DNA of 64,000 nt from Branchiostoma floridae. Its lineage: Eukaryota > Chordata > Leptocardii > Amphioxiformes > Branchiostomatidae. The stretch is from assembly GCF_000003815.2 (NCBI RefSeq), contig NC_049997.1, positions 12,080,459-12,144,458 on the forward strand, written 5' to 3'. The notes under the pieces were generated by a model. It saw only the letters and a program-made list of their open reading frames with translations, did no database searches and was not told the DNA's origin. A program made the position numbers and the translations under genes. Positions 1-64,000 of the stretch are shown piece by piece; positions within the stretch are counted from its first letter, which is position 1; every line of letters begins with the position of its first letter.

Positions 1-336
1 CATGACATTACCAGCCGACTTCAAAGCATTCCTCCCCCCACCACCCTCCCCCTCCTAGGCATGCAACACAGCTCTCAACAACTGTTTCTACAACTCTCGG
101 ACCTTCACAACAAAGCACGGCACCCAAACATCTCAATTAAAACGTGAGGTAATGATGTGGAGTTAAACAAGAGGAGCTCCTTGACCCCGCGGAGGTGAGC
201 GGTACTAGACTTTGGCTGGTCTGGTTAACGTTGGAGGCATTTCGCCAGTGGAGACAGGAACCACTTGAGAGTATGAGGCGTGGAAGGCCATGTGTGTCGT
301 TGAATTAATCATCAAACAAGCGCAGATTAAAGTATT
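1..336. other. Non-coding left edge
   Basis: No supported gene. The stretch is somewhat richer in G+C than the following sequence, with a pyrimidine-rich run near 30-58. I see no open frame with splice signals. Confidence 0.4.
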
Positions 337-905
337 GACACGAACTGGGCTTGTACAAGACTACTGTCTGGATGGTCTACAACCGTTTTCATAAACTGTC
401 AGTCCCTGAAGACATAATGACAGAAATGAAATTCTGCAGAAGGAAAATACAGCATAAAACCCCACCAGTCCAAATGGTCTGTACCTTAGAGTATAGACAT
501 GAACTGGGCTTGTACAAGACTACTGTCTGGATGGTCTACAACCGTTTTCATAAACTGTCAGTCCCTGAAGACATAACGCTAGTTTACCTTTATCCGCGGG
601 GTGACCCATATCCGGGATCCGTTGCTTTCAGAAATAGGTATTCAGGGATATCGTGTCGACGGATGAGAGTTAAAAACTACAATATTTTGAACATATTACA
701 ACTTGAAACCACTGTTCGTCCAGTTGATATCCCTTAATACCGTGTTGGTAAACACAACGAATATGGGTTACCCTGTGGATAAAGGTGAACTAGCGTTAAT
801 GGCAGAAATGAAATTCTGCAGAAGGAAAATACAGCATAAAGCTCCACCAGTCAAAATGGTCTGTACCTTAGAGTATAGACATGATGGGCTTGTGACTACT
901 GTCAA
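337..905. repeat. 159-bp tandem repeat, about 2.3 units, interrupted by a MITE
   Basis: The block starting GAACTGGGCTTGTACAAG at 342 recurs almost unchanged at 501, a period of 159 bp. The second half of the unit (AGAAATGAAATTCTGCAG at about 421) recurs at about 804, displaced by a 221-bp insertion at 576-796. A third, decayed start follows at about 882. The period is a multiple of three, so the long frame across it (351-737) repeats a 53-residue peptide. I take that as a by-product of the repeat, not a gene. Confidence 0.8.
576..796. mobile_element. MITE with about 36-bp TIRs and TA target duplication
   Basis: Terminal inverted repeats begin ACGCTAGTTTACCTTTATCC on the left; the right end is the near-perfect inverse (GGATAAAGGTGAACTAGCGT). 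TA flanks both sides (574-575, 797-798). The neighbouring repeat unit keeps the uninterrupted site at about 411-422 (ACATAATGACAG), so both empty and filled versions lie side by side. No transposase is encoded. The TA duplication fits Tc1/mariner-type mobilisation; the superfamily is inference. A diverged relative lies at 41936-42151. Confidence 0.85.
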
Positions 906-3900
906 TAATATGAGTACAAGTTGTGTTATACAGCCCACTTGTATTTTTGTATCGCCTAAATATGGGATGGGAACCATACACCAAGAATGGGGAAAAATTC
1001 TAAAAGTACCTAATTTTGAGGTTTCTTGGATGAGTTAAAGGTTAATGACCCCACTACATCTTTGACATTCCGCTAAGTGCACGACATGCTCCGGCGATGT
1101 AATGTACAAATGATGAAGAGGACAAACAAAATTTGCACCGAGCGAGATCAAGGGCTTCCGCTGGAAGTTTGGGGGGCAAACACTGGGCGAACAATGTCAC
1201 AACTATATACTGTGTGTTCGACTCACCAAAGACCTCCGGAATATTCTCGGAAATAAGGAAAACAATGATACATACGGATATATGGAATTGGTATAATAAC
1301 TATCTGTAACTAAGTAAGAGAAATGTGGATGTCATCCACAGGGGTTTTGATAGATGTCAAGCACGAGAGGAGCAATAAACTCTAATCTAAGCTCTATACA
1401 AAGCTGTGCCAATGTTGAAATTTCTTCTGATAAAAATCATAATTAGTTTGGTGTTAAACATGTTTGTTTGTAAGTTGTGTGACATTGACACAGACATTTA
1501 CATGTACTATACAAATGGGAAGTATGACTTGTGCGAATAGCAGGTATGGATGACTGTTAGTCTTCCATTATATACAATTTTATCCTATGTTTTACATCTT
1601 CTCGACAGACTTTCACTGAGGACAGATCTAGAACTTAAAAGAACATTTTACAGTGTGACTCTGTGACTCTGTGACTGTTAGCACTATTCAAAACTGCCAA
1701 CATATATAGTTGGCTTCACGTGATGCAAGGACAACAACACAATCTAGATGTCCTACATTGACACGTCTATCACGTGAAAGATTTGAACACGACAGCTCGC
1801 GTACCGTGTACTGTGACCGCCCTACCCCACATCTCTCTTTGAAGCTGAGTAACAGTCAAACAACTGTATTTGCAGTTGTTTCGCGGGGGCGACATACAGG
1901 TCAGAGGCAACAACTCTCACAGGTTACTGTAAAGGCGACATGAAGTATTTGGTTGTTTGATGCTACACGTAGTCAATGTACTAATGGCTAAGTGTTAATC
2001 ACAGCTATAAGGTTTACGTTCAGTTTTCCATACTATTTTCTGCATGATGCTCAGAGAATAAATAAAAAGTTATCATCAACATGTAATTAATATGCTCCTA
2101 AAATCATTATTGGTCTTACTTTATTACCAACTATGTATAACTGACTAAAATGTTTTAAAACACAGTACTTCCTTCCATCCTAAGACCACACTGACTTATT
2201 TTTCCCAGTTCTTGCACATTTGAAGTATTGATCAACGAAGCAGGAATTCAAGATTTTAACAGAGGGCTGTGTGTGTGTGTGTGTGTGTGTGTGTGGGGGG
2301 GGGTGATGGGAGTAGAAATCCGACTATATCCACTCCCTGAAACTGCACGTGCTTCTAATGTCTAAGCTCTATAACCAAATGTGAATAAGATATACAAAAA
2401 TGAAATAGATAAGATACTTTCTCATCAGACTGTTTTCATTTTGATCTTTCCCTTCATCAATATTTTTTTCCGAAGTTTGAGAACCAAAGAACTGCCCTAG
2501 GTGAGGCCTAATCATCTGCAAAGTTTACTCCACAACTCAAAGGTCAGTTTGAGTTCACGTCTGAAGAATAAGTGTGAATGCCTTTAGTCAACATGCGAAA
2601 CAACTCCGGTATGCTTTGTTCTTATCCACACAGTCTAGACGTTTGCAACCATTACATTATGTAAGATTTCAACATATATTTGACCTATAGAGCATTTATG
2701 CTGAGGACAGCCCTATGGGGCTACAGGTTAAAACAACATACATTTTGTGTGTATAACTATAATAATACAACTTGTAAGAGTCTGACAATGATTTGGTTAT
2801 TGGGAATTACATGACTTGGTTACTGGGACTTAGTTATCGCTACTTGGTCACAGATGTAAAAGTAAAATACAAAATTCCAAAATTGTAAAATTTATTGCTA
2901 TAGTGAGAGCATACATGTAGTTGAGACCTAGTTGTATCCACCTGGCAAAATGAAGCAAGTGCAAATGGCGGAGACTAAAAGCCACGTATATAGGATTTTC
3001 CATATCATGAAATGTGCCAATTTAAAGGAAAAGTAGATAAGAACATAGTTGCTCATCAACCAATCAGAAAGTTAATTGGATTTTACCAATAGGTGCTACA
3101 TGCATGGTTGTCTTTGACCTTGGAGTAAATCTGGTTGCAAACATAGGACCACTCCAAGCAGTTTACACGACTTCCATGAGAAAGCTAGAGCTCTGAGTTT
3201 TGGGCATTGGCCCTGCTCACATACATTGTGCGATCGTCCCTTGAATGCAAACTGAGGACACTCTTGGGATAATCAATGCATTGCTAAATTCAGGTTTCAG
3301 AAAAGGCGTGGCGGTCGGTTCTGTTTCAACTTTTTTTGAAAACTTGATGCCATCAAACGATTGTCCAATGATCTATCACGATGACTGTGACCGTACAATA
3401 AAGGAGCTTAAGACCAGGGTTTCAGGTCCCCTATTTAAGCTTCTTCGACTTTGAAGTAGGTGGGAACTTGAATCAGTGAAAGCTGCCTTGTACCTTCCAA
3501 GGATTACTAGACAAGTACTAAGTCTTATTACAGGACTGGTGTGCTTAGTCTGGAAGTTTCCTGACTAAGCAGAGATAACTAGACCTTTGCCTGACCCGGC
3601 ACGCTAAACCTTGGCTTCGTTAAGGTGACAACACGACGATTTCATCACGAAGCTTTATCCCAGAATGGAAACACGGACAAAACCTCACGCGCTGACCAAC
3701 GTTTGCTCGCCGGATTAAGCACCAATACTGGACCCCATTAATCAGACCGTGTTCTAAGGAGTTTTGTTTGGGTGTATCCTCGATCTAAATTAAACAGTGA
3801 CCAGTACGGACTGACCTGCGCCGTGTTTGCCTCTCGCATACCTACAGACAAAACACCACGAAAAGCACATACCCGCCAAACGACCGAACGTAGACGGAGC

Positions 3901-5820
3901 ATTGTGTAACCTAGCAACTGGGGTGGGCTCTTTTCATCCCTTCAAGACATCGCATTGAGGAAACCCTGTCACTCTCTCATTGTTCTGTACAGTGCAAGGT
4001 GTCGAGCCTTTATTACCTTATATAAACCACTCAATTGTGCACAATCGGATGTAGTAGGGGGAGGGGCGCAACAATCGGTCCCTTTGCAGAGCAAGATAGC
4101 ATTGATACATTGAAACTGTCACGCATGTACACAATACAAGAGAGGGCCCTATGTCTACAGTCTTCAATATACCTGTACTACCAAAGGAATCATCATAATT
4201 AAGCTACTTCCTAAAGTCCTTTCCAATTGGTTTGTCTTACGAATAGATCAGCAGAGACTTTGCAATCCGTTTCATTCACGATAAATGCAATGGTCTAATA
4301 GAAGATGCGCATTCTTCTTGTGCAGAACTAGTGAATGTTGTATTTATTAGTTACTGCTGACTTGCTAGGTGGGTACACCTTTTGGGTGGGTACCCTCTCC
4401 AGTGACGTAGTACAGATTTGCATGTGCGTCAAACTGGGGAGGGGCTTCCACATATAGATTGTTGCACTTACCAATTTAAAACCCAGAGGGGTAACAGGTG
4501 CATTTATAGGCATGTACTTTTCCACAGCAACTTTGTTTCGTATTTGATAATATTTGTGAAAGAAAGCAAAATAGCCTAATGTTGCTATGATTTTGACAAT
4601 CTTGTCCAAATCAAGATTTGTTTCCAACGGAAAGAATCTGAAAAGGGTTATCACAGATTATGCAAGAGTGGAAGGAAAAGCAGTGATGGGGACCAATCAA
4701 ATACTTGCTCAGAGTTGCCATGGTAACAGGGTGTGCCATATAAGGAGATGACAGTTATAAGAACATAGATGAAAGGTCATCAGTCGAAGCTTGTAAAGGT
4801 ATGAATGGACGTCACCATGTTTGGGAAGGTGTCTTTCTTTTTTATTACCCGGAAGCAGGCGTAACTTCACAATGCCCATCCCACTAGAGCTTTGAAGTAT
4901 CAGCTCTAGTCCTCCGATTGGTCAGTGTTGTTACGAATGTACACTTTGTAGGCGTGTGCTGGTCAGAAAGCGTGGTAAGGAGAATCGAAGAATAAATCAC
5001 GGCCAATGAGAGGGTAGGGATGGTTATTGCGAGTTTAGACGGAGCACACACACACGATTACTTATTAAAACATGAACAGTGGATGTTTGAATGGGAGAGG
5101 CTTGCAGAAAAATGCTTTGATCTTGCCGAGTACCAAAGTGCAGTGTTTTCATTTTAGTATAAAACAATCTAACACCACTTTTAAAAACTGAAACATTGAT
5201 GAAAAGTATATCGAGATATCCTTGAATTGTCGGCTTTCTTGTTTTGTGCGAAAGTGTGGCAAAGCAATGGGAAACTTTTAGAAATCCCGAAAGTACTGCA
5301 ATTTGTTAGATACAACAGAATCAAACCAGGGCCCCTGTTCACAAAGAAGATAATCTTTTCCGCCAACATCCTATGTTTTGATTACTTGTTTAGAGTGCAA
5401 ATTTATGACAAGGTTGATTAAAGATGCTAATAGAAGTGATCTGATTGGAGATGGTAAAGTGTTGGGAAGGTCTACAATGGCGGTGTTGACTAAAGACACA
5501 CATGTCTGTGTGTTCAGGCACTAAACAAAGAGTAGGCGAGATACCTGTGGCGCACAGGTGACTGCACTGTATCCAGGCACTTTTTTTATGACATATCTGG
5601 AACAGCTCCCTCTATCAGTAACGATCTGTACTGCAACTAAGATATCTGAACAATATGACCTTTAATTTTTTTACTAAGCATCTCTATATGACCAAATGGA
5701 AGGGGAGAAAATGTGGGGAGATTTTATTATGTAACATATTAAATATAAGCAACATTAGAAGTCTCTTGTACTTTTCTTGGAAAATCAATTTCTTAGTAAC
5801 ACAGTTTAAAGGACACTTAC
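906..5820. other. Non-coding sequence left of (and probably inside) the minus-strand gene
   Basis: No exon could be supported. It holds a GT microsatellite (2270-2303), a GC-richer island at about 3580-3990, and an isolated 69-codon plus-strand frame at 3245-3454 that I do not recognise and do not call. The minus-strand gene whose exons lie at 5821-7330 should continue through here or beyond the window, but no next exon was found. Confidence 0.4.
2270..2303. repeat. (GT)n microsatellite ending in a G run
   Basis: A run of about a dozen GT dinucleotides followed directly by a run of G. Confidence 0.9.
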
Positions 5821-7330
5821 CTGGGTGATGTCACTGAAGATGGGTTCCTGTAGACTGGTAGACAGCGTGGTAGAACTCTGGGCCCATGCAGTCTTCTCTT
5901 CAAACTTGAACTCTGCTATCAACTGCAGAATAAAAGTGATTTTTGTCAAAGATAAAAAAGAAATTACTGAACATTCAGGTTGACTGTTTGGAACAAACAA
6001 AGCTCTCAAGATGGGAAATATTGTGTGGTCTGAACATCATTTCCAAATCAATATTTTCCAGTCAAAAGCTAAACATTAAATTTCATCATACATTTTTCTG
6101 CCAGTATATAAAGTATCACTGAGCACATCTAGACTTAATTTTCCTTCGCTATATTATAGTATCAATATTACTGGTCCATGTCTTGTCTAATAGTATGATG
6201 CAAAAATGTCATCAAAATATTAGTACAATCTGTACACACATGACATGAGAAGCCCAGATAGTCTCGTTTTCAATGGAAAATATCTCGAAAGGCGAAAAAG
6301 CAAGGTTAGGGCAATCAAGCAATGGGACAGACATCTACACCAATTACCAAATTCCACTGATCCAAGATAAACTGTCCCTCACTCAATTACTCATTCACTC
6401 CAGTTGTCATTTCCTCAAACTGACACCTCTGCCTGGGGTCAGATTTCTTTCAAGTGTCGGGCAAAACAATTGCTGACATACCTGCAGAGCAGGGATGCAG
6501 TCCTGCACCTGCCACACAGACACACCTACACAGCCTTACATGTACATTTTACAACAAGCTGTGATTTTCTTCCTTAGAGTTCAAACTTATGTCGGAAGGC
6601 AGTTACTCAAGCTACTGGATATGATTTTCAAAAAAGACATTTTGGATAACATCCATGATCTTTTGTCAGTGACACTGAAGAGATCTCATTGGAGAGCAGA
6701 TTTTTATATCCTAGCTATGAATTGATAATACACAAAGTGGAGCAAGACAATCTCAGTCAAACTTGTACAAGTGACCACCTTTTAATAAAGACCACCTGTC
6801 CATAGAAACCAGATTTTATTGGTACCCTGAATGGTTTTCTTGGACAGTTTTGAGTATACTAAACAGGTTTTCTAAATGAGCTCTCATAGCAGATTCTGCC
6901 AAAAATGTGGAAAATTCAGACAAACCATTACTGGCTATGTGAGTCTACAGGTGGTTATAGTCTCCAACTATCTTCTCTGACCATAACGTTCCTCAGGAAG
7001 CCTTATTACAATGCACTATTTTCATCACAATTCTATTTTCAAAGACCTCACAAAATCACATGATGAATCATTGCAGATGTTAGAATGTTTCAGCATGAAC
7101 GAGAAAACATTGCACAAGATAAGCCTCTAATACTCCATTGACTTGGTGTCTCCCTGATTCCCTACCACAGATTGGTATGTTAATGTGACAACACCCCTCG
7201 CCTCGGGAGGGGGGCAAACAATTGGTGTCTTGAGGCAAAACACGGACGACAGGTGTTCGCGTGTCTGTCTCACCTTGGCACGCGACTGCACACCAATCAC
7301 TTCAGCCACAAGTATGTAAGAAAACGCCAT
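5821..7330 (-). CDS. Unidentified gene, first three coding exons (5' part only)
   Basis: Three minus-strand exons join in phase 0: 7330-7274 (19 codons, from ATG to donor AAG|GTGAGA), 6508-6482 (27 nt, acceptor GGCAG, donor CAG|GTATGT) and 5922-5821 (34 codons, acceptor CTGCAG, donor CAG|GTAAGT). The peptide starts MAFSYILVAEVIGVQSRAK and continues into VQDCIPALQ, LIAEFKFEEKTAW and QEPIFSDITQ. All three internal junctions have good consensus and keep the frame, which is the main evidence that this is a real gene. I do not recognise the product. Short hydrophobic strands alternating with polar turns would suit the start of a beta-rich domain such as C2, but that is a guess. The 3' part was not found. 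Confidence 0.55.
6482..6508 (-). CDS. 27-nt micro-exon of the unidentified gene
   Basis: It encodes VQDCIPALQ between acceptor TGTGTGGCAG and donor CAG|GTATGTC. At nine codons it is far below normal exon size, but both splice sites are strong and phase is 0 on both sides, so skipping it would also keep the frame. Confidence 0.5.
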
Positions 7331-8825
7331 GTCAGGTCACTCAACTTAACCACTAAACATTGCTGTAACAAACTACATGTCTAGAAATCAGGAAAAATTT
7401 ACACTGAAATTAATCACAGATCTTTAGGATGCTATTGTAGATAACATCGGACGGATCATCCAATAGTATCCTTCAGAACAGCTGTCAATCTCCTGCCTAG
7501 CAACCAAGCAAAGGTGTGAGCTAAAAATAGAATGTTGCATTCTCTACTATCAACTGTAATGTGGTTGACTTGTTTCAACTGTGCAGTTATACAGGGTGAA
7601 GTCGGAAGGTTCATTTTTTTTACTTTGATGATTTCGGATATCCTACAACTAAATTTTTCTATTGACAGTTTTTATCATTGCCATCACGTAAGGAATTGCC
7701 TTAAACATGAACTATAATGGTAGAATTGTACTGAACATTCTCAAGGTTGTTTCCTTTAATGTGACATTTTGGGTACTACATACTCTATATATTAGCTTCT
7801 TTTGGCCATGTTCTTAAATAACAAAGTCTGTGGCAATACAGTGTAGTTTTCAAATTTATTTGCTTAAGTTTGCATTAGATTAATAAATGCAAAGTAATTT
7901 TTATGTGATCAAAGTAGAATTTTTATTTCTATTCTTCTGGAAAACAAGCTAAAACAACATTACCTGAGTATGCTTTTTTTCTTGTGCTATCCTGTGTTGA
8001 AATTTAGTTTTACTAGAGACCATTTTAGTGATCATTACGAACCATCCTCTCGATGATACATTGCTCCCCCCATTTTCACATGGGAAAATCATTAAGTCCT
8101 AGTTCAAAAGCCATCCACAAAGGACAGAGTATCATCCTGGGCCAATTAACTTGATAATTCCAAAACTTGGTGGGGTAGAAACCAAAGGATGCTCCTAATT
8201 GTCAAGTAATAGATCGTTAACCCAGCCCTTATTCAACCTTCTTGCCTTAACTTAACATCTTCAATAAACAGTGACTAATTGATCCTATTAACCATGTTAT
8301 GGTCTTGACACTTACGCTCTTTCAACTAGACACTGGGGAATATCAGAACACTTTCTTTTCTTTTTGTTCTAATGATCACTGGACACTTGGTGAGATAGTC
8401 AGAAAGTAATGAGTGGGGTGGTGGGGATAATGAGGAAGGGTGGGATTTCTTAACGAGGCATATCATGTACCGATCCTCATGGGAAAGTGCATTGGCATCC
8501 CCTGGCTTGTAAGTTGTAAGCCTTTAGTAATGGTACATTGATGTATTTCACAGATATTTGCCTTGAAATAATTCATTGAAAAAAGTAATGTACTATCTCC
8601 CATTTTAGAGAAATACTGGAAAAATTCCAATAAAACAAGTTAAATGCCCTTTTCCTTCAGACAATGTCTTGTACGAAAGATTTATTTACAACCGACTTCT
8701 ACTAATTTTGTTCATAAACAAACATCAGATAACAAATATCTTCCTTGGCAAAAGTACAGGTAAACTTTAAGATTCCTGTACAGTCTTTGACAGATGATTC
8801 TGGATTCCCCCAGACAAAAAAAAAA
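7331..8825. other. Upstream region of the unidentified gene; no gene seen
   Basis: It should contain the promoter of the minus-strand gene starting at 7330, but I see no TATA box or other clear core element. The rest is AT-rich with no supportable exon. Confidence 0.35.
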
Positions 8826-9290
8826 CACTTGCAAGACCACTTCTTTTTTTTCTTCCACCTTCGATGCCTGAATTTCACCAAGGAGCTTTGATTTCACATA
8901 GTAATGAACAGGTAAAAATAACCACCTTTTAGACAGTAGTAAAAAAAAAGAGTTATAGACACCCAATAACACAAAAACAATCGCAAGACTAACTTATTCC
9001 ACCCTCTATGCCCCAAAAAAGCCTGGTGCTTCAGTTTTAGTGTCTTCTGTAATTCCGCTAACTCTTTGAATTTCATATACTAATGAACCGGTAGAAAAAA
9101 AGACCTCTAGACACCCAAAAACACTTGCAAGACCACTTCTTCCACCCCCAACGCCCCCCCCCCAAAAAAAACCCCTGGTGCTTCAGTTTTAGTGTCTTCT
9201 GTAATTCCGCTAACTCTTTGAATAGTGAATCGGTAGAAAAAAAGACCTCTAGACACCCAAAAACACTTGCACAACCACTTCTTCCACTCA
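8826..9290. repeat. Tandem repeat, about 145-bp unit, four diverged copies
   Basis: The landmark GCAAGACCACTTCTT recurs in diverged form at 8831, 8983, 9127 and 9269 (spacings 152, 144, 142). The most alike copies also share TCTTCTGTAATTCCGC followed by TAACTCTTTGAAT. Units contain A and C homopolymer runs that account for the length differences. The first unit is the most decayed. Confidence 0.8.
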
Positions 9291-12200
9291 CTCTATGAGT
9301 GTTAGAGAACAGGGTGCTTCAGCTGTTCGGGGGCCACACAGAGACTAAACAAGCCCCCGATCTAACCTTGGAGAGATCAGTGGGCTGCCTCGGCACCTCC
9401 ACGCACAAAGACATCAAAGGTGTCTGCTGACATTTGCCCACGTGCCCGGCACGCCCCGAGGCCCGCCCGCGCCCTGAAAGGCTCCGTCATTAGAACGGCA
9501 GGTGATACTTTAGAGACTCATTGGGCTGGAGGAGTATATATCTTCCACACAGTGTGGCCATTGTGAGGGGAGAAAAGGCCATATAACAAAGGACCCCCGT
9601 GAACGCCACGTGCCATGGGGAATATAAGTGTGGTAATTTCCGAGTCTCGGGAAGCCACGCTACGACCTTACGTAGAAGAATGTATGGAAAGATGCCTTTG
9701 CATGGAAAATGGGAGATTCCATCAAATTCTGAAATCACAAGTCTTCGTACAGTACTAGTAATTAAATAACTCTACCTTCAAAAAATGGATCTAAAATTGT
9801 AACCCATATTCAACTTCACTTAAGTCATTATGATAGTACACTTTATATTTAGCCTAAGATATAGTTAGTTCTTCCACAAGGATTGAATAACTGAGACTGG
9901 AAAAAGTACAAAATTCCTTGACTGCTATGGAATTTTTCCTGGACATATGGCACCAAAATTCTTTTATGGTACGGTAGATCATTGGAAATTCATATATTTC
10001 ACTGCTGTCAAATACAAGAAAACTTTTCCTTCCACAACTGTTAAAAAAAACTGTGACAAGCCTGTGAGTGAAGCCAAACAAAAAGTCAATGTGTATCATG
10101 TTTGACACAGCAAGAACCTAAAAACGTTTAAAAAATCGAAAACTTTTACTCTGCAAACCTCGACATCTGACACACACGGTATCCTGCAGTGTCAAAATGT
10201 GGCTGTCAGAAAAGAAGACAAATTGGGCTGCATAAATTTCTTCACATACAAACAACAATTGAAAGAACAAAACTCACATTCTGCTGTCAGCTAACCAGTG
10301 TCTTCTACTGCTGAAACTTCTCTCTCTTCTCTCGTCTTCGAAAAATACTCCTAACTACCTTCTTTACAGTCTCGACCTACCCTAAGCTTCAACACACTGA
10401 AATGCCTGTACAAAAAATGCCCGTAGTGGTCTTTAAAAGACAGGCTAACCCCCATTAGATGACATAATGGTTTTGCCGGCCTATCCCGGGGCCGGGCGTG
10501 CGCTCGTCATTTTCCTTTGTTCCCACAACAGGTGGCCGAACAAAAGATGTTTCCAGATACCTAGGGGGTGGTCATGTTAATCAGGCATTGCTTGTGGCCA
10601 ACAATTACCTGCTGAAATCCAGACCTCCGAACAGATTTGGTAATTTTCCTGTCTTTGCAGACTGGAGCTACGAAACAATGAATAAAAGCAAATTGTACCA
10701 ATTTTGTGGTCGTAAAAATGATGGGCATTCTCTCTTATTGAGAAAGTTTAGCCACAACGTTGATGGATGAAACCTGGTATATATAACAGAATTTCAAATA
10801 ACTTTAGAAGTGATAATTCTCTAGGGAGGATACATAGCTCTACATATATCATAAAGGCCTCATGTGAAAGTATGTCTAACAAAGGAATAAATATTATAAT
10901 GTTATCTTGGAACATGACTTGTGGATAATATACTACATGCACTAAAAGTTTTACCTGAAAAAAAATTGTGATATTTCTTCACAAAATGACAATAAAAACT
11001 TAAATTCTAAGTTTACATGCTCAAAACATCAAAACCAAAATTTAAATCAAAGCCTTTGTCTGCCTGGCTCCTTTGTCTAAGCTGTGATTTTGAGTTCAAA
11101 GTTATTTTGGCACCAAAGTATTTTGCTTGTGTTGACAACATGGAACCAACATAACTGTCATCATTATAAGCCCTATGTTTGTGTGTGCTCTGTGTCTGAA
11201 ATCCTTTCATGTCTCGGTGCTAGATTTATCTACAAAACTGATATGAATCACTTCTTTTTGCATCGGTGACCCTGACATAAATTATCGACCTTGAATTTGC
11301 TGAACAAAAGGCACAAGAACAAATGTCCGTCCATTGTTCAATAATTCTATGCAAAAAGAAACCTGAGAATTCTCATCTGTCAAATGAAATCTGTGAAAAA
11401 TTCATGCACAAAATAGAAGAGGTAAAAACTTGCACAAAACAGGGCTGAATATTATCAAAAGATAAATCTTTTCTAGAAAATATGAAAATCTCTCTATTCC
11501 AAAATATGTAAGATCTTAAAACTCACAAATTGAAAGCCTTAAAATGAAATAAGTATTAAAATCATAAATAAACCTTGAATGTAACAATTAAGTTATTTAG
11601 AGCTTAACATAATAATAAAAGTTTTTTTACAATCATAACCATGATGGAATTTCCACCCCCTTACTTATTATTATTAATGAAATTTTTTTCATTGTACTGT
11701 TCAAGTAATGCAGTCTTTGTGCTACAGTTGGGCTAACCACTCCCCATATGTCGTTATGCAGGAAAATAAATGGAAAGTAGCAGCGGATTGCGCGACAGCT
11801 GCCTTGCCGGCACTCGTGTGTGTAAACATGTGGTTATGGTGCGTACAGCACAGCACAGGTGAGAAAATATTCCAGGTGAGACAATGGGATTAAGGTATCC
11901 ATTCCACCACAAAGCCGGTAATACCTGTTTAACAATGTGCTAATGATCTATATAGAAATGTAAATGTGGACCATATAATCATGATACATTCAAACCTTTC
12001 TATAGTGACCATTCATGTAAGAGTGGATACAGAAGACAGGTGGTCAGTATATAGAAATAATTCTTGAGTCAATGAGAAAAATTATCCACGGGACCATCAA
12101 AAAATGGTTTTAATGGCCAGGTGGCCCTTGTGTAGAGGTGGTCACTTGTATCATCATAAGGACAGTACATGTCTATTACATAACATCACTTATTCTCAAA

Positions 12201-13989
12201 CATGCAGAAAGGGCACAGGCTGATGTAAGAAAATGATGGCATATAATTTGGTCTGACAATATAGAAGGATGAAATAAAAGGTGTAAATGTAGAGGAAAAT
12301 TGTTTGAAACAGTTTTCAACATTTCTTTGTGTACACACCAAAAGGGGAGAAGGCGCCTATATAGGCAAGGTTACAGACATACAAAATCATGGGTGGGCGT
12401 ATTTGTAAGTTCTTTGTCAACAAAAATACAGTAAAACTGCATAATAAATATAATTTTCCAACTAATTTGGTGTTTTGGAATACTGTTTACTAGCTCATGT
12501 TGTCTGGGACATTTAGACATTAAGGTCTTTTCTTTTGTACATTAAAACCCACAATTTAGTCCATGTGGCTATACAATACCTATTCCGTACAATACCTGGA
12601 TTACTCTTTCACCTGGTGAGGTTTTACAGCCTTATACCTGACAAAGGAAGGATTTGGAGTGGTAGAATTTTTGAGGCAATACCTCTGGGAGTAAATAGTG
12701 AAGATTTGTCCCATTGGTATGTCAGCTGCCTATGGAAAATTCCAACAGATGGGAGGATGTGGGTATGTTTGGATGAAAAGAAATTCCTTTACCTGTAAAG
12801 GCTATCAAACTTTGATGTCAGTACTTTGAATGGTCTCTGCCTGTACATAAATCATATGCAATTCAAATCAATAAAGCTAAGAAACTGATAGTAGAAGATT
12901 AATTAGTTTTTGCGTGTGCAGAATTCAGGCAAGAATATAGAAATGACTGAAGGTACAATTATGACTTGTATGAAAGTTTCAATTGCGAAATGACATGATG
13001 GGATACAGGCTATTTAAATACATGTGTATGTATTATAATGTATCACAAAGGACTGTATTGTATGGAGGTGTTGAATGTGGAATTCCAACCCACAAGCCAG
13101 AATGGATTTTAAGAAAAAAGACTGCAGGACATTAAGTTTCCTACAATTATGATTTAAACTACAGATATTCAGTCTAAAGCTATTAAATATGGCTGGAAAT
13201 CATGTTACCAAGATATGACCACAATGTCCATAATGATTTTAGAGTAATTTTTAAACGTATATTAGACATAGCATGCACGTAGCAAGCTAATAAACCGGTG
13301 GGTTTTTACCCTACCAAGTCAAGGAGGTTATCAAGTATTGCAACCATTGTATAGACACAACAATACAAAGAAAAGTCCGTCAACACGGGAGGTACAAAAT
13401 CAAACCATGACATTTAGCTCCTAGTGTTTTCCCAACACGGCACGTGCACGTCTAAGCGCACAGATTGTAACCTGTGTTTGTAGAGATGACATACGTGACA
13501 TTTAAGTTGAACCTATTATGATGTTGACTCAACACGGGCGAAACGTCAGGACGCTCAGGAAACGTAAACAAAGAAAAGACAGATGTCGCATGACATGCAT
13601 ACTTTAGCATATTATCCCACAAAGGAATTTCATGTCAAAACAGACAAATTGAATGTATTAAAAGTTGGGCAGGTGAAGGTGACAAAAACTTGGGGGTGGA
13701 AAAAGAACTTTGATACGAAATCATAAAAAAGCCTGGAAGAAAAAAATAACAGTCGTACAATGTTCCTAATAAGTCTCTACCAGACTGACTACGCTGCCTA
13801 TCATAGGGATATTATAGGGAGAATAATTTGCATTGAGAGTTATGCTACCATAGGAGTCATTCAGCCTAACTCCCCTGGCCAAATTCACAATTTTTTGCCG
13901 AATTCTATAATCCTCGTACCCCTGTTAAAGGGCATGGTGGAGACTACAATGTAGACTTTCCAGGTGGATGGATACAAATTTATTGTGCA

Positions 13990-14390
13990 ATTTTTGCAAG
14001 GGGAAGAGTTGGCTGTCCCTGTTGGGCAGACCGTCGTTTGCAAGAACACCAAACATGTCCAGACAGGAGTTCGTACAGATGTGGCCGCGCTCCGATCATT
14101 GTGCAGCGAAACGTCTGCGAACTCCCGTGGGACTGGACCCAGCTGAATGAACCTTGACCTCCCGTCCCCTTTGTCGTGCGTAAACAATGGGAAACAATGG
14201 GACCTAAGTTGTGTCATCGCGGCGCATTGTCTCGGCATCACGCTCGCCTGCTGTCAGCCACGTGGCTTTGTCCCGCCACCGCGATGACCTCTGCCCTCCG
14301 CATTGTTCCCAGCGACTAATCTCGTGATTAACCCCGACAATAGAACACAGTGGAACCCTGATTGCCGATGGAGTGATTTTGGTCATTTAT
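13990..14390. promoter_or_regulatory. Candidate regulatory island with clustered SOX-like sites
   Basis: Within about 150 bp of 14180-14345 there are two AACAATGGGA blocks, ATTGTCTC, ATTGTTCCC and GACAATAG, all variants of the SOX core, in a locally GC-rich context. No open frame with splice signals explains the composition. The motifs are short, so this is only a candidate enhancer. Confidence 0.25.
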
Positions 14391-15109
14391 CACCGTGTAA
14401 GTTGATGCAAAACTTTCTCCCTGTTGTGAAAGTGATTTGAATACAACAAAGGAACAAAGAAAATACACTGATATGTTGGTATGCTGCTTTTTTGAAGGAA
14501 TTTTTTTATGTATTGGAAGGGGGGTACTGGCATTGTACTTTTGGTAAAAACTACAATACCTTTAGTTTTATTATTCCAAAAGGTACAAAAATGTTGGAAT
14601 GCAAACTTGTTAGAACTTGTACTATCTTGTAGAAGTCCATAAAGCTTGAGTTTTTTTCAATGCTACAAAGTTGTACAATAAAAAAAATGTTATGGGACGT
14701 AGAAAAAAAAGAACTTTGCACCTGTATCGAACAGGTGAATTCAATCTGCACAGGTGTAAATTCATTGCATACGATGCAAGGTGTTGGAATATCTGACAAA
14801 ATTTCCACCAAAAGGGACACCTGGTGAAAGTTAGCTGATACATGTACTACTTAAGTGTGAGTTCTAAAGACCATGCGTGCAAAGAAATCCTGAATACTGT
14901 CAACAGTTTTGCTGTAAAGCATTTAAACAATGACTGATAAATATATCAATCAATAAAATTGAGGCATTGACTAAGGATATCATTGAAGAAGTCAGTATAA
15001 AACTTGCATCCTGTTTCTCCAAAAGTATTCTCAATTCCCCTTGCCATATTGCTTCAAAACTTTTCACTATACATTACTAGTAGTTCTCAACACCATCACA
15101 AGCAACACC

Positions 15110-15380
15110 CCCTAGCATAATTGCTCAGTACTGCAGCCGTGACAAGAAAACAAAGGTGTCACCCTGCGGGACCAGGCTATTGTGTCTGTAAAGCGAGGCC
15201 TTCCCCACCTGCTCTCCGCCCCGTGCACGTGTCTCCACGTTAGATTAACCCCCCTCCCCGCTCTATTGCAGCCGCACATGTTCTCCTGAGGTGTACAATA
15301 ACACGAAGAGGACAAAGAAACAAAAACATTGGCACGTGGAGCCATCTGCCCATGATATACCGTCTGGAGCCACGTTTCAA
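15110..15380. promoter_or_regulatory. Candidate regulatory island with E-box and SOX-like motifs
   Basis: A GC-rich stretch contains CCGTGCACGTGTCTCCACGT, AACAAAGG, CTATTGTG and ACAAAGAAACAAA. It has the same style as the islands at 13990 and 15940. It is called on composition and short motifs only. Confidence 0.2.
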
Positions 15381-15939
15381 CACGTTTTTACAGACTGAAA
15401 TTTCTTCAGATTACAATTGCTGAGATTCATGTAAATACAGAATTGTTAGGAAGCAACTTGTGATGTACTACGATATATGTTATCACTTTTGATAATAGTG
15501 ATCTCTATGATATGGTTTTAAGATGTAGCGTTTGATAGTTGCCACACTTTGATGATATCACATAAAAGAACATATACCTAAAATTCCATCACTATTGCTA
15601 CAACTATATTGTGTTATTGAATAGCCATAAAGTTTCTGGTATGTTATGGAATTTTCTTTGCTTTTATTATCATAAATCTTTTCATTTTAGCTCTGGAAAA
15701 AATGTTTTGTAAGTTTGTCTTGAAAATCTCTGCAAAAATTACCCAATTATACCATCAACATGATTTCACCAACATTCTACCACACAACAAAGAAATGGGG
15801 GTAATTACCAACGAGTAGTTATCAAAAGTGCTGCCATAATTTCTGTCAGTGCAGGTATTCATCCACCACCTGTCTATACCCATGGGACATCACATATGAA
15901 CCGTCTGTTCTAGATTTCATCCAAATCGTTTTGTTGGTG

Positions 15940-16220
15940 TTTTATTTTTACTGTTCCGGGTGCCATGTGCTCGACCATGTGGCGGGATTTAAATCCCCCG
16001 AGAGTTGACACCAGATTGACCTCTGCCCTTCCTTTTGTTCAAGATGGCCGCCCCGGTGCATGGACCACAATGCCTCACTGCAGGACCACAATGCCGATGG
16101 GCGTTTAAAGGGAAGGCAGACACTGGGCCAGCTGTTCCACTACCAAGGGAAAGTTGACGGCCACATGTTCGCTAAATTCCGCTCCTGTGTCGTGTTTTGG
16201 GTCTATTTTGAGACCTTGGC
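15940..16220. promoter_or_regulatory. Candidate regulatory island
   Basis: A GC-richer block with CCTTTTGTTCAAGATGGCCG, containing a SOX/TCF-like TTTGTT next to a YY1-like AAGATGGCCG, and two copies of GGACCACAATGCC 21 bp apart. No TATA box or flanking exon was found, so promoter versus enhancer cannot be decided. Confidence 0.2.
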
Positions 16221-17007
16221 GGAAACAAAGAAAATTTGACAGTATGCTGTAATATACAATGTATGAGGGTTTGCATACAAGCTGTTTTAGAACAGATATT
16301 ATTCAGTGAACAGTTATGAAATATGGTAACAGATGTGTTTGATATACACTTGGACTGAGAAAATAAATGCCTGACTGAAATTTCTTTGTTTGCAGTTGAT
16401 AATTGTTGTGTGTCACAATATTCTGTATTTCACTGACAGTAAGCGTCAAATGTTAGACATTAGCGAGGAGAAAGATCTTTGTTCTTGGCCATCCATACAA
16501 TGTACATTTGCCACCTTTTCAAGATGTCACCCCAAAACCAGAGTTTGGGGCTAGATCCACTCAAATTGGGATGGACTCCTACTGCCTTCGATAAGTGGTG
16601 GGATCTTCAATGTACTGTTCTCCTGAATTACATTGACTGACAGTAAAATCAAGACAGAGGGACCCCTAATTTAGTAGTTACACATGATACATTATGTCAT
16701 GCAGGTGTGATGTTGCACCTGGCCTTTGTCTTCGAATAAAGGGTAACAAATCATATAGGTAAACATGAGTTTTGCTCTTTTCTTTGGGTGATTAAGGCAG
16801 ATAAAGAAAATAATAATAGACACGGTGTTGTGTTTACATAAAAAGATTTTCATGGAGGGGAAAATGTTTTTATTCACCAATATCATGGGTGTGGTAATGA
16901 TTTTGAATATTAGAATTACTGTGTCTACCAAAAATAGCCCCGTTCTTTAACTTTGGCACAATGTTTTGAAACACTAATGCAGAGGGATTGTATATAAACA
17001 TTTGCAT

Positions 17008-17110
17008 ATTAGAGAGAGAGAGAGAGAGAGGCAGAGACAGAGATAGACAGAGATAGACAGAGAGAGAGAGAGAGAGCAAAGAAGACACAGAGAGAGAGGG
17101 AGAGTGAAAG
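17008..17110. repeat. (GA)n-rich purine tract
   Basis: Imperfect AG/AGAC dinucleotide and tetranucleotide repeats for about 100 bp on the plus strand. Confidence 0.9.
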
Positions 17111-17807
17111 CAACAATCGTATATGATTTCACATAACAATTTTCTGTGCCTTTTGTTGCAGCTTTTGTGCAAAGTAACTTTAAGCATTAACTTTGATCTT
17201 AAAAAAGAAAACAGATGACAAGGAACGTATGTGATGTATCAAACAGGACTTCTGACCAATAATACAATACATGTAAGAAGAATTGCAAGGGGGAGATTTT
17301 TAAGCCACTGGCAATGAGTACTTATACCACAATGGTGTGTCAACTTGTGCTCAATTTAGTGCTTACACAAGAATGCCACTTACCATGTTGTGGAGGAACT
17401 GCATCTACCGTCAACTTGTACCAAATCTGAGTGCCAAATCTCAACTTTCATACCCTCTGCAGCGCCACCTAGCTGATGCAGTTGGACCTGCAGTTACAAG
17501 GGTACAGAAAGTTCAGTCACAACTCTTATTTGTGAAGGGGATAGATAGGCTTGAAATAATACTATTCTAGCTCCAGGTCACTCTTCTACCACTTCCCTAA
17601 CAATTGGTCTGACACCGGTTGATAGAGAAACTATGATATCAGATGTCTTTGAAGTCTGATGTGTCACAAATATGTAAGAAGTGCAGTGTGATTAATATAA
17701 TATAAGAGGTGTGCATAAAAAAGTTGTCTGTGACAACATGTGTGACAGAGGTATGGTTTAGAGAAAAGTGATGTGATGAAGTGTTAGCCTCCACCAGGCC
17801 TTATATA
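17111..17807. other. Non-coding sequence
   Basis: No exon, RNA gene or clear repeat boundary could be supported between the purine tract and the MITE at 17808. Confidence 0.35.
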
Positions 17808-18426
17808 CAGTAGAAGTCAATTAATTGCACAAGGGATAACCGCACACTTCTGTTAATTGAAGTCGCGTGGCGCAGCGGTGGCATTTGTGCCTCGTGACCG
17901 AGAGGATGCGGGTTCGAATCCGACTGCGTGTCACTGATCTTGTGCCCTTGGGAAAGGCACTTTACACGGCTTTCCTCACTATACTCAGGTGAAAATGAGT
18001 AGCCGGTGCAATGGCCTAGTGGGCATAGAGTGTACGCCTTGCATTTGGAAGGTCGTGAGTTCGATCCCGGCCGAGTCATACCAAAGACTTTAAAAATGGT
18101 ACATGCTGCTTTCTCTGCTTAGCACTCAGCATTCGGGAAAGAGTATGGAAGTTGAACACACACCACTACCAGTAGACTAGCCCCCTGCTGTAGTGATTGC
18201 GTTGTGTGTGGCCCAGGGCTAATGAAACAGAGATGGGCACCGCCCTATGCGCCATCTTGGCGCGGGAAGGGTTTAACTTTTTTTTTAAACTCTGTTAATT
18301 GCCCGGAATCCCCATATCCCAAACCAGTGTGGTCCAGCTGGATAACTTCACATTATCGCACCACCCGGATAATTGCATGATGACATACGCTGGCAAATGG
18401 GGTGTGCGGTTAAACGGCTTCTACTG
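17808..18426. mobile_element. Pogo/Tigger-like MITE (about 175 bp) split by a SINE insertion
   Basis: The left end is CAGTAGAAGTCAATTAATTG and the right end is the inverse CGGCTTCTACTG, preceded on the left by TA and followed on the right by CA (a decayed TA). The same family occurs at 22475-22648 and 42878-43044 with terminal repeats of the form CAGTAGAAGCC...TTAATTGCAC and clear TA duplications. Removing the SINE and one target copy (17860-18301) restores an element of about the same length as the other copies. The pogo/Tigger label rests on the CAGT ends and TA target and is inference. Confidence 0.75.
17860..18290 (+). mobile_element. Composite tRNA-derived SINE with 11-bp target duplication
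   Basis: The insertion is flanked by TCTGTTAATTG on both sides (17849-17859, 18291-18301). It has two tRNA-like heads. The first (about 17862-17935) has A-box-like GTGGCGCAGCGG and B-box GGTTCGAATCC. The second starts near 18003 with A-box TGGCCTAGTGGG and B-box GAGTTCGATCCC. The body runs through AAAGACTTTAAAAATGGTAC and GCCCAGGGCTAATGAAACAG to a T-rich 3' end. A second copy at 49493-49758 contains only the second head and body. Pol III transcription is implied by the boxes but not shown. Confidence 0.8.
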
Positions 18427-20121
18427 CACAGGGATCATCATGGTAGAATTCTGAAAAAAACGGGAATAATTTGCCAGTGGAGTCAGACAGCGGGAAGGTT
18501 ACATTGCCCCTCCAGTGCAGCCAGTCAAACCCTATGGCGGCCAAACTCCTCCCGGTGACCCCCCATGCAGACCCTCTAGTGTGTGTGTGTATGTGTGTTT
18601 GTGGTGCCTTGTAAGAGGTGTGGTTTGAGAGTGTTTCTTTCATATTAGACAAGTGTGCATGAAAATTATGGCTTTGAAAAGTGCGTTGAATCAGAAGAGT
18701 ACAATAAGTGCTGTTTATTCTATATAAGGCATATTTTCTGATAGTAAGCTGGCTTCTGACCGCTGTCAAGATCTGACTCAAGACATAACATCAAAACAGA
18801 ATCCCAACAACTATCAGGAAACTGTGCATAGGCTTGCACAGCATCTAGAAATGACCTACTAAAATGACATCCTTCAGTGACCTATGTTGACCGGTTTTGT
18901 TACCTCTAAAAACATAATGAGCATCTTCTATTATTTAACGACCTCCGACATGCAAAGGTGTCATTAAATACAACTCACCTGGTCACTATGGTAACAACTC
19001 CCACTGCATGCTGGGTGATATAATGCGCTAAAACCTGATCGGTCAGACAGCCAATGGAGAACGAAGAATACCTCTCCTCAGCCAATCAGTAGTGAGGAAC
19101 CGGAAAAACTACTGCACAAGTGCCCTCTGACCTGAAAGTGAAAAGTAAAAGTGATCAGCTGACGTAAATAACCCCCTTAACATGCCTGATTAGGCCATCC
19201 TTAAGTTAAAGAAAGGACAAACTGATGATTATCTGTCTTAGAGAAGAACGGACCCTTAAGGCTAATTTTTGTGAGACATTCCAATCCTTGTTGCATCAAC
19301 AAAAGTCCTATTTGTTGAAAACCATTCAGTAACCAGAGGTTCCGACCTTCGATCGATAAATCAACTGGTGCAAGACTGATAGAAATATAGCAACGAGAAA
19401 AATTATAGAATGTTTGATATTTCATCCTTTTATCTGACAAAAGTCTCCCTAAAATCCTTGAAATCCCACTGCAATCCATATAAGCTTGCCAACTTATTGA
19501 AACAACAATGAACCATTGGAACAGCTAAAAGGAAAATGTGATCGTAAATATTTTGACATTGTATGTAACCACTTTTCGAGGCTTGTACAACAATGCAAAA
19601 GTCACACTTAAGGCTTTCGATATTCTAACCATGGACAAGAAGACAAGAATCCCTAATCTGTGTTTGTTGTGCAACTCTTAAGTATTTAGCCTGGGGGTTA
19701 TTCTCACAGGTGGGACCCTCAAGTGAAAGTGGGGATGTGGGTTTGAGACACCACGAATCTTACCAATCAATCATTTGGTGGATTTTTGCTATGTCTTTAC
19801 TGAAATCAAGAGGCGTCTTTGATAATTACACCTTACATACGTGTAGTCTATATTTTGTCTGTGTATAAATGTTCTTTACCATGAACACTTTGTATAGAAC
19901 TGTAAGCGGGCTGGCAAATATATCACATCTGAACATTTAACATAAGCTCAACATTTTGGAATCACAGTAACAAAAAATGAAATACGCTCTATGTAGATTG
20001 CTGATGTCTATGAAGCAGATGTTTATAATGTAACCGCCTACAATAGACTAATAGCAAGCTTTGTCCCACAGACTGGTTGGACAGGGTCCTTGTCCCCTAG
20101 TGACTTTTTCATATCGGTCGG
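18427..20121. other. Intergenic sequence upstream of LC8 gene A
   Basis: No exon could be supported. Only short frames without splice signals or recognisable similarity are present. Confidence 0.35.
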
Positions 20122-20217
20122 ACTGACATATGCAAATGAGGCACAACCAGGCGCGTCAGTCTGTGACAACTGTCATTCTGCGAGTGGAGACTTGACTTTG
20201 TTGGTAGCTGCCTTTAG
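20122..20217 (+). promoter_or_regulatory. LC8 gene A: octamer promoter and non-coding exon 1
   Basis: TGACATATGCAAATGAGGCA contains the octamer ATGCAAAT at 20130-20137. It is followed 80 bp later by GTAGCTGCCTTTAG and donor GTGAGTG (exon end 20217). The same block, with the same octamer-to-donor distance, stands before gene B (24612-24699) and in shorter form before gene C (32369-32452). No TATA box is visible. The transcription start lies somewhere inside the conserved 80 bp and cannot be fixed from sequence alone. Confidence 0.55.
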
Positions 20218-21276
20218 GTGAGTGAACTTCTTCTGTTTGTTAACAATACAGTTTATAGCTATATTTTCTGCAAAGCATTTTTTAGTAAATACAAACACAA
20301 CTCTTTTGAGCTCCTGACTACAAGTACAAAAATGTATTGATGGCAAGGATGAATGCATGACCATGATATTAAATTCTGTCAGATGTTTATAACAAATCAC
20401 CTTGTTGTTGTTCAACATTGATTGAAATTCACATGACGCTTTCAACATCCAATGAAGGAGCTAAGCCAAAAGCTGCTTGCAGAGTGACGATTTCGTGGTA
20501 GAGAGGTCACCACGAAAACCACAAACATGAAACCACTGCCAATATTTCAAGATGCGTGTTTATAGCTAAAAAAAACGTGTCATTACGCTCTGTGTTGAGC
20601 TAAAGGCTTACCGGAATGAAGACGTTGTAAATACTAACTAAGGAAATTGTTTTGTAACCTTTCTCGTGACTGAAAAAAATGGTGTCGTCAAACACAGGTT
20701 AAGTGGGGTTGAACACGTACAGCAAAGAATGTAAAGGGGCGTGACCCATCTGACATTACATCTGTTTGTGCTACATAGCTAGACATGATGATAACATGAA
20801 TCCCATATCACGCTGTCTATAACCTGTTTCACTTTCTTCTTTCTTCTTACATCGTACCATCCACAACGCCCCGATTCAAGCCAAACCCCACCATATGCAT
20901 AGTACGGTTTTGCGGTGGCATCCCATTTGATTTACCCCCCCATACTGTTGCCTTTCTAATATTCTTCTGTAACGACAAGCATGTGCAGCAAAACCAAGGC
21001 TCTCTCCAACATCCATTCCTCTGTCCCAAAACAGCATTTTGCTGCAAAAATATTTTCACCATTTTGTCCCCCTTAATAGCAGAAAGAAATCGAAACTTGA
21101 TGACATTTTCGTTAAACCATAATGCCGACAGTGCAAACAAAATGTCTTCAAAATCAAAATGACGCCATTTGAAATCTGCCCCCCAAAATGCATAAAATAG
21201 CATTTCTTACGGTAAAAAAGTTTAAAATTTTGCCCCCTGACCTTACAATCACTTGCCTCTTTGGCACTTGACATGG

Positions 21277-21367
21277 TAGCCTGGGTGCCATCCTACTTCT
21301 ACAGGGGCTCCTTGCACTTGCTGCGAGTGCAAGGAGCCTCAGTGGAAATAGGAAGGCACCCAGGCTA
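21277..21367. mobile_element. 91-bp hairpin MITE
   Basis: The arms TAGCCTGGGTGCCATCCTAC and its inverse (ending AGGAAGGCACCCAGGCTA) surround a nearly perfect inner palindrome, GGCTCCTTGCACT / AGTGCAAGGAGCC. It lies in intron 1 of LC8 gene A, about 130 bp before the leader exon. Its ends resemble those of the element at 61363-61645 (CTGGGTACCATCC). Confidence 0.75.
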
Positions 21368-21494
21368 TAGACAATTGGACCTTTGCTCTATGAAACTGAA
21401 AGGACAGAGGAAAACAGAGAGCTGTAGAGAGTCTAATGTCTGCAGCTGCAAAGATCCTCCCTACTAACGCGGGCACCATGGCTTCTCTTTGCAG

Positions 21495-21775
21495 TCCCCG
21501 GTGTCGACCTCGGCCTGACCGCAATCCTCCAAACAACATGGCGGCTGTTAAGCAAGCTGTTAAGGATTTGTTCCAATCTGACGACAGGTAAATATCATGG
21601 CTGATCAAGAAACCCCTCCCGTAGAAGCCCCCCCTGCCCCGGCAGAGGACCCTCCTGCGGACCCCCCTGCGGAAGAAAAGCCTGCTGAGGAGAAACCCCC
21701 CGAGAAGAAACCTCCTCCTGCTGACAAGGGGTCGAAGGGTCCTCTAGATTATATAGCAGGCCTGTTTAAGGACGA
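21495..21775 (+). CDS. Gene A leader exon with two in-phase donors
   Basis: The exon starts after TTTGCAG (21494). First ATG at 21538 encodes MAAVKQAVKDLFQSDD up to donor AG|GTAAAT at 21587. If that donor is not used the frame stops at TAA (21589-21591). A second ATG at 21597 opens 59 codons rich in Pro, Glu and Ala (APPAPAEDPPADPPAEEKPA), ending [12 protein letters not shown] at donor GA|GTAAGT (21775). Both donors leave phase 2 and join the same core exon. The short form therefore uses the inner donor. The long form uses the outer donor, with the first frame acting as an upstream ORF. Confidence 0.7.
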
Positions 21776-23040
21776 GTAAGTGGTTTATGATTTTTAGTGC
21801 ACTTGTCACTCTGTGTGGTTGGAGCTGCATTTACCAAAGGTATGTCTTCCAAAAATAATTTCATCAGGTTAGTAGAACATAGGATATTGGAGGATTCTTT
21901 TACACAACCAATAAGATCTCACCTGCTTCTTGTTGAAGAGGTTCATCAGTCACCTGCTATGTTTCGACGACTATCTGACAGCTTCGAGAAACAGCAAGAA
22001 GCAGCACTTCAGTCAGAAGTTCTGAGGAAGATGTCTGATAGGCAACAAAATGTACATTGTCGTAAGATTTAACTGGTTGTAAAAGAAAACACCAATGTCC
22101 TAAAGGTATATTGCCAACTGACTTTGTAGCATGGTACAAGTAGATTATTATACACTAGGATGGTATATGTTGGGCTAGTTGCATGATACTAGAAAGCTGC
22201 CTTCAATGCTTTTATATGTACAGCCGTTTATGTGCATGTGAGTGGATATGTTAAACTTTGTGTCACGTATCAGCTCTTGTTTCTTTTTCTTACAGCGAGG
22301 CAAATGCAGGAGATGTCAAAGTCAACATCAAACAATGTGAGATGCCGGATGACATGAAGGACCATGCCGTCGAGACAGCGAAACCTCTCGTAGCTGTAAG
22401 AATGAAAACTTTTGTGCATACATTTGTTAAGCACTACTTTCCTCTTTCTAATACCCTGGTGTAAAAAAACGGTACAGAAGAAGCCATTTAATTGCACACC
22501 CCATTTGCCAGCATATTTCGTGCAATTATCCAGATGGTGCAACAAAGCGAAGTTGTCCAGCTAGACGGCACCACCAAGGAATTTTGGGATTCTGTGCAAT
22601 TAACAGAAGTGTTAGGTTATCCGTCGTGCAATTAACAGGCTTCTACTGTACCTAATTTTGGTTGGGGAGGTATAAGGCTGAGTGAAACTAGAGGGATATT
22701 GGGCTCCACCTTCCAATACTGTGCCATAGAAGCAGTGAATAACAGGTCACAGCCCCTACAGCCTCAAAAAGGCTATGGGACTGTTTCAAGCACTATGGCA
22801 AATTTTTTCTAACCTTTGAACCATAGCCTAGGTCACTGACCTTGAGTAACTTTTCCAAAACAGGAGAAGAAGCCTCACAAGGACATCGCGTCTGCTCTGA
22901 AGAAAGAGTTTGACTCCAAGTATGAGCCGACGTTCATCTGTATCGTGGGCACGGACTTCGGATCCTCCATCACCCACACCAAGGACTGCTTCATCTACAT
23001 GTACATGAACAAAACTGCCATCATGCTTTTCAAAGTGTAG
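21538..23040 (+). CDS. LC8/DYNLL-type dynein light chain, gene A
   Basis: Predicted small dimeric hub protein of the LC8 family, which binds short linear motifs in dynein intermediate chains and other partners. Exons: leader 21538-21587 (short) or 21597-21775 (long), core exon 22296-22395, last exon 22864-23040 with stop TAG. All joins are phase-consistent, giving 108 or 151 residues; canonical LC8 has 89. The core reads [16 protein letters not shown], then [20 protein letters not shown], then [15 protein letters not shown] and [14 protein letters not shown]. It keeps the family signature Lys of KDIA, the FGS..TH groove segment and the FIY.Y strand. It ends at FKV, so the C-terminal Ser-Gly of canonical LC8 is absent. 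Tandem paralogues B and C follow on the same strand. It is clearly LC8-like, but which paralogue group it belongs to (cytoplasmic or axonemal) cannot be told by eye. Confidence 0.88.
22475..22648. mobile_element. Pogo-like MITE, 174 bp, in intron of gene A
   Basis: The ends are CAGAAGAAGCCATTTAATTG and AATTAACAGGCTTCTACTG (inverse), flanked by TA (22473-22474, 22649-22650). Same family as 17808 and 42878. Confidence 0.85.
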
Positions 23041-23747
23041 AGGTCAAAGTACAGAGGTCAAACTAGCTATAGGACCTGTAGATGGTTCCTGACTTCTTAA
23101 GTATATTATGAAGATAAATAATCTACTTTTTTTCTGACTTCTAAAAGAATTTATTCTTCAAAAGGTGCTTACAAATAGTTTTGTAGCTGCTCAGTTGGTT
23201 ACACTTCCATGTTCCGATACCCCTTTATTCTAACCTTAACATAAGGGTGTCGGAATATAGGGATGTCGGAACATAGGAGTGTTGATCAAAGAGGTGTTGG
23301 ACTATAGGGCTGTTGGACCATAGAGCTGTCCTAATAAAGATGAAGAAAGGTGGATCCACGTAATATGAAAAAAAAATAGACCTATGTGTCCAAACCTGAG
23401 TGGCTTTTGAGTCTTGTTTTGAGGGGAGCTACTATGTGATTATCGTAGAAGATGACAAAATTCAACTGCCTTACTCCTGTAACAGTTTTAGAGTGAAAAG
23501 GCCACTTCAGCAGGGTTGAAAGAAATTGCCAGTATCGAAATGTGCCTTATCATTACAATCTACGTGTTCTTTAGAGAGCTTCAGTTAGTACATTCATAGA
23601 GGCATACAATGAACTCTACATTGTGACTACTATGCAATTAACTATCTGGCTAGTATAGTGTCTTGTGGGTTATTACAATGTACTTAATTGTTGAATACCT
23701 ATACGTGTATGCTATTATATGCGGTGCATATTGCGGGGCAATCACTG

Positions 23748-23753
23748 AATAAA
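23748..23753 (+). terminator. Possible poly(A) signal AATAAA of gene A
   Basis: A canonical AATAAA about 0.7 kb after the stop codon, followed by a T-rich downstream stretch (TTGTCTTATTTCTGT). Variant A-rich hexamers closer to the stop could also serve. Confidence 0.35.
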
Positions 23754-24570
23754 CTTTTGGAAGAACACTTCATTGTCTTATTTCTGTAGCATGTATAATG
23801 CATTTATTTACTAACTGAAGTAACTGTTGTAGAAACATAATGTACAATATAATAATACATGTAGCAGCCTTTTAAGCTTTAGTCTGCTTCCAGTGGTTAT
23901 GAAATCATACAACGTCAAGTAAATTGCCAATCAGCCACATGTGGGAAACATATGACGTTGTCAGCACTCTACTGACTGAGGGAGCTTCAGGCATAATAGC
24001 CTTAGGTGTGAAACCTCTGTAGTCATTATAAAAGAGCATAAGGTACACAAAAAGAAGTAGACTCAGTGGTACAGTGTGCTTTCCTAAAAAAGTGATCCAA
24101 GGCGAAACCTCACTGAACTTACCTTTTTAACTAGGCTCAAGTTAATTAAAGTGTTTTTAAAAAGTGTTCTTAACTGCATAATGCCTTTTATCTTATGGCT
24201 TTGCACAAGAGTTTCAGGTGGGAATTTGAAGTAAAGTGAAGGGTTCAAATAGTCTACGCTAGCTAAGGAATCTTGAAAATCAATAAAAAATCGAAACATA
24301 CGGTCACAATCTTTGGTTTGCATCTTATTTCTTCTTCTTTACTTCATTGCAATCTTGCATTTTTGAGTTCCAATTATTTAAGAGACAAGCACAATTTTTG
24401 GTTGATTTCCCCCAAAACCATAGATTACAAATTGTTTGGTACCAGTACAAGTCTTGTAACTCTAATGCAAAGGAAGCCCTTTTTGGAGCAGATAATCAAT
24501 GAGTATAAAACAGATGCTTTCATAACCAGGTGGTCGTTTTGCAGACTAAGGTGGTCACTGTAGTTCGCTT
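23754..24570. other. Intergenic A-B; includes a segment duplicated upstream of gene C
   Basis: No gene. A 68-bp block at 24457-24524 (AGATAATCAATGAGTATAAA within it) recurs at 31966-32033. This shows that the tandem gene duplication carried upstream sequence with it. Confidence 0.6.
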
Positions 24571-24699
24571 GGGTTGACATATGCAAATTATTCTTTCAAA
24601 TGGGCTGACATATGCAAATGAGGCACAACAAGGGGCTTCAGTTCCTGACCACTGTCATTTTGCAAGCAGAGTCTTCCACTAGCCAGTAGCTGCCTGTAG
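24571..24699 (+). promoter_or_regulatory. LC8 gene B: double octamer promoter and non-coding exon 1
   Basis: Two octamers ATGCAAAT, at 24581-24588 and 24612-24619, each follow TGACAT. The second lies exactly 80 bp before the donor TGTAG|GTGAGTG (exon end 24699), matching gene A. The block TTCGCTTGGGTTGACATATG around the first octamer is identical upstream of gene C. Confidence 0.55.
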
Positions 24700-25555
24700 G
24701 TGAGTGAATTTCTTCTATTTGTTGACTCCACACAATTTTCTTACAAAACATACTGTGGAGCATATTGTTCAAAACAAAATGATATTTTCCTTTAAGTTAG
24801 TTTGCAATGCTGTCTATTCTTTAAAAAAAGTGCTTACCCTAACTGGTTTAGACAACTGTATAACCATATGTTATTTTAACGGTGGTTTCGTTGCACATTT
24901 ACTAAAATTCACATGATTTAGCATCAAATTGGAAGATATTGCAAATGCAATCAAGGCAATTCAAGAGGAAAAATTTAAGATACTTCTTTCTGAAACCTTT
25001 TTTGTTACCAGAAAACTGGTGCCTTCAAACAGGTTAAACGAGGTTGTATATCCATAGCACAAAAAGGGGGCGTGACCCACCTGTAATCAAGCCTGTTCAC
25101 AATAGTTAGTCCTGATAATAGGAGGAAATCTACTGGTGATCCTATAACACACTCCTTTCTAATGCAACAAAACAATGTTAGAGATTTCGGGAAAAGTCTT
25201 CGAATAGAACTGGTACTTTTCACCACTTGTCTTGTAAGACAACAGAACCATTATCGTCAGCCCAATTAAGTGTAATTAGTCATTCCAAGAAAGCACTCCT
25301 TACGCTACTAACTTAATATAAGAGGTACTGCAAACTTCCAATTGTCTTTGAGATTCCAAACCAATCTACAATTAACATTCAATCACTTTAGGTTAGTACA
25401 GTAGATAAACAAGTGGGTGAGGGAATATGAATGAGTTGCTTATCCTCAGTAAGGGTAGTATTAACAACTGCACTTCTGTATTAACTTTGTGTCATTTATC
25501 ACAGAATCACTACTATTCACCCATGTGCATATAACACCCAACATGTTTCTAATCT
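24700..25555. other. Intron 1 of gene B (5' part)
   Basis: No coding sequence is supported here. Confidence 0.4.
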
Positions 25556-25779
25556 TAGTACAATGCTAAACTTTCTTCTAACACAAAGTACACACGGATC
25601 AAATTTTCAACTACCACTGTCGCTCTCTTCAGGATCAATACTGATGACCAATCACTTCTGTCAGAACGTAAACTTGCAAAGCGATTGATCATCAGTATTG
25701 ATCCTGAAGAAGACGACAGTGTCGCTGAAAATTTGATCCATGTGTACTTTTGTGTTGAAAGAAAACTTCCATTGTACTA
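25556..25779. mobile_element. Fold-back MITE, 224 bp
   Basis: The ends TAGTACAATG and CATTGTACTA are inverse, and the inversion continues inward through GGATCAAATTTTC and TTCAGGATCAATACTGATGA, so almost the whole element can form a hairpin. A relative with the same ends and GGATCAAATTTTCAA blocks lies at 46955-47135. Lies in intron 1 of gene B. Confidence 0.8.
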
Positions 25780-25876
25780 TGATTACTATCAACACAGATG
25801 AGCTTCCATGATAATGTTTCCAATCTGTTCATTCCTAATCACCCTACTAACCATGGCCCACTGCTTCTCTTTGTAG

Positions 25877-26140
25877 TGTCAACCTCGGCCAGACCACAAT
25901 CCTCCAACAACATGGATGCAATAAAGGAATTTTTACAATCTGACGACAGGTAAATATCATGGCTGATGCAGCGACCCCTGCCCCCCCTGCGGAAGAGAAC
26001 CCCCCTCAGCCTACGACCTGCGAACCCCCTAAGGAGCCCCCTCAGCCTACAACCTGTGAACCCCCTAAACCCCCTCCGGCTGAGAAGGGGTCCAAGGGGC
26101 CACTAGATTATATCGCAGGGCTGTTAAAGGATGATGAAGC
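25877..26140 (+). CDS. Gene B leader exon with two in-phase donors
   Basis: Same layout as gene A: acceptor TTTGTAG, ATG at 25912, inner donor AG|GTAAAT at 25949, TAA at 25951-25953, then ATG at 25959. The long leader has a repeated Pro-rich unit ([20 protein letters not shown]) and ends [15 protein letters not shown] at outer donor GC|GTAAGT (26140). The string GACGACAGGTAAATATCATG, spanning inner donor, stop and second ATG, is identical in A and B. The two long leaders differ in sequence but both give 151-residue proteins. Confidence 0.7.
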
Positions 26141-29100
26141 GTAAGTAGTTAATGATTGTTGCAGAATTTCTCACTCTGTGTACCTGGAGCTACATAACAG
26201 AAGGTATGTGTCCTGCTAACTAACTTTGTTGCATGATAGATATACCAGTAAGATGAAAACTCTCGTGCAAAAGACAGAGGTAGCATCTGATATGGTTACT
26301 GAAGATAGTTGTCTTCCCATTACTTTATGTATTTGCAAGCATCTACAATCTATATAACAGTATAGCCAGTATATCTATCCTTTAGCTTAACTTTGACTTT
26401 GACTTTATTGACGATGAGACAAGTCATTACAAGGGTCTGCCTAGGCAGCTTTGGGCTGGTAGGGCAGAACCTACAAAAATGCGGACGAACGTACAAAGAA
26501 TTCGTCATAAGAAACACACCAGCTTCGCAGGCATGCGGCACGGCAAAAGTTGGTTAATTACACTGAATGACCTGTCACACCTACAAGAAACCTTAAAGTT
26601 TGTACATAGTCGTCTTGATGCAAGCATTGTTTAAGCACTGTTTAAGCTATCTGGTGAGAATGCCCATACAGAACTTGCTGGCAACAGGTTCTACTCTATG
26701 ATGGTTCTAGCATTGCAACATTTACAATTTACCTAGCCATGTATACGTAGGGCAACTTGTTTTTGGAACATCTTGTTCTGTGTCTTGTCCATGCACATTG
26801 CAAAAAGAAACCAATAAGACAAGAAAAGATAATGTTGTTTAGCTAAACTACAATTTTCAATTATTGGTCAACACTATACATGTAGTTATCTATTCGGAGT
26901 TGAGTAAGGGAGCTTAGAACATCAATGAATTACACAAGGTGCATTCTGCATGTTGTTTTATTCGCTTACTGGGAAGGCCCTGAGAACTGTTTTATTCTGC
27001 AAAAGAGGTAAGTAATGTCAATTGTCTTAAAAGTCAAACAGCTGTCTGCAACAAGTCCACATGTTGAGGTAAGATTACTAAGAATGAATGCTTACTACTA
27101 TAATGTTTTTTAAAGAAAAGCTATGTATGCATGAACAATACCACTTGTCCAAGTAGTAATTACTATTAAATTAGTAAGCTATAATTGCAAAGCGCTATCA
27201 AAACTGGATTTAACCATCATTCACCTGATTGTTGTAAAAAAAACTTACTGGAAACATTTCAATCCCATGTTTCATTATTGACATATCACAAAAACTTAAA
27301 AACATTTTTCATCAACATGCCTGACCTGAACAACATCCCACAACGTCCTACCCTCGCAAGACAGGGAACAACAATGCTAATTCGGATGGAGAGAGAGAGT
27401 GTGCACAAATTTCTGTCATTGTCCAATATCCAGACTGATGTTTGAAAGTGGTTTACTCCAATTTCCATTACGCCCATCAAAGTTGATGAGGTGATCTTAA
27501 AAGTTTTTCTATCAAAACTAAATAATCAACTAGAAAGGCCGACATTTGCTTGAGAGCAAATACAGCATATTTCAGCCATCTCCCTCCTCATGCAACAATA
27601 GACTGTTCCAAAATCACCCATGTGCAAAAATGGAACACTTCTGCTTAAAATGACTTCTAACTACTAATCACACTTATGAGCAAAAATGAATCTTACAAAC
27701 CCCCTTCAAGAATGGACTCTTCTAGTGCACCCCATGTAGAAAGGTAAAATAGACGACTCCAAAAACACTTCCGCTAAGAAATGGAATTTTGAATCATCAG
27801 CCGTCCAAAACCATATTTGAAAAAAAAGCCCTCTGTGCAAGAATCGACTCTTCCTGTCATACCCCTGTGTAAAGTGGAGCGATCCAAAAATACAGCAGCT
27901 AAAATAGGACATTGACATAATCACCAAAGTCCACAAAATGAATTTAAAAAAATACCCCCTTCGTCGAAGAATGGAATCTCCCAGAACACCCTGTTTAAAA
28001 TTGCACAATAGACAAGTCCAGAAATACTCACAGTACATGGCCATTTGTATAATAAGCAACCCAGTCCAAAACTGAATTTTAAAAAAGTCCCCCGTGCATG
28101 AATGGACTCTTCTAGATGACACCAGGCTTGCTGATTGGCTGCCGAATCCTCCTCATGTGCAGTCTTCAGGTGGGGGTCAACTTCCATTCAACAAATGGAA
28201 TTCGGAATCATCACCCATGTCCAAAACTGAATTTTTAAAAAATCCCCCCTATGTGCAAAAATGGACTGTCCCAGTAGTAGTCTTATGTCAAGTGGTTCAG
28301 TGCAAAAAAACTTCCGCTAAAAAAAACATTGGCATTATCACCAAAGTCTAAAAGTAAATTTTAAAAAACACCCCCTGCCCAACAATGGACTCTTCCAGCA
28401 AAATGAGCTCGCTCATTGGCTGGTCATTAATTGGATTTACCTTGTCCCCCCAACCACCTGGATGTCTATGGACTAGGTAGGTAGGTACACTCTAGATAAT
28501 TGGATCTACCTGGCACACCTGTGGCCCTGACACACCAGAATGACCTAGAGGTCGTTGACCTCGGCACTCCAGACCTTACATATCCAAAACTCTCCCACAA
28601 AAACCTCCTTAAGGAGCCATTTTGAAGTGATTTATACCAAATATTATACATGGGTCCTTTGAATAAGTATCTAGGGAACCTCTGTCCCAAATTTCAGGTC
28701 ATTTGGATGTAATACCATGGTACAGGGGGCCAAATTATACAGTGTTGGTCCAAAAGTTGCAATAAAACCTCAATAAAATCATTTAAGGAGCAGATATGAA
28801 AAAAATGAAAAAAACACATTTGGGTATTGGCCCACTCTACCCTTGGGCCAAATTTCAAGTCATTTGGTCCAGGAACGGCGGAGATGAATCGCATTGAAAG
28901 TTTGACAGGAGAAAGAAAGAAAGAAAGAAACATTACGAATACAATATATTTCACCATACCTATGGTATGGCTGAAATATAAATAACGGCTGGCTAGAGAC
29001 CTGGCCTGGATACAATATTGTTGCTATTTATGACAAGAACCAACACCTGTTTCTTTCTCTGCAGCGAGGACAAAGGAGACGTTAAGATCAACGTCAAACA

Positions 29101-30197
29101 GTGTGAGATGCCGGACGACATGAAGGAACACGCCACCAACACAGCAACTCCTCTTGTAAAGGTAAGAAGATATCGTAGTGTACAGTCATATAAATGTTTA
29201 TACCCCTATTTATACATCGCTATGTTCTGACAAGTGACAACACAATGTTCTAAAGCAGGTCCACCTATAGACCTACTAGGACTTTAAATAGTGTAACTGT
29301 ATGTCTGTTATACATTTTATCTGACCTTGAACTCTTCTTCCCTAATGACCTCAATGAAAAGTGGCCTGTGGCCCAATTTGAGCTTCTCATGGACAAACAA
29401 AGCTTCAAACCCTAATCTCAACCCCTGACCAGAACTTAGGGTTGTCCTAGATGTAGACATTCAAAATTGTTTTTTCCATGTACAGTAAACCTGCTCAAGC
29501 GACCACCTCTTCTTAGCGACCACTTTCATTACGACCACTTTTTCTCAGTCCCGAAAATTTTCCTCATTGACGTAAACATTCACAACGACCACCTGGCCAA
29601 CACGACTGCGACCGCCAAAAATTGAGACCAAATCCCTGCCCATAACAACCACGTCATTTTCAAATCTTGAGGTGTCATCGATTTTCAATGATAACTAGCG
29701 CGATTTTGTGCCGAATTCGGCCAGTTTGCGTCAGATTTTGACTACCATTACGATGTTATGTTCAAAATAAAGATGGGGGCGGATGCACGTGTCTGTGCTT
29801 AAACACAACGGAAACCATTTAAACTATGCATCGGGCATGTTGTGAGTCAATACTCTTCTAACCGACCACCTGACCAAATTGACCGCTTTTGACAAGTCCC
29901 CCAGGTAGTTGTATTGGACAGGTTTTACTGTTAGTAGTTAACTTAAAGTTTTAAACATGAGGATGTCTAATTTGTAGCAACCTACCATAGGTCACTGACC
30001 TTGAGTAACTTTCCCAACAGGAGAAGAAGCCTCACAAGGACATCGCGTCTGCTCTGAAGAAAGAGTTTGACTCCAAGTACGAGCCGACATTCATCTGTAT
30101 CGTGGGCACGGACTTCGGATCCTCCATCACCCACACCAAGGACTGCTTCATCTACATGTACCTCAACAAAACCGCCATTATGCTCTTCAAGGTGTAG
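25912..30197 (+). CDS. LC8/DYNLL-type dynein light chain, gene B
   Basis: Second tandem LC8-family paralogue. Exons: leader 25912-25949 (short, [12 protein letters not shown]) or 25959-26140 (long), core exon 29065-29161, last exon 30021-30197 with stop TAG. All junctions are phase-consistent, giving 103 or 151 residues. The core reads [16 protein letters not shown] and then [20 protein letters not shown]. The last exon is nearly identical to that of gene A in protein and DNA, pointing to recent duplication or gene conversion, while introns differ greatly in length (2.9 kb versus 0.5 kb before the core exon). The groove residues FGS..TH are kept and the protein ends FKV without the Ser-Gly tail. 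Family assignment is firm; the cellular complex is not known. Confidence 0.87.
26389..26510 (-). mobile_element. 3' end fragment of a non-LTR retrotransposon
   Basis: On the minus strand it ends with AATAAAGTCAAAGTCAAAG, a simple-repeat tail, preceded by CAGCCCAAAGCTGCCTAGGC. The same sequence in plus orientation closes a longer copy at about 38950-39391. About 120 bp remain, strongly 5'-truncated. Lies in the gene B intron. Confidence 0.7.
27590..28400. repeat. Degenerate tandem repeat, unit about 130 bp
   Basis: Variants of GAATGGACTCTTCTAG recur near 27710, 27841, 27969, 28100, 28260 and 28384, mostly 120-135 bp apart. They are accompanied by AAAACTGAATTTTAAAAAA and CCCCCTGTGC-type blocks. 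It fills much of the gene B intron before the core exon. Frames through it are by-products. Confidence 0.65.
28840..28980 (+). repeat. Interspersed repeat 3' end with (GAAA)n tract
   Basis: A run of GAAA units at about 28913-28931 is followed by CACCATACCTATGGTATGGC, a short palindrome (CCATACCTATGGTATGG). It looks like the terminus of a retroelement. The family is not identified from sequence alone. Confidence 0.4.
29483..29930. mobile_element. MITE-like element with CAGTAAA ends
   Basis: The left end is CAGTAAACCTGCTCAAGCGA and the right end GTATTGGACAGGTTTTACTG (inverse), with GACCACCT words near both ends. Decayed material with the same words lies near 6760-6830, 12000-12160, 32250-32330 and 50870-50940. 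It is in the last intron of gene B. Confidence 0.55.
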
Positions 30198-30230
30198 AGG
30201 TCAAAGTTTAGAGGTCATACCAAGACCTGC

Positions 30231-30267
30231 AATAAAAGCTTACAATGTCATCTTGTAGCTTAATAAA
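30231..30267 (+). terminator. Poly(A) signals of gene B
   Basis: AATAAA at 30231-30236 and again at 30262-30267, 34 and 65 bp after the stop codon, give a very short 3' UTR. Confidence 0.5.
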
Positions 30268-31398
30268 AGAGGAAAAGAAATAAAAGCGATGTTCTTTCAA
30301 TGACTTTTCATAACGTAATCAGAAGCAAGGAGGTTTTTTTTCTAAATAATCTTTACTTTTAGTTCTGAAAATCATTTTGAATGTCACAGTTTATTTAATC
30401 TCTTAGCAGTTGTGATGAGGTGATCTTCGGTGAAAGTCTGGTAAAAGAATTTCATTCTTACACTTTAAGGTGCTTTTTTCTTCCTAATGCTGCGTTTTGT
30501 AGGTGCTCAGTAAGGTTTTAAAAGGTGAAAAAAGACAGACCTATGCAATTCCCTTTTTTTTCACACTTAGCATTGTCTTTTGCTAATGGATGGTTATGGT
30601 TAAGGTAGTGTCATAGAATTGAAGAAAGTCCAACAACTTAAACCATGCTTTTATGGTACTTCTGCAAAGTAACCTATAACCACCCTCTAGCCAATCATTA
30701 TAGGAAGTGTGACAAAATATGGTGAATGCAATGCTGAAAAGATAGAACATAGCACCAAATTTGTAACTTACGTGAAGTACTTAAACAGCCTTACTACACA
30801 ATCCTGTGAATGTTTTTGTTCTTTAAAAACCAACATAGATACATGTATACACAACAGACGTAACTACAAGCAAGTAATTGGCTAATACAGTATACATTTT
30901 ATTCAAGCACTCGATCTATAACTACACAAGGATACTACAATGTAATATTATTACATGCTATTTGGTGGGTTATTGAAGTGTGATGATTACAATAAACATT
31001 TGAAACATTAAAAACCAGAGACTCCTTAATCTTATTTCTGTGGTATTTCATACATTACAGACATTTCACAAAATTTAACATAATTGTGTAGTGCAATTAC
31101 ATAGCCTTGCTTTCTAGCACATGGGGACTCCACATGTATGGAATAGGTTCAAGCCTTAAATCTGCCAGGGTTGTGGGAAGGAACCAAGACTTGTATACGG
31201 GAATCTGAGCTACATCTATATTATTTATTATTAGGTTATGATAGTATTAGAACCAAAAACATGATTTAATATTTTGGCCAAGTCAACATGAAATCATAAA
31301 ATGTGTCATGTACATCTTCAATCAGCTTCATGTTAAACATATTTTTTATTGCATTGTCAGTGCTTTCTCCAGGTCTGGATTTTTTCTGTCCTCTTATA
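30268..31398. other. Intergenic B-C, non-coding
   Basis: No exon or repeat boundary could be supported. Confidence 0.35.
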
Positions 31399-31689
31399 CA
31401 GGGTTGAACAAGTTTTCTAAAATCCACTTGCCCGAACCAATTTTTCACTTGCCCAAAATCCAAATGTCACTGTTACTAGTATATGCATTTTCACTTCCAG
31501 CAATGGAATTCTCTGTAGACAATTGCTTGATGTCATGACTGTAAAAAGTAACAAGTACATCAAAATTGCACTAAAATCAATGGAAAAATCTTACTTGCCC
31601 GATCGGACAAGTGGGGTAGGTCATGCACTTGCCCGAACAGCACTTTCACTTGCCCTGGACAATAGGGCTAGTGGACTTGTTTATCCCTG
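31399..31689. mobile_element. hAT-like MITE, copy 1, 5-bp target duplication
   Basis: The ends are CAGGGTTGAACAAG and CTTGTTTATCCCTG, flanked by TTATA on both sides (31394-31398, 31690-31694). The interior repeats ACTTGCCCGAAC words. A nearly identical copy is at 39728-40053, flanked by ACCTC. CAGGG ends with 5-bp duplications fit a hAT subgroup; this is inference. Confidence 0.85.
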
Positions 31690-32344
31690 TTATATTAGTT
31701 TGGTCGAGTGTCGAAGTGCATCTTTTGGAAAGTGGCTTCGGGTGGTCCAAGCATGCTCCCCAGTGTAACATTAATTTTTAGAAATTCCAACCCTCGATTC
31801 CACACATTTAAGGGGCAAATTGCTTGATTTCAATCAAATATCCCTGTAGCTGTTTTGGTTGCACTGTTAACCCGCATTCCCAAGGCTCTATGAGACGAAG
31901 ACATTTTGTTCAGTTCTTGAAAAACATGAAGTTTAGAAAATCAAGAGGCTTCAGCACAAATTTTCTAACTCAAATGCAATGTCAGCCCTTTTTTGTAAAG
32001 ATAATCAACGAGTATAAACCAGATGTTTTCATATCTAATGTGTTATACAAAGAGTGACACAAAATATATATGACCCCTATCAAAAGTACATTATACTTGT
32101 TGGACAGGCTCACAGTATGTCTGTGTCACTTCCCCTGACCTCCTGTATGCAGGACTGTAACAGTAAAACCATGCAAGGGACATGAAGAAAATTTCTACAG
32201 CAACAAGAAACAGTTGACCAGTACCCCCAGGATTCTCAATGCTTAGGTCAACGGTGAAAATTATTCTTATGGACCATCAAAAATATGGTCCCAATGACCA
32301 GGTGCATGTGCAGAGGTCATCAGTCAATCAGTGCGTTGATCATG
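31690..32344. other. Intergenic sequence upstream of gene C
   Basis: It contains the copy (31966-32033) of the block found upstream of gene B, and a decayed GACCATCAAAAA repeat at about 32250-32330. No gene. Confidence 0.45.
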
Positions 32345-32452
32345 GATGTAGTTCGCTTGGGTTGACATATGCAAATTAACACATCACTACGCCGAGGTTC
32401 CGTCACTTGTGCACTGAGTCTGTTGGATATAGCAGGTAGCTGTCTGTAAAAG
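32345..32452 (+). promoter_or_regulatory. LC8 gene C: octamer promoter and non-coding exon 1
   Basis: GTTGACATATGCAAATTAAC has the octamer at 32369-32376, 76 bp before donor AAAAG|GTGAGTT (exon end 32452). The exon end CAGGTAGCTGTCTGTAAAAG resembles GTAGCTGCCTTTAG of gene A. Confidence 0.5.
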
Positions 32453-33673
32453 GTGAGTTTTAACCAACAGTTTTTTTCGACACTCGATGTAAACAGTTAT
32501 AAACCTTCTCTACTGACAGGTGAGACTGGTAAAAATAAGAGTTGTGTCAAAATTTAAAGGATGCTGCATGTGTTAAAAGCCAGATCATCTTTTAGATTTT
32601 CAAAATCAGATGCTCAATCACATACTGATCTATAGAGAGATCATATACTGACCTACATAAAGATACGATATTCTTTCATTTACAGTTTTGAGGCCGAAAC
32701 GAAGAAGAGATTTTTGTTTGTAAATGCAGACATGCATAGGGGCACGTACCCTGCCCAGCTGAAAAGGGGGCGTTACCCATTGTTTTTATGTCTACATAAC
32801 TGCTAGCAACAATTTAAAATTGTCTTTGATGAAAATTACCATGTACATACACATGCGGTCTACACCATCACATAAAATAGAATTGACAAATATCAGGTAA
32901 AATTTATTGTGTATATATGGATTGCAAAGTATAATGTCACATTTTTTCAGCTGACCGGGCAATTTTATGCTCACTCAATCATACAAACGATGTCTGTACA
33001 CCTGCAAGGTTCTTTTAGACTACTTAATTTTAAAATCTCAAGTATCGCATAATTTAAGAATTTCCCAGCATTGCTCTAATCTATATCAATTTTAGCTTCC
33101 ATAGTTGTTTGTCCTACAATATGAAAACACTGCACTAAGTCTGGAAATAAGCAAGTAACATTCAAAGCATTGTTACCTTTTTAAAAGTGAAAAATGATTG
33201 TGTTGATATTGTACTGCTAGTATGCACAATGCATTCAACATGTATGGGACAAATTTAAACCTACTAGGGTAACATCAAGCTCAAATAGTGGAGTTTGCAA
33301 AGACTGAAATTGTTGTCAAATGCAAAATCACTGTAAGTTGTGTTTGTGGCAGTAACTAAAATATTACATTCTTTTGACGAAATACAGTTATAATAAACAG
33401 TTTCACACAACAGAGTGTGCTATATATACTTGGGAAGCTTTTAAGATGCATTCTCTTTTTCATAACTTTCATCTACAAAAGTGGCAGAATGTTTCATTTT
33501 GTATTAGCTAGTGAAGCAAGGGGGAATAATTAATAAGCTACGTCAGCCATGTATGATCAACTAAATGCTTCTCTATATCTGGTGTATTTAACTGTAACTA
33601 TTTGACATCCATATTGAAGCTGAGTGTTTTGTCTTTACAGTGTGGACTGTAGACGTACCGTCTTTCCAACAAA

Positions 33674-36600
33674 ATGGGGAAAATCAGTGATTTCTTCTTT
33701 GATTCAGACGACAAGTAAGTGCTTCTTGGATAAATACAGAGAGTACAGAGAGGTCTATGGCAAGAAAAATCACATACAGCACACTGTATATGTTCAGTAT
33801 CACCCAGCCCAACTGTGACACCCGATAGAACACACGTTTCAATGTGAAAAGGCCAGAAGTTACATATGTATGAAAGATGACTCCTTGAGCAAAAACATCG
33901 TAACAACATTAGCATCTAAACTCTTGAGATGGATTCAACCCTTAAACTGCCAAACCCGGATATATCCAGCACACATACACATGTCCTGTGTGCCGCACCT
34001 GGATATATCCGGGATAGCGTATTCCTCCGAAGTAGCAACTTTGCATGGGCGTAGCGCCCGAAACCCGGAAGTTAGGGACTTCGGCCTTGTTCGGGGGTTC
34101 TTTTTGGAGGTCAGCAGCCAACCCTGGCACCGATAGCATTTTATAGTGCTGAAACTCTGGCAGTTTAAGGGTTTAACATCCTCTTCCTATTGAAGTGACC
34201 GCTATCGTTGTGTTGATCATTGGATCAAGTGGAGGCCACCAGTGCAAGCCTTGGTGGACCCTATGGAAGCCCTGTGACATAACTAATATTCATGCACCAT
34301 AGTCATAAGTTAATAAAAGCCCCAATCTTAATAATACCACACTTCTCCCTCCATCACACTGTAGCCGTGGAGTGTCAAACTCAAATTTCACAAACCGTTC
34401 AACAAATTTCACAGACAGAAAACAAGGTAAATTTAGGTAAATTATGTGACTATCTTTACAAACTCTGGACACTAGTTTATAGAAAGAAGTGGATCTTAGA
34501 GGCAAAATTACTCAGATATTATGACTTCTAAATCGCACTCTAATGTGTAACATATTTCAATAATTATTATAAAAATACAGGGGTCACAGATGTCAAATTT
34601 TTGTCACTCATGGATTTTTGTAAAGTTCAAGGCCTTGTTTAAGATAGGGCGTTCCATCCCCCACCTAATATCACCTTAGATGAACCTTCTAGAGCTCCAA
34701 ACTGTTTAACGATACACAAACCTATAAACCCCTCCTGTGCCAGAAGTCAATGATAAAATTCAATGATGTCTATTATGTGGTTCTAATCGACTTTGAAACA
34801 GGACAATTAAAGTTACATAAATCAACTGACATGTTGACCAGACAAGGACAGAAACTTGGCTAAAACCCAAAGTCATTGTTAATCTCCTGCAGATGTTGTA
34901 GCTGCCGAATTTGTCAACGCCTTCAAGTCAAGGCTGGACAGTCACTGGAGGGGGTGGAGTACACGCCTAACCAATGTTCTAGCCTGCCTGAAATTTTTTC
35001 CCATCCCCTGGATTTTGAACAGAAATGCTATCGAGCACTTGAGACTTCCACACAACGATCATGTATAGAGGGGTCCGGGAAAATTTTGAAATCTAAGACC
35101 CTTTGAAACGCTATTTCCTGCATTTTGAGGGGCAAATTCTGCTGGTAGAGTAGACTCAGCTGAGTTTAATGGCATCTGTGCTAAATTTCTGGAGATCTTT
35201 ACAAAATTCATTTGTCAAATATCTTAACATGTCAATCTTTGTCCGTCCCCAGCTGCAAAATTCCATCAAAGGACCCTGCACCTAACCCAACATTAACTCT
35301 CATTGTAGACTCTCTTTACAACTCTGGACACTAGTTTTCAGAAGCGGATCTTATAGGCAAAATTACTGCCTCTTATGTGATGACATTGATATCAGAGATA
35401 TGTATCATATAAGATGATTTGAAAAGCTAAAAACAAGACCTTGCATTCTTTTTTAATTTTTGTCAACAAAATAAGGATGAATAAAAAAAAATGTTTTGAG
35501 CCACTCATTTTGAGTGACCACCAACTGATGGGAAAATGATAAATGCAGCCATCTCTGTTGTCTTGACTAGGAATCTTGTGGTCTATAACTATATTATGTA
35601 TGAGGTGAGGAAAATTGCAATACATGTAGAGACATCATGTTAGACATAACATTTTGCTATGGAGTGGAAAATGGCTGACCCCTCCCCCTTTTGCCCTACA
35701 TTGTCTAAAAATGCCTTGGGTGACCGCAGCATGACAATAACGCGACCAAAGACCAGCCCAGCAGCTTTGGTGAGCATGTTTTAAGGTGGCCGGGGCAGCT
35801 CTAGCTTCTCTCTCAGGAAAATAATGCCGACAGTGCCCGCTCACGAAACCCCTGTGACGCCCCATGGAAAATCCAGTTTCTTCCCATCCCCCATAGAATG
35901 GCCTACCGCTTTATTCAACCCCTTCAAAAGGTAAATGGCATTAAAGTTTCTTCTAGATTTGTTGGCACAACTTAAGACTAACACTACCAATGAATTGATA
36001 ACTCTAACTTACTTTGGGGAGCCCTGAAACAGCACAATATGAACATGAGAATTGATATTAACTTATGCAAGAAATAGTTTAAAATAACTCATTTCTGATC
36101 ATAATTTTGTCAGGTTTTTTATCACACAGTTCTGGAAAAGGCAAAAAATTCCTTACAGTGGACAGATGGCCAACAAGAATATGTTAATTACCCCAATACA
36201 AATTACCTTTTTTTACACATCTTTCACAAATGTCCTCTTCATATCTAACAGCTACTGATGTATGGTTGAACATAGCAAGGAGGAAAAGATATTCTATGAA
36301 AGGAAAAATAGCCAGAAAGACTCATCTTGATTCTTTGCAGCACATAAAGAAACTTAAGGTGATTTGATAAAGCAATGGCCTGGAGGTTGTTTACCTACTA
36401 CCTTGTTGTTGTCTAAAAGAAATATGCAAATATCTCTTAGAATGTGCTTCATTTCCAATGATAAGTCGTTTCTGCTAAGTGCTACTAGAACAAATTTTCA
36501 AGTTTTTGCTCTTTTCCACAGTGTGCGCAATCAGAAGTTTGGCCTCCACTCAAAATGGGTTTAAACCACCCTGTCACCTGTGAAATATCAGGTTAAGTCA

Positions 36601-39600
36601 AGGAAAGGGAATGGGCTGTAAAGAATGTTCTGGACTTAAATGTCAAAACAATTTAACAATGAACAAAAACATAGAAGATTGTCAGAATGTCAGTATAAAA
36701 CCATATTAATGATATACGCCCAACGCCTGAAGACCCAAGGAAGCTCAGCCCTTGGAACAAGGGTTATGTGGAATGCATCAAAATTGAAGTTATTTTCTTT
36801 GTACATCATACGCAACCGAGTTAAAATAATTCAATGCAAAATGTACCAGAAGTTGAGAAAATCTGGCGTCCCAAAACAAAAAATTGTGTAAGAACATCAG
36901 TGCCAACGTCCGGATTCGATATTCAAACTTTTGATGGCAGTGCAATGATTGTCTTAAAGTTTAAAACTTTAAGATTACCCTAAAAATCAATATTTTTTTT
37001 TGCTGCATATCTTATTATTTTAACTGCAGTATGACCCTACATGTACGTCATTGTCTATATAACGTAGAACAAGCTCCAAAGAAAATGCTGACAACAATGT
37101 CTATGTTTCATGCTAATCAATTGAAAAATGATTAAGCCATAACTTTACGTCACAACGTTCTTTTGTCTGCAAAGACTCAAAAGTCACTCTCGATTACTTT
37201 CTCCTTATATCATACTTACTTTGTGATTTCTATCGACAACTCAAAGAGGAAGAAAGAATGATGATAACCACATTGCATGACTGCCTAAATCTTTTATTGA
37301 CATCTAATGTCTGCCATTGTTTATGAGATGCAATGCTCCCTAGTTTCCAAGGGGCAAGCGCAAACATACGACCCTCTGCATTTTGTTGTAAAATTCTCAC
37401 TGGAATTGCTCAACGGGGGACTTGGAGAATGACTGAAAGGAATTATGGTTACGATAACTGGCATTCTCTCAATTCTTCCTGGGGGAATTACATGTACGTT
37501 TCGCCTTGGTAAGTTGACGGTTGATTCTGTAGTTTTTGTGAGGTTAGACTTATGAATTCCTACAGACTAAGATTTCCAATATTCTGTTCCACTTGACAGA
37601 TAGGTCAAAACTGCATGACATGTTTATAATGGCAATGGGAAACAGCATTTTGCTGGGATCCAAGAGTTCAAAATAACAGGAAACAACAATCTTAAGCTTA
37701 GTGAATGGCTCTTGATGATGACTACTTCATCCATAGTAGAATGACACATTTTAAAAAGTCTGATTACCAAATCTTCTACATTACAATGTATATTCAAGGA
37801 CGTCCTTGGTACATCTAATTTTTGTGTGTGGATAGAATTGAAGAAGAGTATCTGGAACCAAGGAGGTTTAAAAAGGACTCCTTGCTGGAACATAAATTCA
37901 GCTTCTATAGCATATCTATTAGCCCTTCATTGAATGAAAAAAATAGGCAAACATTAAGACAGTGTTCATGGGAATTTAATCTAACTTCTGTTCGCAAATC
38001 TCAGTTTAGGAGCCGCCTTCAACAACATAGCAATTTTCTGGCTTTTGTTGTTCAAAAAGCTGTGAAATCTGCATTGTTCGAGACAATGAAGCCTCCAACC
38101 CCAGGCCAATTTTCAACTTATACTAATTGAATAACCATCTGAGGCAGGACTGGTGTTTGTTATTCCTTAAAAATGAAGACACCAACGTCAGTGAACGTAT
38201 CATGATGATTGTGCAATCAGTAGAACAACAAGTACTCGGTTACTCTGTTTGTATATCTTTTTCATATTTATATCTAATTTCTTAGACTGCATCCCTTCTT
38301 GTTTACCAATGTGAAAGTGTGAAACAGTGAAATAATTTTAGCCTGCCCACCCCTGGGGTAAGTGAAAGTGGTACAACCTGTTTTTGAGGTGTCCTTTTAT
38401 TAGGGGTCAGTGCTGTTGTTTAGCATTCAATCAGTCAGGTGTTTTAACATTGGTTAGTATAGGCTGCCAGGCATTTTCAAATATTTTCTTAGATTGCCAA
38501 GGTCATTGTTGTTGGAAATACATATATCAGGAGCCTATTTTTTGTGCAACATTCTGCACAGTCTGAAACATACGCCTAAGAATCATAACTTTTATTTCAA
38601 GCTATCCAGTGATTAACAGTCAGGAGATACACAGGGAAAAATCTATCCTGTTCTCCTGTTGTACAACAAGCTTAAGCCATCATGTTGTTTTGAAGTGGGC
38701 TTTAACTTAGCATGATTTATATGTAAAAGTAAAATGGTAACACTTCCTTTGCAGTCATTTGATACATGTATGTTCAATCGATATTATTTCAAACACAATA
38801 TGTTGGCAGCTATGAATTATGAATGAAACAGGCTTCTGTGTAACCACAATAACATGCGATATGCATATTACATTTATTTTGGACGATGAATTCAATATCT
38901 TCATGACATCTTCTGACACCAGCTAGCACAAGTGCTGCTCTCTATGTAAGAAGTGGCAGTGATTTTGTTTTGATTGATATTGCATAATTTCATCATGTTT
39001 CTAAAACCAGAAGTTAATCAGTGTAGTACTAACAAATTTGCTAATCCTACACTTCACTCAATCACACTCACTCTGTTGAGCTCGCTCAGAATGCTACGAC
39101 TACTCTTCTAAAAGCTTTAGAAAGAAAAGTACATGACTTGTACACTGACCTTCCACCTACTCCGATCTTTTAAGTATGCTTTTGCTATATGGTATAGATC
39201 AATTTCTTCCGTAGTTGCATGACATTTTATAGTTATTGATTATTTTATTGCATTATATTGTATTGTTTCCTGTTATGAATTCCTTGTATGTTCGTCCGCA
39301 TTTTTGTAGGTTCTGCCGCTACCAGCCCAAAGCTGCCTAGGCAGACCCTTGTAATGACTTGTCTCATCGTCAATAAAGTCAAAGTCAAAGAAACCGTATC
39401 AACACTCACTCACCTAAGTTTGTTGTCAGCTGTCCCTTGTCTTGTGAGGGTTAGACGTGCTTTCACTTCAAACCTCAAAGTTTGATGGAAGATCTCCAGC
39501 TACTTCTGTCCTGTGGATGGGATAGTAAAAGGTCTTTTAACACCAACGAAATAATTGTACAAGTTTCTGATTACATTTGAAAACCTTACAATAAGCAATG

Positions 39601-41094
39601 AACAATGAGTATTTGTGCAAAATATACTTCCACATCCGATGTTGAACATCCAATGTTACAGAACTTTTCCCTAATCAAACTCAAGGTTCTTGATTTTTGC
39701 CATCAGGTTATTAAATTTGATTACCTCCAGGGTTGAACAAGTTTTCTACTGTCTTGTCCTATCGGGCAAGCACATAAAAAATGTACTTGCCCGAACCAAT
39801 TTTTCACTTGCCCCAAATTCAAATGTCACTGTTACTTACTAAGTATATGCATTTTCACTTCCAGCAATGGAATTCTCTGTAGACAATTGCTTGATGTCAT
39901 GACTGTAAAAAGTAACAAGTATATCAAAATTGCACTAAAATCAATGGAAAAATCTTACTTGCCCGATCGGACAAGTGGGGTAGGACATGCACTTGCCCGA
40001 ACAGCACTTGCACTTGCCCTGGACAATAGGGCTAGTGGACTTGTTTATCCCTGACCTCTTTGACATTCCAGTTAACACAGCAGGAGGTTCGAAACCTGTC
40101 ACAACTGTAGAAAAAAAGTTATTTTGGGAAGCAAACAATGTATAATCATACAAATGTTAATGATATGTGATGTTCATTGAACAATACTTATTATGGTTTG
40201 ATGTAATTAGGAACTGTACAGTTATCTTAGTGTCATTGGTGTCACAGGATCTTTAAAAGATACATTAGAACATTTTTTCCTTTTGTTTTCCATGTAGTGA
40301 CCCAAAGGATGTGAAGGAGGATGTGAAGCAATGCGAGATGCCAGATGACATGAAACAACATGCCATCGACACAGCAAAACCTCTGGTCGCAGTAAGTAAA
40401 TAAATTCGTCTCAAGAACAATTTACCCACAACTCTTAAATCATCACATCTTAAGTTGTCCTGTTTCAAAGTTTCAGACAACAAGCTTGCATTTTCAAAGA
40501 AAGAAGGGACCAAACCTGTTGTGTCTAAATATAATTGACAGAATACGTCTACTCTTAAAATGTACAGATGAGCATTTCATGGTAAAACTTATCAATGACT
40601 TTCAAACAATAGAATTCAACTGGCAAATTAATGACATTGGGATTTCAAAATTACGATAAAAGTAACAACTTTGGCAAATGCTAACTGGGAAATATTGTTG
40701 GTTCATGTACATTTTGTACATGACTCACTGATACAATGAATATTTAGAGGTCATAGTTCATTAACCTTAAATGACCCATACCATCAGGTAAAGATTTCAC
40801 ACATGTTCATATGAAAATTGAATATTTTTTCTGTTTGAAAAACTATCATGCCAAATTCTCAAATCGAACTTTACCTGTTACCATGGTCCATTGACCTTGA
40901 GTCACCTTTCTTTACAGAAGAAGAAGCCTCACAAGGAGGTCGCCTCGACCTTGAAGAAGGAGTTTGACGAGAAGTACGAGGCGACATGGATCTGTATCGC
41001 TGGTACGGACTACGGTTCGTCCATCACTCACGCCAAGGAGTGCTTCATCTACTTCTACCTGAACAAAACCGCCATCATGCTCTTCAAGGCTTAG
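33674..41094 (+). CDS. LC8/DYNLL-type dynein light chain, gene C
   Basis: Third tandem LC8-family paralogue. Exons: leader 33674-33714 (MGKISDFFFDSDD, acceptor TTTACAG before 33641, donor AA|GTAAGT), core exon 40298-40391, last exon 40918-41094 with stop TAG. It joins in frame to 103 residues. Only the short type of leader is present; the sequence after the donor has no Pro-rich frame. The core reads [16 protein letters not shown], then HKEVASTLKKEFDEKYEATW, then GTDYGSSITHAKECF and [14 protein letters not shown]. It has the Trp typical of LC8 (PTWHC in canonical LC8) where A and B have Phe. It is more diverged from A and B than they are from each other, so the C lineage probably split first. 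Its first coding intron is 6.6 kb and contains several transposons. Confidence 0.85.
33938..34172. mobile_element. piggyBac-like MITE, 235 bp
   Basis: The ends are ACCCTTAAACTGCCA and TGGCAGTTTAAGGGT (inverse). The right flank is TTAA and the left flank TTCA, a one-base decay of a TTAA target. CCC-type ends plus TTAA suggest piggyBac; this is inference. Confidence 0.6.
34173..38949. other. Gene C intron, mostly unassigned
   Basis: Apart from an RT fossil at 34892-34990 I found no supportable exon. A 102-codon plus-strand frame at 37822-38127 has no splice context or recognisable motifs and is not called. The words AATGCCGACAGTGC at about 35825 and again near 21120 hint at another dispersed repeat. 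Confidence 0.35.
34892..34990 (+). pseudogene. Reverse transcriptase C-terminal fossil (LINE remnant)
   Basis: The frame reads DVVAAEFVNAFKSRLDSHW. It resembles the end of the polymerase protein of CR1/L2/jockey-type LINEs, where a 'V..FK.RLD.W' pattern is common. Only about 100 bp are recognisable and no catalytic motif remains. Confidence 0.4.
38950..39391 (+). mobile_element. 3' end of a non-LTR retrotransposon with (CAAAGT)-type tail
   Basis: It ends CTCATCGTCAATAAAGTCAA followed by AGTCAAAG. The last 120 bp match the minus-strand fragment at 26389-26510. The 5' limit is uncertain. No coding capacity is left. Confidence 0.6.
39728..40053. mobile_element. hAT-like MITE, copy 2, 5-bp target duplication
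   Basis: Same ends as copy 1 (CAGGGTTGAACAAG / CTTGTTTATCCCTG), flanked by ACCTC on both sides (39723-39727, 40054-40058). It is about 35 bp longer than copy 1 near the left end, and otherwise nearly identical. Lies in the gene C intron about 250 bp before the core exon. Confidence 0.85.
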
Positions 41095-41935
41095 AGGTCA
41101 TCCTGGAAGACAGTGCAAGGTCATTCATGCAACTTGACTGATAACACCCCCTTTCCACTACATTCAGCAACCACACTGAGAGCTCTAAGTGTCCACAGAT
41201 TTGACAGATCGCTCAACAAATTTCATGGATAAAAACAAGATACTTTTATGTTTTGTATGTTTTGTTGTCTTTTAAGTTATACTTTTAATGTGCATCTTGC
41301 ATCATATTTGAATTATGAAATCAAGTGCAACACAAATGCTAAATGTAGGTTGCTATAGAATGGTGATTGCAGACTATAGTGGAAAAAAGGGGGCCCCAAA
41401 AACTGTTACAGTAGAAAATCTGATGTGCTGTTTTTTATCTTAGGTCTTTAATGTTAACTGAAGTACCAACACAGAAAGCAGTCTACTGTATTTCCCTACT
41501 CTACTGATACACTACAACTTACCTTGCAATTTGTGACAGTAAAGAAAAATTTTGCATTCTTGTTTATACATAGCCAGACTTACCAGTAACTCTACACCAT
41601 CCCTTGATGAGAATTTCAGATATTCCATTGACTTGTACTTACTAGAAAAACAGTAGTTGCTTGGAGGATCTTTACATACACTATAACCAAGAAAACGGAG
41701 TCTCAGTTTACTTCTGGGTGGCATGTGGCAGGGCTGTTTTATGTTTTGCTACAAAGCAAACACATCTCAAGGAAAAACAATGTACAAGGCATTGATAAAC
41801 AAAGAAGACAAGGAATTTCTGGTGTCAAAAAAATACATGTACGTGCAAGCATTCTTGGGTTCATTCATATCTTGGATGGTCATATCTTTTGATCCTTGTT
41901 TTTTTTTTTCAAATCAGGAAAGAGTTAAGTGAGTA
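41095..41935. other. 3' flank of gene C
   Basis: Probable 3' UTR and intergenic sequence. No AATAAA was found close to the stop codon; candidates lie beyond 42260. No other gene seen. Confidence 0.35.
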
Positions 41936-42151
41936 ACATTGGTTCACCTTTATCCGAGGGTAACCTATATTCGTTGTTTGTACAAAAAAATGTATTTAGG
42001 GATATAGAGTCGATGGACGATGGTTTTAAATCGGAACATTTTGAAAATATTGCAAATTTGAAACCACTGTCAGCAGACTTAATACTTCTAAATGTGCTGT
42101 TTTTAAAGACAACGGATAAAGGTCACCCCACGGATAAAGGTGAACGAGTGT
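41936..42151. mobile_element. Diverged copy of the 576-796 MITE family
   Basis: The left end has GGTTCACCTTTATCCGAGGG and the right end the inverse CACGGATAAAGGTGAACGAG. TA flanks both sides (41934-41935, 42152-42153). Internal blocks (AGGGATAT, TTGAAACCACTGT) match the other copy. Confidence 0.75.
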
Positions 42152-42877
42152 TATATCAGAAGAGAAAGAAACTAAATTTGTGTGGTAATGAAAGTTTAAA
42201 GTGACTTAGCAAGAACTATTCTCTGTGAAAACCATGTAAAAACACAAAGTACCTGGGTACATGTAAAATAAATAATCATTTACCTTCAGAAGACTTGTTT
42301 TCACATCTTCTTATATAACAAAATAACTCATTTGTGCACATAAATGAAAATCAACATTATATATCCTAACAGGGGTCTATACATGTAGCTATCTGAGTGT
42401 GCAAAGCATGAATATGATTAATGTACTAGTCTGTTATCATAACATATTTATTGTGAGTTTTGGTAGATGGTCTGCAGTGAAGGGTGATTATTAATAAACA
42501 ATTGGGCAAACAAATATAGTGATCTTGTTTTTCTTCTATGGTTTTATAATTTTACGGTACATGTAGTTATATATAAGTGGCCTCAATCGGTCAATATTGA
42601 CAATGGTAAAATCCTAATTGACTCAGGAAAAATTCTAATTTTAGAGCAGTGCTGCTTACTTGCTTAAGACGAGTCCTTCTGGTCTCGAGCGATGATAGCA
42701 TTCCATATGTCTCTGTCAGTCATAGCTTGATGTAGGTTGTCATACTGCATATTATGTGTCGAGTAGGGTTTGAAATACCAAATGCATACAATATATTCAA
42801 TTATTTTTGCATTGGCTTATTTAACCATGGAAGGAGACAGGATGTTTTTGCTGTGTATTATGTTTGCATTTGAAATA
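42152..42877. other. Intergenic, nothing recognised
   Basis: AT-rich sequence with AATAAA-like words near 42268 and 42493 that might serve gene C. No gene seen. Confidence 0.35.
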
Positions 42878-43044
42878 CAGTAGAATCCGCTTAATTGCAC
42901 GGCCTATTTGCCAGTGAATTTCGTGCAATTATCCGGCTGGTGCAATGATGCAAAGTTATCGGTTTGGGATTTGGGGATTCCGTGCAGTTAACAGAAGTGT
43001 GCGTTAATCCGATATGCAATTTAAAAAAAAACTGCCTTCTGCTG
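42878..43044. mobile_element. Pogo-like MITE, copy 3
   Basis: The ends are CAGTAGAATCCGCTTAATTG and CTGCCTTCTGCTG, flanked by TA (42876-42877, 43045-43046). Same family as 17808 and 22475. Confidence 0.8.
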
Positions 43045-43299
43045 TATTTCTCTAGTATTTAAGTAAGGTAGGAATTTGCTGTACTTTCAAATACATATCA
43101 TATGGACAGGTTACTGCAAAAACTCTGAAAATAACACCACTGCAAACATCTCAAGATCTAAAATATGCAAGTAGTTCAAACAGATTACTGGGGCTATGTT
43201 TTATATCTTCTTTGGCTCTTACAACACTACAAATAGGTCCAAACTTGCCTTGGCTACATTGTACTGAGTCATTAGTACTGTAGCAAATTGAATCGCAGG

Positions 43300-43440
43300 A
43301 ACTAGTCCAGACTAGTCCTCCGCAACAAAATGGGCCAATCGTACTAGTCCAAACCAGTTCAGGTAGGTCCAGACTAGTTCACCACCCGTCGGACCACCAG
43401 AGGTCTGAGGTCTGGAACGGTCTGGACTGGTCCAGAATAA
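43300..43440. repeat. Short inverted and direct repeats of a CTAGTCCAGA word
   Basis: GTCCAGACTAGT and variants occur several times, with inverse forms (GGTCTGGACTGGTCCAGA) at the right side. This gives a local palindrome-rich patch of about 140 bp. Confidence 0.5.
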
Positions 43441-44639
43441 TGAGGTGCAGGACTATTTTGGGCCAGCAAAATTTTGCAGAGGAATTACTTAAAGTTGTCT
43501 TTCTTTCAAAGATTGAAATCAATCACATAATGAAACAAATAAGGCTGATTTGATAAAGTTATCACCTTTCTGTTTTAATTTCATCATAAACTTAGTAGTT
43601 CAAAGCTAGCAGAATAACGTTAACTGTTACAGTTTTTATCAATATATTTTTGTTTTCTGTGTATGAATGTAACAATAGAGTAAAGTAATTCTTTCTGTAC
43701 ATTTGGTCTCTGATATTTTCACAAGTTTTGGGCACGATGGTGTAAATACCATTAAGTTTTGAATTCTCAATTATAAAATTCTACAATTTCTATGTAGAAT
43801 TGACATTAGCTTAGCACCTCCAAAGACGAATACTGTCCATTGGCCATAGATCTACAATTCAAGTTTCAACACAAACTTTAACATAATGTACCTATCATAC
43901 AGCCAGAATTGTGAACTGTAAATTTAGTCAAAATTTTGCACTGTATACTCTAGAGGAACACGTTAAACTTAACTATTAGTTACAAGAAAATTGACTCTTT
44001 ATACAACTGCTGACCAGAGAAAGTTCTAAGAGGCACGATCACATACTTTTCCATGTTAGAAAATGTTCGCCTTTACTACCTTACTTTCTATCTAATATCT
44101 AATTTCTTACTTTTACTGTCAGTTTAACTGAATTCACTGAATCAGATGTGCAATGAAATGTACAATCATGATGTGATGTTAACAACTGTTCGCACATGGA
44201 CCAATCAGAAGGATTACCTGAAACATCAGGCATGCTGATTGGCTGATTGGCCTGGCCAATCAAATGAAAGCTATGTGTTACACATTGACTTTCAACATTT
44301 TTTGTTATAGGAATATTTAGTTCTTCTCATTTTCATAGCTATAGGCTTTCAATTTAGTCAGCTATTCCAAAAAAAATTAAAACTTTTTGCCAAAATATAA
44401 CTTCACTGAAAAGCACATGGAATAACATTGTATTGCACAAACAATATCTTGCAAATAAATCTCCCTTTTTCAAAATTGCACTGCATTGCCAGATTTAATG
44501 GTATCAATATCAAGCTCCATTTTGGGGGAAATGTTATACAAATGTAGATACTAAACTGCCCACGAAAAAATTGCACTGGCCTGCCAGAAACTGTATCATG
44601 CTCCGAGAATCAGTAGCGAGAATCATATCCAGCCATTCT
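43441..44639. other. Intergenic between LC8 gene C and TPCN2, non-coding
   Basis: AT-rich. No exon, RNA gene or transposon boundary was recognised. Confidence 0.35.
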
Positions 44640-44640
44640 A

Positions 44641-44681
44641 ACCCTGATGATGGCGTCTGACCGACATCGAAACGTTGGAAG
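44641..44681 (+). other. Retroelement-like motif with hammerhead-like words
   Basis: CCCTGATGATGGCGTCTGAC followed by ATCGAAACGTTGG. CTGATGA and GAAAC are the two conserved strands of a hammerhead ribozyme core, and this phrase type is common in animal repeats. The middle does not form a convincing stem II, so I call it a remnant only. Confidence 0.3.
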
Positions 44682-44853
44682 TAAGTACTCTATGGTTGTG
44701 TCCAAAGAACCTTACTATATCAATAATTGCCAACCTGATAGTTATTTACGGGTGTATCACGCTCCATTTGGGAGAAAATGTTCATAGTTTGCTAAACTGC
44801 CCGCAAAGCAAAAATGACGACATAGAAATGAAAACTTTACACTTATTATCTAG

Positions 44854-45631
44854 CTACACCTTGATTTCCAAATGTTGGTGTTGTCTTATCTCTTCCATAA
44901 TTTCTTCCTCTTTGGGTTCAGTGAGACCACTTCTAAACAAGTGGTGCACCGACTCTACCCTGACTTCTGTAAACGATAACGTACGACTGCGCCCTTCGTC
45001 TTCCGGTTCTTCCTTAATGGCATTCGACTTGTCCCATTTGGTGATGAAGTTCTCAAGAACGAGAGCGATGAAGCAGTTCACGTAGACCACCACGGAGACG
45101 AGCCACCACACGATGAAGAAAAGCTGTGCCCAGCCCGTGCTTAACGCATCCTTGTACGCGAACAGAAACACCATCCAGTTATTGACAACCATCACGTCCC
45201 ACAACACGACTAACGCTGAGGCAAAATCGTTAAAGTTGTTGGCCCAATAGTTCAACTGCTGGTAGCTCCCGCACGTGAGATTCGGGGTGCGGAAGGTCTC
45301 GTAGTCTGTCACACCGCTGAATATCTCGATCCCGAGGATCGCGAAGATGTAGTAGATCACGACGAGGATTCCCGCGAAGGCGCGCATGTTCTTGATGAGG
45401 TCGAGCAGCGTGCTCAGCACGAGGGACATGGTTTTGAAGAGCGAGATAACGCGTAGGAGACGGAACATGATGAGGATGTTGGTGATGCGGATGAGGTCCC
45501 ACAGTTCGATCACGGTCTCCACTTTGTCCTTTCGGTCAAGTTCAGAGAAAGGAGACCCGTACTCTACCAGCGTCATAATCTCCACTATCACGAGACCGAA
45601 GGTCACCAACGCATCAAAGATGTATGTTTTC
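44854..45631 (-). CDS. TPCN2: TPCN2 last exon: domain II S3-S6 and C-terminus
   Basis: It encodes most of the second voltage-sensor-like domain and pore. The S4 segment reads NILIMFRLLRVI. The residue three before the first Arg is Ile, as in voltage-insensitive human TPC2 (Ile551), where voltage-gated TPC1 has Arg. The pore has the YWANNFNDFA helix and VVNNW filter. The C-terminus ends in a Glu-rich tail (EPKEEEIMEEIRQH). Confidence 0.92.
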
Positions 45632-48600
45632 CTGAATTGTGGTGAAAGTTATCTATTAGGACACTATGTTTTTAATTCAAATTTTTAAAAACCATGTAAT
45701 AACTTATGACAGTAAACTAGGGCATGCAGTTTCCAAAAGGCAAATTCTGCCCCTACTTGTGACCTTGAAAACTTACAACAGCTTCAAGAGCTGCTAGTAG
45801 AAAACCAAAATCTTCACACACCTGTTAAAGCAAAGTTCAAACAGCACTAGTACACCAGCGCCCCCTACCTGATCCTGTAGTACCTCCAGCCCAGCAGGAC
45901 AAACTTGAGGCACTGTTCCACCAGGTAGTACACCACAAAGACAAAGTTCAGGAGTTCCAGGTCTGAGTTGGTCGCATTCAGCTGGATTTGGGTGAAGTTA
46001 AGAAGAGGAAATGACGTCATATCACCAAAATTCCTTGTGACATACAACATAAAATACGATACTGACATCAGTTCCACTAGGAATGATGTATACATACCGT
46101 AAGACTTACAAATACAATAGAAATTTTTTTTTTTCAATATCACTTTTTATTCTTTGCTGATGGTAAATAAGACCAGTGTAACTGAATGGACCAGTTGTTC
46201 TAAAGAAGGCTAAAGACACAGCAAAATCTTTGGAAACTGGAAAACTGCAGTATAAGAATTCAGATCTTGTCAAGATGTATGAACCTAACTGGTGTAAAAT
46301 TGCCTTTCAGATGGTTAGCGTTCAACAGTTTTAATGATCAGCTTGTTTCACCAAATAAAACTGATAGGACAGAGAAAAGTTTAGGATTGGAAAATGGTTT
46401 TATAACATTAATTTCATACACCTAAGTTCTGTAGAAAAATTCATATTCCTAATGCAACTAGACAAACCATCGAACATAAAACATATCTGCTCTTTTATCT
46501 CCACTATAACAGAGAAGCGAGAAGTTGAATTTATCCAGCAATAGTCTCATTTTGTATCTGTGAACTGTATCTTTTCAACATGTCTTGTTGTGACCTGTAC
46601 TTAGCCCAGGGTGGCAAAAATGTGCAATAAAGTTCTTCAATCTAATTCTTCAATTAATGCCAGGATTCCTCACTGACCTGATCATACTCTATGGTGAGCA
46701 GGATAGAGACTGTGAGGATGTTGGACAGGGCAACCACACAACACAAGTACTCAAAGTACCGGTGTGCAATCATCTTCTGTAGAAACTGTAGCCAGGAGTG
46801 TCTGCAAAACAGATCTAGTCTTTAAACATAACAGTCTAAGAAGATATGCCATTTTCACTTACATGTAAACAATACACTTGTAAGAACATTTTCCATCTAA
46901 TTAATCTACAGCAATTATCATTTGAAGCTCATCTGTGTTTGTAGTCGCCATCTCTAGTACAATCATTATGCTAAACTTTCTTCCAACACAATAAAGGGAT
47001 ACACGGATCAAATTTTCAATGCCCAGTCAACCACTGTCGCCTTCTTTAGGATCAATGGCGACAGTGGCCGTTGAAATTTGATCCGTGTAGGCCTTTGTGT
47101 TGGAAAAAAATTAAGCATTGTAGTAATTTGTACTACAATCTACAGCAATATCTATCTTTAATATGAATCATACAGTAGTGTGTATATGATACTTCGTGAA
47201 TGTCTGTCTACCATACCTGAATGCTGGTAGAGGCGGCCTGTGATGAACCTCGTAGTCTAAGTCTAACAGATCAAAAACCGCCTGGAACTGTGCCGCGTTG
47301 TACGTCCCGAACATGTCCCTCCCCAACTTGTCCGTGATCCTCCGTTCTGCGCCCTTCGGCAGGGAGACCTTCTCGATCACGTGGTAGATCGTGCTGACGC
47401 GTACGCTGTCGTTGTCGGAGTTCGTGCTGAGCTCCTTGTTCTGCTGACTCAGCACCTCAAAGGCAGTACGTACCGCGACCCTCCTACGGAAGAAACTGCC
47501 CTGCAGCGAAGACTGGAGGTAGCCACGGAACTGGTTATAGATGACAGCTGTCATCATGTTGAAGAGGAGGTACAAGCCAATCGCAAGGAAAAGGATAAAG
47601 TAGACGGCGTACAGACGGTTGTGAGAGTACGCCGTCATCGTGACGTCCGGGTTGTTTGCCGTGGTCAGGAGGACGAGTAGCGTGATGAAAGCGTTCCACA
47701 GCGAATGGAAGTTCGGGTCGCTGATGCCAGTTGTAGCTCTGTCTACTGGTACCCATGTGCTGTTTTTACCAGGGCCAGTTGAACCCACAGGTTCCGAGAA
47801 CAACAACATCCCGACAATTGTAAAGAAGTACACATGGAGAAACTGTAGCACCAGCACTGCGAAAATCTCTGGTAGGGTCCGCTTTATGCAGTTTACAGTC
47901 TTTTTCATCAAAGAGGAATTCTGTAGGAGGAAGAAAGGACGTAGAAAGCGCCGAATACGCAAGACCGGACGATAACGCAGCGTTCCGGGGACTTGTACGA
48001 CACACAGGACGCCAAGTGTCACCATCCAATCCAGAAGCGACACGATGAGGATTAGAACATACGCGATCAACCACGGACTTTTGAGAAACTTCTCCTTTCC
48101 AACTAAGTAGGTTTTGACTACAAAATCAGCGAGGAAGATGAGAAGACAGACCAGTTCTATCGACTCCGTAACGCCGCACGGGGGCTCCCATTGGCTGGTT
48201 TGATTCGTCCCGTTTCTGTCCCTGAAGAGCATCTGCGTGTCGGAGGTGTAAGAGAGAGACGATGGGCGCTCGAAGAACGCGAGAATGAGCAGGACGGATA
48301 TGGCTGCGTACATGCCCCACTGGACCCAGTTGGAGTAGTACAGGCGGTACAGGCGTAATGACCACGGGTCCACGCGATGGTGGATGGAACGGTACTGGAA
48401 AGGAGACAATACATTCTTATGATATTCTCAAATGATTCCAAATGAATAAAAAACTTTGCTTTGACACAAGATGAAATCAAGAATATACACATTCTTGACA
48501 TGAGAAAGAGGTAATTGTACATGTATGATTGTACATTTTACAAAAGTACTTTTACAGTTGTTGAATAAAGAAACTAGCCATAGCATCTTTAAATTTTCTA

Positions 48601-49941
48601 CATTTTAGAAGGACCAACTACCAATTGTAACATTGTCAACAACAATCATAGTGATATGCTGCTTTTACCAGAAAGTATGTTCTCTGTCCCTATTATGAAA
48701 TCAATTTTTGTCCTGTTACATAGGAAGTCTGACTTACATGAATGGCATCTTCCACAAAGACAACAGCCTGCAACAGGATGTCTTCATCTGAAATAAGACA
48801 AAGAGGAGTCAAGTATGCATATAGGGAAAGCCATGTTACAAATGTCCGGATTAGAGCTGTGTACCTAAACAAATTTTAGGTACAGGTACAGGTACACAAG
48901 TTTAGGTACAGGTCCGGACTTGAACCTGTACCTGAACTACTTGTTCAAGTAAAAGTCGATCTTCAATAAGGATAGAAGCATGTTTGAACCAATAAAAACG
49001 TGTTTGTTATGGTAGACACATGATGCAACAAAAATTTGACCCTTACAAAATTGTTGTTTTTCCCTCACTGGGGCTCAGAGACTGCCATGGTAATTTCACA
49101 GTAATTTTATCTGTCAAAGTGGCCACCCTCTGACCTGTTATCCTGTCTGGCTTAATTGCACTAATTAGATACAGGTCCAGTATGGTACACCAGTGTTCCG
49201 GTATTTTGTACCTGTACCTAATTGACTGTACCGGTACTGTACCTGTACCTAATTGACTGTACCGGTTCTGTATCGGCACACTGTACTGGTACACAGCCCT
49301 AGTCCGGATCCCTTAAGCTCTAGAGGACCAGTCAGTTCCAGGAGGTCTGCAAGGAGCATGATTCATCCATTATCAGGACATTTCGACTCCTAGATGTTTT
49401 ACTCTCACCTGCACAATCGGTTGAGACTTAAGATTTTTACAAATCATTGTTTGTAGCTAAATTTTGTTGGGATATTGTTTGGGTTAGTATTAAAAAAAAG
49501 TTAAGCCCTTCCCGTGCCTGATGGCACATAGGGTGGCGCCCATCTCTGTTTCCTTAGCCCTGGGCCACACAACGCAATCACTACAGCAGGGGGCTAGTCC
49601 ACTGGTAGTGGTGTGTGTTCAACTTTCATACTCTTTCCCGAATGTTGAGTGCTAAGCAGAGAAAGCAGCATGTACCATTTTTATAGTCTTTGGTATGACT
49701 CGGCCGGGGATCGAACTCACAACCTCACGAACACTCTACCCACTAGGCCATTGCACCATTGGGTTAGTATTAGGGATGTCATTTGTATGCACTAGTACAG
49801 GTCTTCTTTTGTAACAATATCAGTCAGAAAAACTCTATAAATAGTATAATAGTCAATAGATATTAGTCCTGACACGTCAATTATAGCATCTAAAACAACA
49901 TACTTCTGACATGCATTTGAACAAGCAGCCTGTGTCGTACC

Positions 49942-49994
<53 letters not shown>

Positions 49995-52900
49995 ATAAGA
50001 CCACACAAAGGAAAAGAACATGCATGCCATGGTGGTTAAGAAAGTAACTACAAACCTTGCACGGACCCAGTTTGGGCAAACTGATCGGAGCCTACAGTTT
50101 CCAAGTCTCGCTCAAACATTGAGTCAATGTACCTCCTTTGCATGCTAGTGAAAATTCATGCACAGACCTCAGCTCGAAATTCTAAAACTAACGATCTTGG
50201 TTGAAGTTGCGTAGTAAGCAGTTCATGAACTTATTGATTCGAAGTCAAGAGTTGCTGAGTAGAAACTGAAATTCTTAAACAAAAACAGTTTAAGATTCAA
50301 ATAGTCTAATGTCAGCTGTTCAGTTCAAACCTTTCCATACTAAGTTACCTTGTGGCCACTACAGACATGTTTTACAGTTAAGTCAACAGCAAGAAAATGG
50401 TTAAGAGCTAAAGAGAGGGTGTAATTTTAAAGTGCTGACGTGACCACCCTACAACACTGCAGTAGTGACGTTATGTGTACTTTGTAGTCTGGGTGTTTGT
50501 AACTGATTGAACCATAGTTAAATATTAACCCTAGAAGTGTCAGGCAAATTTGCATGTGTATCAGAAGCAACCAAGAGAATGTATTAGAAAGGATAATCTA
50601 ATCAGCACTGATATTTCTTTTGTTTAACAGCTAATTTCATTAAAGTATTTTCTTAATCATTTTTAAGGTGCTAAGATCAGTGTGCTAGAGCACTGAGTTA
50701 CTCAATGACCAAACAATTCAAACAAGACAATCAGAAATACTAGTAGTTGACATAGAGAATGTAGAACAAATGCTCTTTTAACTAGGTATAATTTACTTTC
50801 CCTAACTCAAGTACTTAGCACTTATATATAATTAGCTTTACTTTAACTTTTACTTTACTTAACTCAAACCTGCCCAAGAAGACCACTCAGGGAAGTGTAT
50901 AGATTCTGGTCTACATGGACAGGTGGTCACTAAAGAAGGGATTCTAAATCAGGGCTCGAAATACTTTTTTCTGCTACTGCACTGGTGAAGGTAACATGAA
51001 AATTACCTGCACCAGACAATTTACTGCACCATATGGGTTAAGGAAGTATGGATCGTACTAAAATTGTTCAGGAACCATTGCTATTTTTTCTTTTATAGTA
51101 CAATGTATTATACTTTATTGGTGGTAGCAGCCAATGCAGCTAAGAACATTATCCACATGCACGTACATCATTTATGTATAAAACCCAGTATATGGACCAG
51201 TGAAGGTTAGGTGCAGGTTATAGGTGCAGATAGACACCAGATATACCTGCACAGAACCAATTTTACCTGCACTAACCTGCATATGCAAGTGGTATTTCAA
51301 GCCCTGTGAATGTTTGTGTGGATTGGAAAAAATTTAAAAAATAGCTAAATAAGGGACCGCCAAAAAGTGGTACCAATAGCCAGGGGGGGAACGGGTTTTC
51401 TGCGCGTTAAAAATCTGCGCGCGCGTTAAAAATCTGCGCGTTAAAAAATTAAGTTGTGCATTGAGAAATTCTTATGCAGAAAAATGTGACCCCATTATAT
51501 GACTTTACATCTGTTACCTGAATTTTTGGTTTGAAAAGCCCCTAATTTTTAGGTCCCTTGGGAATAGGCTAATTTGCATATCCAGAACATTTCAAAATCA
51601 CTTGAATTAGACACAAATACATGGAAAAATTACTAGTGTGAGGCTTTATATCATAAGATATAACTGCTTGAGGCTTCTTTCCATTCTACAAGCTTCATTT
51701 GCGGCATTTAACGCCCCGTNNNNNNNNNNNNNNNNNNNNNNNNNNNNNNNNNNNNNNNNNNNNNNNNNNNNNNNNNNNNNNNNNNNNNNNNNNNNNNNNN
51801 NNNNNNNNNNNNNNNNNNNGACTCAGTATGGAACACATCCATCCAGATACAGAAATTAGCTTGTGCATAGCAGTCATGTACAAAACTTTATCAGCTGTAG
51901 TAAGCCTGGATACCATTCACTATGGCTAATGCGAGCTCATTCTTTTTGCTTGCTTGAACAGAAATAAGCCAGGGGCAACAGTGGAGGCTTGTACCTAGGC
52001 TATGCTACAGTGATGTTTCACTGAATTTCACTGAATATCAAAACTGACCAAATGCAAGCTCAGAGAATGGCACACATTGGGTTACTAGGGTAGTCTTCTG
52101 AAAATTACATTAAATTTTGGTACACAGAAATACACACCCTACAGTGGCTTACATGTAACTACATATAGATGGAAATGTAAAAGACTACTACTACAAAGAA
52201 GACTGTAACATGTATGGTTCTGGTGTTGTCAGTTTATTGTTCTGAATGTGTAAAGTAAATGTTAAATATCATTGGTCAAAATTGTCCGTATGGAATCTTT
52301 CGTATGTGTCTTTTGGGCTGCAAAGTCTATACACTATTTTTAACCAAATATACAAATGTAAATAGATGTTTCAAGAAGCAAGCATGGGGATTAGGAAAGA
52401 ATAATATGTTATTGTGTTTTGAAAATTGATACTAGCACAACTCTTTGAAGCCCACTAGTACTGCTTCATCCAACACTTCTAGTTTGGCATTAACTTTGAT
52501 ATGAATTTTTTTTTTTTTCAGATTGTAGGCATAGTAGTTGCAACTGGCAACAACAGAACTAGAAGTCATGTTTTCCTACAACTTCCTAAATCGAATGCAC
52601 TTGAGAAGTCACAAAAATATTTCTGTCAAAAACACTTATGTTGCATATTCCGTCAAAAAGAATTTGTTGCATAATTCCTGTCATTTTTCTGTAATCCACT
52701 TTTTCTACATGTAATTCACAAGCTTGGCTATACTTTCCAAGATAGGTTAACTACCAAACATGAATCACGTTATAGGGCATTAATGCTGTAACTTAGACCA
52801 CAGCAAGTTAATTTTATGGATGACATCCTCTGCAGAGTGCAAAAATAATGAAGTAGCACAAAAAAACAAGAAGGATAAAAAAAGCAAGTTGGCTAGATTT

Positions 52901-55900
52901 TTTGAATAGACACCATAGACGTCGTAACAAGATTTGAAATGACAAAACATGGCATCACAACTAACAACGCACTCATTCCTGTATTCAAGAAGTGAACTAA
53001 AAGCGATACTATTGTAGTATACTGGTATCACTTTGCCAAGTGACAACTACATTCATGCTTTCCATGTTGGTGGCACTCTTACAACTATCCAACAAGTTTC
53101 ACTTCTGTAACTATAGTCATGGCTACCTCCCTAGTGTCACTTCTACAAGTATAAGTTATTAGGCAACAACACGTTTGTCCATTTTGGTCTATTTGACCAT
53201 CCCCGAAGAGGAAAAAAAATCTTTTTTTTTTTTTTTCTGAAATCAGGCGAAAATTAATGAGCGCGCTGATGTCATCCACAAAATTTACTTTCCGTGGCCT
53301 TAGAGCATAATTTAGAATATCACACTGATAAATCGAAGAAGATAACACTGAAACTGACAAAGGCAAATGAAAAAAGTTTTGCATGTCCTGCTGTTCACCC
53401 CTTGAAAAAAGTGCACAACTGGTTTTGCATGTGCACATGAGAGTAGTGGGCGGAGCCATGTAGGGACCTTCAACATGATACGGTTGACCTTTGACCTGTC
53501 ATGGATACGCAGTGACACGACCGCGCGGTCACTTCTCGATTTGGACATTACGTTCTGTTTGTCAGAGCGGGTTCGGCTCGGTATCAGGCACAGTTTTCCA
53601 GAGGTCTACTGATTCTCTACTGCATCTTATCACCAGGTAATGTTACGTTTTGCTATATTCAGTCACACTCGTTATAGAAGAATGGTCAACGACAGATTGA
53701 CAAACGCATGTGAGGTGTGGAACAGATATATACCGAACGCATTCAGGAGGTCCCTCATAACGCAAGGGCCGGTTGTAGTTCTAGATGTGTTGCCGATATA
53801 CCAAGGAGGTCCTAGTCAACTTTGGTATATACGTAGCTTAAAGCATGAGAATATGATGTCTACAAAGTACACGAGCTTTTTCTGGAACACGGTCGCGTGG
53901 TACAGGATTGAATTTCCCATATTATTACACAGCTACTGTTCTGAGGGTGCGATTATCGTATTAGTTACGGTGCTATGGACACAATCCTTGTTTGTGTTCA
54001 TTCCCGTAGATTTCCTGTATTCATCTCACGTCACCCAGCCTATCAACGATGTTATGCATGCAACAGTCATGTGGAACATTCTGTCGATCAGTGTATCCTC
54101 GGTGACAGCCTGAACATTGGTCCGCTCGGGTGGACTTTGAATTTTTGCTGGTGCGTAGCACCACCTCTGAGACGGGAGAAGCGGGTCTTTCAATGGATCA
54201 AGCCCTTCCTGTCTTATCCTTTACTGCCGCAAGCCTTTTAAACCTACCTTCATGGCATGAGCAGTTGTGGCCATCGTAGTAGTTAAAATCTAGCTATATC
54301 AAACTCAAATATACTTATATGGTCATATTTATCGGAGTAGAGCAGTACATAATCAAGCTTATCAAGTTAAAATTTTGTGTCAGCTTTTCACAAACTATAG
54401 TACAAATTGATTTCTTGTTGTAGTAGTAGTTGTTGTCCTCGTTTAACGTCTATTATTTCGCTAGACGTGGCCTCTTGGTGCTGAGTAACACATGGTTTGC
54501 ATTTGAGTCAATAGTCTCTCTTGGTATTTAACTCTTGGTTCCTTGTGCTTGAGAGTTGCTGGAGGAGTTTCTAGGAGAGTACGTCGAAACGGTGTGTACT
54601 CTCAATGTACTGGGAGAAGGCCATGTACATCTGTTTGTTGATTCCTTCTGAGAGGTCTTCTCTCATTCCAGCAAGCGTAGTGATGTCCGTGTCTCTGCTG
54701 TCCTCTGCTGTGTTGTATGTCTCATATATATTCTCCACTTCTAGCAGCATGTGTTGTCTTTCCTTTTCGTAGCGAGGGCAGTGGTACAGGAAGTGGTTGG
54801 TGGTCTCCACAGCGCCGCAGTTTGTGCAGCTAGGTGAGATTTCAGGGTTCATCCAGTTTTGATAGGAGTTGAGTCTGGTATGGCCGCTCACTAGCTGGTT
54901 GATGATGACTTGTGTGCTTCTTCTTCCAAGTGTTTGTCCTTTCTTCTTCATGTTGGTGGCAATTTTCTGCATGTGTTGGCTTCTTGTGTTCAGCTTGGTC
55001 CTTCTGTTCCATCTCTCGTGTGCTTGTGACTCAATGTGTTTCATGGCTTGCTGTTTTGTCCAGGATGTGTAGTTCTGGCAGTTCCTTGCTTCCTCTGCTG
55101 CTAGCTTAGCTTCCTTGTCAGCAATTTCATTTCCAGGAATACCCATGTGTCCTGGGCACCAGGTGATCTGTATGGTGTGGCCTTTAGATTTAAGTGTGCT
55201 GAGTTTGCTTCTGAGTGTGTTTATCAGGCTGTTGTAGGCTTCCACTTGTTGCACCCCTGTGACGGTTTCAATCGCTGCCTTGCAGTCGCAGAGGAGGAGT
55301 ATCTTGTTTGATGTGGTCGGTCTTCTGGTGATGGTGTCTATGGCTAGGTGTAGTCCCTCGAGTTCCCCTTCGTAGTTATTTGATTTGCTGGCTACCGGTT
55401 TGCGTACAGCGAAAGGCTCCGTGGTTCCCCACTTTTCGTACACTACTGCAGCACAACCGGTGGGCCCAGGGTTCCCAAGGGCCGAGCCGTCAGTGAAGAT
55501 GACTGTGGTGGGTACATTGTCGTCTGTGATGTCTTGTAGTATGGTCAGGATTTCTTCTCGTGCCTTGTCTTTACCCCCTGTGGTGATGGTTGTAGCTGTA
55601 AAGGACCCAGTGATGCTGCCCATGGTGAACGGAGGAAGTCTTGAGTCGTAGTATGGCTCTTTGTCCACCATGCTTTCTTCCATCTCGCCCTTCATTTCGT
55701 TGAGTCTGGTCTGTAGCAGATGAAGCGGAGTTCCGATGTGGATGTCTGTCTTGTGTGAGTTCATGTTTGTGATGGCGTCGAAGATGGGATTTCCCGTGTG
55801 TTTGGACTTCATTCTTAGGTAGCTTTGTGCCTGTCTGCAAGTGAGATGGATGTCAATAGGTGGGATGCCGGCTAACGATTCCAGGGCCTCAGTGCTTGTT

Positions 55901-57732
55901 CTCTCGAGACATCCAGTAGCAGTGAGTAGTGCCTGTCTCTGTATAGGAGAGTAAGCCTTCTCCAGTCTGTCTTTGGCAGCGATGGTGCATTCAGTAGCAT
56001 AGTCTAGGATGGGTCTGACCAGAGTTGTGTACAGCAGGATGTGGGCTTGTTGAGAGGGATTCTTCTTAGCTTGTGTGACCTTGCTTACAGCTTTCAGGGC
56101 TCTGAAAGCCTTCGCCTTTGTCGTCGTGATGTGTTTGTCGTAGGAGAGTTGTTGGTCTAGTGTGACTCCTACAAGCTTGAAGTTGTCAACCACTTCAATG
56201 CTCTTGTTGTCAACTGTCAAGTCCTCTATCTCTATGTTATCTGCTTGTGGAGGGGGAAATATCATGGCTTTAGTTTTGCTCTGTTGGATCTTCATGTTCC
56301 AGAGTGGGCACCAGCTAAGGATGACTTTGGAGATGCCAGCCTCTACCTCTTCCTTTACTGATTGGATATCTTCCCCAGACGACCAGCCTGCTCCGTCATC
56401 TGCGTACTGGAAGTTATCAAGGTTGGTGTCTGTGTATGCGTCAGCTGTGTATAGGTTGCAGAGTGTTGTAGATAGTACCGCCCCTTGGGGGATGCCGACT
56501 TTACTCTGTTGTGGAGGTGTTGTTATTGAGTTGATCCTGTAGCTGGCTTCTCTGTCTTTGAGGAAGGAGCTTAGATAACACAGCATCCTTCCTTTGATGC
56601 CTCTGGTGATGAGCTTGTACAGCAGGCCCTCCTGCCAGACCCGATCGAAGCAGGCTTCGTAGTCTGCGAAGACTGCTATTGTTGTTTTGTTTTGCCTCCA
56701 GCCTTCTGTGATATCTTGAGTGAGTCTGAGTACACCATGTGAAGCAGTCCTGTGTCTTCTATAGGCTTCTTGGGTGTGGGAGAAGTGGTTGTTGACTTCA
56801 GCCCACCATGTCAGTCGGTTGTTGATCACTCTTTCCATGATTTTTCCTATTACACTGGATAGGGTGATGGGACGGTAGGATTTGATCAGGTTGTAGTTGT
56901 CTTTGCCGGGCTTGCGTATAAGGACTTTGGTGTCTTGCTTCATTTGTGTAGGTAGTTCGCCATGCCTCCATATGGATTGTATCAAGAAATGTAGTGCTTC
57001 TGTGAGTGCCTTTCCTCCTTTCTTAATCATGACGGGGAGGATGCCTTCGATGGGGCTAGGAGCTGAGTTACAATTCATCTTCCCAATTGCTGCTTCTACT
57101 TCTTCCAGTTCTAGGTCATAGTTCAGGGGGTCTTCCTGATCGTCATCTTCTTTGACTGCTTCTGTCTGGTGTTTGATGGATGTTTCCACTGCGTGTGAGA
57201 CGTTGTGTTTCCAGTGTGAGAGATCTGTATTCATTTCAACTTCAGATGGGGCGAAGGTGTCAGTAGCAACCTGTGCGATCTCTTGGTCAGATGTGGCAAT
57301 ATCTCCATTGGCTAGATTCAATGGCTGTACGACAGATTTTGCGTTATTGTTCAGGTGGGTTTTGATGGTTTTCCAGAAAGATTGAGGTTTTTTGGGGTCC
57401 ATGCTCTTTAGTTGTGCCTCCCAGTGTTTGCTTTGTGCGTCTTCATCCATCTGTGCAAGGGTTTCTTTTTCCTTCAGGTACTTGTTGAGGTTGTGCGTAT
57501 CTCGTCTTCTGCGGAATTTTCTCAATGCAGTTTTTGTGACCTTCATTTGTTCCTCAAGTGCAGGTGTCCAATGTCCTTTACTGTGTGTGGTTATGGTCAA
57601 AAATAAACATGATTTGCCATACTTACCATCTTCTTCGGGATACAGCTCTTGCGCCGCTGCGGTTTTGGCGTGAGAATTACCCTGAATACAGCTCGAGGAA
57701 GCCGTCAATGGTTCAGTTTCAGATCCCTCCAT
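44854..57732 (-). CDS. TPCN2: Two-pore channel 2 (endolysosomal cation channel)
   Basis: Endolysosomal cation channel with two six-helix domains; the family is gated by PI(3,5)P2 and NAADP. Exons: 50143-50056, 48787-48738, 48394-47217, 46801-46678, 45981-45869 and 45631-44854 (stop). All junctions are GT-AG and in phase, giving 776 codons; human TPC2 has 752 residues. Domain I starts at YRSIHHRVDPWSLRLY. Its filter is LLTTANNPDV (about residues 288-297), and S6 ends MMTAVIYNQFRGYL with the conserved phosphoinositide-contact Arg (about 336). The domain II filter is MVVNNW. These match TPC2 rather than TPC1 by memory of the families. The model starting at 50143 has an in-frame stop upstream. 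A probable earlier first exon lies at 57732-57627, but its phase needs one more unseen exon. The retrotransposon at 54.4-57.6 kb and a 100-N gap are in this interval. Confidence 0.9.
46400..46660 (+). mobile_element. LINE 3' end fragment
   Basis: The sequence TGTACTTAGCCCAGGGTGGC followed by AAAAATGTGCAATAAAG and a short (TTCTTCAAT) tail is a typical L2/CR1-like terminus. The 5' limit is not clear. Lies in a TPCN2 intron in antisense orientation. Confidence 0.45.
46955..47135. mobile_element. Fold-back MITE, relative of 25556-25779
   Basis: Ends TAGTACAAT / AATTTGTACTA. Inner inverse blocks ACGGATCAAATTTTCAA / TTGAAATTTGATCCGT and ATGGCGACAGTGG. Lies in a TPCN2 intron. Confidence 0.75.
47217..48394 (-). 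CDS. TPCN2: TPCN2 large exon: domain I and inter-domain linker
   Basis: A single 1178-nt exon carries the whole first channel domain, from YRSIHHRVD through S1-S6 and the pore, and the linker up to PPLPAFR. Acceptor CCTTTCCAG, donor CAG|GTATGG, phase 0 in and phase 2 out. In the S4-S5 linker it reads LQNSSLMKKTVNCIKRTLPE. The two Lys known to contact PI(3,5)P2 in human TPC2 are kept, but the third (human K207) is Asn. Confidence 0.92.
48852..49301. mobile_element. hAT-like element with GTACAGGTACC minisatellite core
   Basis: The ends are TAGAGCTGTGTACC and GGTACACAGCCCTA. Perfect 8-bp duplications GTCCGGAT flank it (48844-48851, 49302-49309), the size typical of hAT. The interior consists largely of direct and inverse TACAGGTAC words. 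Lies in a TPCN2 intron. Confidence 0.88.
49493..49758 (-). mobile_element. tRNA-derived SINE, single-head copy, 14-bp target duplication
   Basis: TTGGGTTAGTATTA flanks both sides (49479-49492, 49759-49772). Reading the minus strand, it has A-box TGGCCTAGTGGG, B-box GAGTTCGATCCCC, body and A/T-rich end as in 18003-18290. It lacks the first head present in the 17860 copy. Confidence 0.88.
49945..49988. repeat. (TA)n microsatellite
   Basis: About 22 uninterrupted TA dinucleotides in the TPCN2 intron, 68 bp downstream (gene sense) of the N-terminal exon donor. Confidence 0.95.
50056..50143 (-). CDS. TPCN2: TPCN2 N-terminal exon
   Basis: It encodes MQRRYIDSMFERDLETVGSD and nine more codons, ending CAA G|GTTTGT. 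The leftover G plus AT of the next exon gives Asp, then EDILLQAVVFVEDAIH, which matches the family's QAVVFIEDAI. An in-frame TGA 15 nt upstream supports a start here, or else an acceptor (CACTAG) just before the ATG. Confidence 0.7.
50144..50949. other. TPCN2 intron sequence, nothing recognised
   Basis: AT-rich. A search by eye for the missing exon (length 1 modulo 3, CAG acceptor and GT donor on the minus strand) found no convincing candidate. Decayed GACCACT-type repeat words lie at 50870-50940. Confidence 0.35.
50950..51306. mobile_element. hAT-like MITE with CAGGGCTCGAAATA ends
   Basis: The left end is CAGGGCTCGAAATAC and the right end GGTATTTCAAGCCCTG (inverse). The flanks TAAAT / TGAAT may be a decayed 5-bp duplication. 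The interior is rich in ACCTGCAC words, in the same style as 31399-31689 (ACTTGCCC words). Confidence 0.75.
51720..51819. other. Assembly gap (100 N)
   Basis: Exactly 100 N, the usual placeholder for unknown gap length. Real missing sequence, including a TPCN2 exon, could be here. Confidence 1.
51820..53459. other. TPCN2 intron, unassigned
   Basis: AT-rich with T and A homopolymers. No exon or clear transposon boundary was seen. Confidence 0.35.
53640..54113 (+). other. Open frame of 157 codons, doubtful
   Basis: An uninterrupted plus-strand frame, not recognised. A donor-like CACCAG|GTAATG sits just at its start, so the ATG would fall inside an intron if that donor were used. A second frame (53975-54238) overlaps it and carries CYACNSHVEHSVDQC, which resembles but does not match a CCHC knuckle. 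This may be a decayed retroelement piece. The context is antisense to TPCN2. Confidence 0.15.
54413..57620 (-). mobile_element. Non-LTR retrotransposon, 5'-truncated, RNase H-bearing
   Basis: The minus-strand element ends with GACGTTAAACGAGGACAACA and a short CTA/CAA repeat tail (about 54413-54440). The stop codon is at 54571. Its 5' limit is near 57540-57620, just downstream of a host splice donor, and the endonuclease domain is missing. The open frame shows no internal stop, so the insertion is likely young. RNase H downstream of RT points to the I-like group of non-LTR elements; the precise clade is not decided. Confidence 0.85.
54571..57732 (-). CDS. RT-RNase H polyprotein frame fused in phase to a host exon
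   Basis: The frame is 1053 codons. Residues 1-35 (MEGSETEPLTASSS...) are probably TPCN2 exon 1. The host donor GATG|GTAAGTATGG lies at codon 36. Recognisable element sequence starts near residue 54 (HWTPALEEQMKVTKTALRKF), the region that follows the lost endonuclease. RT motifs: A at 355-363 (FADYEACFD), B at 413-421 (GIPQGAVLS), C YADD at 443-446. RNase H has D748 (FTDGS), E790, D816 and D872, the full catalytic set. A C-x2-C-x7-H-x4-C finger lies at 969-985. The RT looks intact. Without endonuclease the element should not insert on its own by target-primed transcription. Normal splicing from the exon 1 donor would remove everything after codon 35. Confidence 0.85.
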   Translation of the reverse strand: MEGSETEPLTASSSCIQGNSHAKTAAAQELYPEEDGKYGKSCLFLTITTHSKGHWTPALEEQMKVTKTALRKFRRRRDTHNLNKYLKEKETLAQMDEDAQSKHWEAQLKSMDPKKPQSFWKTIKTHLNNNAKSVVQPLNLANGDIATSDQEIAQVATDTFAPSEVEMNTDLSHWKHNVSHAVETSIKHQTEAVKEDDDQEDPLNYDLELEEVEAAIGKMNCNSAPSPIEGILPVMIKKGGKALTEALHFLIQSIWRHGELPTQMKQDTKVLIRKPGKDNYNLIKSYRPITLSSVIGKIMERVINNRLTWWAEVNNHFSHTQEAYRRHRTASHGVLRLTQDITEGWRQNKTTIAVFADYEACFDRVWQEGLLYKLITRGIKGRMLCYLSSFLKDREASYRINSITTPPQQSKVGIPQGAVLSTTLCNLYTADAYTDTNLDNFQYADDGAGWSSGEDIQSVKEEVEAGISKVILSWCPLWNMKIQQSKTKAMIFPPPQADNIEIEDLTVDNKSIEVVDNFKLVGVTLDQQLSYDKHITTTKAKAFRALKAVSKVTQAKKNPSQQAHILLYTTLVRPILDYATECTIAAKDRLEKAYSPIQRQALLTATGCLERTSTEALESLAGIPPIDIHLTCRQAQSYLRMKSKHTGNPIFDAITNMNSHKTDIHIGTPLHLLQTRLNEMKGEMEESMVDKEPYYDSRLPPFTMGSITGSFTATTITTGGKDKAREEILTILQDITDDNVPTTVIFTDGSALGNPGPTGCAAVVYEKWGTTEPFAVRKPVASKSNNYEGELEGLHLAIDTITRRPTTSNKILLLCDCKAAIETVTGVQQVEAYNSLINTLRSKLSTLKSKGHTIQITWCPGHMGIPGNEIADKEAKLAAEEARNCQNYTSWTKQQAMKHIESQAHERWNRRTKLNTRSQHMQKIATNMKKKGQTLGRRSTQVIINQLVSGHTRLNSYQNWMNPEISPSCTNCGAVETTNHFLYHCPRYEKERQHMLLEVENIYETYNTAEDSRDTDITTLAGMREDLSEGINKQMYMAFSQYIESTHRFDVLS
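57627..57732 (-). CDS. TPCN2: Probable TPCN2 exon 1 (or a separate host first exon)
   Basis: ATG at 57732, 35 codons plus one base, then a near-perfect donor ATG|GTAAGTATGG. The peptide starts MEGSETEPLTAS, similar in style to the acidic EPLL start of human TPC2 (MAEPQAESEPLLGG). Promoter-like YY1 and E-box sites lie about 110-130 bp upstream. It ends in phase 1, whereas the exon at 50143-50056 could only accept phase 2, so an exon between them is missing or the link is wrong. Confidence 0.5.
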
Positions 57733-57839
57733 GTCTTCTAATTCTAATAACTAAAATACACCGGTTACTGTTCCATTAGATGCGCCAAAAACAAGTTTAA
57801 ACTGTGTAAAAACGTGAGACAACTTTAAAAAACGTCAAA

Positions 57840-57866
57840 TTTCCGCCATGTTGGATCACGTGGTAG
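57840..57866 (-). promoter_or_regulatory. Candidate TPCN2 promoter: YY1 and TFEB-type E-box
   Basis: CCGCCATGTTGG at 57843-57854 is a close YY1 match (minus strand CCAACATGGCGG), and TCACGTGG follows at 57856-57863. TCACGTG is the core of the CLEAR element used by TFEB/MITF at lysosomal genes. Both lie about 110-130 bp before the exon 1 ATG. The assignment rests on short motifs and position. Confidence 0.45.
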
Positions 57867-60270
57867 ACAGATGACTGGACTATACCATTGAAGATTTGGG
57901 TGTTCATTTGGTCTCTTTTGTTTTTCATTCCGTGGTTCTAAGTGTTTTGACCAAAACAAATTCACTGCTTACGAAAAAATTCATATTGCATTAAAGAGTT
58001 TTCTGTTTTGATTTCTTTTTTTAAATTGCAGGGAATCTTTATTTTTGCCACCCTAAATGGTGCCATTTGGATTATTCCAAACCGAGAGGGAGAGAGTTTG
58101 AAGTTTGAGTTTATGTAGATCCACAATTACAAATAATACATTATAGTTACCCTTCCTGTCCTACCTATTAACATACATAAGTGGACAAAAGCAATGATTT
58201 CATTTACATGACACACAAATACTGAAAAAGAGAGAGAAACACACGGAAAATGGGCTTTTAAAGCTTTAACAGAATTTTGGTTGTTTCCGACGTAAAATAC
58301 TGTCGACGTCATCCATCGATACCATCACTTTGACCTCTCATAGCTGTAAAAAGAAAGAAAAAACAACAACTCCGAAGTAGAAAGCTTCTCTAATGCTGGA
58401 AACTACTTGACATAGTAACTTCAAGAAACAGTCTACAAAAGTAAAGTATATAGTATGTATACTGTAAATCAAGTTCTGTGTCAGAATATCCCATTTTCCT
58501 GCACTGGTAACTTTTCCAATAATTAAATCCTATTACCCTACGACTGTTCCGAGAGTAATTATTCAAAAGCTTAGACTTGAATTGAGTTTAAATACAATTT
58601 AGAAGAAATGACAGCAATATATGTGGGCCGTGAGGTCTTGTGTTTATTGTCAAACTTAGTGTCAGTAAGAAGCGAGTCTGAGAAGGGAGAGAACTTAAAC
58701 AAACCACAATCCAGTTTAGATCCCAACGAAATTCGAATCCACCGCCTTGTAGAGATGGTGCTCCGCCTATAGTAAACTCTAAAGCTTCGAGGCAAAACTT
58801 GATAAGGAAAGAGTAAAAGAACACCACTCCGTCTGCAGATAATTGGACAGTCCACACAAACCCAACAGTTGACAGTCTGTTGAGCGAAGATCAACGAAGA
58901 GTACTATGATGAAGAGTTCAAGAGGAGCGAAGTGACACTCCTACCTAACCGAAGAACTCTACTCTAGTCTTTTAGAAATGTTAATGAGATCCTACAATGA
59001 CACCATGTGACTGGTTAGGCTCTGGGGAACGGCGGACTCATGGAAGAAATTGTCTTGTCGGAGAAGAGAGAGAAACTTGATGGCATAGAGGCTTTTCAAT
59101 GAAAGAAGAACGGCAGAGACTTCTGAATAAGAAAAGCACGAATTAAATCTACGTTTCTCAAGACCGAGCGAAGAAAGGAGGGAGAGGAGAAAGGACATGG
59201 TCTTCCTAAGCTCAGAGCTTTTCTGGATCGGTACTCATGGATTACTTCGCGATCAGGATGTACTCAGAACCTTGTACTTCATACTACAAATCGGACTAAC
59301 TTCAAGGACTCAGGTCAGGTGCAAGAGGGTTTTTTGTTGCAACGTTTAACATACAAGAACTGTACCATCTTTTCGGGACGTATGTTTAGTTGACTCAGGC
59401 GTTCTGTAGAAGTGCTAGCATTCTCAATTGAACCATGAGAAAAGCAATTCTGCCGATTCAGATCATTTGGAACGAGTATGCCCAGTTAGATCCACTCTCC
59501 TAGTTCGGAAAGCTGAGCAGTGCCAGGTACTCTCCAAGCAGAGGTAGATATGGTAGTAGTCAGGAGCGCGCCGGTAAATTTCCCGACTACTACTACTAAG
59601 AGGACCCTCGTGTCAAGGACACCTCTGTCACATGACACCCAAGCCTCTTTGTTTGTCCTTTTACGGGTAGGGCCAATTTCAAAGGCTTGGAGAGTTACCT
59701 ACATTGTATCTGTACTGCAGGGCTCTTGAAATCAGGTACATCAGTGTTTTTTTCTTGAGTTAAGGTTTGTTAACTCGGTACATGATGTATAACTTTCTGT
59801 TCTACAGCGACATGGCTGTTCCTCTGGCTACATATAGAGCATGGTTTATAGAGACTCGGTGCTATACTTTCACAATCGTGAGCACAGTACTAGCAAGGAC
59901 GTCCTTGGTAATTCGTGAACTCAGTCAACCGTTACGTTAACGGGTGTTATGTCAGTAAGCTTTAAAACTAAAACGATGTTGTTCAACCCTAGGCTGTTTG
60001 AGCTACTTTCAGATAAATGCTCAATAGTAAAAGAATTGAACCTAAATCAAGCAGTGTACTAGTCTGTGGTTTTGACGAACGACGTTGACAAAGTACAGTC
60101 AAAATAGGCTATAAAATGTGCTCTAGTTTGTTTATATGGCGCTCAAGGACACAAGTCTTATTACGTGTCCCTCATTGTAGGCGCACCGCCATGTTTTAGG
60201 CACAGGCAAACATGCAGTTTTTTCAACTCGTCGATGGTGTCCACATATATATCATAGGCAGATTGATTCC
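57867..60270. other. Intergenic, no supported gene
   Basis: Only short overlapping frames occur, with no splice structure. The purine-rich block at 58860-59200 (AAGAGGAGCGAAG, GAAGAAAGGAGGGAG) is unassigned and may be repeat-derived. Confidence 0.35.
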
Positions 60271-60702
60271 TTATAACCCTGTCACATTTGGCGAAAATCG
60301 ATCGGACGACGATTCTGCGGCAATCGCCCGAGCCTCGCTAAAGCCCCCTTTACAAATCAAGAATTTAGCTCGGCCGAGTTGTCAGCGAGCTCTAAATTAC
60401 TAGGAGGTATGACACTGATGCCGTCGAAGAAACTCTGTCATTTGTTCGTAGGCATCAGGGTCATGCCCCCTCGTAATTTAGAGCTCGCTGACAACTCGGC
60501 CGAGCTAAATTCTTGATTTGTAAAGGGGGCTTTATAGTAATAACTTTATTGCACAACAATTGTACAAGGTACAGAGTATGGCTTATATGTGACAGGGACG
60601 GTTTTCAGGTGAAAAATACGCGCAACCCTCTGTCGATCTTAAATATGGCCGATCTTCCATCGATACGCCCGAAGATCGTGGATAATGTGACAGGGGTATA
60701 AG
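60271..60702. mobile_element. Palindromic element with TTATA(A/C)CCCTGTCACATT ends
   Basis: The left end reads TTATAACCCTGTCACATT and the right end is the inverse AATGTGACAGGGGTATAAG. Inside lies a 62-bp perfect inverted repeat (60339-60400 with 60473-60534). An additional GTGACAGGGAC near 60590 suggests a partial second copy or nested insertion. No transposase. Confidence 0.65.
60339..60534. repeat. 62-bp perfect inverted repeat with 72-bp spacer
   Basis: The left arm starts TAAAGCCCCCTTTACAAATC (60339) and ends at 60400. The right arm (60473-60534) is its exact reverse complement. The spacer continues the pairing imperfectly (GAGGTATGACACTGATGCC with GGCATCAGGGTCATGCC), so an RNA of this region would fold into a hairpin with about 80 paired positions. 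Confidence 0.9.
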
Positions 60703-61362
60703 CCATGTGTTCTTACGAGTGTTCCTTTTTCTTTCAACTCAAAATGTCCGGCCGGACACAGCAAAAAAAAAAAAGACAAAATAGAAAGCCCGATAAAAAC
60801 GACTAAAAAACATTAAAAAAACAGCCGGAGCCTAACCTCTGCTTGGAGAGTAGGCTTTAATGGGCAGACAAGATATAACAAAGAACTAGATAACATGATC
60901 GAAGGATTTGGTTTGGTTTTGTTTGGTTAGGATTTGTTTTCATGCATCGTTTTCATGCACACAATAAGAATAATATACAGTACCGGTTCGCGTTGTTTCT
61001 ACATGAATGGAAGGCCTTTGACCCTCTTGTTATTCATAATTCATGTTTTTGCTGTGAAATTTTTGTATAGTTAGTATTATCCACGTGCACCCTTCGTGTT
61101 GAATTTTCTCCAACAGAGGTTCAAAAACAAAGATGCTATGAGGTATTTCGAGGCTCTAAGTGTAACAAACCAAGTACAACATTGTCCTATCAAATGGGAT
61201 GTAAAGCGATATTCTAGTGTTTCAAGAGAGCCACACCTTATCTATAGATACGGACAGGGGTTATTGTGATTGGATCAAACATGATAAGTTTGGAGATTTC
61301 TTTATTTGTTGATGAAAGCTCCTTGGTCTTACAGTTACACAGCATGCATTTACAGTACAATC
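60703..61362. other. Intergenic, non-coding
   Basis: A short A-rich run (about 60760-60785) and no supportable gene. Confidence 0.35.
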
Positions 61363-61645
61363 CTGGGTACCATCCTGGAAGTAGTTCGGTCCTATGTTCG
61401 CTTCTGCTACCATAATCTGAATAGCAGATAAGCGACTGTGTATAATAGAAGTGGTCGCTAGAAGCGACTGTATATAGTGTATAATAGAAGTGGTCGCTAG
61501 AAGCAACTGTATATAGTGTATAATAAACGTCGGAGGGAGAAGCGACTGTATATAGTGTATAATAGAAGTCGGAGCGAGAAGCGACTGCATATACTAGTAG
61601 TGTATAATAAACGTCGGAGCGGACTACTATCCGGATGGTACCCAG
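61363..61645. mobile_element. Inverted-repeat element with a 39-bp minisatellite core
   Basis: The ends CTGGGTACCATCCTGGAAGT and the inverse of CTACTATCCGGATGGTACCCAG form about 30-bp terminal repeats. The interior (61431-61622) is a tandem repeat of GCGACTGTATATAGTGTATA units at 61432, 61464, 61503, 61542 and 61581, mostly 39 bp apart. Because 39 is a multiple of three, a minus-strand frame encodes a 13-residue repeat. I regard that frame as incidental. Confidence 0.75.
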
Positions 61646-61809
61646 ACTAGTGTGTGACCGCTTATGTGATGCATATAAATCTTCTTTTTTTTTCAGGAGA
61701 ATGATGTCATGGCCTCTTATCAACGTGACCTTTTAGTTCTAGCGTGCACAAGCCGTGCCACCTGAGGGACATGGAGATATAATAAATCTTTTATTATGCG
61801 AAAAGACAT

Positions 61810-62742
61810 ATGGTCACGACAGTGACAAGCAACGGACAATCGTTGACACCCCATAATACTGTACTAACTGATTCGGACAAGCATCAAGCTTTACAGAGCA
61901 ACACTGGTAATAAGTCTCCTGAAAGTATGGCGCTGGTGGCAAGGTTAACTTCGCGATTGAGCGCTAGATTGCTAGGTTTCCTAGTTTCGCTACTGTTTCT
62001 TGTGCTGATCAACTATGCACACTTCGGAGTCCTGCTTCGCTACTTCTGGCCAGAGAAACCTCCCGTTAACAGAGAGAGTTGCACCTGCCAATGCTGGGAC
62101 ACCATCTTCAAAGGCACGTACGAGACGGGCATGGGGCACTACAAACACCTGTACTTCAACGTCACGTCGCAGACTCTGAAGATATGGACGGTAACGGTCG
62201 CCGCTGTCATGCTGACGTACGAATGCGTCACTTACGTCGTGCACGTCGCGCTGACGAGCAAGATCAGAGCGTCGATGTTCGTCCTCCTTCTGGCAGTCGT
62301 TCACTCCCACTACTACTCGTGGTGGGTTTTCCTCGGGTATTACAACGACGATTTCTACTCGCAGTGGTGGCATCAGCTGGTCTTCACGTGTACAGAGATG
62401 ATGTCTACGGTCCTCGTGCTGAAGCAACTAGACCAAGCTGTGCCTCTGTCCCCTCGACTGCTCCTGGGTACCGCTGGTATCGCCGCGTTTCACGTTCTTG
62501 CAGCGGGGAAAGACCAGTTCATCCATAACGTCCTGTTGAGGCAGGGGGAGTTCCACCAGGTGTACAGGGACAGTGCGTTAATGGTGTCGGATGTGGTGTA
62601 CCTGGTCGTGACGTCAGCAGAACTAGTGCGGCTGTGGTGCTGTGGGGAGTGCTCCAGGGATGACGTCAGGATGCTGAGGCGTGACGTCATGTTCTGCGCT
62701 GTCGTCATTTTTGGACTCCTCGCGATGTTGTCTTTCCTTTGA
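61810..62742 (+). CDS. Uncharacterised multi-pass membrane protein, intronless frame
   Basis: A 310-codon frame with no visible introns, richer in G+C than its surroundings as expected for real coding sequence. About seven hydrophobic segments are visible: near residues 54-77 (LLGFLVSLLFLVLINYAHF), 122-147 (TLKIWTVTVAAVMLTYECV), 153-177, 187-206, 215-233, 258-277 and 292-310 (MFCAVVIFGLLAMLSFL). Between the first two lies a Cys-rich patch (ESCTCQCWDTIFKGTYETGM) and an N-glycosylation sequon (NVT). The first ~38 residues are polar; a second Met (MALVARL, 61927) could be the start. I do not recognise the family. It is not a classical GPCR: I see no DRY or NPxxY motif. It could also be the 3' exon of a longer gene. 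Confidence 0.7.
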   Translation: MVTTVTSNGQSLTPHNTVLTDSDKHQALQSNTGNKSPESMALVARLTSRLSARLLGFLVSLLFLVLINYAHFGVLLRYFWPEKPPVNRESCTCQCWDTIFKGTYETGMGHYKHLYFNVTSQTLKIWTVTVAAVMLTYECVTYVVHVALTSKIRASMFVLLLAVVHSHYYSWWVFLGYYNDDFYSQWWHQLVFTCTEMMSTVLVLKQLDQAVPLSPRLLLGTAGIAAFHVLAAGKDQFIHNVLLRQGEFHQVYRDSALMVSDVVYLVVTSAELVRLWCCGECSRDDVRMLRRDVMFCAVVIFGLLAMLSFL

Positions 62743-63754
62743 TCTATAAATCACGCTAGCTTGTAAGGCTGTGAGGACTTGCTTCTCAAATACAGGCTAT
62801 CAGAATCTGTTCAAAAGATCAGTTAAAAACAGCTATAATCATCTCGAATACAACAGTATGAGACGGTGGGCGCCATAGACTTCCCGCAACGTATGATCCA
62901 CCGCTTACTGAGTCACGTGTTCTATCTGCATAACGTGACGTCACGACAGCAGTGGATTGTTCATTGCTTGACAAAGACTGGTGCTGTTCAGTTGAAAATT
63001 TGGGTGAGTCCAATTTTTGCGTTGGATATTACAGTTCAACTAGTCCAATAATGACTTCTACCAACACAGGTGAACTTTCAAGTTAAGACATACATATGGT
63101 TTGTGTTACGCGGCTACCATTGACAAGATTCCTGTGTACTACTTTCGTTGACCATGTGCACCAGCTTGCTGTGTTTATAATGTCTTTATACACCTTGAGG
63201 TTGTTGATTATCTAGTCATTGTTCTCAGTTCCCTGATATTTTGCCGTTATAGTTTTAAAGGTGTATCAAACAAGTGACAAACTATCCGAAGGTTTACCGT
63301 TAGAAATAGTTGGGGGACTCTTTGTATAGAATTAGTGATCACACCAACAAATTGAAGTTTAAGATACAACCGGACTCCTCCAAGCGACATACTTTGTACA
63401 CTTTGAAACTTCAACCGTATAGAAAATATTCATGTTGTATTAGAGTATTCACTATACAGTAATATACGCAATTCTTTTATCAGTGCTCTGAAACACGATC
63501 AAAATACGAATTATTTTTTCATATAATGCCATCCTCAGACAACATTGTACAATCAAACGTTTTGAATTCATTCACTTGCTAAAATAAGATACATGTAAAC
63601 GATAGATTGAGTAGTAGCATAGCCTTATATGTTTAACGGCTTGGTAAACGATGGATAGTAGCATGGCTTTAGGTGTTTTGTTCCTCCAAATATTCACTGA
63701 CAACACAACGAGTAATTATTACATTGTACCTTTAGTATTTCATGTAATGATTTA
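62743..63754. other. 3' flank of the membrane-protein gene; non-coding
   Basis: No clear poly(A) signal close to the stop and no further gene seen. Confidence 0.35.
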
Positions 63755-63895
63755 ACTACTGCATTCAGCCCATGTGGGCAAGAACAGGCAATAAACATCA
63801 TTGTCTCTGTCAGCAGGGCTAGCCCTTTGTAATAGCCATAGGCGAGTTGGGCAGCCCTGGCTGTGCGTGCTGAACAGCCAAACCAATAAATAGAT
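63755..63895 (+). mobile_element. Retroelement 3' end with AATAAATA tail
   Basis: The sequence TAGCCATAGGCGAGTTGGGC, then CAGCCCTGGCTG and AAACCAATAAATAGATTAAG, has the form of a LINE or SINE terminus with an AATAAA-type simple tail. No coding sequence. Confidence 0.45.
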
Positions 63896-64000
63896 TAAGA
63901 AATGTATGTTTGTTTCTTTAATACCATTTACACTACAATTTCAAGTCTTGATATCTTAAGAGTCTTTGGTGTATTTACATATTTGCACACTGTTAACATT

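Follow-up and report, generated by a model that had tools for sequence, protein, structure and literature searches.

The hub protein LC8 is very conserved, and its core is usually preceded by almost nothing. Protein isoforms that differ at the N-terminus through alternative 5' splice sites draw on one exon with two donors, a common acceptor, and a common phase. In transcripts with upstream open reading frames (uORFs) and in dual-coding transcripts, a short frame lies near the main frame in one transcript, as for TP53BP1, a dual-coding gene for which the title of the report names reinitiation or promoter switching (PMC10193022). Dual-specific splice sites have an AGGT core that scores passably as both donor and acceptor; sites that function in both roles have been documented and tend toward weaker scores in each (PMC10809524). 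Our analysis of a 64,000-nucleotide window of the Branchiostoma floridae genome (NC_049997.1, positions 12,080,459 to 12,144,458, forward strand) points to an arrangement that shares features with each of these. We favor, with somewhat better than even confidence, the reading that two tandem LC8-like dynein light chain genes, A and B, carry an alternative-donor switch of the N-terminus in which the long mRNA bears the short leader as a uORF. Titles and opening abstracts of the literature on amphioxus dynein light chains, LC8 N-terminal extensions, and DYNLL1 isoforms describe no such arrangement, and it is absent among the matches listed for amphioxus alternative splicing, uORFs combined with donors, and dual-specificity splice sites.

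The likeness to LC8 (DYNLL, dynein light chain type 1) lies in the core domain, which exceeds the PF01221 gathering cut-off of 29.1 bits. A scan of the short and long proteins of gene A and the protein of a third gene, C, gave E-values of 6.1e-30, 1.9e-29, and 3.4e-29, respectively (101.5-103.9 bits), and in a search of the genome (513 Mb, 431 contigs) the last exon of gene B also passed the cut-off, at 79.8 bits. The core aligns over 85 residues with solved LC8 chains (e.g., 9y6s, 9e5c). Compared with two canonical LC8 genes in the same genome, however, it is divergent, being identical at 45% of 88 aligned residues in either comparison. In both canonical genes the whole domain is matched unbroken, with a methionine just ahead of it, whereas the core here is interrupted by an intron and its leaders run to between 12 and 60 residues ahead of the split codon.

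In genes A and B, a single leader exon, found nowhere else in a search of this genome, contains ATG1, an inner donor (CAG/GTAAAT, the slash marking the cut), ATG2, and an outer donor (GTAAGT), and every element of the dual-donor layout proposed in the initial annotation was located (Table 1). The four donors of A and B are all in phase 2 and share the core exon downstream, as that annotation had held; with gene C included, all five leader donors are in phase 2. All four spliced models remain open through to the stop, giving short proteins of 108 (A) and 103 (B) residues and long proteins of 151 residues in both genes, the sizes originally predicted. At the sequence level, both genes therefore display the two donors, one downstream acceptor, and compatible phase of an alternative 5' splice site. 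The outer donor retains an additional 188 (A) or 191 (B) bases, an extension with stop codons in both remaining frames in either gene. The bases GGTAA had been proposed to act as both splice donor and uORF stop; the overlap is real but carries no special meaning, because any phase-2 GTAA donor automatically yields xxG TAA, and all five leader donors (inner and outer of A and B, and that of C) do so. A special role for a stop codon overlapping the donor was thus rejected.

Table 1. Positions in the window of the features of the three LC8-like genes
Gene	Feature	Start	End	Strand	Detail
A	TGACATATGCAAAT element and assumed non-coding first exon	20124	20217	+	donor TAG/GTGAGT past 20217
A	Leader exon, outer-donor form	21495	21775	+	
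A	Short leader frame	21538	21587	+	ATG1 to last base before inner donor CAG/GTAAAT; 17-codon uORF if outer donor used
A	32-nt block	21574	21605	+	identical to gene B 25936-25967; spans inner donor, TAA, ATG2
A	TAA of ATG1 frame	21589	21591	+	
A	Pro-rich leader frame	21597	21775	+	ATG2 to outer donor CGA/GTAAGT, cut past 21775
A	Third conserved candidate donor	21839	21845	+	AAG/GTATGT
A	Core exon 1	22296	22395	+	
A	Core exon 2	22864	23040	+	includes stop
B	Two TGACATATGCAAAT elements and assumed non-coding first exon	24575	24699	+	donor past 24699
B	Leader exon, outer-donor form	25877	26140	+	
B	Short leader frame	25912	25949	+	ATG1 to last base before inner donor CAG/GTAAAT; 13-codon uORF if outer donor used
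B	TAA of ATG1 frame	25951	25953	+	
B	Pro-rich leader frame	25959	26140	+	ATG2 to outer donor AGC/GTAAGT, cut past 26140
B	Third conserved candidate donor	26203	26209	+	AAG/GTATGT
B	Core exon 1	29065	29161	+	
B	Core exon 2	30021	30197	+	includes stop
C	Leader exon, short form only	33641	33714	+	ATG 33674; donor CAA/GTAAGT
C	Core exon 1	40298	40391	+	
C	Core exon 2	40918	41094	+	includes stop

The layout supports the view that donor choice can produce two leaders, and it is plausible that both donors are used. Splicing at the inner donor would join the ATG1 leader (MAAVKQAVKDLFQSDD in gene A, a 12-residue counterpart in gene B) to the core and give a protein like that of gene C. With the outer donor, and provided that ATG1 is in the mRNA, the ATG1 frame would stop 5 nt before ATG2 in both genes and become a uORF ahead of the main start, and ATG2 would open a leader rich in Pro, Glu, and Lys in frame with the same core. 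Unlike the usual alternative-donor isoforms, the longer version here ends the first frame and supplies a second start in a different one; the leader would therefore be swapped rather than lengthened. The difference from described uORF and dual-coding transcripts is that the uORF here can, through splicing, become the main protein's N-terminus.

The comparison of A with B supports protein-level selection on the Pro-rich leader, that is, a coding second frame. Over its last 21 codons, all 10 differences fall at third positions (p 1.7e-5; dN 0.044, dS 0.81), and when 10 random changes were placed in this tail without protein constraint, 19 of the 21 residues were kept in only 7 of 20000 runs. Across the entire frame, 26/45 differences are at third positions (p 6.5e-4; dN 0.25, dS 0.75), a share attained in 1 of 20000 neutral runs, and without the tail the count is 16/35, which is not significant (p 0.087). 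The end of the leader, 13 residues followed by (F/L)KD, is common to both genes. The evidence for the short frame is weaker: its start context is strong, its donor is good, and the short form is the only one in gene C. Between A and B, neither random placements nor dN/dS detected protein-level selection over its 12 codons: the 6 of 12 residues kept were equaled in 12680 of 20000 placements, and dN/dS was 0.28/0.44. Against gene C, the short frames of A and B gave 0.61/1.73 and 0.40/1.42; all of these ratios come from few sites. The initial annotation's short-only gene C held up: one leader form was seen, and a tblastn search for the Pro-rich frame within the first coding intron of this gene (33715-40297) gave nothing at E 10 or better; because gene C has the short form only, this form is probably ancestral.

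Donor scores from an approximate matrix place the inner donor at 9.2, equaled or bettered by 19 of the 3965 GTs in the window and close to the sole leader donor of gene C (9.2). The outer donors score lower, at 6.9 (A) and 5.8 (B), ranking fourth among the GTs of their stretches (n=35 and n=27). G is missing at +5 in the inner sites and at -1 in the outer sites, as might be expected of competing donors. The top-scoring GT of the stretch in both genes is the third candidate donor. A third frame running from ATG3 (21787/26152) to this donor was rejected: in the 42 nt compared, the three codon positions hold 5, 4, and 2 differences, which gives no sign of coding, and in gene B it is, by count, out of frame with the core. 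No RNA hairpin above chance was found at the switch (z -0.09 in A, 0.25 in B).

The 20-mer that had been quoted as identical in A and B proved to be part of an identical run of 32 nt, the longest exact match between the two genes outside the homogenized last exon (20000-24000 compared with 24400-30300). With up to 3 mismatches allowed, the window contains just two copies of the 21-mer GACGACAGGTAAATATCATGG, one in A and one in B. The dS between A and B is 0.22 in the last exon and 0.44 to 0.91 elsewhere; the last exon seems to have been touched by gene conversion, and the 32-nt identity could likewise reflect a local conversion event. For intron pieces, ungapped identity is an unreliable measure, as an arbitrary intron pair reached 79% with 60 gap columns. 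The similar hydrophobic-DD ends claimed for the short and long leaders were not above chance: among six pairs of leader ends, the real score was matched by 70, 707, 1240, 1263, 1489, and 1780 of 2000 protein shuffles, below 5% in one comparison, and by 1247 (A) and 75 (B) of 5000 DNA shuffles. An exon duplication as the common source of both ends is supported by neither set of shuffles. The ends of the gene B leaders are the only suggestive case, one among several looks.

Every ATG1 and ATG2 in A and B has A at -3 and G at +4, a strong context by general start-context rules, and in neither gene does the assumed spliced 5' UTR contain an earlier ATG than ATG1. With an ATG1 of this strength lying 59 (A) or 47 (B) nt ahead of it, ATG2 should lose much of its initiation, and a spacing of 5 nt is short for ordinary reinitiation. 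Under the alternative-donor switch, ribosomes would get to ATG2 through leaky scanning or would reinitiate there directly past the uORF stop; it is plausible that the short frame is translated as a uORF on the long mRNA. The main rival, which we regard as unlikely, would remove this difficulty: CAG/GTAAAT might be dual-specific, serving as donor for the short form and as acceptor for the non-coding first exon, so that ATG1 is removed and the long mRNA, without a uORF, contains GTAAATATCATGG, its first ATG being ATG2. The AGGT core is present, with CAG/GT in A and B, the 32 identical nucleotides straddle the site, and gene C, without a long form, has AA/GT at the equivalent position, which is no acceptor because AA replaces AG; this contrast is, however, a sample of one change. 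By a rough matrix, the site scores 6.5 (A) and 7.3 (B) as an acceptor, close to the leader acceptors at 7.3 (A), 8.6 (B), and 7.9 (C). The acceptor score is weak evidence because 194 (A) and 149 (B) of the 3855 AGs in the window are equal or better. Purines (GACGA) directly precede the AG, and the acceptor tract would fall in coding sequence. In contrast to described dual-specific sites, the acceptor role here is a putative one that the sequence allows. Decidedly doubtful is an extended reading in which CAG/GTAAAT in each gene is read three ways, as donor for short LC8, as stop of the short frame when the outer donor is chosen, and as acceptor removing ATG1 so that the Pro-rich LC8 is translated without a uORF, with the conserved third donor, as a fourth outcome, releasing a free Pro-rich peptide of ~60 residues without the LC8 core.

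Alternative promoters are a common route to swapped N-termini, and a separate transcription start in the leader exon or intron 1, yielding an mRNA in which ATG1 is absent, would likewise free ATG2 from the uORF and make the two forms promoter isoforms rather than donor isoforms. We consider this quite unlikely: the promoter-like element TGACATATGCAAAT, common to the three genes and present in 4 copies in the window against 0.09 expected, lies upstream of the first exons, with none of the 4 copies near ATG1. We also find distinctly improbable the idea that A and B use the outer donor alone, ATG1 and the short frame being a relic that acts only as a uORF on Pro-rich LC8 genes. The contrast between strong protein-level selection on the Pro-rich frame and none on the short frame between A and B would fit, but both genes have retained the short frame together with its phase and donor, the counterparts of the only leader found in gene C, and the inner donor outscores the outer ones. 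It is very improbable that mRNAs made through the outer or third donor are unproductive, reducing output through nonsense-mediated decay and yielding no long protein. Such decay would fit a uORF stop situated 184 (A) or 187 (B) nt upstream of the outer junction, another junction further downstream, and the third conserved candidate donor, but a non-coding extension is not expected to keep 19/21 residues with 10/10 changes at third positions.

LC8-type light chains are dimers that recognize short linear motifs in their partners. Under the favored alternative-donor switch, the long leader would equip both subunits of such a dimer with a flexible Pro-rich arm, which may recruit other partners. 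If both leaders are made, one hub protein would have two partner sets from one gene. The same short frame would then be a protein N-terminus in one mRNA and a uORF in the other, and the outcome of leader choice would be decided by a handful of bases.

Three LC8-like dynein light chain genes (A, B and C) lie in tandem on the + strand within the window, each with a leader exon followed by a core exon (100, 97 or 94 nt) and a 177-nt terminal coding exon, stop included. The dual-donor leader exon described for A and B in the initial annotation was confirmed, and the spliced models remained open to the stop, giving short products of 108 (A), 103 (B) and 103 (C) aa and long products of 151 aa in both A and B. 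The core scored above the PF01221 cut-off in all three products scanned (A short, A long and C, of the five), and gene A aligned along ~85 residues with LC8 chains of known structure (42 distinct PDB sequences, E 0.001 or better). The sequence TGACATATGCAAAT, containing the octamer ATGCAAAT, occurred exactly four times in the window (chance expectation, 0.09) and looks like a promoter element of the octamer type common to the LC8-like cluster.

Features of the LC8-like cluster and of the remaining window
Feature	Position	Strand	Remark
Gene A assumed non-coding first exon	donor after 20217	+	downstream of TGACATATGCAAAT element
Gene A leader exon	21495-21587 (inner donor) or 21495-21775 (outer donor)	+	
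Gene A core exons	22296-22395, 22864-23040	+	
Gene B assumed non-coding first exon	donor after 24699	+	downstream of TGACATATGCAAAT element
Gene B leader exon	25877-25949 (inner donor) or 25877-26140 (outer donor)	+	
Gene B core exons	29065-29161, 30021-30197	+	
Gene C similar first exon	end near 32450	+	by-eye reading only
Gene C leader exon	33641-33714	+	
Gene C core exons	40298-40391, 40918-41094	+	
TGACATATGCAAAT copies	20124-20137 (A), 24575-24588 and 24606-24619 (B), 32363-32376 (C)		upstream of assumed first exons
TGACCTTGAGT stretch	22829-22853 (A), 29988-30012 (B), about 40885-40910 (C)		intronic, directly before last exon; inside 25 nt identical in A and B
Self-complementary inverted repeats, MITE-like (window self-comparison)	21277-21367 (86%), 25550-25785 (81%), 60339-60534 (89%)		first two upstream of leader exons of A and B, respectively
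Two-pore channel gene pieces	44854-48427	-	Ion_trans domains in both; best PDB match of 47168-48427, two pore channel 2 (9.4e-89)
Probable non-LTR-type retroelement	54571-57750	-	1059-aa open frame; reverse transcriptase and RNase H domains
Stop-to-stop open frame	61786-62742	+	318 aa; hydrophobic segments on visual inspection; without Pfam match at E 0.001

The Pro-rich leader, which extends from the second start codon (ATG2) to the outer donor (gene A, 179 nt; gene B, 182 nt), is most likely translated, as concluded from third-position bias and simulations. Across 54 aligned codons, A and B differed at positions 1, 2 and 3 in 10, 9 and 26 cases (p 6.5e-4; dN 0.25, dS 0.75), and the remaining two frames contained stops in both genes. 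In the last 21 codons, a tail picked only after the alignment had been inspected, the differences were 0, 0 and 10 (dN 0.044, dS 0.81); when 10 changes were placed at random, 19 of the 21 residues survived in 7/20000 runs. Neutral simulation confined to substitutions reached this retention in 2/20000 runs and the observed third-position share in 1/20000, while the frame stayed open in 6251/20000, so that openness by itself is weak evidence. Once the tail was removed, 16 of 35 differences fell at position 3 (p 0.087), pointing to loose constraint on the repeat-like Pro-rich part. The proposal that donor choice swaps the leaders is strengthened on its coding side and supported in part overall.

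Indirect evidence suggests that the short frame is real in A and B: its start codon sits in a strong context and comes first among the ATGs of the assumed 5' UTR, its end falls on a good donor of the correct phase, and it is the counterpart of the gene C leader. Counting against it, over 12 aligned codons A and B gave dN 0.28 and dS 0.44, with no excess of kept residues (6/12, reached by 12680 of 20000 random placements), and comparison with gene C, at few sites, gave dN/dS values of 0.61/1.73 (A) and 0.40/1.42 (B).

In A and B, the final coding exons likely owe their similarity to gene conversion, because they are 95.5% identical with a dS of 0.22 vs 0.44 to 0.91 in other gene parts. For this reason, conversion is also a possible source of the 32-nt stretch, spanning the inner donor and ATG2, that is the same in both genes, although its identity, where about half of the nearby synonymous sites have changed, suggests constraint at the nucleotide level. 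Two earlier claims were abandoned, namely a motif common to both leader ends and a special role for the stop overlapping the inner donor, a by-product of phase 2 plus GTAA.

Inner donors (CAG/GTAAAT) combine consensus exon bases with a poor +5 position; in the outer donors, poor exon bases precede GTAAGT, and the gene C leader ends at CAA/GTAAGT. A splice-site matrix, usable for order and not for values, scored the inner donors 9.2, the outer donors 6.9 (A) and 5.8 (B) and a third donor 9.6; the outer donor ranked 4th of 35 (A) and 4th of 27 (B) among GTs of the stretches listed. Choice of the inner donor would yield the short LC8, and choice of the outer donor an upstream frame of 17 (A) or 13 (B) codons, a 5-nt gap and the long LC8. 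Ribosomes could reach ATG2 by leaky scanning past the strong ATG1, by immediate reinitiation after the upstream stop or through a different 5' end avoiding ATG1. Such an end would arise if the CAG/GT site doubled as an acceptor for exon 1, which we consider improbable; PMC10809524 documents large numbers of dual-use AGGT sites in human data, weaker in each role.

Profile search of the same genome returned at least six PF01221 matches among 11 candidates scored: A, B, C, two canonical LC8 genes (contigs C11 and C175) and one DNAL4-like gene on C13. Each canonical gene is 45% identical to the gene A core over 88 residues, and their DNA is 84% identical over 1086 nt. At the DNA level the gene A leader exon matched itself and gene B only (two of two candidates), and no convincing leader counterpart was found near the C11, C175 and C13 loci (best E 0.42 for Pro-rich, 0.59 for short).

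The third donor (AAG/GTATGT, at 21839 in A and 26203 in B), kept in both genes 64 and 63 nt beyond the outer donor, scored highest of the donors near each leader exon. A and B share 47 matches, 16 differences and 1 gap column from +7 to +70 past the outer donor, dropping over the next 130 positions to 72 matches, 47 differences and 22 gap columns, with the fall-off at the third donor. Flank conservation alone may suffice here, because similarity also persists in the intronic sequence flanking other exon borders (72-89% ungapped), and two introns paired arbitrarily reached 79% ungapped with 60 gap columns. If the third donor were used, the Pro-rich frame would stop at the outer TAA and give rise to a free peptide.
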